In this document: one piece after another, positions 1 to 39,709 of the stretch | Layout: the number at the start of each line of letters is the position of its first letter | Numbering within the stretch: position 1 is the stretch's first letter | Source: Subtercola vilae | GTDB lineage: Bacteria > Actinomycetota > Actinomycetes > Actinomycetales > Microbacteriaceae | DNA length: 39,709 nucleotides | Direction of reading: 5' to 3' | Assembly: GCF_004923255.1 (NCBI RefSeq) | Contig: NZ_QYRT01000035.1 | Coordinates: forward strand, 1 to 39,709 | Translations under genes and position numbers: made by a program | Notes under the pieces: generated by a model | Databases searched by the model: none | The model's input: only the letters and a program-made list of their open reading frames with translations | Told to the model about the DNA's origin: nothing

Positions 1-97
1 GGGGTGGGCCGGGGGCCGCAGGGGGCGGTGGAGGCGAAGAGGGCAGCAGCGCCGGTGCGTCGGCTGGCGGCCCACCGGCCGACAACGTGACCGTCAT
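1..97 (-). CDS. possible start of a further gene of the surface-protein operon (partial)
   Basis: An ATG at 97-95 overlaps the TGA stop (96-94) of the upstream gene as ATGA, the same junction that joins the two genes before it. The frame stays open to the window edge. It encodes an N-terminus rich in Ala and Pro (a PSSPPPPPAAPGPP stretch) without an obvious signal peptide in the visible 32 residues. No function can be assigned. The plus strand offers a competing reading: an open frame from position 3 ends with TGA at 102-104 and would be the Gly-rich C-terminus of a convergent gene. Third-position GC is similar for both, so the ATGA junction is the only reason to prefer the minus strand. Confidence 0.35.
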   Translation of the reverse strand, partial: MTVTLSAGGPPADAPALLPSSPPPPPAAPGPP

Positions 98-900
98 GTG
101 GTGAGCCCGGTTGCACCGACGGGTTCGGGGGCACCCGCATCCGCCGACTCCTCGCCGGCACCGCGAACAATGCGCACCACAGAAGAGGCACCGAGCGCCA
201 CGATGACGAGCACGAGCAGAAACCACGGCAGCACGAACATGAAACCATCGCGAGTGAGAGGCGAGAGGGCGGTACCCTGCACGGTTGCCGGAGGCGTGAA
301 GGTGGCGTGGGTGGTGAAGAAGCTCCACTGCCCGAGCCCGGTGAGAGTCGCGTCGATCAAGCGGGTCTCATCGGGTTTCAGACCGGCGATGGCCACCGTC
401 TGGGGGCGGCCGATCAGGTTTCCGAACGGGCCGACGATCGAAAAGGTGGCCGTGGAGTCGATGGTGGTGCTCGACACGTTGTGCACGGTGAACAGGGCGT
501 GCTGCTCGCCCGCCAGCGGGTTGATGCTCCAGCTGTATTCAGAGCTCACGCCGCTGATGAAGATGAGGCCGCCGAGGTCGAATTCGCCGGCTTTGGCCAC
601 GGGTGCGGCGCTCGGTTGGGCGGTGGGTGTGACAACGGTGCTGCCATTGCCGACCGAGCCCGCGCCTGAGCCGGTCCCCGTGCCCGAACCCGAACCCGCA
701 GAGCCCGCAGAAGCAGCGCCCGCTGCCGCGGCACCGGGCGCCACGGGAACCGTCGTCACAGTGATTCCGATCGATGGGTCATCGGCTGCGAACGCTGCAG
801 CCGGTACGAGACCCGCGGCAAGTGCTGCTGCCAGAGTGAGCGCACCGAGGGAGGTGGCGACGAGCATCCGCCGGGTCACCCGAGTGGCTTTCGGCGTCAT
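94..900 (-). CDS. exported, membrane-anchored DUF916-like surface protein (268 aa)
   Basis: The ATG at 900-898 overlaps the stop of the preceding gene (ATGA), so the two are translationally coupled; the frame extends further upstream but only over that gene. A signal peptide (residues about 7-39, ending PAAAFA-A) is followed by an Ala/Gly/Ser-rich linker. A beta-rich domain follows, containing a GVSSEYSWSINP stretch and a segment like the late Ig-like part of DUF916 proteins (SSTTIDSTATFSIVGPFG). A transmembrane helix near residues 220-243 (FVLPWFLLVLVIVALG) and a short polar tail end the protein. The domain order resembles a short version of the upstream DUF916-type protein. The likely role is a wall-facing, membrane-tethered partner of that protein. 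The exact family is uncertain; export and anchoring are well supported. Confidence 0.75.
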   Translation of the reverse strand: MTPKATRVTRRMLVATSLGALTLAAALAAGLVPAAAFAADDPSIGITVTTVPVAPGAAAAGAASAGSAGSGSGTGTGSGAGSVGNGSTVVTPTAQPSAAPVAKAGEFDLGGLIFISGVSSEYSWSINPLAGEQHALFTVHNVSSTTIDSTATFSIVGPFGNLIGRPQTVAIAGLKPDETRLIDATLTGLGQWSFFTTHATFTPPATVQGTALSPLTRDGFMFVLPWFLLVLVIVALGASSVVRIVRGAGEESADAGAPEPVGATGLTT

Positions 901-1973
901 TGCACCACCGCGTGGCGACGCGCTTCTGCCTCGGTGTACTCGAGCCACGCCGCGGCGATCTTCTCGTCTCGACGGCGACGCAGTCGAATGATCGCGTACA
1001 CGATGAGAGCGATCACCAGCAGGATGATGAGCCACCACGGCATGGCCAGCGTGACGGTGTCGCGGTCGACGTTCGTCAGCGCCCCCGGGTCGAGCGCGTC
1101 ACCGTCGACGAACGGCGCCATGCTGACGTACGGATTGAGGTAGCCGAGCTGACCCACGTCGGGAACCGTCAGCGAGACCGTGCGGGTGCTTCCTGGTAGC
1201 ATCTCTGCCAGATCCTGGCGCACAGGGCTGGCCGCCGCGATTCCGAAGTAGGTGTTCACACCCGCCACCATGTGAGCCGAGAGCGCGATGTTGCCGTTGT
1301 TGCGAATGGTGTACGTGAGAGTGGTTGAGCCCTGCAGCGGGCTCAGTGCCGAGCTGTACGACGCCGAGATGCTGCTGATCGTGAGCGAGGACTGGAGCGC
1401 TCCCGGCACGCGAGCGTAGAGCCGGGTGGCAACGCGCCGGTCGACGAGAATGGCGCCCTGCGCCGACTGCACCGAGATGACGATTCCGGCAGCATGGTCG
1501 CCGGGTGAGGCGTCGGCGGGGGCATCCACGCTGAAGGGAATGACCTTGGTAGCGCCGGGGTCGAGCGGAACCTCGAGCGTCTTCGCGCCACCCGTGAACG
1601 ACACCCAGCTCCCAGCGTCGGTGGGTACAGAGTCGGTTTCGAGCAGGCCGAATGCGCCGTCGTCGGTGTTGTAGGCGTCGGTCGCGAAGACCTTCATCGT
1701 CTCTGGTGTCGTACCGGTGTTGCGAAGCACGTACTGGTCGTCGAGATGCTGGCCCGGTGAGAGTTGGTAGCTGAAGCGAGAACGGCCGTCGGCGCCGTTC
1801 ACCCCGGCCGGCGCGCCGGAGATGCCAGAGGTGTCGTCGTCGGCGTGGGCGGCAGGAGTCGGTGCCGCCGCGAGCAGCAACCCGGCCACGAAGAGGCCCG
1901 AAAGGGCGAGGCCGAGGGGGCGGCGAACCGGGCGAGTCACGTGGCTGAGAAGGGGCACAGTAGATTGATCCAA
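897..1973 (-). CDS. DUF916-type (WxL-interacting protein-like) membrane-anchored surface protein (358 aa)
   Basis: It has a signal peptide (AALLLAAAPTPAAHA-type cleavage), then a first beta domain with the features of the peptidoglycan/WxL-interacting family (DUF916): FSYQLSPGQHLDDQYVLRNTG, GDHAAGIVISV and VDRRVATRLYARVPG. A second Ig-like domain (TYTIRNNGNIALSA) follows, then one transmembrane helix (PWWLIILLVIALIVYAII) and an Arg-rich cytosolic tail. In Firmicutes such proteins bind WxL proteins and peptidoglycan on the cell surface; the WxL-like product encoded just upstream would be the natural partner. The frame opens with TTG at 1973 without a ribosome-binding site; GTG codons at 1958 and 1940 also fit, and 1940 gives the most typical signal peptide. 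A hairpin (2053-2083) and a PHO-box-like repeat (1997-2018) sit in front, so it probably has its own promoter. Confidence 0.82.
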   Translation of the reverse strand: MDQSTVPLLSHVTRPVRRPLGLALSGLFVAGLLLAAAPTPAAHADDDTSGISGAPAGVNGADGRSRFSYQLSPGQHLDDQYVLRNTGTTPETMKVFATDAYNTDDGAFGLLETDSVPTDAGSWVSFTGGAKTLEVPLDPGATKVIPFSVDAPADASPGDHAAGIVISVQSAQGAILVDRRVATRLYARVPGALQSSLTISSISASYSSALSPLQGSTTLTYTIRNNGNIALSAHMVAGVNTYFGIAAASPVRQDLAEMLPGSTRTVSLTVPDVGQLGYLNPYVSMAPFVDGDALDPGALTNVDRDTVTLAMPWWLIILLVIALIVYAIIRLRRRRDEKIAAAWLEYTEAEARRHAVVQ

Positions 1974-1996
1974 ATCGAGTTGGCGTGGCGGGGTGA

Positions 1997-2018
1997 ATCA
2001 GCTGAACCAGAGGTGAAC
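1997..2018 (-). promoter_or_regulatory. PHO-box-like direct repeat upstream of the DUF916-type gene
   Basis: Read on the minus strand, two adjoining 11-nt units, GTTCACCTCTG and GTTCAGCTGAT, both begin GTTCA and match the actinobacterial PhoP box consensus (GTTCACC-type units every 11 bp) at about 9 and 8 of 11 positions. A third TTCACCCCG follows at slightly shorter spacing. The site lies 24 bp before the first possible start codon and downstream of the hairpin at 2053-2083. This fits a separate phosphate-responsive promoter. It was found by eye; no PhoP gene is in the window. Confidence 0.5.
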
Positions 2019-2052
2019 GGAGCTCTGCCGGTGAGAGACGACTGCACCCCAG

Positions 2053-2083
2053 AAGGAGGGGCACCCAGTGGATGCCCCTCCTT
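2053..2083 (-). terminator. strong hairpin after the WxL-like gene
   Basis: A perfect 11-bp stem (AAGGAGGGGCA paired with TGCCCCTCCTT) closes a 9-nt loop, beginning 31 nt after the stop of the gene ending at 2115. There is no T-run after it on the minus strand, as is common for actinobacterial terminators. It probably ends the long pst-type transcript, or lowers read-through into the DUF916-type genes. Confidence 0.7.
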
Positions 2084-2114
2084 CCTTCACACAATCAGTA
2101 CGGTGAAACGGGTG

Positions 2115-3167
2115 TTACTTCGATGCCAGCGTGATGGTGAGCTTGGCCGTGTAGGTGCCGGCCGGCTTGTCGGCAGGAGCGACGAACGTGAGGTCAGCAT
2201 CGAGGTCGGTGCTGGCGATCGCGGCGGTCAGACCCGACGAGGCGAGAAGCGCCGGGTTGACGGCAGAGCCGGCAGCCTGGGCAACGGCGAGTGTCACACC
2301 GGCGGGAAGAGCGGTGGCTCCGGCCTTGGGGGTGATACCGAGCTGCTTCTTGTCGATGGTGGTGGTGCCGTTGGTGAAGTCGGTCACCGAGCTGGTGACA
2401 GTCCACCCCGGGTGCGACACAACACGGCCATCCTGAACCGTGAAATTACCGACGGTGCCGGTGGAGGTCGACAGGTTGTTGACCAGGGTCGCTGCGTTCA
2501 AGACGTTGGTGGTCTTGGCCGACGACACGAGGTTCAGCGTTCCGTCTTGCGCAGCAACGGTGGTCGCCGCGAGGTTCTGGTCGAACGAACCGCTCGGAGG
2601 CGTCGCCGGGCCCGTCGCGACAGGCGTCGCGAAGGTCCAGGCACCGGTCACCGGCGTGACCGTGATGGTCGTGTAGTAGACCGCGCCAGAGGCGATCGAC
2701 AGGGCGTTGTTGTTGGTGAGCGCGAACCCGAGGCTGTACGTACCGCCGTTGGCCTTGACCGAAGCCAGGTTGCCGTTGGTGTGCGAGTCGAGGGTCATGG
2801 TCGGCAGCAGCACATCGTGCGTTCCGGGGTAGAAACCCCCGGGCGCGATGGCGCTCCAGGCTGACGGAGTGCGCTCTGAGCCGACGGGCGCGATGAACGT
2901 GCGCACGTCGGTCGCGTCGGCGACACCGGGGTAGACGACGGTGCCGTCGTTGGTCGCGGTGGGAGAAGCGACGACCTGCTTGTTGAAGGCGAGGGTCGTA
3001 CCGGCCGCGATGGGGTCGCCGGTTGCTGCGTCGAGCAGAAAGATCGGCGCGGTGGAGTTGACCGGCTGAGCGGGGTCAGCGGCGAAGGCAGACGTCGTGG
3101 TGGCACCCATGAGGGCGGCGACGACGATGCCGACCGAGGCCACACGAATGGCGTTTGTCTTGAACAT
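2115..3167 (-). CDS. exported WxL-like surface protein (350 aa)
   Basis: A clear signal peptide (residues 1-29, cleavage near AFA-AD) is followed by an all-beta, Thr/Ser/Ala-rich protein with no transmembrane anchor. The C-terminal part has the layout of the WxL surface domain as found in Actinobacteria: GWTVTSSVTDF at 254-264 (W255-T-V in the place of W-x-L), then LGITPKAG and a final YTAKLTITLASK strand. The second conserved Trp is replaced by Ile (LGITP instead of the usual LGWTP). WxL domains attach non-covalently to peptidoglycan, often together with DUF916 proteins, which follow directly downstream here. It lies 38 bp behind the PstS-like gene ending at 3206. An AAGGA precedes the start at long spacing. 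Family assignment is by motif layout only. Confidence 0.72.
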   Translation of the reverse strand: MFKTNAIRVASVGIVVAALMGATTTSAFAADPAQPVNSTAPIFLLDAATGDPIAAGTTLAFNKQVVASPTATNDGTVVYPGVADATDVRTFIAPVGSERTPSAWSAIAPGGFYPGTHDVLLPTMTLDSHTNGNLASVKANGGTYSLGFALTNNNALSIASGAVYYTTITVTPVTGAWTFATPVATGPATPPSGSFDQNLAATTVAAQDGTLNLVSSAKTTNVLNAATLVNNLSTSTGTVGNFTVQDGRVVSHPGWTVTSSVTDFTNGTTTIDKKQLGITPKAGATALPAGVTLAVAQAAGSAVNPALLASSGLTAAIASTDLDADLTFVAPADKPAGTYTAKLTITLASK

Positions 3168-3205
3168 GAGGGGTATGTATTCCTTAAGTTTCTGTGCGCG
3201 GGGGG

Positions 3206-4306
3206 TTAGATGGTGGCGAAGGCGCGCTGCGCCGTCGTCGAGACGGGGGCAAGGAAACCGAACTTCTTCTTCACAGCGCCCGAGGTGGTGGCGAACGAAC
3301 CGAAGTTGGTGAGGCTCTGGCCGACGGTGGGGTCGATCAGCGCGGCGAGGTTGGCGTCGTACGCAGGGTCGTTGCTGTTGACGCGCTTGTACTCGACGAC
3401 GACGTAGGTGTCGCGGCCGAGGGTGCTCGAGTAGTAGGCCGAGTTGGGAACCAGCGCGGTGCCGGTTCCGGTGAACGGCGCGATGCCGTTGGTGCTGCCG
3501 AGCTGAACGCCGGTGGTGCCGATGGTGCTGACGCCGGTGGCGCCGTTCGACTGGGCGACCCAGCTGGCGGCCGAGAACGGGATGATCTCGTTGGCGCCGA
3601 GCACGGAAGCGTCGTTCTCCGGCGTCGTGTTGTTGACGTCGTTCACCGTCGAGCCGAGCGTGGTCACGCCGATGGCCGAAAGAAAGAACGAACGCGTACC
3701 CGAGCTGCCCTGCGGCAGACGCGGAACAACGACAGCGCCGTTGATGGTGACCGGGGTGTTGCTCTCGTAGACCTGCTTGAGCTGAGCGGTGGTCAGCGCG
3801 CCGATGGCCGCGCTGTCACCCTTGTAGGCATACGAAACGGCGTCACGGGAGTAGGGCACGTAGAGCAGCAGGCCGGCGGCGTTCGCGTTGGCGCCGGGGC
3901 CGCTGGATGAACGGGCGATGTCGACCTGGCCCGAGATGGTCTTGGTGGGAACAGCAGCGTTGCCCGAGTAGAGCGCAGTGCCGTTGATCGAGGCGCGAAG
4001 CGCGTTGACGCCAGCACCCGAGCCTGAGGGGCGGCCGAAGTACGGGCCGTTGGGCTTGGTCTGAATCGACGACGAGCCGAACGCATCGAACGAACCGACG
4101 GTGGCACCGGCCGAGGTCACGCGAACGAACGAGCCGCTGATCGAGGTACCGTTCGTGAGCGCGTTCACCGAGTCCTGCAGCGTGTCGGAGCCCACCAGCA
4201 CGTAGCTGTTGGAGACCGGTTCTGCGTTGGCCGGTGCCGCAAAAGCGAAACCGGCGATGGCGACGCCCACTGCCGCGCCGATGGCGACAATCTTCTTCAT
4301 TTTCAC
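3206..4306 (-). CDS. exported PstS-like substrate-binding protein, short form (366 aa)
   Basis: I place the start at GTG 4306-4304 because AGGA lies 10 nt upstream; the ATG two codons later (4300) would leave a 16-nt gap. The signal peptide (MKKIVAIGAAVGVAIAGFAF...) ends at ANA-E. The mature start carries VLVGSDTLQDSVNALT, the GSDT-type loop typical of actinobacterial PstS-like proteins, and a later LPQGSSGTRSFF corresponds to the phosphate-binding SGSGT loop. There is no lipobox, transmembrane tail or sorting motif, so it should be soluble outside the membrane or bound to partners. It is the third PstS-like gene in a row after pstC-pstA-pstS. The ligand is probably phosphate or a phosphorylated compound; this is inferred from family and position. 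Confidence 0.8.
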   Translation of the reverse strand: MKMKKIVAIGAAVGVAIAGFAFAAPANAEPVSNSYVLVGSDTLQDSVNALTNGTSISGSFVRVTSAGATVGSFDAFGSSSIQTKPNGPYFGRPSGSGAGVNALRASINGTALYSGNAAVPTKTISGQVDIARSSSGPGANANAAGLLLYVPYSRDAVSYAYKGDSAAIGALTTAQLKQVYESNTPVTINGAVVVPRLPQGSSGTRSFFLSAIGVTTLGSTVNDVNNTTPENDASVLGANEIIPFSAASWVAQSNGATGVSTIGTTGVQLGSTNGIAPFTGTGTALVPNSAYYSSTLGRDTYVVVEYKRVNSNDPAYDANLAALIDPTVGQSLTNFGSFATTSGAVKKKFGFLAPVSTTAQRAFATI

Positions 4307-4384
4307 TGTGATGAGTTCCTTTCGGGGGTGACCGGCCAATCGCAGGTGCGAGCGCGCCGACTTGGGTGCACGGGAGCCCGCGAG

Positions 4385-4406
4385 GGTGCCGGTGAACGGG
4401 CCAAGA
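4385..4406 (-). promoter_or_regulatory. weak PHO-box-like repeat upstream of the 366-aa PstS-like gene
   Basis: In the 110-bp gap between the genes ending at 4417 and starting at 4306, the minus strand reads ATTCTTGGCCC followed by GTTCACCGGCA. The second unit matches the PhoP consensus well (about 9 of 11), the first poorly (about 5 of 11). A further GGTCACCCCCG lies beside the ribosome-binding site. An internal promoter is possible but not demonstrated. Confidence 0.25.
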
Positions 4407-4416
4407 ATGGGGGGCA

Positions 4417-7068
4417 TCAGGGTCGTCTCCTGATGCGCGACATGAAGGGGAATGCGAAAGCTGCGCCAAGACCGGCGAGGATGCTCGCCGGTACCGCTGC
4501 CGCGATGGCCCCGTTCTGCGGGTCGGCGGGCGTGGGAGCGCCGAGCAGGGGTGCGGCGGTCTGGCCCGTGGCGGCAGGGTCGGTGATCGTCGGGGCGGCG
4601 GCCGTGACCGGCTGCACCGCCGGTAGGGCCGCCACCGCGACGGGCTTCGAGACGGCGGCGGCAGGAGCCGACACCGGGCTGGGCGAGGGGCTCGCCACGG
4701 GAGTCGCGAGGGGTCCGTTCGCGATGATGGTTGCGGCGGCGAGCGCCTGCCCCTGCCACGCGGCCGGAATGGGCGCGTATCCCTCCGGCAGCTGCCCGAG
4801 CGCCGTGCCCGACACCTGCCCGGTGGTCACCGCATACCGGATGAACGCCGCATAGTCGGCCCTGAGGCTGTCGTCGCCCATTGCCGGGTTCACCGCGGCG
4901 TACACGGGCAGCGTCAGAGGGTAGGCCGTCGGGGTCGCACGGGCGGCAGACGATGTGGGGTCGAACTGACTGACCTGCGCCTGGCTGGCATTCTCTGTCA
5001 TCGCCGCGCCGGCCGCGCTGAGCGAGGCCGTGGTGGGGGCGACGAAGACCCCGGCCGAGTTGCGAAGCGACGCGGAGAAGGTCTGGTATTTCGCCGCACT
5101 CGCCGTGTCGGTGATTCCGATCACACGCTGCAGACCGGCCAGGGCCCGCGCTGTCTTGGTGTACTTCGGTGTCGCCGCCAGCGAATCCCACGGCCCCAGA
5201 ATCTGGCCGTCGCCTCGCAGAATGAGGTACCCGCTCGTGTCGAAGTCGTTGGTGTACGGGCGCCAGGTGACCACGTTCACGGCAGCGGCTCCGGCCGGGT
5301 CTTTGGGCTGTTCAACCGGGTCGGCTTTGGGAAAGTTGTCGCGCGGTAGAACGAGAGCGACACCGGTTGGGTTCTTCGACGCATCGGTCGAGCTGTAGGG
5401 GTTCACGATCATGCCCCACGGATCGGGCTTGCCGGCCAGAAAATCAACGGCCTCTGGGTCAGAGAGCACGTAGCTCCAGAGCGCGAAGGCCGCGTCGGAG
5501 CGGCCCTGCGGCTCGAGCAGGTCGGCGAGGGCAGGCGAGGTGATCTGCTGGTCGGCCCATTCGGGATCGTTGATGGCCAGAAAATCTTTGTCGAGCGTGA
5601 GGTTTCGGGCGTTGTTGCCCGGGTCGGTCGGGCTCTTGTAGTTGATCTGCGATTTGTCGGCACCGGTCGGAAGCGAGTCGAGGTACGAGTTGGTCAGCAG
5701 TTTGGCGAGCAGTCGCGGAGTCAGGTTCAGCGAGGTGAAAGGAGTTCGGGCGTTGTCTGTCGAGGTCTGCGGAATGGTTTTGATGGCGCTCGGTTCGCGA
5801 TCGATGGCGAACGAGATCGAGATACCGGTGAGAGCGATGGGCGCATAGATCAGCGGATCACCCGTGTCGGCCGTCTGAGACAAGGGTCGTGAGGTGAGCG
5901 CCATGGGTTGCTCCACAGTGCTGCTCGCCGCCTGCAGAGCGTCAGACTCGCTGCCCGAGATGATCGTGTACGCCGCGCCGCCTGCCGCCCCGCAGAGGGC
6001 AGGCTGCCACGACGACACCGCCCCCGAGACGAGCTCGCTGCCGGCCAACTGGCGCTCGGCCGACCCGATGGTGCAGCTCACGCCGATGGGCTTGAAGTCG
6101 AGACGGATGGCGACGCGGTGCTTCCAGGCATCGGAGAAGAGGCCCGACTTCGTGATGTTCTGCTCGCCCGTATCGGCGGTGCCTCGCGGAATTATCACGA
6201 GCCAGCACGAGCTGCCGGTCTCTGTGCCGTCGCTGGCTGCGATGCGGGTACCGCACCCGAGACCCGGTGACTGCGCGGCCGTCTGCACCTCGAATTTGAC
6301 CGAACCCGAACCGTTGGCACCCGACCCCGCCCACGAAATCTCGTTGCTGGTCTGCTTGGTGAAGAACTGGTTGTTGTTGACGTCGACCGACTCGTCTTTG
6401 ATGTTGGGCGACCCCTTCGGGTACGCCTTCGGGGGGTTCACCACCGACGCGACGGTGACGCCAGTGGCCGAAACGAAGGGGATCGAGGTGTAGGCAGGGT
6501 CGAGTGGCCCACTGCTGGGCGCCGTGTACTGCAGATCGGCTGTAGCCGTCGTGCCCGGGCTGATGAAAGAGTCTCGCGACGCACCGGGCGTATTGAAAGC
6601 GCCATACTGACACGTTGTACGGTCGGGCTCATCGGTATGACCGTTCAGGTCGCCCCAGCACTGGGCGATCTGCAAGAAATTGGCGCCGCCGGTCTGGCCG
6701 CTCGGCACCTCTGACTTCAGCCCGCCCTTCCACGAGACCTGGATGCCCTGGGCCATCAGGTCTTTGGTCTGCGACACCGTCACCACGAGGTCTTTCATCG
6801 GCGCGTCGGCGATGTCGGCGTCTTGGGAGTACGCCGAGACGGTGACCGCCGACGAGACATCGGCCCGAGCAGACTGGGCCGGGATGACGGCGCCGGTGAG
6901 GGCGACGAGGGCGAACACGGCGCCGCCGACCAGCACACCGGAAAGGCCCTGCAGTATGGCGGAGCGGCGGCGGGGCATCCGGTGCCGCGCCGACGGCGTG
7001 GAAGAGGTAGAAGAGGTAGAAGAGGTAGACGAAGAGACGGAGGCAGACTTCAGGCTCAGAATGGGCAT
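4417..7068 (-). CDS. giant exported PstS-like substrate-binding protein with C-terminal membrane anchor (883 aa)
   Basis: The N-terminus has a Ser/Thr-rich stretch encoded by three copies of a 9-bp repeat, then Arg residues and a signal peptide (LVGGAVFALVALTGAVIPAQSARA). An alternative ATG at 6981 would remove the repeat stretch and give a conventional signal peptide. The long extracellular part contains FLQIAQCWGD and DRTTCQYGAF near residues 140-170, cysteine pairs, and later PstS-like segments (DFLAINDPEWADQQITSPALADLLEPQGRSDAAFALWSYV in pieces). A Pro/Ala-rich linker leads to a hydrophobic helix and a final RIRRRP. Typical PstS proteins are 300-400 aa, so this one is more than double. 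It starts 8 bp after pstS. Co-transcription and the PstS-like parts suggest phosphate binding at the surface; the large extra regions are unassigned. Confidence 0.75.
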   Translation of the reverse strand: MPILSLKSASVSSSTSSTSSTSSTPSARHRMPRRRSAILQGLSGVLVGGAVFALVALTGAVIPAQSARADVSSAVTVSAYSQDADIADAPMKDLVVTVSQTKDLMAQGIQVSWKGGLKSEVPSGQTGGANFLQIAQCWGDLNGHTDEPDRTTCQYGAFNTPGASRDSFISPGTTATADLQYTAPSSGPLDPAYTSIPFVSATGVTVASVVNPPKAYPKGSPNIKDESVDVNNNQFFTKQTSNEISWAGSGANGSGSVKFEVQTAAQSPGLGCGTRIAASDGTETGSSCWLVIIPRGTADTGEQNITKSGLFSDAWKHRVAIRLDFKPIGVSCTIGSAERQLAGSELVSGAVSSWQPALCGAAGGAAYTIISGSESDALQAASSTVEQPMALTSRPLSQTADTGDPLIYAPIALTGISISFAIDREPSAIKTIPQTSTDNARTPFTSLNLTPRLLAKLLTNSYLDSLPTGADKSQINYKSPTDPGNNARNLTLDKDFLAINDPEWADQQITSPALADLLEPQGRSDAAFALWSYVLSDPEAVDFLAGKPDPWGMIVNPYSSTDASKNPTGVALVLPRDNFPKADPVEQPKDPAGAAAVNVVTWRPYTNDFDTSGYLILRGDGQILGPWDSLAATPKYTKTARALAGLQRVIGITDTASAAKYQTFSASLRNSAGVFVAPTTASLSAAGAAMTENASQAQVSQFDPTSSAARATPTAYPLTLPVYAAVNPAMGDDSLRADYAAFIRYAVTTGQVSGTALGQLPEGYAPIPAAWQGQALAAATIIANGPLATPVASPSPSPVSAPAAAVSKPVAVAALPAVQPVTAAAPTITDPAATGQTAAPLLGAPTPADPQNGAIAAAVPASILAGLGAAFAFPFMSRIRRRP
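7001..7027. repeat. 9-bp tandem repeat, three copies
   Basis: GAAGAGGTA occurs three times head to tail. On the minus strand it encodes the Ser-Ser-Thr stretch near the N-terminus of the 883-aa protein. Slippage here would add or remove three residues without a frameshift. Confidence 0.9.
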
Positions 7069-7076
7069 GGCGGGGC

Positions 7077-8723
7077 CTACCTCGGAGAGTTTCGTTTGAG
7101 TCGGCGCGACAGCAACGGCGGCAGAACGATGGCGATGAGCAGCAGCGCTCCGGCCACTGTCATAACAATCTGCTGGGCACCGAAACCGGTGTCGGAGAGG
7201 GCGAGGGGCTTCGAGACGGCCACTGCCGAGCCGCTCGTGGCACCACTGACAACAGATCCGTTCGCGTCATAGACCGCGGTGTTCGAGGCAGCGGCTACCG
7301 CCGGGTCGGCGGCGGTCGCTGCAGCGGGGGCCACCGCCGAAGCTGCGGTATCGGTCGTTGTGGTCAGAGCCGCGGCGGCACCACCCGAGCCCGAGCCACT
7401 GACGTCGGTGGTCGCGGTGGCCCCACCGGTTCCGGTGACGCACTGGTTCGGCCCACGCTGGTCGCAGGCCTGAGGCTGGGGGGCGGTGTCAGCCAGCTTG
7501 TTACTCGCCGGGTTCTTGCCGTCGAAGGTGGGGTTGTTGCAGGTGGCGAGGTTGACACCGGCGGTAGAGGCTCCCGGAATCTTCTTGATCTGATCCGACG
7601 CGGCCTGCACCAGGTTCAGGGGCAGCGGTGAATAGCCGAGCGCTGCCGCCTGCTGCTGCCCCTCGCAGAGCAGATAGTTGGTGAACACGCCGAGGGTCTT
7701 GCCCTTCTCTGCCGTGAAGACGCCGCCCACCTTGGTGGGCACGATCATGTACGAATAACTCGAGAGCGGATAGGTGCGGGCGTCGGCGCTGTTGTACACA
7801 CCGTCGAGAATCTGGGTGAGATAGTCGGGCGAACCCACGGTGGTGTTGATCTGTGCCGAGAGCAACGCAACGGCGACCGACGGAGCAGTGGGTTCGACGT
7901 AGTAGCCGGCCGAGTTCAGCACCTTTGCCACGGGAAAACCCGACTTCAGCGCGTAGGAGTACTCGACGTAGGTGATCGCGCCTTCTCCGTAGTCCTGGCT
8001 CACGTAGCCCGAAACGCCCAGCGAGCCGCTCTGAGCCTTCGACCCTGAGAATTCTGGGTACTGCGAGGTGAGTCCGCAGGGCACGCTGCGCTTCACAGAA
8101 GTGCAGAAGGCATTCCAGAGGTCAGGGTGCTGCTTCGACATCCAGAGCGTGAACTGGGCGGTCGAACCTGAGCCGTCAGAGCGAACCACGGGCGTGATCG
8201 ACTTGTCGGGCATCGCCAGGCCCGGGTTGTCTGTCTGAATGGCGGGGTCATTCCACTTGGAGATCACACCGGTGAAGATCTTCGTGATGACGTCGCCGCT
8301 CAGCCGCAGGTTGGTGACCCGCTTGCCGCCGATCTTCAGGTTGTACATGAACGAGGTGCCGCCCGCCACGATGGGCATGTAGGCGTAGGGCGTCGCCGGG
8401 GCCTCGGGGGCAGAGCCGTCTTCGGGCTTCGCCTGGAATGGAATCTCGCTCACGGCGAAGTCGACGGTACCGGCGATGAAGTCGGCGCGACCGGCCGAGG
8501 AACCGCTGCCCGAGTAGTTGACGGTCATGCCGTAGTTCGAGGCCACATTCTTGCGCCACTGGTCGAGGGCATTCTGTGACCACGTCGAACCGCTGCCGCT
8601 GATGGGGGTGTAGGTGTCAGCCGAGGCGCTCTGCACTGCAACGCCACCGCCGACGCCCGTGAGCATCAGAGCGAGGGCGAAGCCAGCGGTGAGCAGGCGG
8701 ACGAGACGGATGCGCGGCGTCAC
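7077..8723 (-). CDS. pstS: phosphate ABC transporter substrate-binding protein PstS with C-terminal anchor (548 aa)
   Basis: A GTG at 8723 overlaps the pstA stop (GTGA) with GAGGAGA about 8 nt upstream. The signal peptide ends near SASA-D36. Phosphate-binding signatures are clear: ISGSGSTWSQ (41-50), NYSGSGSSAGRADF (69-82), the TVDFAVSE switch region, and RSDGSGST (181-188). After the binding domain (to about residue 400) comes a Thr/Ala/Gly-rich stalk of roughly 100 residues, then LSDTG, a hydrophobic helix and RRLKR. That tail has the architecture of a sortase signal (compare LPxTG or LAxTG), although the motif itself is unusual. The binding protein would thus be held at the membrane or wall rather than as a lipoprotein. 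It follows pstC-pstA; no pstB follows. Confidence 0.92.
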   Translation of the reverse strand: MTPRIRLVRLLTAGFALALMLTGVGGGVAVQSASADTYTPISGSGSTWSQNALDQWRKNVASNYGMTVNYSGSGSSAGRADFIAGTVDFAVSEIPFQAKPEDGSAPEAPATPYAYMPIVAGGTSFMYNLKIGGKRVTNLRLSGDVITKIFTGVISKWNDPAIQTDNPGLAMPDKSITPVVRSDGSGSTAQFTLWMSKQHPDLWNAFCTSVKRSVPCGLTSQYPEFSGSKAQSGSLGVSGYVSQDYGEGAITYVEYSYALKSGFPVAKVLNSAGYYVEPTAPSVAVALLSAQINTTVGSPDYLTQILDGVYNSADARTYPLSSYSYMIVPTKVGGVFTAEKGKTLGVFTNYLLCEGQQQAAALGYSPLPLNLVQAASDQIKKIPGASTAGVNLATCNNPTFDGKNPASNKLADTAPQPQACDQRGPNQCVTGTGGATATTDVSGSGSGGAAAALTTTTDTAASAVAPAAATAADPAVAAASNTAVYDANGSVVSGATSGSAVAVSKPLALSDTGFGAQQIVMTVAGALLLIAIVLPPLLSRRLKRNSPR

Positions 8724-10036
8724 TGAGACGTCTCCTCGGGGTTTGCGGGGGCGGGTGTGCCGGTGGGCTGGGCTGCGAGAGGGGCAGCCGGCGAGGCTGC
8801 GGGCGTGCGGTTCATTCGCCGCGCATCGTCAGCCGACTGGCCTGCCACCCGACGGCGCTGGCGGTCGGAGAGCTGCCCCGGGCCCTTGCCACCGATGAGG
8901 CGGGCAACAACGAACAGCAGCAGCACGAGCAGAATCAGCACGGCAGCTGTTCCGAATCCGCGGGCGATGATGTTCGGCTCCGGCGACTTCACGAAGTCGA
9001 ACACTTGCAGTGGCAGCGAGATCATCGGGCCCGAGAACGGGTTGAGGTTCATCACCGCGGTGATACCCGAGGTGAGCAGAACGGGCGACGTCTCGCCGAT
9101 TCCGCGAGCCGTTCCGAGAATGACCGCCGTGACGAGGCCCGACCGTGCCGTGGGCAGCACCACGCCCCACACCGTGCGCCACCGCGTCGACCCGAGTGCA
9201 TACGAGGCCTCGCGCAGATTGCCGGGCACGAGGCGCAACACCACGTCAGAGGCCCTGATGATGATCGGGAGCATCATCACCGCGATGGCGAGCGCCGCCG
9301 CGAAGCCCGACCGCTGGTGGGTGATGAGCTGGATGATCGCCGCGTACACGAACAATCCCGCAACAATCGATGGCAGTGCTGTCATCGCGTCTGAGATCGT
9401 GCGTACGAACCGCGCGAACCGACCGCCCACCTCATTGAGGAACACCGCCGTCGTGATGCCGAGCGGAATCGTGATGGCCAGCGCGATGCTGATCTGAATC
9501 AGCGTGCCCACGATCGCGTGCGCGATTCCGCCCACGTCGAGCCCGTCGAGCGGCCCGGCGAACTGCATGGTCTGAGTGAAGAAGTTGAGGTGCGGCAGCG
9601 CGATGGTTCCACGACCCACCGTGTAGATCACCACGAACACCAGTGCTCCGAACAGTACGACGCCCGCGCTGATGAGCAGCACCGTCGTGATGCGGTCTTT
9701 CACCTCTTCACGGTCTGATCTCAGCGACACAAGCAGGCTGTAGAACGCGATGAACAGCACAAACGACACCACTACCCAGCCGATGGGCCCGGTCAGCGGA
9801 GTGAACCAGCCGAAGAGCAGGGTGGTGACGGTGGGCCCGGCCACGAGAGCCCCGAGCACGTTGAATTTCTCGTCGAGCGTCGACTCACGCAGGCGCCTCT
9901 TCGGCCCCACCTCGATTCCCGTTCGGTTCGGGACGCTCGTGGGACGTGCCTCCGGGGCCGCCGGGGCAGCCCGTTCTCCCGTCACCGTCACCGCGGTCGC
10001 TGTCGCTGTCGCTGTCGTCACTGTCGCTGTCGTCAC
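8720..10036 (-). CDS. pstA: phosphate ABC transporter permease PstA (438 aa)
   Basis: The best start is GTG 10036, two bases after the pstC stop; another in-frame GTG lies at 10021. The protein has a variable hydrophilic N-terminus, two extra membrane helices (VLGALVAGPTVTTLLFG, VVSFVLFIAFYSLLV) and then the six-helix PstA core. The ATPase-coupling EAA loop is intact: LREASYALGSTRWRTVWGVVLP, with the usual GIGETSPVLL segment after it. The C-terminus is a polar Ala/Pro tail. At 438 aa it is longer than common PstA (about 300 aa). Together with PstC it would form the inner-membrane channel. Because the coupling loop is kept, an ATPase partner is expected, but none is encoded here. It overlaps pstS by 4 bp. 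Confidence 0.93.
   Translation of the reverse strand: MTTATVTTATATATAVTVTGERAAPAAPEARPTSVPNRTGIEVGPKRRLRESTLDEKFNVLGALVAGPTVTTLLFGWFTPLTGPIGWVVVSFVLFIAFYSLLVSLRSDREEVKDRITTVLLISAGVVLFGALVFVVIYTVGRGTIALPHLNFFTQTMQFAGPLDGLDVGGIAHAIVGTLIQISIALAITIPLGITTAVFLNEVGGRFARFVRTISDAMTALPSIVAGLFVYAAIIQLITHQRSGFAAALAIAVMMLPIIIRASDVVLRLVPGNLREASYALGSTRWRTVWGVVLPTARSGLVTAVILGTARGIGETSPVLLTSGITAVMNLNPFSGPMISLPLQVFDFVKSPEPNIIARGFGTAAVLILLVLLLFVVARLIGGKGPGQLSDRQRRRVAGQSADDARRMNRTPAASPAAPLAAQPTGTPAPANPEETSQ
9986..10036. repeat. short tandem repeats at the 5' end of pstA
   Basis: The bases encoding the first residues of PstA are built from repeated TGTCGC/TGTCGTCAC units (plus-strand reading) and give a Thr/Ala/Val stretch. 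Two in-frame GTG codons lie within it, so the number of units would change the N-terminus but not the permease core. Confidence 0.7.
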
Positions 10037-10038
10037 GG

Positions 10039-11190
10039 TCAGCTCGTCTCTGCGCCAGAGCGCGACCGGGCGACGATCGACGACGCGGTGAAGTTGATCG
10101 CGAGAGTGATGAGAAAGAGCACCAGGCCGGCGGCCATCAGCGCCGACAGACCGAACTGGCTCGCTTCGCCGTACCGCAGGGCGATGAGCGCCGAAACCGA
10201 GTTCGTTCCGGTCTTCAGCACCTCCCAGTTGATCGTGAAGATCGGCGAAATGATGAGGTACACGGCGATGGTCTCGCCGAGGGCGCGCCCGAGGCCGAGC
10301 ATGATGCCCCCGATCATCCCGCCGCGACCGAACGGCAGCACAACGGTGCGAATCATGCCCCAACGGGTGGAGCCGAGTGCAAAAGCTGCCTCGCGTTCGC
10401 CGATCGGTGCCTGAGAGAATGCCTCGCGCATCACCGAGGTCTGCGTGGGTACGACCATGAGCCCTACGACGATGCCGGCGATGAACGCTGAGGAGGTGAA
10501 TGCACTGGCCTCGGTGAGCCTCGCACCTGTGCCGTCTTCGACGGCGAACGCGGGAATGAAGCTGAAATAGGTCGAGATCCAGGCCGACACCGGAATGACG
10601 GCGGCCTGGAGGAAGAACAGACCCCACAGCCCGTACACCACACTCGGTACGGCAGCCATGAGGTCGACCAGCGACACCAGGAACGAGCGCAGCGGGCCGC
10701 GCACCACCTCTGACAGCAGCAGTGCTGTACCCACGGCGAGGGGAACTCCGACGCACATCGCGATGATGGCGATGCTGAAAGTGCCGAAGATCACTGCGGC
10801 GATGCCGAACTGGTGAGTCTCAGGCGACCACTGCTGCTCCAGGAGAAAGTTGATGCCGGCCACCTGCAGGGCGTCGCTCGCTCGCAGGGTCAGAAACAAC
10901 CCGACGGCGAGCATGATGCCCACGGTGGTGGCGCCGGCCGTGAACGAGACGCCCTTGAATACTGAGTCTGAGCGGGAGGCGCGCGCCGCGAGTGAGCGTC
11001 GGGCTGCGCCCGGGTGCACAAGGGGTTCAGGGTTGTCTTGACGGGTTCTGCCGGTACCCGTGTGCATCGGTGCGGGTGCGATTGTTCCGATTTCTTCAGC
11101 AATCACACGGGCAACCACCATCTTCTCCGTGGTTTCACGCGTCAGAATGTTGTGAAGGTCGGTGAGCGAGTCGAACTTCTTCTCGACCAT
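10039..11190 (-). CDS. pstC: phosphate ABC transporter permease PstC (383 aa)
   Basis: ATG 11190 is preceded by GGGAGGT at 6-nt spacing, a much better start than the GTG at 11220. A cytosolic N-terminal extension of about 70 residues (charged, starting MVEKKFDSLTDL) precedes the six-helix permease core. Family marks are VPSVVYGLWGLFFL, the EAA loop GEREAAFALGSTRWGMIRTVVLP, and the GRALGETIAVYLI segment. Typical PstC lacks such a long N-terminal extension; its role is unknown. It is the first gene of the operon pstC-pstA-pstS, the reverse of the usual S-C-A-B order, and pstB is absent. A PHO-box-like repeat lies 65 bp before its start, so induction by phosphate starvation is likely. Confidence 0.94.
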   Translation of the reverse strand: MVEKKFDSLTDLHNILTRETTEKMVVARVIAEEIGTIAPAPMHTGTGRTRQDNPEPLVHPGAARRSLAARASRSDSVFKGVSFTAGATTVGIMLAVGLFLTLRASDALQVAGINFLLEQQWSPETHQFGIAAVIFGTFSIAIIAMCVGVPLAVGTALLLSEVVRGPLRSFLVSLVDLMAAVPSVVYGLWGLFFLQAAVIPVSAWISTYFSFIPAFAVEDGTGARLTEASAFTSSAFIAGIVVGLMVVPTQTSVMREAFSQAPIGEREAAFALGSTRWGMIRTVVLPFGRGGMIGGIMLGLGRALGETIAVYLIISPIFTINWEVLKTGTNSVSALIALRYGEASQFGLSALMAAGLVLFLITLAINFTASSIVARSRSGAETS

Positions 11191-11254
11191 GGCGCACCTC
11201 CCTCTCTGCCCGCGCGCCACTCGGCCCGCATACGACAGGTCTGATGGTCATGGC

Positions 11255-11287
11255 CCCGGGTGAACACAGGGTGCCCGGTTCGTGAAG
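11255..11287 (-). promoter_or_regulatory. PHO box (PhoP-binding direct repeats) in front of pstC
   Basis: Read on the minus strand, three adjoining 11-nt units occur: CTTCACGAACC, GGGCACCCTGT and GTTCACCCGGG. The third matches the Streptomyces-type PHO box unit at about 10 of 11 positions; the others match at about 6 and 7 and keep the CAC core in the same 11-bp phase. The position, in the 188-bp gap between the kinase gene and pstC, is where an operon promoter is expected. No convincing -10 element could be fixed; CGTATG near 11230 is possible. Confidence 0.7.
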
Positions 11288-11378
11288 CAGCGGCAGACGC
11301 AGCATGTTGAGAGCACGAGGGGCTCCCCCAGTTGTGGGCACACGCGCGGCAGGGATGGGGCCGGAGTGGTGCGGGCGG

Positions 11379-13334
11379 TCAGGGGCGCGGCGCGCCGGAG
11401 GCGGTGGGCGGCGTGGTCGGCACGGTCGTCGCCGGGGTAGGCGCTGGTGCGGTGGGCGCCGTTGCCACGACCAGGGTGACCGACGTGGCGAGCCTCAGCT
11501 CAGAACCCTCCCCCGGTTCGACGGCAAGCACCGTTCCGACCGGCACACTGCCACTGGTCCTCGCTGCCACGACCACCGCGAACCCGGCGCGCTGGACTAC
11601 CGGCACCGCGTCACCCTGAGTCAGCCCCACCACCCGGGGCACGCTGTTCGACCCCGACGCCACCGTCAGGTCGACTGCCGAGCCGTGTGCTGCCTGCCCA
11701 CCCGTCACCGGCGAAGCTTCGAGAACCGTGTCGTTTGGCAACGCAGAATTCACCGGCGTCACCGTACCGAGCCTGAGGCCCGCGGCCTCGATCTGCCGCT
11801 GCGCTTCTGCCAGCGTGATGCCGTCGACTTCCGGAACGGGCACCATTGCCGCCGCCGCCACAACCGGGCTCGCCGCGGCGGTGGGTAGCGGCAGAGCGCT
11901 CGGTTGTGGGGTGGCGGGCGGGGTGACGGTGGTCGCACCCGGCGCATCGGCACTGCCGGCGGGCGAGCCCGTCGCACTCGCTGCCGGCGGCAGGGCTGCC
12001 GCGGTGCCTCGAGGTGACCCGTTGGCTGCGAGCATCCACACCACGCCTACCGCTGTCGCCGTGAGAATGAGGGTGAGCCACACCGCGCCGCCGCTTCGCC
12101 GACGCGGGCCGACAGTGCCCCGAAGGCTCGCCAACCCGGTGGAGGTACCCGCCGGCATCGCTGCCGATGCGCCGGCGAGCGCTACGTCGTTGAAGCCATC
12201 CTTGGCGCCAGTGACGCCATCGACGGAGTTAGCCACAGGTGTAGCCACAGCGGTAGCCACAGCCGTCAGCATGGTGCCGGGCGCACCGGGCAGCACGGCC
12301 GCTATGCGCAGTACTTCAGCACGCATGGCCTCGGCCGAGGCGAAGCGGGCAGCAGGGTCTTTGAGCAGGGCTTTGGCGAGCATCCGGTCGACTGCTCTCG
12401 GCAGCCCCGGTCGAAGCACAGAGGCGACGGGTGGCGGCGCCGTCAGGTGGGCACGCATCACGGCCTGAGCATGATCACGCACGAAGGGCGGCTGGCCGGT
12501 GAGCGCGAAGAACAGCACCGCGCCCACCTGATAGAGGTCGCCCGGTGCGTCGACGGGTGAGCCGGTCGCCTGCTCTGGCGACATGTAGTTCACGCTGCCG
12601 AGTACTCCGAGCGAGCGGTCGCTCACGGCACTGCGTAGCACGTCGGCACCGAGCGCGGGCCGGCCGGCGGCATCGGCCAGCCCGAAGTCGACCAGCCGCA
12701 CGCCGTCGGCCACCAGAGCAACGCGGCCGTCGGCCCCGCGCGCACGCGCAGCCGCACCAGCAACGCCGTAGCCAACGCCAGCCGCATCGCCGTAGCCAAC
12801 GCCAGCACCAACGCCAACGCCAACGCCGTAGCCAGCGCCCTCGCCAGCGGTACCCCCACCAGCACCAGCAGCGACACCACCCGCACCCGACACCATCACG
12901 TTCGCGGGCGACACATCACGGTGAACCAGGCCGATCGCGTGCGCAGCCGACAGCGCCCGCAGCATGCCATCGGCCAGCGCCAGCGCCTCACCGACACCGA
13001 GCACTCCGTTCGACTCGATGTACTCGGCCAGAGTCGTGCCGGGCGCGCGCTCGAGCGCGATCCACGCCAGCGGTTCGCCGTCGGGGTCGTGCACGCCCAC
13101 ACCCAGTACACCGGCGATATTCGGGTGTCGCAGCGGTTCGGCCGCCCGCGCCTCGACGAAGAACGCCTCGCGGCTTTCGGGCGAGTGCGACAGATGCGGG
13201 TGCAGGATCTTCAGCGCCACCCGTTCGTCGGTCAGCACATCGACCGCCTCGAACACCGACGCAGAACCTCCGCTGCCGAGCAGGTCGCCGAGCGCGAAAC
13301 GGGCCGAGACGAGGCCGGGGGGTCGAGCATCCAT
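11379..13334 (-). CDS. membrane Ser/Thr protein kinase with two PASTA domains (651 aa)
   Basis: The start is ATG 13334, four bases after the stop of the lytic transglycosylase gene. The kinase domain (about 10-360) has a Gly-rich loop (LLGSGGSASVFEA), K42 in VALK, a helix-C Glu (E61), HRD (138-140), N145, DFG (216-218) and MSPEQ. The catalytic-loop Lys is replaced by Ser (HRDVSPAN), a change also seen in some active kinases. An Ala/Gly/Tyr-rich insertion of about 50 residues (150-203) sits between the catalytic loop and DFG. A linker, one membrane helix (AVWLTLILTATAVGVVWML) and two PASTA repeats (starting VPVPEVDGITLAEAQ and VPRVVGLTQGDAV) follow. PASTA domains bind peptidoglycan or muropeptides. 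This is a PknB-like architecture with fewer PASTA units than usual. It may act on growth or wall enzymes such as its neighbour. Confidence 0.92.
   Translation of the reverse strand: MDARPPGLVSARFALGDLLGSGGSASVFEAVDVLTDERVALKILHPHLSHSPESREAFFVEARAAEPLRHPNIAGVLGVGVHDPDGEPLAWIALERAPGTTLAEYIESNGVLGVGEALALADGMLRALSAAHAIGLVHRDVSPANVMVSGAGGVAAGAGGGTAGEGAGYGVGVGVGAGVGYGDAAGVGYGVAGAAARARGADGRVALVADGVRLVDFGLADAAGRPALGADVLRSAVSDRSLGVLGSVNYMSPEQATGSPVDAPGDLYQVGAVLFFALTGQPPFVRDHAQAVMRAHLTAPPPVASVLRPGLPRAVDRMLAKALLKDPAARFASAEAMRAEVLRIAAVLPGAPGTMLTAVATAVATPVANSVDGVTGAKDGFNDVALAGASAAMPAGTSTGLASLRGTVGPRRRSGGAVWLTLILTATAVGVVWMLAANGSPRGTAAALPPAASATGSPAGSADAPGATTVTPPATPQPSALPLPTAAASPVVAAAAMVPVPEVDGITLAEAQRQIEAAGLRLGTVTPVNSALPNDTVLEASPVTGGQAAHGSAVDLTVASGSNSVPRVVGLTQGDAVPVVQRAGFAVVVAARTSGSVPVGTVLAVEPGEGSELRLATSVTLVVATAPTAPAPTPATTVPTTPPTASGAPRP
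12735..12890. repeat. imperfect tandem repeats encoding a Gly/Ala/Tyr-rich kinase insertion
   Basis: Units related to GCCGTAGCCAACGCCAGC and GCCAACGCC recur here (plus-strand reading). On the minus strand they encode runs of Val-Gly, Ala-Gly and Tyr-Gly inside the kinase domain, between HRDVSPANV and DFG. Repeat number may vary between strains. Confidence 0.85.
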
Positions 13335-13338
13335 CGGC

Positions 13339-14088
13339 TCAGCCGACCGCAGCGGCATACCGATTGGCGGTCTCGGCCACAGCATCGACGTACGATTCGA
13401 CATGATTGTAGGCGAACACGGATGCCCGCCAGCCCGCCGCACCCGACAGGTCGCCGTAGCTGCAGAGGTAGCGCCCTGCCGCAAGCGAGGCGTCGTCGAT
13501 CTGCTGGGGGTCGCTCACGCCGTCGCCGTTGCCGTCGGCTCCCCACCGCATCCAGGTCGACGGGATGAACTGCAGAGGCCCCACGGCACGGTCACCGTTC
13601 GCGGTGCCGTCGAGGGCTCCCCCGTCGGTGTCACTGACCGCGGGATACTCTGAGCCGTCGAGCGCGGGGCCGTAGATCGCAGGGCTCGCGGCACCGTCGG
13701 CAGTGATCGTCGATCCCGCGTGGGTTCCGTGCGCCGACTCGATCGAGCCGAGTGCCGCCAGGGTGTTCCACCCGACGTGGCACTGGGGCAGCTCCCTCGC
13801 GAGCGCCAGCGCCGTGCCCGCGTAGCCCACGAGCGCACGGTACGGGATGCCCGTGCGGGCCGCACTCGCGGTCGCCCACGTCGGGTCGACCAACGCTGCG
13901 TCGCCGCCCGCGCCGCCCGCACTTTGCGTTGCAGCTGCGGTGTTCGATCCGACCGCGGAAGCCTCAGCCACCCCAGCCCCCTGCGAACCACCCGTGGCCG
14001 CCAGACCGCGCGCTTGTGGCGTGAGTAGGCCCACGCCGATGAACAGACCGAACAGCACCAGCGCCGACACCAGCAGCGCCCTCACCAC
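13339..14088 (-). CDS. lytic transglycosylase (MltB/SLT_2-like), membrane-anchored (249 aa)
   Basis: Start candidates are GTG 14088 and GTG 14085; the latter overlaps the preceding stop as GTGA. A longer reading would run over the gene upstream. One N-terminal membrane helix (ALLVSALVLFGLFIGVGLL) precedes a low-complexity linker and the catalytic domain. The domain shows WNTLAALGSIESAHGTHAGS (E of IES as the likely catalytic acid), GPALDG, DTDGG, DRAVGPLQFIPSTWMRWGADGNGDG in pieces, DPQQIDDASLAAGRYLC and SVFAYNHVESYV. These are the features of actinobacterial transglycosylases that cleave the MurNAc-GlcNAc bond of peptidoglycan. It sits 4 bp before the PASTA kinase gene, suggesting joint expression and possible regulation of wall hydrolysis by the kinase. 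Confidence 0.9.
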   Translation of the reverse strand: MVRALLVSALVLFGLFIGVGLLTPQARGLAATGGSQGAGVAEASAVGSNTAAATQSAGGAGGDAALVDPTWATASAARTGIPYRALVGYAGTALALARELPQCHVGWNTLAALGSIESAHGTHAGSTITADGAASPAIYGPALDGSEYPAVSDTDGGALDGTANGDRAVGPLQFIPSTWMRWGADGNGDGVSDPQQIDDASLAAGRYLCSYGDLSGAAGWRASVFAYNHVESYVDAVAETANRYAAAVG

Positions 14089-14753
14089 GCGGCGACCCCG
14101 TCGCGCATGAGCGCGTGCTGGGCGCTCCGCACCGGCGCGTTCGAGCGAGTGGCTCGCGAGCCCTCCGAGACGAATGCTGACGCCAGCGCGTGCACTGAGT
14201 ACGCTGCCGACTCCCGGCTGAGCGCCGCGGCCCCATACCAGCGGCCACACGACATCACCGAAACATTGTCGATCGTCACGTACCAGCCGTGCTGGCCTGC
14301 GCCGGGGCCGGTGATGGGCATGACGGTCATCTCGTCTGTCTGCTGCCGCAGCTGCAGAACGTGCGCGCGGGCAGAGCTCAGCGACTCGTAGAGAAACAGG
14401 CTGCGCGCCACCTCGCGGTTGTTCGACGCGAGCAGTCGCCAGATGCCTGAACGGGCATCCGGTGTCAGGGCCGTCGCACGGGGCGACCGGGCGACCGGGG
14501 CCAAGCGGGGCTCACCAGAGGGCTGGAGCGTGCGCCCCGCTCTCGCTGCGCTTGCGCGCGCGCCTTGGCGAACGTGCTCCCGAAAGGTCGACCAGCCCAG
14601 TAACACCGGGTCGTTTCGCGAGGCGAACTGCGAGAAGAAGATGCTCGGGTTCGCTGTCACAGTCACCTCGCCTCGTACTGTCGCCGACGCCACGCCCAAT
14701 CGGGCGACGAGGCTCAGCCTGTACTGTGCCGCCCACGGGTTGACCACGGGCAT
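14082..14753 (-). CDS. unknown protein, C-terminal part weakly YegP-like (223 aa)
   Basis: The codons have the high third-position GC of real genes throughout, and the 3' end overlaps the lytic transglycosylase start, so a genuine gene is likely. The C-terminal half (GIWRLLASNNREVARSLF, YESLSSARAHVLQLRQQ, GWYVTIDNVSVMSCGRWY) has the strand-helix rhythm of small DUF1508/YegP domains, but this is a weak likeness. No signal peptide or membrane helix is seen. The start is uncertain: ATG 14753 has no ribosome-binding site, and an internal GTG in GEVTVTANPS is preceded by GAGGTG. Function unknown; its position suggests a link to the wall-related pair downstream. Confidence 0.6.
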   Translation of the reverse strand: MPVVNPWAAQYRLSLVARLGVASATVRGEVTVTANPSIFFSQFASRNDPVLLGWSTFREHVRQGARASAARAGRTLQPSGEPRLAPVARSPRATALTPDARSGIWRLLASNNREVARSLFLYESLSSARAHVLQLRQQTDEMTVMPITGPGAGQHGWYVTIDNVSVMSCGRWYGAAALSRESAAYSVHALASAFVSEGSRATRSNAPVRSAQHALMRDGVAAW

Positions 14754-14817
14754 CCAACACGTGAAGAAGGCGTGTACGACCCGTGGCCAAATGCGTGGCC
14801 GAAGCAGGGGCAGAGAC

Positions 14818-15312
14818 TCAGGCGGGCAGGTACTGCTCGATCTTCGCGACGAAGGCAGGGTCGGTGGGCTTGGTCTTCGGGCGCAGGCGCGAGACGACCT
14901 CGCCGCCGGGGGCTATGAGAAATTTCTCAAAGTTCCACGCAACGTCGCCGGCATCGCCGCTCTCGTCTTCGACGGTGGTGAGCAGCTCGTAGAGCGGATG
15001 GCGACCCTCGCCGTTCACCTCGATCTTGGCGAACACCGGGAAGTCGACACCGAACGTCGCCGAGCAGAATGCCTGAATCTCCTCATCGGTACCCGGCTCT
15101 TGACCGTTGAACTGGTTGCTGGGAAACCCCACTACGGTGAACCCACGATCGGCGTACTCGGTCTGCAGCTGCTGCAGGTCGGCGTACTGCGGTGTGAGGC
15201 CGCACCGCGATGCCACGTTCACCACGAGCACGACCTTGTCGCTGAGGCCGGCGAGAGTGGTGCTCTCGCCGGCGGCGGTCTGAATGGGGATGTCGTACAG
15301 AGGGGAGGGCAT
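14818..15312 (-). CDS. glutathione peroxidase-family thiol peroxidase (164 aa)
   Basis: It has full family length and all catalytic residues: C37 in NVASRCGLTPQY (Cys, not selenocysteine), Q67 in FPSNQF, and W126-N127 in DVAWNFEKFL. A second Cys at 83 (AFCSATFG) is the usual resolving position of non-mammalian members, which normally use thioredoxin or mycothiol-linked reductants rather than glutathione. The likely role is cytosolic removal of hydroperoxides. It is transcribed on the minus strand, 64 bp before the unknown gene, and is divergent from the 78-aa orphan. No regulatory site was recognised. Confidence 0.94.
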   Translation of the reverse strand: MPSPLYDIPIQTAAGESTTLAGLSDKVVLVVNVASRCGLTPQYADLQQLQTEYADRGFTVVGFPSNQFNGQEPGTDEEIQAFCSATFGVDFPVFAKIEVNGEGRHPLYELLTTVEDESGDAGDVAWNFEKFLIAPGGEVVSRLRPKTKPTDPAFVAKIEQYLPA

Positions 15313-15497
15313 ACCCCGATTTTATGCGTGCGCCGGGGTGCTCAGCCCGTCGCGGCACTGCCCACAGGCCTCCCAGCCATGAATTGAGAGAACGTGCACA
15401 CCGCGGGTCTTACGCGGCAGACCAGCGACCTTTACGCTGGGTAGCGATCGCAGCGACGCGCATCCGCGACGCGCGTAACGGAAAGAGCAGGGAAGCT

Positions 15498-15734
15498 ATG
15501 ACCGACAATGAGACCTACCGGGCAGAACTCATCGGCCCGAACGTCATCGGCAACAACGAGATCGTCGAGTTGCCGTACGTGAACGGCGCGTACCAAGACC
15601 TCGTCGAGCTCACGTTCGAGGCCGCCGGCACCACGTCGGTTCGCACCTGGGCGCTCGGTGAGGGCACCGTCGAGCCCATCGCGTACAACTTCGTCGGCGA
15701 AGTCGACGCCACCCCGCCGAACGTCGACAACTAG
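15498..15734 (+). CDS. small acidic protein of unknown function (78 aa)
   Basis: ATG 15498 follows GCAGGGAAGCT, a modest ribosome-binding site. The protein is acidic with few basic residues and contains a likely beta-strand series (ELIGPNVIGNNEIVELPYV, VELTFEAAG, VRTWALGEG). It has no signal peptide, membrane span or Cys. I do not recognise the family. It is alone on the plus strand between a divergent peroxidase and a convergent epimerase-like gene. The upstream 185 bp (15313-15497) hold no other gene. Codon use is normal for the region, so I regard it as real. Confidence 0.65.
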   Translation: MTDNETYRAELIGPNVIGNNEIVELPYVNGAYQDLVELTFEAAGTTSVRTWALGEGTVEPIAYNFVGEVDATPPNVDN

Positions 15735-15772
15735 CCGAACCGGCTGTACGGCTGTACGGCTGTACGGCGGTA
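15733..15772. repeat. small stem-loop and 8-bp tandem repeats between convergent genes
   Basis: AGCCG-AAC-CGGCT (15733-15745) forms a 5-bp stem at the stop codon of the small gene. It runs into three exact copies of CGGCTGTA (15741-15764) and a degenerate fourth, CGGCGGTA. It could act as a weak terminator for the plus-strand gene; otherwise it is intergenic slippage DNA. Confidence 0.6.
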
Positions 15773-15787
15773 CCAGCCCAGCTCGTA

Positions 15788-16738
15788 CTAGTCGAGCACA
15801 GTGGCGAGGCCGGGTGCCCGGTGGCGAATACCCCACCGCAGTACCCAGGTCTCGCCCGGCGCGAGCTGGCGAAGACCCTCGCCGGTGTTGAAGGCGTTCG
15901 CCGGCGCGGTCATCGGTTCGATGGCCACAGCCTGGCCCTTCGTGCCGTCTTCGAGCGGAAAGTTCGTGGGCGTGTAGACCTGCACGAAGCGAAAGTGCTC
16001 ATCGCCCCACAGCTCGGTTCGCGAACCGTCGGGCGCCGTCACCGAGTGAACGCGTTCGCCGTTCTGGATGCCCACCCCACCGAACCCGTGATCGAGGGTC
16101 ACCTCTCCCACGCGTCGCCCGCCTCGCAGGTCGAACTCCGACCCGTCGAGCGAGACTTCGGCCGTGGGGATCGCCTTCTCGTCTACCTCGAACTGAGTGG
16201 ATGCATCGACCCGCAGCACCAGGTCGGCCACGGGCACATCGCCGACCTTCAGGTACGGATGGGCGCCCACGGCAACCGGGGCGACCGAGGCCGACTGGTT
16301 CACGATGGTGTGCGTGACCGTGAGGCCGTCGTCACCGAGCGAGTACTCCACGCTGGTGTCGAGCAGAAAGGGGTAGCCGTGCTGCGGAAAAACGGTGGCC
16401 TCGAGCGTGATCGACGAAGCGGTCTGCCGGGCGACGCGGTACGCGGTGTTGCGCAGCAACCCGTGAATCGCGTTGCCCGTGGCGGGTTCGCTGATGTCGA
16501 GCTGCTGGGTCGTGCCGTCGAGAACCCACCGGGCATCCTTGATGCGATTCGGCCACGGCACCAGAACGATGCCGTCGCCCATGGGCGGCAGTACGTCTTC
16601 GGTGTGCGACTGGGTCGACTCGATGCCGTCGAGAAAGAGTTCGCGAAGGCTCGCGGCCAATTCGGTGACGATGGCCGTCGAGACTCCGGCTTCACCGGTG
16701 AAAGTGAGGGCGAACTGCTGCCCGGTGGGTGCACGCAT
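15788..16738 (-). CDS. aldose 1-epimerase family protein (316 aa)
   Basis: A GalM-like beta-sandwich sugar mutarotase. It shows GIVLVPWPNRIKDARW near residue 60 (Asn-Arg sugar-contact motif), AIHGLLRN (first catalytic-type His), APVAVGAHPYLKV (second His, as proton donor) and a C-terminal AIEPMTAPANAF (Glu as base). These match the H/H/E set of the family. It interconverts alpha and beta anomers of aldoses; the sugar cannot be told from sequence. The family also includes glucose-6-phosphate epimerases. It lies 8 bp after the glyA stop on the same strand and may share its transcript, although no metabolic link is evident. ATG start. Confidence 0.9.
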   Translation of the reverse strand: MRAPTGQQFALTFTGEAGVSTAIVTELAASLRELFLDGIESTQSHTEDVLPPMGDGIVLVPWPNRIKDARWVLDGTTQQLDISEPATGNAIHGLLRNTAYRVARQTASSITLEATVFPQHGYPFLLDTSVEYSLGDDGLTVTHTIVNQSASVAPVAVGAHPYLKVGDVPVADLVLRVDASTQFEVDEKAIPTAEVSLDGSEFDLRGGRRVGEVTLDHGFGGVGIQNGERVHSVTAPDGSRTELWGDEHFRFVQVYTPTNFPLEDGTKGQAVAIEPMTAPANAFNTGEGLRQLAPGETWVLRWGIRHRAPGLATVLD

Positions 16739-16746
16739 CGGCGGGG

Positions 16747-18030
16747 CTACCAGCCCTCGAGGCCGTCGTAGAGCGGGTAGCCGTCGGTCAGCTTCAGAAC
16801 GCGGGCACGCAGGGCCGCGACATCCGGAGCCGGCTTCAGAGCGTTCGCGATGATGTCAGCGACCTCGGTGAACTCTTCGTCGCCGAAACCGCGGGTGGCG
16901 AGCGCCGGGGTGCCGATGCGCAGGCCCGAGGTGACCATGGGCGGGCGCGGGTCGAACGGAATCGCGTTGCGGTTCACCGTGATACCCACTTCGTGCAGGA
17001 TGTCTTCAGCCTGCTTGCCGTCGATCTTCGCGTTTCGCAGGTCGACAAGCACGAGGTGCACGTCGGTGCCCCCGGTCAGAACGCTGATGCCCTCCGCCAC
17101 GGTGTCGGCGCCCATCAGGCGCTCGGCGACGATCTTCGCACCTGAGATGGTGCGCTGCTGACGGTCGACGAATTCGGGCTCGCCCGCAAGCTTGAAGGCG
17201 GTGGCCTTCGCTGCGATGACGTGCATCAGCGGGCCGCCCTGCTGGCCCGGGAAGACAGCCGAGTCGACCTTCTTGGCCCACTCGGCCTTGCTCAGGATGA
17301 CACCGCTGCGCGGACCGGCGAGGGTCTTGTGAACCGTTGAGGTCACAACATCGGCGTAGGGAACCGGCGAGGGGTGCAGGCCCGCGGCGACGAGGCCGGC
17401 GAAGTGCGCCATGTCGACCCAGAGCTTCGCGCCCACCTCGTCGGCAATGGCGCGGAACGCGGCGAAGTCGAGCTGGCGCGGGTACGCCGACCAACCGGCG
17501 ATGAGCACGGTCGGGCGGTGCTCGAGGGCCTTCTCGCGAACGACATCCATGTCGACGAGGTAGGTGGTGGGATCGACTCCGTAGGCGGTGGCCTGGTAGT
17601 TCTTGCCCGAGAAGTTGAGCTTCATACCGTGAGTGAGGTGGCCACCGTGGCTGAGCTCCATGCCGAGGATGGTGTCGCCGACGGTGGCGAGCGCCATGAG
17701 CGCGGCGGCATTGGCCTGCGCGCCGGCGTGCGGCTGAACGTTGGCGTGCTCGGCGCCGAAGAGGGCCTTCGCGCGGTCGCGGGCCAGGTTCTCGGCCACG
17801 TCGACGAACTCGCAGCCACCATAGTAGCGCTTGCCGGGGTAACCCTCGGCGTATTTGTTGGTGAGCACCGAGCCCTGGGCCTGAAGTACGGCGCGGGGAA
17901 CGAAGTTCTCACTCGCGATCATCTCGAGGGTGCCGCGCTGGCGGCCGAGTTCGTTCTTCAGAACCTCGGCGATCTCAGGATCGACGCTCGAGAGGGCGTG
18001 GTTGAACGTTGACGGTAGTTGACTCGGCAC
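16747..18030 (-). CDS. glyA: serine hydroxymethyltransferase
   Basis: Full-length (427 aa) PLP enzyme converting serine and THF to glycine and 5,10-methylene-THF in the cytosol. Motifs are [57 protein letters not shown] and the PLP-lysine site [12 protein letters not shown] (K235). The start is GTG 18030 with AAGGAG five bases upstream. A probable ZTP riboswitch fills the leader. The purine genes purN and purH in the same window use folate one-carbon units, so the regulation makes metabolic sense. Divergent from the sigma-factor gene. Confidence 0.98.
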
Positions 18031-18069
18031 GATGGCTCCTTATTCGACAGACGGAAAGAGGTACTGCAG

Positions 18070-18150
18070 TTCCGTAGCGACCCAGGCGAGCGGCCGAATC
18101 CGTGTCAGTCGCTTCCCGATGGTAACCATCTGAACGCCAGTTGCGACTTC
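18070..18150 (-). ncRNA. ZTP riboswitch in the glyA leader
   Basis: On the minus strand the leader reads ACTGGCG (18141-18135), then a small hairpin ATGGTTACCAT, CGGGAAGC (18118-18111), a variable loop, and GCTCGCCTGGGTCGC (18091-18077). These are the conserved blocks of the ZTP (pfl) class in the right order and spacing, and this class is known to precede folate and purine genes including glyA. Downstream, ACGGAA (18075-18070) can pair with TTCCGT (18056-18051), which may be the expression platform between aptamer and ribosome-binding site. ZTP/ZMP build-up under folate shortage should raise glyA expression. Recognised by eye; no covariance search was possible. Confidence 0.82.
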
Positions 18151-18256
18151 GTCAGCATAGCAGCGTTGCTATTCTCGCCGCTCTTGAGTATTGTTCATTA
18201 AGATTGGGGGTAATGAATATTTCTCAAGCAGCGTGAAGAATTCAGGCAGGTGCAGC

Positions 18257-20920
18257 ATGGTCAACGCGAACGAGCGGGGCGAGTCGGGCGGCTCAGGCGG
18301 CTCAGGCGGGTCTGGCGTCTCTGGCGGCTCAGGCGTCTCTGGCGGCCCTGGCGGCCCTGGCGAGAGTGGCGAGACCGCTTCGGCGCGGTTGCGTTCGCAG
18401 TCGGCGGGGCGCGCCCTCGGGTCGCCGTCGGCCGGGCAGGGCCTCGGGTCGGGTGGCCAGGCCCTCGGGTCGGGCGATCCCGTCGGGGCACACGCCCATC
18501 CCGGCCTGTCGGGGCCGAGCGATCTCGACCTCGTGGAACGCACTCGTGCCGGAGACTCGAAGGCCTTCGCCGAGCTGTGGAACAGGCACTCTCGTGCCGG
18601 CCGAACCGTCGCCCGCAGTTACGGGCTCGACGCAGACGACGTCGTGGCCGAGAGCTTCGCGAAGGTATTACAGGCCATCAAGAGCGGCGGCGGCCCCACG
18701 ACCGCGTTCCGGCCGTACCTGTTCAGCACCATCCGCAACGTGGCCATGCAGTGGCGCCGCGGCAACATCGTCGATGCGAGTGACGAGCTGGATGCCCTGG
18801 CAGACCCGCACTCCGAAGAGGCCGAAACGTTGCTGGCTCTTGACAAGTCGCTCACCGCCACCGCTTTTCGCAGCCTCCCCACACGCTGGCAGGAGGCGCT
18901 CTGGTACAGCGAGGTCGAGCAGTTGAGTTCGCAGGAGATCTCGCCCCTGCTCGGCATGACCCCGAACGCGGTGTCGGCGCTCACGTTCCGGGCCCGCGAG
19001 GGCCTCCGCCAGGCCTGGATCCAGGCGCACCTCATTCGCGCAACCGACACCGGATGCGCCGCCATCATCGAGAAGCTCGGTTCCTACACGCGCGGCAGCC
19101 TCGGCCCCCGGGAGACCCGCAAGGTGCGGGAGCATCTGGCCGACTGCCCCTCGTGCACCATCGTCGACGGCGAAGCGCGCGATGTCGGCTCCCGCCTCGC
19201 GCTCGTGCTCCTCCCGCTCGTTGCCGGCATCGCCGGCGCCACCGCCTACACCGTCTACCTGCAGACCGCGGCCCACGCCGCCGCCACCACCCTCGCGGCG
19301 GCGCATCTCGCTGCCATACCCTTGCCCGCGTCACACTTCGCCGCGGCAGCTCTGCCCGCCACCCACCTCGCCAGCACTGCTGCGGCGACCGCGCACCTCT
19401 CGACCGCTTCTGCACCAGTGAGCATCTCCCCCGCGGCGAGTGCCGTCACGACCGCTCTTACTGCGCCAGCCGGGGTCAGCACCGCGGCACCAGCCGCGAC
19501 CATTCCTGCCATATCGACTCCCTCCACGACGGTTCCGGCGGCAACTCCGGTGCCTCCTCGCCCTGCATCGACCGTGAGTCCGGCGGGTCGAGCGGGGTCG
19601 GGCCGCGGAGCATCTTCCCCGCGGAGCCCCCGCGGCCCCGGCGGGAGCAGTCTGCGCGGGAGCGGTCTGCGCGGGAGCGGTCTGCGCGGGAGCGGTCTCG
19701 GGCGAGTCGGTGCGCGCGGGTTCGCCCGAGCAGGCGGAGGGTCTGGCGCTCCGTCGGCGGTCGTTCTTGCAACACTTGGGCTCCTCGGCGCGGCCGCGGT
19801 AGGAGCGGCGTTTCTCCTCGGGCCCCTTCTGGCCGCGACACCTGCCACTCCACTCGCGGGCGCCTCGTCGACGACCGGCCCTGGCGCAGCCGCAAGCGGG
19901 GCACGCTCGACAAGCCCCGCCGCCGCAGACCACCAAGCCGAAACGCTCTCCGCTGCGCCCGGTGCTGGCGCTCCCAGCGCCAGCACCGCCGGCGGCGCAC
20001 CCGCCGGCTCGCCGGGCGACGGCTCACCATCGACCGGGGTGGCCCCCGGATCCCACGCGACAACGACCGCCACGGGTACCAGCTCGGGGCTTCGCAGCGT
20101 CGAGCCCGTACCGCCGACATTCGGCACCGGCGCACCGGGTGTCGTGGTGTCGTCACCGCTGTCTCCGAGCGCACCCGAGACACCCGCACCTGATCCGACC
20201 AACTCGAACCCCGCCTCGACACCGCCGACTTCGACTGACCCGCCGACCAACGGCCCCACTCCACCGCCGACCACTCCGCCGTCGACTCCGACGCCCGCGC
20301 CGAGCCCGACACCCACGCCCACCCCATCAACGCCACCCACACCCGCCCCATCGCCCACACCGACAGCCGTATTCACTCTCGACCCGGGCGAGCGGCTGTT
20401 CCCCGTCGTGACGGGCAGCGGAACACCCGGTTCCACCATCGAAGTTGTCGAGACCACGGCCTCTGCGCAGTCGGTCGTCGCCCAGACCGTGGCCAACCGC
20501 GAAGACGGGCACTACAGCATCAGCGACTTCCCGACGCTCGGCTTCGGGTCGCACAGCCTCTCGGTGCGCCAAGTGAGCGAGACCGGCGAGACCTCGGCCC
20601 TGACCTCAGCGACCCCTGTCGTACTTCGGTCACTGACGCTCACCACTCCCGCCAGCGCGGAGAGCCTCGCTGCCACCAGCTTCACCGTCACCGCAACGGG
20701 TGTCGCGAACGCGGCCTTCGAAGCATTCTTCAACGGCGTACGACAACTGTCGGTTCTGCAGTTCGACGAGAATGGCCTGTTCTCGAGCACGATCGCGGCC
20801 CCCACCGGAACCCCGCCGGGCCGTGCCACCGTCGCCCTGCGGTACATCGACCCGCTGACCGGGCGGTTCGGCCCGCTCGCCGAAGGCACCCTTACCGTCT
20901 CAGCTCCGGCAGCAAGCTGA
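18257..20920 (+). CDS. ECF sigma factor fused to zinc anti-sigma-like motif, membrane helix and large extracellular region (887 aa)
   Basis: ATG 18257 has CAGG nearby; TTG 18191 is an upstream alternative without a ribosome-binding site. A Gly/Ser-rich N-terminus of about 85 residues precedes sigma-2 (about 88-170; DADDVVAESFAKVLQ, FRPYLFSTIRNVAMQW) and sigma-4 (about 195-260; LSSQEISPLLGMTPNAVSALTFRAREGLR in pieces). Then comes H293-x3-C297-x2-C300, the zinc signature of ZAS anti-sigma domains, with C267 as a possible fourth ligand. A membrane helix (about 313-335) leads to some 550 residues outside: Ala/Pro/Thr-rich linkers, a second hydrophobic segment (VVLATLGLLGAAAVGAAFLLG), a Pro/Thr-rich stalk and Ig-like modules near the C-terminus. 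It fits actinobacterial ECF groups with large C-terminal extensions (ECF53-like). The sigma part would be held at the membrane and respond to an outside signal. Confidence 0.88.
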   Translation: MVNANERGESGGSGGSGGSGVSGGSGVSGGPGGPGESGETASARLRSQSAGRALGSPSAGQGLGSGGQALGSGDPVGAHAHPGLSGPSDLDLVERTRAGDSKAFAELWNRHSRAGRTVARSYGLDADDVVAESFAKVLQAIKSGGGPTTAFRPYLFSTIRNVAMQWRRGNIVDASDELDALADPHSEEAETLLALDKSLTATAFRSLPTRWQEALWYSEVEQLSSQEISPLLGMTPNAVSALTFRAREGLRQAWIQAHLIRATDTGCAAIIEKLGSYTRGSLGPRETRKVREHLADCPSCTIVDGEARDVGSRLALVLLPLVAGIAGATAYTVYLQTAAHAAATTLAAAHLAAIPLPASHFAAAALPATHLASTAAATAHLSTASAPVSISPAASAVTTALTAPAGVSTAAPAATIPAISTPSTTVPAATPVPPRPASTVSPAGRAGSGRGASSPRSPRGPGGSSLRGSGLRGSGLRGSGLGRVGARGFARAGGGSGAPSAVVLATLGLLGAAAVGAAFLLGPLLAATPATPLAGASSTTGPGAAASGARSTSPAAADHQAETLSAAPGAGAPSASTAGGAPAGSPGDGSPSTGVAPGSHATTTATGTSSGLRSVEPVPPTFGTGAPGVVVSSPLSPSAPETPAPDPTNSNPASTPPTSTDPPTNGPTPPPTTPPSTPTPAPSPTPTPTPSTPPTPAPSPTPTAVFTLDPGERLFPVVTGSGTPGSTIEVVETTASAQSVVAQTVANREDGHYSISDFPTLGFGSHSLSVRQVSETGETSALTSATPVVLRSLTLTTPASAESLAATSFTVTATGVANAAFEAFFNGVRQLSVLQFDENGLFSSTIAAPTGTPPGRATVALRYIDPLTGRFGPLAEGTLTVSAPAAS
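18284..18364 (+). repeat. Gly/Ser-coding 9-bp tandem repeats
   Basis: Imperfect 9-bp units of the type GGCGGCTCA and GGCGTCTCT repeat through the 5' end of the sigma-factor gene and encode GGSGGSG-type sequence, a flexible linker ahead of the sigma-2 domain. Confidence 0.8.
19643..19698 (+). repeat. 15-bp tandem repeat encoding LRGSG
   Basis: GCGGGAGCGGTCTGC-type units recur three to four times and encode consecutive Leu-Arg-Gly-Ser-Gly blocks between the Ala-rich segment and the second hydrophobic segment of the sigma-fusion protein. The cluster is positively charged. Confidence 0.85.
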
Positions 20921-20945
20921 CCGGTGCCCTCCTCGGGGCCACCGG
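20921..20945 (+). terminator. hairpin directly after the sigma-fusion gene
   Basis: CCGGTG (20921-20926) pairs with CACCGG (20940-20945), extended by CCC with GGG across a one-base bulge. It begins at the base after the stop codon. There is no T-run. A plausible terminator for the plus-strand gene, overlapping the 21-bp repeat. Confidence 0.5.
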
Positions 20946-20973
20946 CGCAGCACTCGGGGCCACCGGCGCAGCA
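20932..20973. repeat. exact 21-bp tandem duplication
   Basis: CTCGGGGCCACCGGCGCAGCA occurs twice without a mismatch or gap between the convergent sigma-fusion and MFS genes. It looks like a local duplication; no coding role is apparent. Confidence 0.95.
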
Positions 20974-21019
20974 CTCAGGCATAATCCGGCGCGCCGACGA
21001 ACGAGCCGGCCAGCCGAGG

Positions 21020-22282
21020 TCAGTGCCGGCGCGCGATACGCCAGCTGATCACCAACAGAACGCCCGCGACCACCATCAGCACGAGGTATGTCACGGGCAG
21101 CGCGCCGAGCCCCGCCCCGTTCAGCAGAATGCCGCCGAGAAACGCGCCCCCGGCGATGCCCACGTTGAACGAGGTGGAGTAGAACGCGTTTGCCGTATCG
21201 CGAATGGCGGGCGACGCGATGTGCAGCAGCCGCGCCTGCATCAACGACGGAATCAGCCCGAAAGATGCTCCCCACACGGCGAACGCCACCACCGACACCA
21301 CGATGTTCGATGTGAAGAGCGTCAGCACGGTCACAGAGACCGCTGTGCAGACGAGACCCACCGCGACGCCCAGCGTGGGCCGGCGGGAGAAGACGACTCC
21401 GGCGAGCACGAGCCCGAGCGCACCCGCCACACCGTAGACGAACAGCAGCAGGCCCACCGACGAGGCCGGCACCCCCATCGACGAGATCATGAACGGCGTG
21501 ATGTACGTGTAGAGCGTGTTCTGCCCGACGATGAGCGTCGCTACAACGAGGCACAGCAGCGCGACGGCCGGTACGGTCGCGTCGAAACGGCCGCGGTGGG
21601 CGGCGAGCGTGGGCGGGGCATCCAGAACCGCACCCGACACCACACCACCCCGCCGCGACCGCTCGCGCTCGGCAGGCGACACGCGCGGCAGCTTCTTCAG
21701 AATGAGCAGCGCGGCGAACAGCGCGAGCACCCCGATGACCGCGAACGGAACCCGCCAGGTGAAGGCCTGGCCGAGCATCGTGCCGAGCGGCACACCGAGC
21801 ACGAACGCAGCCGTTCCTCCACCCGATGTGATGGCCACGGCGCGGCCGATCTGGTGTTTGGGCACGAGGTGAACCGAGTAGGTGCCGACGACCGCCCAGA
21901 ACAGCCCGTGCGCCATGCCGCCCAGCACCCGCACCACGGCGAGAAACGTGTAGTCGGGCGCGACGGCCGACAGGATGCTCGTGATCGCGACCACCAGCAG
22001 CACCCCCACGATGAGCGTGTGCCGCGGGAACCGTCTCGTCACCGCCACCAGCGGAACGGCCGAGCACACCACCGCGACCGCGAAGTACGTCACCAGCAGC
22101 CCGATCTGCGACTCGCTGGCGTGCAGGTCGGCGCTCATCTCGGGCAGCAGCCCGGTGGGCAGCACCTCGGCGGTGACCGCCATGAACACGGCGGTGGCGA
22201 GAACCGCGAGGCCGCCGAGCGGAAAACGGGCGGCAGTCGGAGCCGCAGAGGAACGAGCGGGAGCTTTGACGGTAGTCGTCAC
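21020..22282 (-). CDS. MFS efflux transporter, DHA1 (AraJ/sugar-efflux-like) family (420 aa)
   Basis: Twelve hydrophobic segments are visible. The first helix carries AVTAEVLPTGLLPEMSADLH, the typical start of this DHA1 subgroup, with an Arg-rich loop between helices 2 and 3 (TRRFPRHTLIVGV) and motif C-like VLGVPLGTMLGQ in helix 5. A long charged central loop (SPAERERSRRGG) separates the halves. Such proteins export small molecules or sugars by proton antiport; the substrate is not predictable. I chose GTG 22282 (product beginning MTTTVKAP); GTG 22309 is also open, and neither has a good ribosome-binding site. The upstream gap holds a dyad that could be an operator. Confidence 0.88.
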   Translation of the reverse strand: MTTTVKAPARSSAAPTAARFPLGGLAVLATAVFMAVTAEVLPTGLLPEMSADLHASESQIGLLVTYFAVAVVCSAVPLVAVTRRFPRHTLIVGVLLVVAITSILSAVAPDYTFLAVVRVLGGMAHGLFWAVVGTYSVHLVPKHQIGRAVAITSGGGTAAFVLGVPLGTMLGQAFTWRVPFAVIGVLALFAALLILKKLPRVSPAERERSRRGGVVSGAVLDAPPTLAAHRGRFDATVPAVALLCLVVATLIVGQNTLYTYITPFMISSMGVPASSVGLLLFVYGVAGALGLVLAGVVFSRRPTLGVAVGLVCTAVSVTVLTLFTSNIVVSVVAFAVWGASFGLIPSLMQARLLHIASPAIRDTANAFYSTSFNVGIAGGAFLGGILLNGAGLGALPVTYLVLMVVAGVLLVISWRIARRH

Positions 22283-22355
22283 GGTGGAACCAAAACACTT
22301 CTGGGGCACAAGCTTGCGAGCCGAAACGCCACGTGGTTTGTGCCCGGGGTGAGCG

Positions 22356-22376
22356 TTGACCGCCCACCGAGGTCAA
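22356..22376. promoter_or_regulatory. dyad symmetry between MFS and yrdB genes
   Basis: TTGACC-N9-GGTCAA is a perfect 6-bp inverted repeat in the 188-bp divergent gap. The size suits a TetR- or MarR-type dimer, and either arm resembles a -35 element. No regulator gene is adjacent, so its function is open. The rest of the gap shows nothing recognisable. Confidence 0.35.
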
Positions 22377-22470
22377 TGGTATCGGCAGGTGGTGCCGCTG
22401 CGCCACCCCAGCCGTCCGGGTTCCGGCTCCGGATGCCCCGGCCACGGGTAGCCCGCTCAGCCCAAGTAAC

Positions 22471-22839
22471 ATGACAACCGTGAATCCCCCACCCGCCCTG
22501 CCCATGCGCATCGGCCCGAATGACGTTCTTCGGTTCGTGCTGGAGCTTTTCGCCTTCATCTCCATTGGGCTGTGGGGCTTTCTCGCCTGGCCCGGCCCGC
22601 TGTTCAACTTCGTGTTCGGAATCGGTGCCCCCCTGTTCGCCATCGTGCTCTGGGCACTGTTTCGCTCGCCTCGCGCGGTGATCACCCTCGACCCGTTCGG
22701 CAAGGCGCTCATCGAGATCGTCATCATGGGCTCCGGCGCCCTCGCCTGGCTCGTCATCGGGCAACCGATCGTTGCCATCGTCTTCGGCGTCGTCGCCGTC
22801 GTCAGTGGCATCATCGCCGGCCGCAAGGAGATCGCATGA
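22471..22839 (+). CDS. YrdB-family (DUF2568) membrane protein (122 aa)
   Basis: A small protein with four hydrophobic helices. Family marks are NDVLRFVLELFAFISIGLWGF, an FGIGAPLFAIVLWALFRSPRA region and LDPFGKALIEI. The molecular role of the family is unknown. Its stop overlaps the nagA start (ATGA), so the two are translationally coupled; a functional link to amino-sugar use is not established. Confidence 0.88.
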   Translation: MTTVNPPPALPMRIGPNDVLRFVLELFAFISIGLWGFLAWPGPLFNFVFGIGAPLFAIVLWALFRSPRAVITLDPFGKALIEIVIMGSGALAWLVIGQPIVAIVFGVVAVVSGIIAGRKEIA

Positions 22840-23996
22840 CCGTCGTCATCCACGGGGCCACGAAGGTCGACGCCGACGGCCAGGTCGACGACTTCTGGGT
22901 GGCCACCTCCGGCTCGGCCATCGCCGCCACCGGCATCGGAACCGGCTGGCACGGCTGGTCGACAGCACCCGGCGCCACAGTGGTCAACGCCGCCGGCCGC
23001 TACCTCACCCCGGGCTTCATCGACGTTCACGGTCACGGCGGTGGAGGGCACTCGTTCGACAACGGCGCCGATGAGATTCGGTCAGCTCTCACCGTTCACC
23101 GCCAGCACGGCACCACCCGCTCGGTCATCAGCCTGGTGGCGAACCCCCTCGACACGCTCTGCCGATCGCTAGAGGTCATCGCCGACCTCGCCGAGCAAGA
23201 CCCGCTGATTCTCGGGTCGCATCTCGAGGGCCCCTACCTCGCACGAAACCACCGCGGCGCCCACAACCCCGACTACCTCCGTTCGCCCGACCGCGCCGAG
23301 ATCGAGTCGCTGCTCGCGGCGTCGCGCGGCACCCTCCGCCAGCTCACCCTCGCCCCCGAGCTGCCCGGTGCGCTCGACGCCGTCGACCAGCTCGTCGAGG
23401 CCGGCGTGGTGGTGGCCGTGGGCCACACCGACGCCGATTTCGCGCTCACCAAGCAGGCTTTCGATCACGGCGCCACCCTGCTCACGCACGCATTCAACGC
23501 GATGCCGGGTATCAAGCATCGCGAACCCGGCCCCGTCACGGCCGCGCTCGGAGACCCGCGCGTGGCCATCGAACTCATTCTCGACGGCTTTCACGTGCAT
23601 CCCGAAGTCGCCCGCGTGGCGTTCTTCGCCGCCCCCCAGCGCATTCTTCTCATCACTGATGCCATGGCCGCCGCGGGCTCGTCTGACGGGCACTACAAGC
23701 TCGGCGACCTCAACGTGTCGGTCGAGAACGGGCGGGCGATGCTCTCAGGCACCACGACCATCGCCGGTTCGACTCTGACTCAGGATGCCGCACTGCGGTC
23801 GGCCGTCATCGACTCGGGTATCGACCCGGTGCTCGCCGTACGTGCCCTCACCGCGTCTCCCGCACGGGCACTGCTGCTCGACGCGGCCCTCGGCTATATC
23901 TCGCCCGGCTTTGCAGCCGACCTCGTGCTGATGAGCCCCGACTGGCACGTAGACGACGTATGGGCCGCCGGCGAACCGGTGGCCCATACGTTGTAG
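22836..23996 (+). CDS. nagA: N-acetylglucosamine-6-phosphate deacetylase (386 aa)
   Basis: ATG 22836 with AAGGAG five bases upstream, overlapping the yrdB stop. Amidohydrolase-fold metal and catalytic residues are present: FIDVHGHGGGG, the Glu of SHLEGPYL, His in VGHTDAD, THAFNAM, and the catalytic Asp of LITDAMAAAG. It removes acetate from GlcNAc-6-phosphate, the first committed step of amino-sugar breakdown and peptidoglycan recycling in the cytosol. nagB is not in the window. A 16-bp hairpin is embedded in its last codons. Confidence 0.96.
   Translation: MTVVIHGATKVDADGQVDDFWVATSGSAIAATGIGTGWHGWSTAPGATVVNAAGRYLTPGFIDVHGHGGGGHSFDNGADEIRSALTVHRQHGTTRSVISLVANPLDTLCRSLEVIADLAEQDPLILGSHLEGPYLARNHRGAHNPDYLRSPDRAEIESLLAASRGTLRQLTLAPELPGALDAVDQLVEAGVVVAVGHTDADFALTKQAFDHGATLLTHAFNAMPGIKHREPGPVTAALGDPRVAIELILDGFHVHPEVARVAFFAAPQRILLITDAMAAAGSSDGHYKLGDLNVSVENGRAMLSGTTTIAGSTLTQDAALRSAVIDSGIDPVLAVRALTASPARALLLDAALGYISPGFAADLVLMSPDWHVDDVWAAGEPVAHTL
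23956..23991. terminator. bidirectional hairpin between nagA and icd, inside the nagA 3' end
   Basis: ACGTATGGGCC-G-CCGG (23956-23971) pairs with CCGG-T-GGCCCATACGT (23976-23991) around a CGAA loop, 16 bp in all with one G-T pair. The stem is palindromic, so it works on both strands; it lies a few bases before the nagA stop and 15 bp past the icd stop. It probably terminates both convergent genes although no T-run is present. Confidence 0.75.
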
Positions 23997-24006
23997 CCCG
24001 TGCGCC

Positions 24007-25227
24007 CTACGCCAGGCGCGTCTTGAGATTCTCGGTCAGCGTTGCCAGAAACTCCTCGGTGCTCTGGTATGCCTGCTCGGGCCCGACGAGAAGCGCGAGG
24101 TCTTTCGTCATGGCGCCCGACTCGACGGTCTTGATGACAACGTCTTCGAGGGTGTCGGCGAAGGTGGCCAGTTCGGCGTTGTCGTCGAGCTTGGCGCGGT
24201 GGGCGAGCCCACGCGTCCACGCGTAGATCGAGGCGATCGGGTTGGTCGAGGTGGGCTTGCCGGCCTGGTGCTGGCGGTAGTGGCGCGTGACCGTTCCGTG
24301 AGCCGCTTCTGCCTCGACGGTCTTGCCGTCGGGGGTGAAGAGCACGCTGGTCATGAGGCCGAGTGAACCGAAGCCCTGGGCAACGGTGTCGCTCTGCACG
24401 TCGCCGTCGTAGTTCTTCGCGGCCCACACGTAGCCGCCCTCCCACTTGAGTGCCGCAGCGACCATGTCGTCGATGAGGCGGTGCTCGTACGTGATGCCGG
24501 CTTCGGCGAACTTCTCAGCGAACTCGGCGTCGAAGACCTCCTGGAAGAGGTCTTTGAAGCGGCCGTCGTACGCCTTCAGAATGGTGTTCTTGGTCGACAG
24601 GTACACCGGGTACGAGCGGTTCAGCCCGTAGCTCAGCGAGGCACGCGCGAAGTCGCGAATGGAGTCGTCGAGGTTGTACATGGCCATGGCCACACCCGAA
24701 CCGGGCGACTGGAAGACCTCGAACGACTGCGCTTCGGCGTCGCTGCCCTCTTCGGGCTGGAACGAGATGGTCAGCGTGCCCTTGCCCTCGAAGCGGAAGT
24801 CGGTCGCCTTGTACTGGTCGCCGAACGCGTGGCGGCCGACGATGATCGGCTTGTTCCAACCGGGAACGAGGCGCGGGATGTTCGAGATGATGATGGGCTC
24901 ACGAAAGATGGTGCCGCCGAGAATGTTGCGGATCGTGCCGTTCGGGCTCTTCCACATCTTCTTGAGGCCGAACTCCTCGACGCGGGCCTCATCTGGCGTG
25001 ATGGTGGCGCACTTGACACCCACACCGTGCTTCTGGATGGCGTGGGCGGCGTCGATCGTGACCTGGTCGTCGGTCGCGTCGCGGTGCTCGATGCCGAGGT
25101 CGTAGTACTCGAGGTTGATATCGAGGTAGGGGTGAATGAGGGTGTCTTTGATCGACTGCCAGATGATGCGCGTCATCTCGTCGCCGTCGAGCTCGACGAC
25201 CGTTCCCTCAACGTGAATTTTCGACAT
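24007..25227 (-). CDS. icd: NADP-dependent isocitrate dehydrogenase (406 aa)
   Basis: Homodimeric, eukaryote-like IDH of the usual length (about 405 aa). Motifs are [44 protein letters not shown] in pieces, [11 protein letters not shown], the metal-binding [30 protein letters not shown] region, and the NADP-site stretch [17 protein letters not shown]. It converts isocitrate to 2-oxoglutarate with NADPH in the TCA cycle. ATG 25227 has AGGAG six bases upstream. A TAGGCT -10-like element and a short dyad lie about 55 bp upstream. Confidence 0.97.
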
Positions 25228-25274
25228 TCAAACTCCTAACCCAAGTAACACCGGTGGTACAGAAACAAGCCAAA

Positions 25275-25287
25275 GAGTAGCCTACTC
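25275..25287 (-). promoter_or_regulatory. candidate icd promoter element with dyad symmetry
   Basis: The minus strand reads GAGTAG-G-CTACTC, a 13-bp dyad containing TAGGCT (25284-25279), a common actinobacterial -10 form. The same GAGTAGGCT string lies upstream of sucC. No good -35 is seen at 17-18 bp. It may be a promoter, an operator or both. Confidence 0.4.
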
Positions 25288-25400
25288 GCTTTCACAACTG
25301 TCTTGACGTAGAGAGAGTTTGACGCCGAACTCACAGGTCGGGCGCCGGATGCCCTGGCTCCGCTGTGGCAAATGCAGGTGTGCCCCACTAGCCTGTCTGC

Positions 25401-25853
25401 ATGGGAAATCTGCGACTCGAAGAATTGTCGGCGACCAACATCGTCGCCGCCAACACGCTGACGCTCAAGCCCGGCCAGGAACAGTTCGTCGCTCCGGTCT
25501 CGCACTCCATTGCAGAGGCCTATGTGAACCCGTCCACAGCCTGGCCCCGGGTCGTGCTCGACGACGACGAGGTCGTCGGCTTCATCATGGGCAACTTCGA
25601 CCCCGACAGCCCGCATGACGAGTTTCGCGGCTGCATCTGGCGCATGAACGTCGCCGCCAATGCGCAGGGCCGGGGCATCGGGCGATTCGCTGTGGTGTCG
25701 TTGGCCGAAGAGGCGCGCTCACGTGGGTTCGATCGGTTGACCGTGATGTTCGAGCCGGGTGCAGACGGGCCAGAGGCCTTCTTCCTCGCTGTGGGCTTCG
25801 TTCCGATCGGTGAGACGCAGTATGGCGAGACCATCGCAGCACTCACGCTCTGA
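25401..25853 (+). CDS. GNAT-family N-acetyltransferase (150 aa)
   Basis: A single GNAT domain with a central WRMNVAANAQGRGIGRFAV, where QGRGIG is the acetyl-CoA pyrophosphate loop, and a final FFLAVGFVPIGETQYGE strand as in spermidine-acetyltransferase-like members. The HSIAEAYVNPSTAWPRVVLD opening also resembles that subgroup. The substrate is unknown. ATG 25401 has no strong ribosome-binding site. The 3' end overlaps the next gene by about 30 bp. Confidence 0.9.
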   Translation: MGNLRLEELSATNIVAANTLTLKPGQEQFVAPVSHSIAEAYVNPSTAWPRVVLDDDEVVGFIMGNFDPDSPHDEFRGCIWRMNVAANAQGRGIGRFAVVSLAEEARSRGFDRLTVMFEPGADGPEAFFLAVGFVPIGETQYGETIAALTL

Positions 25854-26187
25854 CGTGACTGCGAGTTCGCCCTCTGAAGCAGTCGACTTCGGCGCACTCG
25901 TTCTCGAAGTCGTTGACGCGATTCCGCCCGGATGTGTGCTCACCTACGGCGACGTTGCTGCGCTGCTCGGGTCACGGGCGGCACGAGCCGTCGGTACAGT
26001 TCTGGCGCGGTCGGGAGGTGCTCATCCGTGGTGGCGCGTGGTGCGTTCGGGCGGGCATCCGGCGCCTGGACACGAAGCTGCTGCGCGCGAACATTACGAG
26101 GGCGAGGGTACGCCGCTCACAGGTTCACTGAAGGAAGCGGGTTACCGAGTCGACTACGCTTTGGCGAAGTGGAATGCGAGCGGGTAG
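25822..26187 (+). CDS. alkyltransferase-like (ATL) DNA-binding protein, MGMT family (121 aa)
   Basis: A short MGMT C-domain with the DNA-binding helix (PPGCVLTYGDVAALLGSRAARAVGTVL in pieces) and HPWWRVVRSGG where methyltransferases have PCHRV. The acceptor Cys is replaced by Trp, so it cannot take up alkyl groups itself. ATL proteins bind O6-alkylguanine and hand it to nucleotide excision repair. I chose ATG 25822 with GGTGAG upstream; GTG 25855, just past the GNAT stop, is an alternative. It overlaps the GNAT gene and is probably co-expressed. Confidence 0.9.
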   Translation: MARPSQHSRSDVTASSPSEAVDFGALVLEVVDAIPPGCVLTYGDVAALLGSRAARAVGTVLARSGGAHPWWRVVRSGGHPAPGHEAAAREHYEGEGTPLTGSLKEAGYRVDYALAKWNASG

Positions 26188-26221
26188 CATCCACTGGTTG
26201 TCTAACACCTCTGACGTGTAC

Positions 26222-26264
26222 CTGTACCTGACAGAAGCTGTACCTGACAGAACCTGTGCCTGAA
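26222..26264. repeat. 16-bp tandem repeat upstream of the lipoprotein gene
   Basis: CTGTACCTGACAGAAG is followed by a copy differing in the last base and by a degenerate partial third copy. It lies in the 100-bp gap before the lipoprotein start. Role unknown. Confidence 0.9.
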
Positions 26265-26287
26265 TCCACCGAACACCGGGAGAAGCT

Positions 26288-26695
26288 GTGAAGCGTCGCG
26301 TGCTGATCACGCTTCCGATCGTTGCCGCGAGCGCACTGATGCTCTCTGCGTGCGGCATCGCCGATACAATCTCGCCGCCGATCCAGTCGGCACTGTACGA
26401 AACGACGGCCGATGCCGCGGGGGCGTCTGGCTCGCTGGTGCTGCCGTCGTTCGTCGAGGCCGACGCCACGCAGATTCGTCTCGTCACCCTCGACTCGCGA
26501 AACGCCGCCATCATGACCTACGCGGTGCCCGCTGTCGTGGCCACCGGCGAGGCCTGCACCCCCGACCAGATGGCGAAACTGCCGGTGATGGATCAGACCT
26601 GGTGGCCGCAGGCCCTGCCCGACCACGGCATCACCTGCTCGGGCGACTGGCACCTCTGGGCTGCCGGCAACCAGTTCTACGCCTGGAAGTCGTAG
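26288..26695 (+). CDS. putative lipoprotein of unknown function (135 aa)
   Basis: GTG 26288 has GGGAG close upstream. The N-terminus (KRRVLITLPIVAASALMLSAC) is a lipoprotein signal with lipobox LSAC, so the mature protein would be lipid-anchored outside. The rest is short, with two further Cys (GEACTP, ITCSGD) that could form a disulfide and a Trp-rich end (QTWWPQ, DWHLWAAGNQFYAWKS). I do not recognise the family. It is convergent with the ABC exporter genes. Confidence 0.8.
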   Translation: MKRRVLITLPIVAASALMLSACGIADTISPPIQSALYETTADAAGASGSLVLPSFVEADATQIRLVTLDSRNAAIMTYAVPAVVATGEACTPDQMAKLPVMDQTWWPQALPDHGITCSGDWHLWAAGNQFYAWKS

Positions 26696-26725
26696 CGACT
26701 CACACCAGCGCGTGGCACCAGCGCC

Positions 26726-28540
26726 TCACACCAGCGATTCGCGCCACGAGGCGTGCAGCTGCGAGAACCGGCCCGTGCCGGCGATGAGGTCTGCGGGGGT
26801 TCCGTCTTCGATGATGCGGCCCTGCTCCATGACCAGCACCCGGTCAGCGATGGCCACGGTCGACAGGCGGTGGGCGATGATGACAGCCGTGCGGTCGCTG
26901 AGGAGGGTCTGCAGGGCATCCTGAACCAGGCGCTCGCTCGGAATGTCGAGTGAAGCCGTTGCCTCGTCGAGAATGAGCACAGCAGGGTCGGCGAGAAACG
27001 CCCGAGCGAACGAGATGAGCTGGCGCTGGCCGGCCGACACCCGGCCACCGCGCTTGTTGACGTCGGTCTCGTAGCCATTCGGCAGGCCTTCGATGAAGGC
27101 GTCAGCCCCAACTGCTTTCGCCGCGGCGACGATCTCGTCTCGCGACGCACCCGGCTTGCCGATGGCGATGTTGTCGGCGACCGTACCCGAGAAGAGGTAT
27201 GCCTCCTGGGTGACCATCACGATGGCGCGCCGCAGATCTTTGGGGTGCAGCTGGCGCAGGTCGATGCCGTCGAGGGTGAGGATGCCCTGGGTGGGGTCGT
27301 AGAAGCGGGACATGAGTTTGGCGAGCGTCGATTTACCGGCGCCCGTCGAACCGACCAGCGCGATCGTCTGGCCTGCGGGAATATGCAGGGTGAATGAAGG
27401 CAGCACGACCCTGCCGTTCTGGTACGAGAACTCGACATCGTCGAAGGTCAGCTCGCCCTTCGAACTCCAGAGATCGATCGGGCTCGTGGGGTCGGGAACG
27501 CTGGGCTTCTCTTCGAGCACGCCCGAGATCTTCTCGAGGGCTGCGGCGGCAGACTGATACGAGTTGTAGAACATCGCCATCTCCTCCATCGGGTCGAAGA
27601 AGCGGCGGGTGTAGAGCACCGCCGCCAACAGCACCCCGATGGCGACGTGGCCGTCGATCACCCGGAAGGCGCCGACCAGGAGAACCACCGCCACCGTGAC
27701 GTTGCCGATGAGCACGAGACCCGGATCGAAGATTCCGAACAGCCGAATCACGCGGGCGTTCGCCGAGCGATACCCCTCGACGAGCCCCTCGAACTCGGCG
27801 TTGTTGCTCTTCTCGGTGCGAAATGCCTTCACCGCACGGATGCCCGTCATGGTCTCGACGAACTTGACGATGAGCTTGGCCGACGTGGTGCGGGTCAGGC
27901 GGAACAACGTCTGCGAGCGCAGCTGGAACCAGCGCGTGAGAATCACGAGCGGCACGAGCGCCACCACCAGAATCACGCCGCTCGCCCAGTCGAGCGAGAA
28001 CAGGGCGATACCGATGAAGAGCATCGAGAGCAGGCCCTGCACCAGCTGGTTGATGCCCGAATCGAGCAACTCACGAATGGCGTCGAGATCGCTCGTCTGG
28101 CGGGAGATGATGCGGCCCGACGTATAGGTCTCGTGAAATTCGAGGCTCAACTTCTGGGTCTGCACGAAGACGCGCTTTCGGAGATCGAGCAGCACGGCCT
28201 GCGAGATGCGGGCCGTCAGAACGGTGAACCACGCCATGAGAACGGCACCGACCACCCCGGTCAGCAGGTAGGCAACGCCGGCGAGGCCGAGGGGCATCCA
28301 ATCGTTCGAGAGCAGGGCGGGCAGCCCGCTGTCGATGCCGAAGGCAATGAGGGCGGGGCCGGCGACCTGGGCCGCCGTGCTGATGACGACCACCACGAGG
28401 CCGATGAGCAGGCGCGTGCGCTCGGGCCGCAGCAGCGAGCCGAGCAGGCGCGTCGAACGCTCGCGAATCTGGCGGCTCTCGGCCGCGGTGAAATCGTTGC
28501 GCTCTTCGCCGCCGACGCCCGAGACGGTTGCCTGGCTCAC
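26726..28540 (-). CDS. heterodimeric ABC exporter subunit with intact catalytic Glu (604 aa)
   Basis: A six-helix exporter membrane domain (about 40-340) fused to a nucleotide-binding domain: Walker [10 protein letters not shown] (397-405), Q445, signature VSAGQ (501-505, altered from LSGGQ), Walker B with catalytic E526 ([11 protein letters not shown]) and an H-loop His (IIAHRLSTV). GTG 28540 overlaps the stop of the partner gene (GTGA) with AAGGAG upstream. Its own Walker motifs and the partner's LSGGQ would form the active ATP site. It is a type IV exporter of drugs, lipids or peptides; the substrate is unknown. Confidence 0.95.
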
Positions 28541-30330
28541 GGGGTGGTCTCCTTCTCGTGCTTCTCGAGGGGCTCTTCGTCGTCGAAGCTCGAGATGACG
28601 AAGCGGTAGTGCTCGTTGCCGGCGAGCAGTTCGGCGTGGGTGCCCACGGCCGTCACCCGGCCGTCTTCGAGCAACGCGACGCGGTCGGCGAGCGCCACCG
28701 TCGACGGGCGATGGGCCACGATGAGCGCCGTCGTCGACGCGAGAACCTGCCGAAGCGCCGCCTCGACCAGCGCCTCGGTGTCGACGTCGAGCGCCGACAA
28801 CGGGTCGTCGAGCACCAGCACGCGCGGGCGCGCCGCCACGGCCCTCGCAAGGGCCAGCCGTTGCCGCTGCCCGCCCGAGAGGCTCAGCCCCTCTTCGCCC
28901 ACCCGCGTGTCGAGCCCGAACGGCAGGTCGTAGACGAAGGCCGCCTGCGAGATCTGCAGCGCCTCAGCCACCTCGGCATCGGTCGCGTCGGGGCGCCCGA
29001 GAACCACGTTCTCCCGCACTGTGGCGCTGAACAGAGTGGCGTCTTCGAACGCCATGGCGATGTTGGTGCGAAGGTCGCTGCGGCTCAGATCGCGAATGTC
29101 GACGCCGTCGAGGCGAACCGAACCACCTGTCACGTCGTAGAGCCGGGTGGTGAGCGCCGTCAGCGTGGTCTTGCCCGAACCGGTGAGACCCACGAGCGCC
29201 ATGGTCTCGCCCGGCTCGACGACGAGGTCGATACCGTTCAGCAGATCACTGAACCGGTCGGGCGAGTCGTGGTAGCGAAAGTGCACGTTCTCGAACGTGA
29301 GCTGACCGCGCGGGTTCTGGATGCTCGTGGGCGACACCGGGTCTTCTATGGTGTTCACCGAATCGAGAACATCGAAGAACCTCGCCGTGGCGGTCTTGGC
29401 ATCGAGCGTCATCGCGAGAAAGTAGCCCATCGACTCCACCGGGAACAGCAGCACGGTGCCTGTGGCGAAGAACGCCACCAGTTCCCCCACCGACGAATGC
29501 CCGGTCGACGCAAGCCACACACCCGTGACGAGGCACACCGCGAACGCGATGTCGGGAATCATCAGCAGCCACAGCCAGATGTTCGCGACGGCCTTCGCCT
29601 TCTCGATCTCGGTGCCCTGCAACTGCTCGGCCTGGGTCTGGAATTTCTTCAGCGCGAACGAGCCCCGCCCGAACGCCTTCAGCACGCGGATTCCGTGCAC
29701 CGACTCCTCAACCGAGGTGGCAAGGTCGCCCACCTGGTCTTGGCTCCGCCTGGCAGCGTCGGAGTACTTGCCCTCGAACACGTAGCTGTAGGCCAGCAGG
29801 GGAACCGAGGCCACCACGAAGATGAGCCCGAGCACCCAGTTCAGGCTGATCAGAATGGCGAAGCCGATGACAATGGTGACCACGTTCACCACAAGGATGA
29901 CGATGCCGAACGAGAGCCAGCGCCGGATGAGGTTCAGGTCGCTGACTGCCCGCGACAGCAGCTGGCCGCTCGGCCAGCGGTCGTGAAACTCGACCGGCAG
30001 GTCTTGCAGGTGATCGAAGAGGCTGTTGCGCATGCGCGCCTCGACGTGGGTACCCGGTGTGAGCACGAGAACCCGGCGAAGCGCGATGAGCACGGCTTCG
30101 AGAACGCCGAGGCCGAGAACGGCCAGCACCACGGGCCAGATCTCCGCAGAATCGCCCGCGGAGAGCGGCCCGTCGATGAGCACCTGCAGAATCTGCGGAA
30201 TGATGAGCGAGACCACGCTCGCCGTCAACGAAACGACCATCGCGCCGTAGATACGGGGCATGGCCGGCTTCGCATAGGTGTAGAGGCGGGCGAGGGTGCG
30301 AATCGTCGTCTGCTGGTTCTGTGCAGGCAT
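28537..30330 (-). CDS. heterodimeric ABC exporter subunit with degenerate ATP site (597 aa)
   Basis: Same layout as its partner: six membrane helices, then Walker [10 protein letters not shown] (381-389) and signature LSGGQ (484-488). The catalytic Glu is Asp (D509 in [11 protein letters not shown]) and the Q-loop Gln is Glu (E429 in AFEDATLF). The degenerate ATP site therefore consists of this subunit's Walker motifs and the partner's altered VSAGQ, the arrangement known from heterodimeric exporters such as TM287/288. ATG 30330 has AAAGG only three bases upstream. First gene of the pair. Confidence 0.95.
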
Positions 30331-30399
30331 AGCCTTTGAGGCTATCGAGGTTCGCGTGCGACACGCAAGCTGAGAGCGCTGACGGCGTCAGCGAATGCG

Positions 30400-31623
30400 T
30401 CAGCGAATGCGTACCGAGAGGCAGGTCACGCAGCCCTCGAGCTTCTCGTACTCGCTGATGTCGACCGCGATCACGCGGTATCCGAGGTTTTCGATGAGCA
30501 GGGCGGTGAGCGGGGCCGACGTGGCCATCAGCACAGTGTCATCGGTGAGTTTGACGACGTGCGCGCCACCTTCTTCGGGCACGCTCAGAAAACGGTCGAA
30601 GATCTGGGGATCATCCACCAGCGGCAGATAGCCGATGACGGTGCCGTCGGGCATTGCGGTGACCGCGCTCTTCAAATGCAGCACCTTGGTGAGGGGCACG
30701 GCGACGACGGTGTAGCCGAGGGCCGCGACGATGTGGCGCAGCTGATGGATTCCCTCGGCGTTCGTGCGGCTGCTCCGACCAACGTAGACGGTGCTGCCCA
30801 CCTTCAGCACGTCTCCCCCGTCGAGCGTGCCGGGAGCCACGATGCGGGCGAGCTTCAGCCCGAGTTCGGTCACGGTCTTCTCGACGGCGTCGGTCTCTTC
30901 GACGCGATGCTCGCTGCCCGGGCTGCCGAGCACGGCTACATCGCCGAAGATCACCACCGCGTCTTCGACGAACACCGAATCGGCGAGGTGATCTGCAGTG
31001 TCGACCTCCACCGTCGACCAGCCCGCCGTTTCGAGCACCGACACGTACGATTCCCACTGCTCTTCTGCGAGCTCGAGGTCGATCTCGCTCTTCTCGAGAT
31101 GCGTGACATGCCCGTCGGCCAGTGTCGCCGGGGGGCGCCGGATGATCGCAATGCGGCGCTCCACAGCCCCCGCTGCTCGCACTCCGCGCGGCCCGTATGC
31201 CGCGATGCCCGCGTACACGCGGCGACCGATCGTCGCCGTCGTCAGAATGACCAGCAGCACGAAGATCAGGTTGATGCCCACCAGCGTCGCCACCAGGTAG
31301 TCGACAACGGTGCCGTCGAGAGGCGTGCCACTCACCACAATCGGCACACCGGTGCCGATGAGAGCGCCGAGCACGCCTGCCACGAGCCCGGCAGCCAGGG
31401 CGAGGTACCAGGTCGCGTAGGCGCCCACCCAGGCCAGAACGGCCAGAAACAGCAGCGTGAACAGGGTCTGCGGAACGAAGAACGCGTTGACTTCAGGAAA
31501 GTAGTCAGGTTTGAACCCGTTCGCCATGAAGAACGCCAACAGCATCACTACATGGGCGATGGCAGCGACGACGACCGCCGAGACGGCGGAGGCGACAAGG
31601 GCACGCAGGCTGAACAGCTTCAT
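30400..31623 (-). CDS. dimethylargininase (DDAH-like) with N-terminal membrane domain (407 aa)
   Basis: ATG 31623 is the natural start; the frame reaches 31683 without better support. Residues about 1-135 hold four hydrophobic helices (including LVASAVSAVVVAAIAHVVMLL and LVGINLIFVLLVILTTATIG). The C-terminal 250 residues are a guanidino-modifying pentein domain: ADSVFVEDAVVIF, GSEHRVEE, PGTLDGGDVLKVGSTVYVGRSSRTN in pieces, and the terminal TCLSVRI with probable nucleophile C401. DDAH converts methylated arginine to citrulline and dimethylamine. The fusion would place the enzyme on the inner face of the membrane. Gene neighbours give no substrate clue. Related penteins such as arginine deiminase are less likely given GGDVL and TCLS. 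Confidence 0.85.
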   Translation of the reverse strand: MKLFSLRALVASAVSAVVVAAIAHVVMLLAFFMANGFKPDYFPEVNAFFVPQTLFTLLFLAVLAWVGAYATWYLALAAGLVAGVLGALIGTGVPIVVSGTPLDGTVVDYLVATLVGINLIFVLLVILTTATIGRRVYAGIAAYGPRGVRAAGAVERRIAIIRRPPATLADGHVTHLEKSEIDLELAEEQWESYVSVLETAGWSTVEVDTADHLADSVFVEDAVVIFGDVAVLGSPGSEHRVEETDAVEKTVTELGLKLARIVAPGTLDGGDVLKVGSTVYVGRSSRTNAEGIHQLRHIVAALGYTVVAVPLTKVLHLKSAVTAMPDGTVIGYLPLVDDPQIFDRFLSVPEEGGAHVVKLTDDTVLMATSAPLTALLIENLGYRVIAVDISEYEKLEGCVTCLSVRIR

Positions 31624-31698
31624 GCCGACGACCCTATCGCCTCGACCTATCGACGAGCTTCTGCTCAGCTGTCGACAGGCCATCGGCGAACGGCAGGC

Positions 31699-33342
31699 CT
31701 AGTGGTAGAAGTGACGCTCACCGGTCGTGTACATGGTGACGCCGGCGTTCTGCGCGGCCTCGATGACCTCGGCGTCGCGCACCGAACCACCGGGCTGTAC
31801 GACGGCCCCCACGCCGGCGTCGAGCAGTACCTGCAGCCCGTCGGCGAAGGGGAAGAAGGCGTCAGAGGCTGCGACCGAGCCCGCGGCCCGGCTGCCCGCG
31901 CGCGACACCGCGAGGTGGCACGAGTCGACCCGGTTGACCTGGCCCATGCCCACGCCGACCGAGGCGCCGTTGTTCGCCAGCAGAATGGCGTTCGACTTCA
32001 CCGAACGGCAGGCCTTCCAGGCGAACGCAAGGTCGTTCAGGGTGTCGGCGTCGGCCGGCTCGCCCGACACGAGAACCCAGTCGTCGGTGCTGAACTCGTC
32101 GAACGAGTCAGCGGTCTGCACCAGAACGCCGCCGCTGATCTGCTTCAACTCGACAGCGGGGTGGGAGTAGTCGCTGGGCAGACGGAGGATGCGGAGGTTC
32201 TTCTTGGTCTGCAGCAGGGTGAGGGCATCCGGTTCGAACCCGGGAGCCACCAGCACCTCGGTGAAGATCTCTTTCACGGCTTCGGCCATGCCGAGTGTCA
32301 CGGTTCGGTTCGCCGCGATCACGCCGCCGAAGGCCGACACCGGGTCGCACTCGTGCGCGCGCAGGTGTGCTGAGGCGATGGGGTCGATGGCGGTGCCCGA
32401 GGCCACAGCGATGCCGCACGGGTTGGCGTGCTTGATGATGGCCACGGCCGGTTCGGCGAAGTCGAAGGCGGCGCGAACGGCTGCATCGGCGTCGACGAAG
32501 TTGTTGTACGACATCTCTTTACCGTGCAGCTGAACGGCCTGGGCGATGCCCCGGCCCACCGGCTCGACGTAGAGCGCGGCGAGCTGGTGCGAGTTCTCGC
32601 CGTAGCGCAGCGCGTGTGACAGCGAGACCGTGCGGAGCAACTCGTGCGGAAACCCGTCGGCCTGCAGGGGCGCCGTGGGGTCGAAGGCGTGCGAGGGTTC
32701 GCCGGCGGCGACCTGGGTCTCGTCGGCGAACCAGGCGGCGACGGCGGTGTCGTAGGCGGCGGTGTGCGCGAAAGCGGTCGCGGCGAGTGTGCGGCGCGTC
32801 TCGAGCGAGGTTCCACCGGCGGCGAGGGCAGCGAGAATCTCGGGGTAGGCCGCGGGCGACACCGCGATGGCCACGTTGGCGTGGTTCTTCGCCGAGGCCC
32901 GAACCAGCGCGGGGCCGCCGATGTCGATCTGCTCGATGACGTCGTCACCGATGGCGCCGCTGGCAACGGTCTCGGCGAACGGGTAGAGGTTCACCACGAC
33001 GAGCTGAAAGGCCTGGATCTCGAGCTGCTGCAGCTGCGCGATGTGCGACTCGAGGCGCAGATCGGCGAGGATTCCGGCGTGCACCGACGGGTGCAGGGTC
33101 TTCACCCGGCCGTCGAGCGATTCGGGAAAGCCGGTGATCGAGCTGACCTCCGTGACGGCGAACCCTGCTTCGGCAATGGTCTTCGCGGTCGAGCCGGTGG
33201 AGACGATCTCGACGCCCGACTCGCTGAGCGCCCGGGCGAGGTCGATGAGCCCGGTCTTGTCGCTCACCGAGACAAGCGCACGCTTGATGGGTACGAGATC
33301 GCGGTGGTGAAACAGTGACGGGTCGTGGCGTGGGCCGCTCAT
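31699..33342 (-). CDS. purH: bifunctional AICAR formyltransferase / IMP cyclohydrolase
   Basis: 547 aa. The N-terminal MGS-like cyclohydrolase domain has [23 protein letters not shown] and [14 protein letters not shown]; the transferase domain has [18 protein letters not shown] and the final [31 protein letters not shown] region in pieces. It carries out the last two steps of IMP synthesis, using 10-formyl-THF and AICAR (ZMP). GGGAGC, which overlaps the purN stop, is its ribosome-binding site; the start is ATG 33342, 6 bp after purN. Confidence 0.98.
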
Positions 33343-33348
33343 GATCGG

Positions 33349-33960
33349 TTAGCTCCCTGGTGTTGCATTGGATTTCAGGTGGTCGGTGAGGGTCAAGTGG
33401 GTGTTGGCGATGTCGAGCACGGCCTGAACGAGCAGTTCACGCTCGACCGTCTTGATACGTTCGTGCAGGTCGTGTTCGGAGTCGCCCGGCAGAACCGGCA
33501 CCGCCTGCTGAACGAGCACTGGGCCGGTGTCGACGCCTTCGTCGACGATGTGCACGGTGACGCCGGTCTCTGTGACGCCGGTAGCGAGTGCGTCTCGAAC
33601 AGCGTGCGCACCGGGAAACGCGGGCAGCAGGGCGGGGTGGGTGTTGATGAGGTTCGGCGAGAGGGCCCTGACGAAGCGGGGCGGCAGGATGCGCATGAAG
33701 CCCGCGCACACCACGAGGTCGGGCGACCACTGTTCGACTTGCGTCAGCAGTTCGTCGCCCCATGACGCCCGGTCGGCGAACGCGGTGGGAACCACGGTGA
33801 ACGAGGGCACACCGAACTGCTCGGCGTACGCGAGCCCGGGTGCGTCGGTGTCAGAGCCGACGGCCACGATGCGGGCCGGAAATTCGGCGTCTGTCGAGGC
33901 CTCGAGAAGGGCGCGGAGGTTCGAGCCCCCGCCCGAGATGAGCACAACAATCGACAGCAC
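33349..33960 (-). CDS. purN: phosphoribosylglycinamide formyltransferase
   Basis: 203 aa from GTG 33960, which has GTAGG eight bases upstream; the GTG at 33966 is too close to it. Motifs are VVLISGGGSNLRALLEA (5-phosphoribosyl site), VVCAGFMRILPPRFV, the catalytic NTHPALLPAFPGAHAVRDAL (N-H) and the folate-site HIVDEGVDTGPVLVQ with catalytic Asp. It formylates GAR with 10-formyl-THF in purine synthesis. The order with purH and the perM-like gene is the conserved actinobacterial one. Confidence 0.97.
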   Translation of the reverse strand: MLSIVVLISGGGSNLRALLEASTDAEFPARIVAVGSDTDAPGLAYAEQFGVPSFTVVPTAFADRASWGDELLTQVEQWSPDLVVCAGFMRILPPRFVRALSPNLINTHPALLPAFPGAHAVRDALATGVTETGVTVHIVDEGVDTGPVLVQQAVPVLPGDSEHDLHERIKTVERELLVQAVLDIANTHLTLTDHLKSNATPGS

Positions 33961-33989
33961 CCACACAGCCTACCGGGGTGTCGAAGCCT

Positions 33990-35300
33990 TCACTTCTGCC
34001 GGTACCCGAGGGGGTCATCAGCCGTCGTGGGTTTGACTGCGCTCTTCGTCTCGCTGGCACCGAACCGCACACCGCTGGCCAGCAGCCCCACCGTGCAGGC
34101 CACGCTGAACTCGACGGCGGCCCACAGCCACACCATCGCGGGGTCAGGCCCCACGTCGGCCAGTCGGCCCGGCCCCATTGCGCCGCCCGCCCACAGCGCC
34201 AGCAGCGCGAGAATGCTCGCCGCAACCAGCCCCATGCCGACGCCGGTAGCCACGACCCGACCCACCGACACGGGCCCGAACCCGGGCCGGGCGGCTCGGC
34301 CCGCTGCACGATCTTCGCCGACGCCTCCGCGGAGCCGCGGGCGCAGCACTACCGCCACGAGAAACGCGATCGCCACCGGAACGATGAGCGCCGCAAAACC
34401 GAGCGGCGATCCCTGGGGCAGTGCTCCGAACACGGGCAGCGACGGAATCAACCCCAGCTGCGTGCCCAGAGGAGTGACCGCCGAACCCGTGCCGAGCACA
34501 AAGCCGGGGCCGAGCATCCAGCTGGCCGCCCACACGACGATGTTCGGCATCAGAGCGAGCTGCGCGAGAGTGAGCCCCGCGCCGCCCGCAATACCCGACT
34601 GCAGCGACTCGTAGAGCGACACCACGGTGGAGTACTGGATGACCAGCAGCAGCGCGACGGCCAGCCCCGCCACGGCGACCAGCCCGGTCGCGATCATGGC
34701 GCCCCCGCGCAGCGCTGTGGCCACCAGCGGCAGTTCAGGCGCGGGAATTCGATGCACTTGGCGCGCGAACCACGCGAACAGCGCCGTGCGCTCGCGCAGC
34801 ACGCTCGGCACGATGCCGAGCAGCAGGCCGAGACCGTAGACGAACGGAACGAACAACACGGCCTGTCGGAGCGACGGGGTCGCCACATCAGACTGGGCGC
34901 TCTGCCAGGCCAGGGCGGCGAGCGCCGCCACCGTGAGCATTCCCACTGCGAGCCCGAGCACCGGGTGGGCCGACTGGCCGAGGCGAAGCCCACTGCGCCG
35001 ACCGAGAAAGACCGTGAGCAGGGCGAACCCGAGCGGGGCGATGCCGATCTCGAAGGGTACGGCGGCCTGGTCGAGAGCGAGTTGGGCAGCGGTCTGCGGG
35101 TCGAGGGCAATGCGCAGGTCGACACCGTTGCCGAGCATCCAGAAATCGACCGCTGAGCGCCAGAACACGCTCCAGTCGATGGCGAGGTCGAACTGCACGG
35201 CCCACAGAATGGTGAGCATCACGAGCGGAATGCCGATGCCGATGGCTACGGCGAGCAGCGCATCGAGGGCAGCAAGAAGTGCGGTGGTGGGGCGATTCAT
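33990..35300 (-). CDS. DUF6350 / PerM-like cell-division membrane protein (436 aa)
   Basis: About nine to ten hydrophobic helices with Ala/Gly-rich loops, including APLGFALLTVFLGRRSG, the LALMPNIVVWAASWMLGPGFVLGTGS region and a VTPLGTQLGLIPSLPVFGALP segment, all typical of DUF6350. M. tuberculosis PerM (Rv0955), also placed before purN-purH, stabilises division proteins during stress and chronic infection. The gene starts at ATG 35300, sharing a base with the stop of the upstream membrane-protein gene. Assignment rests on motif likeness plus position. Confidence 0.85.
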   Translation of the reverse strand: MNRPTTALLAALDALLAVAIGIGIPLVMLTILWAVQFDLAIDWSVFWRSAVDFWMLGNGVDLRIALDPQTAAQLALDQAAVPFEIGIAPLGFALLTVFLGRRSGLRLGQSAHPVLGLAVGMLTVAALAALAWQSAQSDVATPSLRQAVLFVPFVYGLGLLLGIVPSVLRERTALFAWFARQVHRIPAPELPLVATALRGGAMIATGLVAVAGLAVALLLVIQYSTVVSLYESLQSGIAGGAGLTLAQLALMPNIVVWAASWMLGPGFVLGTGSAVTPLGTQLGLIPSLPVFGALPQGSPLGFAALIVPVAIAFLVAVVLRPRLRGGVGEDRAAGRAARPGFGPVSVGRVVATGVGMGLVAASILALLALWAGGAMGPGRLADVGPDPAMVWLWAAVEFSVACTVGLLASGVRFGASETKSAVKPTTADDPLGYRQK

Positions 35301-35833
35301 CAGTGGAACACGATTTTCAGAATGATGACGAGCACGCCGAGCAGCCCTGTGACGATGCCGCCAAGTAGGCGAACCGGCCAGGTGCCACCACGATCGCCGA
35401 TGGCGAACCAGCCGAGCAGCCCGAGCAGTCCGATGGGCAGCAGAAGAGAGATGTCGTACGCGACACTGTCATCGAAGATGTGCACGGCTCCGAGCAGCAG
35501 AAACAGACACGGCACAACTGCCGCATAAATCAGACCGGCCGAGTCATCGACGCCGTGCTTCAGCGAGGCTGAGACGGGCAGGCCATCGACTCCGCGCCGG
35601 CCGTAGTGGGCGATGCCGTCGGCGAAGACGTGGGCGATCCAGAACACGAGCATCGTGCCGACCGTCGTGATGAGTACCTCGCGGTCGGTCGCCTTCTCAG
35701 AGGCGTTGCCGATGATGGCGCTGACAAGCAACGTGCCGTAGATCGCTTGGGGCGTGACGAACCGGTGACGCCACCGCTGGTAACGGGTGAGCGGCTCGGG
35801 CGAGGGCGCGGCGGGTACTGCTGTGTCTGTCAC
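35300..35833 (-). CDS. membrane protein of unknown function (177 aa)
   Basis: Four hydrophobic segments: near residue 30-45 (IYGTLLVSAIIGNAS), VLITTVGTMLVFWIAHVFADGIAHY, DSAGLIYAAVVPCLFLLLGAVHIF and the C-terminal GLLGLLGWFAIG...LLGVLVIILKIVF. The His/Asp pattern HVFADGIAHYG is striking. I do not recognise the family. GTG 35833 has no good ribosome-binding site, and a strong hairpin ends 12 bp upstream. The stop overlaps the perM-like start, so the two are coupled. Confidence 0.8.
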   Translation of the reverse strand: MTDTAVPAAPSPEPLTRYQRWRHRFVTPQAIYGTLLVSAIIGNASEKATDREVLITTVGTMLVFWIAHVFADGIAHYGRRGVDGLPVSASLKHGVDDSAGLIYAAVVPCLFLLLGAVHIFDDSVAYDISLLLPIGLLGLLGWFAIGDRGGTWPVRLLGGIVTGLLGVLVIILKIVFH

Positions 35834-35845
35834 CGGTTAACCGTA

Positions 35846-35873
35846 TCGGCCCTCCACGCGAATGGAGGGCCGA
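35846..35873 (-). terminator. hairpin after sucD
   Basis: TCGGCCCTCCA (35846-35856) pairs exactly with TGGAGGGCCGA (35863-35873), an 11-bp stem with a 6-nt loop, 60 bp past the sucD stop. No T-run follows. It probably ends the sucCD transcript; it also lies just ahead of the next gene's start, so partial read-through or leader control is possible. Confidence 0.75.
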
Positions 35874-35933
35874 CACGTCACGGGCGCCGGTTCAGGGCCC
35901 TGTGGGTTTACTCAACTGCTGGTGCACTCACCC

Positions 35934-36821
35934 TCAGAGGGCGAGGTAGACCTCACGCAGCAGGGCTGCAGTCTCGCTCGGCGTCTTGCCGACCTTGACC
36001 CCGGCGGCCTCGAGGGCCTCCTTCTTGCCCTGGGCGGTGCCCGCTCCGTCAGACACGATGGCGCCGGCGTGGCCCATGGTCTTGCCCTCGGGGGCGGTGA
36101 AGCCGGCGACGTAGGCCACGACGGGCTTGGTCACGTTGGCCTTGATGAAGTCGGCCGCGCGCTCTTCAGCATCGCCACCGATCTCACCGATCATCACGAT
36201 CGCCTTGGTCTCGGGGTCGGCCTCGAACGCGGCGAGCGCGTCGATGTGCGTGGTGCCGATGATGGGGTCGCCACCGATACCGATCGCGGTCGAGAAGCCG
36301 AGGTCACGCAGCTCGTACATCATCTGGTAGGTCAGGGTGCCCGACTTCGACACCAGGCCGATGGGGCCGGGGCCCGTGATGTTCGACGGAATGATGCCGG
36401 CGTTCGACTTCGACGGCGAGATGATGCCGGGGCAGTTCGGGCCGATGATGCGGGTCACGTTGCCGCGGCTCTTGGCGAAGGCCCAGAACTCGGCCGAGTC
36501 GTGAATCGGGATGCCCTCGGTGATGACCACCGCAAGGGGAATCTCTGCCTCGACGGCCTCGAGCACGGCCGCCTTGGCGAACGCCGGCGGCACGAAGATG
36601 ACCGACACGTCTGCGCCGGTCGCCTTCATCGCGTCGGCCACCGAACCGAAGATCGGAAGCGTGACGCCCTCGATCTCGACCTCGGTGCCGGCCTTGCGGG
36701 GGTTGACGCCGCCGACGATCTTCGAGCCCGAAGCGAGCATCCGGCCGGCGTGCTTGGTTCCTTCAGAGCCGGTGAGGCCCTGGATGATGATTCTGGAGTT
36801 CTCGTCGAGAAAAATCGACAT
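35934..36821 (-). CDS. sucD: succinate-CoA ligase, alpha subunit
   Basis: 295 aa. It has [21 protein letters not shown] (CoA-binding start), [14 protein letters not shown]-type and [12 protein letters not shown] motifs, the [15 protein letters not shown] phosphate site, [11 protein letters not shown], and the phosphorylated His in [18 protein letters not shown]. It forms the CoA-binding half of the enzyme that converts succinyl-CoA to succinate with ATP or GTP formation. It follows sucC by 47 bp with AGGAAGAG before ATG 36821. Confidence 0.98.
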
Positions 36822-36868
36822 GGTTATTCTCTTCCTGTTCCTGCGTGAGTAGCGGTGAAGGGGTGCAC

Positions 36869-38038
36869 TTACGCAGCGGCGTGAGCGAGTTCGGCTGCCT
36901 TGTCGGCGGCTTCGTCCATGGTGTCGACGACGGTCACCAGCGGGTTGTTGGCTTCGGCGAGAATCGCTCGGCCCTCCACCACGTTGTTGCCGTCGAGTCG
37001 CACGACGAGAGGCTTGGTGGCGGCAGCTCCGAGCGTCGCGAGCGCGCCCACGATGCCGTTGGCCACGGCGTCACACGCGGTGATGCCGCCGAAGACGTTG
37101 ACGAAGACACTCTTCACCTGCGGGTCGTTCAGAATCACGTCGAGGCCTGCTGCCATCACCTCAGCGGATGCTCCGCCACCGATGTCGAGGAAGTTGGCGG
37201 GCTTGACGCCGCCGTGACGCTCACCCGCGTACGACACGACGTCGAGCGTCGACATGACGAGGCCCGCGCCGTTACCGATGATGCCGACTTCGCCGTCGAG
37301 CTTCACGTAGTTGAGGTTCGACAACTTGGCCTTCGCCTCGAGCGGGTCGACAGCACCCTGATCGACAAGGGCTTCGTGGTTCGGGTGACGGAAGTCGGCG
37401 TTCTCGTCGAGGGTCACCTTGCCGTCGAGAGCGATGACGTCGCCCTCTTCGGTGAGAACCAGCGGGTTGACCTCCACCAGGGTGGCGTCTTCGCCCACGA
37501 AGACATCCCACAGCTTCGCGATGACCGGTGCGACCTTCGGCACCAGGTCGGCCGGAAAGTTCGCGGCGATGGCGATCTCGGTGGCGGTCTTCTCGTCGAT
37601 ACCCGCCAGCGGGTTGACCTCGATACGGGCCAGCGCCTCGGGGCGCTCGACAGCGAGCTGCTCGATCTCCATGCCGCCCTCGACGCTGGTCATCGACAGG
37701 AAGGTGCGGTTCGAGCGGTCGAGCAGCACCGAGAAGTAGAACTCCTGGGCGATGCGGGCACCGCCGGCGACCATGACGCGCTTGACGACGTGGCCCTTGA
37801 TGTCGAGGCCGAGAATCGACTTCGCTGCCTCTTCGGCCTCATCGGGGTTCTTCGCCACCTTCACGCCGCCGGCCTTGCCTCGGCCACCGACCTTGACCTG
37901 CGCCTTGACGACCGTCACACCGCCGAGTTTCTCGGCGGCTGCCCTCACCTCTTCAGGAGTGTCAGCGATGATGCCGGGCAGAACCGGTACGCCATAGCTC
38001 TCGAACAGGTCTCTGGCCTGATATTCAAATAGATCCAC
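36869..38038 (-). CDS. sucC: succinate-CoA ligase, beta subunit
   Basis: 389 aa, standard length. The ATP-grasp N-terminal part has [36 protein letters not shown] and [18 protein letters not shown]; the C-terminal domain has [42 protein letters not shown] and [16 protein letters not shown]. It binds the nucleotide and succinate. GTG 38038; the upstream ribosome-binding site is weak. Two palindromes and a TAGGCT element precede it. Confidence 0.98.
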
Positions 38039-38110
38039 GCTTGCTCATCCCATCCGCATGCAGCCTCTACGGGCATGCGTTGCCTGGTTGCTTGAAAAAC
38101 GGTAGCCGGA

Positions 38111-38166
38111 TGTCGCGACACTCCATGTCTCTCGAGATCGAGACATCTTGACCGCCTCAAAGCCTA
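38111..38166 (-). promoter_or_regulatory. sucC upstream region: two palindromes and a -10-like element
   Basis: TGTCGCGACA (38111-38120) is a perfect 10-bp palindrome. ATGTCTC-N8-GAGACAT (38125-38146) is a perfect 7-bp inverted repeat. TAGGCT, within GAGTAGGCT, lies at 38166-38161 on the minus strand, the same string as upstream of icd. If TAGGCT is the -10, both palindromes fall in the early transcript; otherwise they may be operators for a TCA-cycle regulator. Confidence 0.4.
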
Positions 38167-38254
38167 CTCTCCACAGGTCGGCAGCCGTTCCACTCTCTCC
38201 ACAGATTCGTGCGTTCCCCGCCTGCCCGGGGGCGCCCGGCGGCAATCTGGGGCC

Positions 38255-39709
<1,455 letters not shown>

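Follow-up and report, generated by a model that had tools for sequence, protein, structure and literature searches.

The PstSCAB phosphate importer, the sortases (PF04203), the WxL/WxLIP clusters of Firmicutes and the PstS paralogues of Mycobacterium tuberculosis are the closest described systems to the locus reported here. According to the part of PMC7866108 available to us, the M. tuberculosis PstS paralogues are separate phosphate-binding proteins, and an aspartate in the PstS pocket is held to set the discrimination between phosphate and arsenate. The operon of Subtercola vilae analysed in this work joins a Pst-type permease, an anchored PstS and a dedicated PstB to further exported proteins and to a sortase-like protein. 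No description of such a surface assembly together with a Pst transporter appeared among the listings obtained from the open-access literature. We propose, with a probability of roughly one half and from sequence comparison, that the operon encodes a phosphate-starvation importer of the Pst type with a wall-embedded capture assembly built on a non-catalytic sortase scaffold.

Results

The window analysed, 39,709 bases long, is the entire contig C33 of the S. vilae assembly, and the operon crosses its first base. At base 97 a further open reading frame begins on the minus strand (1..97, ATG 97-95) and leaves the contig at its edge. The first 11 bases of C33 are identical to the last 11 of contig C8, and across this junction a single frame carries on (L002:2423-3325, minus strand) into a sortase-like gene of 329 codons, followed by pstB (L002:1498-2364, minus strand). 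Both genes were found at the corresponding place in all ten relatives' loci inspected, three of which (L021, L023 and L024) belong to single-contig genomes of the same genus, where the arrangement is uncut. Thus, pstB seemed to be missing because the contig end cuts the operon, which is an assembly artefact. The initial annotation had reported no ATPase and had suggested that PstB is borrowed from another locus; both statements are contradicted, and what was found is the directly linked pstB, hidden by an assembly error, that it had named as its own refutation. An operon without pstB, served from elsewhere, had the contig edge as its sole support and is ruled out by the gene behind the C33/C8 break and in the relatives, so that its probability is practically nil. 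As judged from the joined sequence, the operon has its own dedicated pstB at its end.

The permease genes are genuine, as had been claimed. On the minus strand, pstC (10039..11190, ATG 11190) scores 236.8 bits on TIGR02138 (cut-off 196.45), and pstA (8720..10036, with an uncertain start at GTG 10036 or 10021) scores 220.0 bits on TIGR00974 (cut-off 193.45). The next gene, pstS (P0003, 7077..8723, minus strand), reaches 223.0 bits on TIGR00975 (cut-off 205), and the C-A-S order holds here and in the relatives' loci. P0003 has a signal peptide and a C-terminal transmembrane segment and is devoid of a lipobox, in agreement with the anchored PstS described initially; a TM-like tail is present in all 77 operon PstS. 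A sorting signal of the LPXTG type on PstS was considered and rejected, since the string LSDTG occurs in P0003 only and is unconserved among 11 aligned proteins. The operon PstB scores 325.7 bits on TIGR00972, under the cut-off of 343.2, with intact motifs: in 79 homologues Walker A was found in 78, and LSGGQ and MDEP in all 79.

The phosphate loop RSDGSG is retained in nearly all of 87 operon PstS. At the position that we take to be that of the key pocket aspartate, P0003 has a glutamate (Glu93), as do 80 of these 87 proteins, the other seven having aspartate. When operon and classical proteins were compared (17 of the 22 listed operon PstS having been fetched), the operon PstS had Glu in 13, Asp in three and Ser in one, against Asp in 12 out of 12 classical PstS. 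This substitution raises the possibility of a ligand other than plain phosphate. A further PstS was present in 20 out of 21 carrier genomes checked, indicating that the operon is not their only system. The protein set might then be a transporter or sensor with a Pst frame and an altered pocket, for a phosphate ester, a phosphonate or another oxyanion, and the usual presence of a classical Pst system would fit this. However, the remainder of the phosphate loop is kept, operon PstS members from Streptomyces and Planotetraspora retain the aspartate, and the upstream boxes described below look like PHO boxes, so we regard a ligand other than phosphate as rather unlikely.

Behind pstS lies the gene for a protein of 883 residues, here called BigS (P0004, 4417..7068, minus strand). 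The claim that it is PstS-like with a membrane tail was borne out: its C-terminal part matches TIGR00975 (E 9e-8) and the M. tuberculosis PstS1 chains (E 1.4e-9), and a TM-like tail occurs in 71 out of 80 BigS proteins. The likeness by sequence is confined to this last part. The ligand loop, as read by eye, is degenerate; the additional N-terminal region contains six conserved cysteines. The following gene, solS (P0005, 3206..4306, minus strand, start at GTG 4306 or ATG 4300), encodes a secreted protein, and none of 77 homologues has a C-terminal transmembrane segment. The description of solS as soluble therefore stands, while its kinship to PstS is weaker than had been claimed: PF12849 was matched by three out of 11 homologues, the motifs were read by eye, the profile comparison with PstS gave a probability of 3.4 (E 0.013) and the best solved chain an E of 0.03. 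From these values solS may be a PstS relative.

Three further genes on the minus strand had been taken to encode a WxL-like protein and two DUF916-type proteins. The first, a secreted protein (P0006, 2115..3167), is WxL-like to a lesser degree than stated, since PF13731 was detected in two out of 22 homologues (best E 0.003) and P0006 itself gave no match. The DUF916 assignment holds for P0007 (897..1973), a WxLIP_PGBD-like protein with a C-terminal transmembrane segment: PF06030 was found in 19 out of 19 homologues at E<=0.1, although P0007, with 26.8 bits, stays just below the cut-off of 27.3. A TM-like tail was seen in 54 of 63 DUF916-like proteins. DUF3324 was not among the 25 families listed for the 19 P0007 homologues, one further family not being displayed. 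P0008 (94..900), whose ATG at 900 overlaps the stop codon of P0007, is also anchored by a transmembrane segment. Here the DUF916 claim is weaker than had been stated, as a search for this domain gave no match; the protein does match P0007 over the latter's C-terminal half (hhalign, E 2e-24, probability 99.6).

The most unusual component of the operon, hidden from the initial annotation, is the conserved dead sortase encoded after P0008 and before pstB. The family matches PF04203 in 11 out of 11 proteins and solved sortases down to an E of 8e-13. In comparison with three classical sortases, the catalytic histidine is replaced by arginine in 81 out of 81 proteins, and no cysteine was found within the sortase domain of any of these 81 aligned proteins; the comparison rests on the His and Cys columns, as the catalytic arginine is not safely alignable. 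Against the third classical sortase the cysteine column holds Ala, Ser or Thr (77, 3 and 1 proteins), and against L113 and L114 it lies one residue further on, with Arg, Thr and others. Going by these residues, the protein is a catalytically dead pseudosortase; two C-terminal transmembrane segments were predicted in 65 of 71 members. One member (L033) has a TLxTC-like string outside the aligned sortase domain.

The gene set recurs across many actinobacteria. The uncut order in relatives is pstC-pstA-pstS-BigS-solS-(WxL-like)-(DUF916)-(TM protein)-sortase-like-pstB, and the core order is the same in ten out of ten relatives' loci. Among distant loci, pstC, pstA, pstS, BigS and the sortase-like gene were present in 11 out of 11 and pstB in ten, the eleventh locus being cut. 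This co-occurrence supports the earlier proposal of a conserved surface assembly tied to a Pst-type transporter. All loci were found via BigS, so that Pst operons without BigS are outside the sample, and three contigs, recognised by their equal lengths, are counted twice in the 80 named and ten relatives' loci (L034=L028, L092=L027, L105=L026). A mirror-tree analysis of 64 loci gave rank correlations of 0.50 to 0.87 among six core genes; it had no unrelated-gene control and was given no weight. Some operons are compact, being devoid of the WxL-like, DUF916-like and P0008 genes, as would be expected if this were an ordinary second Pst operon alongside which unrelated surface genes had drifted in. 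Nevertheless, BigS and the pseudosortase are present throughout the loci examined: they sit between pstA/pstS and pstB in each of the 67 loci whose sequence extends 9 kb or more beyond BigS (the 80 named minus 13 too short to count, all found via BigS), which makes such drift quite improbable.

Upstream of pstC there is a PHO-box-like pair of 11-base units, GGGCACCCTGT-GTTCACCCGGG (11255..11276, minus strand), with a score of 16 out of 18 that was equalled in none of 100 shuffles. In 50 out of 70 regions upstream of pstC the coding strand carries the motif GTTCAYY, as compared with 5/70 on the other strand, 793/7000 random windows and 166/3500 shuffles. Most regions do not show the full two-unit box: a score attained by no more than 5 of 100 shuffles was seen in 21 of 71 (including one classical pstS control).

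Next to the operon, also on the minus strand, are genes for a PASTA Ser/Thr kinase (11379..13484, Pkinase and PASTA matches, start codon uncertain) and an SLT_2 transglycosylase-like protein (13339..14250, PF13406 25.3 bits, cut-off 24.3). FtsEX is the model for an ABC core that signals across the membrane to steer wall cutting, and by analogy the ATP spent by this ABC core might serve mainly such signalling, with the kinase and transglycosylase as partners. Consistent with this, the kinase is linked to the operon in 51 of 71 loci, upstream in 46 and on the opposite side in five (four of these five having PASTA), even though the S. vilae genome has only five PASTA ORFs in 4.04 Mb; the SLT_2 protein is matched in 32 of 90 loci, and the operon itself contains a DUF916 domain. 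However, Streptomyces-type and distant loci lack the kinase, and a full permease pair with a PstS that keeps its ligand loop points to transport. A machine devoted to wall control thus appears unlikely.

Discussion

For the importer with a wall-embedded capture assembly, we infer regulation, substrate, complex formation and relay as follows. Low phosphate would act through PhoP to induce the operon. PstCA would receive phosphate, or some small phosphate compound, from the anchored PstS, with PstB powering uptake, and BigS and the pseudosortase would form a membrane scaffold surrounding the permease. The dead sortase fold may hold the long tails of PstS and BigS, rich in Pro, Ala and Ser, without cleaving them. 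SolS would be located in the wall, as would the WxL-like and DUF916-like proteins in operons of the Microbacteriaceae type, all passing the ligand inward. As the wall grows, the assembly would be adapted to it by the PASTA kinase and the transglycosylase encoded nearby.

It is possible, and we put it forward tentatively, that a phosphate ABC importer has recruited a sortase fold, stripped of its catalytic residues, as a structural subunit, the grip of this fold on the tails of the membrane-anchored binding proteins building a wall-spanning phosphate relay that is coupled to wall remodelling via the linked kinase and transglycosylase. If so, sortase folds would gain a role beyond cutting and joining proteins, and the finding would bear on how, in thick-walled bacteria, binding proteins gain access to nutrients across the wall and supply the membrane transporter. 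Moreover, the operon PstS with glutamate are a natural set for studying the aspartate that the available part of PMC7866108 credits with phosphate/arsenate discrimination.

As in PstSCAB, the operon has PstC, PstA and PstS above curated cut-offs, intact PstB motifs and the PstS phosphate loop. It differs in its C-A-S...B order, in a PstS anchored by a C-terminal transmembrane segment instead of a lipobox and mostly with Glu for Asp, in a PstB below the family cut-off, and in the addition of conserved BigS and pseudosortase. The latter is recognisably related to sortases by its matches to the Pfam family and to solved sortases, but it has lost the histidine and the domain cysteine, has a shortened loop and carries two additional C-terminal transmembrane segments. 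With the Firmicutes WxL/WxLIP (DUF916-DUF3324) clusters, as presented in the accessible part of PMC10599100, the operon shares DUF916 followed by a C-terminal transmembrane segment and possibly a WxL-like partner gene; unlike them, it shows no DUF3324 match among the families seen and a weak WxL match, resides in an actinobacterial host and is joined to an ABC importer. Several PstS per genome are also common to M. tuberculosis (PMC7866108, part available), whereas here PstS, a large PstS-like protein and a secreted PstS-like protein are encoded in one operon with a pseudosortase.

Continuity of the operon across a contig end

The initial annotation described a Pst operon without pstB, which would borrow PstB from another locus. 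However, the window is one whole contig (C33), from first to last base, of a 4.04-Mb draft genome in 103 contigs, and the operon genes all lie on the minus strand, heading to base 1. Read by eye, the stop of P0008, encoding a transmembrane protein, overlaps an ATG at 97-95, and the frame from that ATG leaves the contig. A TIGR00972 search of the same genome found two strong Pst ATPases, both on another contig, C8: one at 10853-11617 (354.2 bits) and one at 102668-103429 (325.7 bits), the latter about 1 kb from the contig end. It is preceded by an open frame of 300 residues that extends to the end of C8, whose last 11 bases are the first 11 of C33; joined through this overlap, the frame yields a single sortase-like protein of 329 residues with pstB behind it. 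The 11-base overlap is weak by itself, and continuity is accepted because of gene order in relatives: the sortase-like gene and pstB come next at the same place in 10 of 10 relatives' loci, three of them in single-contig genomes of the same genus. Thus, the operon is interrupted by a contig end and is not pstB-less. A classical pstS-C-A-B operon, its PstS carrying a lipobox, lies elsewhere on C8.

Gene content and distribution

The complete ten-gene set was present in eight of the 10 relatives' loci; L029 gave no matches to P0006 (WxL-like), P0007 (DUF916-like) and P0008, and L030 none to P0006 and P0008. Relatives of BigS, the 883-residue PstS-like protein P0004, are encoded in 266 stretches among 84,980 species genomes searched. 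The best 80 of these 266 formed our locus set, with hosts in Microbacteriaceae (such as Herbiconiux, Cryobacterium, Microbacterium, Leifsonia and Agromyces) and in Propionibacteriaceae, Tessaracoccus, a Cellulomonas bin, Streptomyces, Planotetraspora and Actinacidiphila. In a draw from the Microbacteriaceae, a BigS relative was present in 50 of 249 genomes, spread over 27 of 78 genera; in a phylum-wide draw it was found in 11 of 396 genomes, that of S. vilae counted.

All 67 of the 80 loci with at least 9 kb behind BigS had the sortase-like gene and pstB; in L064, with less than 9 kb, pstB is split into three frames. Eight compact loci (L104, L106-L112) were without the WxL-like, DUF916-like and P0008 genes. 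pstC, pstA, pstS, BigS and the sortase-like gene occurred in all 11 phylum-wide loci and pstB in 10, the exception (L131) being ended by its contig edge, while gene order varied, with BigS before pstC in L136 and pstB before pstC in L137. BigS served as the query that located the loci and is therefore necessarily constant among them, whereas the constancy of the other genes does not follow from the sampling.

A further PstS-like gene lies behind pstB in several Microbacterium loci (L051, L061, L070, L072, L084 and L086, at about 18-20 kb; L065, at about 11 kb). Seven family genomes (G483, G507, G527, G534, G563, G599 and G644) have two BigS matches each, one often far lower-scoring, possibly a second version of the system.

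Neighbouring genes

Directly upstream of pstC are genes for a PASTA kinase (11379-13484, minus strand) and an SLT_2 transglycosylase (13339-14250, minus strand). Both accompany the operon repeatedly, and in a few genomes they sit at its opposite flank. A kinase homologue was nearby in 51 of 71 loci: immediately upstream on the same strand in 46, a count inflated by shared descent, and on the far side behind pstB in five, which are less affected; a PASTA domain was detected in four of these five. No homologue was found in 14 of the 61 loci having 3 kb upstream. Five PASTA ORFs occur in the 4.04 Mb of the S. vilae genome, from which the chance expectation is that about 3% of 22-kb stretches contain one. 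Unrelated to the operon, the window also contains an overlapping ABC exporter gene pair (ABC_membrane and ABC_tran; 26726-28540 and 28537-30330, both minus strand).

A pseudosortase

The sortase-like protein matches solved sortase chains in profile searches (best E 8.3e-13), and 11 of 11 family members match PF04203. Three more sortases are encoded in the S. vilae genome, and these contain the canonical His and Cys motifs. In alignments to them, Arg replaces the catalytic His in all 81 family members, and the sortase domain of every member lacks Cys altogether; the Cys column, in the best-aligned case, holds Ala in 77, Ser in three and Thr in one. These counts cover the His and Cys positions, the triad Arg having no safe alignment. 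One transmembrane segment precedes the domain, and two follow it in 65 of 71 proteins.

Binding proteins

The operon PstS retains the GSGST/S and RSDGSG motifs, and all 77 examined have a transmembrane-like tail. At the position aligned with the Asp of classical PstS, 80 of 87 operon proteins have Glu; the other seven, from the Streptomyces, Planotetraspora and Actinacidiphila loci, have Asp. Among 21 carriers of the operon, the PstS fetched from it had Glu in 13, Asp in three and Ser in one of 17; classical PstS from the same carriers had Asp in 12 of 12. According to a review (PMC7866108), the pocket aspartate of PstS forms a low-barrier hydrogen bond that aids in discriminating phosphate from arsenate. 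We take the replaced residue to be this aspartate. With Glu for Asp, the operon PstS may bind a ligand other than phosphate.

In BigS the similarity to PstS is confined to the last part, six cysteines show 98 to 100% conservation across 57 sequences, and the RSDGSG loop seems, by eye, degenerate (RSDAA in the window protein). Sequence similarity weakly suggests that SolS (P0005) is related to PstS. In two same-genus genomes, an anchored PstS paralogue that has Glu in place of the key Asp stands alone (L170, about 8128-10296; L171, about 7899-9929), as none of the other operon genes was found within the 18-kb stretch.

Upstream box and possible role

Upstream of the window pstC lies GGGCACCCTGT-GTTCACCCGGG, whose score against the consensus of the box unit was matched by none of 100 shuffles. 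PHO-type boxes are described as two 11-base direct repeats (PMC7866108). Of 71 upstream regions, 21, counting the classical pstS control, reached the 5-in-100 shuffle level for a two-unit box. Of 70 regions, 50 carry the single unit GTTCAYY on the coding strand and five carry it on the opposite strand, against a background of 793 in 7000 random windows and 166 in 3500 shuffles. The importer is probably phosphate-regulated.

Another PstS was found in 20 of the 21 carriers examined, and therefore ordinary uptake cannot be all that the system provides; we suggest that the addition could be wall-bound capture, for which BigS and the pseudosortase might serve as scaffold. In G234, the sole carrier where no other PstS was found, the operon is perhaps the only Pst, or else the draft genome has a gap.

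No description of this gene set was found in searches of an open-access library. The plainest reading is a complete Pst-type importer to which BigS and the pseudosortase are added as constant components, together with wall proteins whose set varies.
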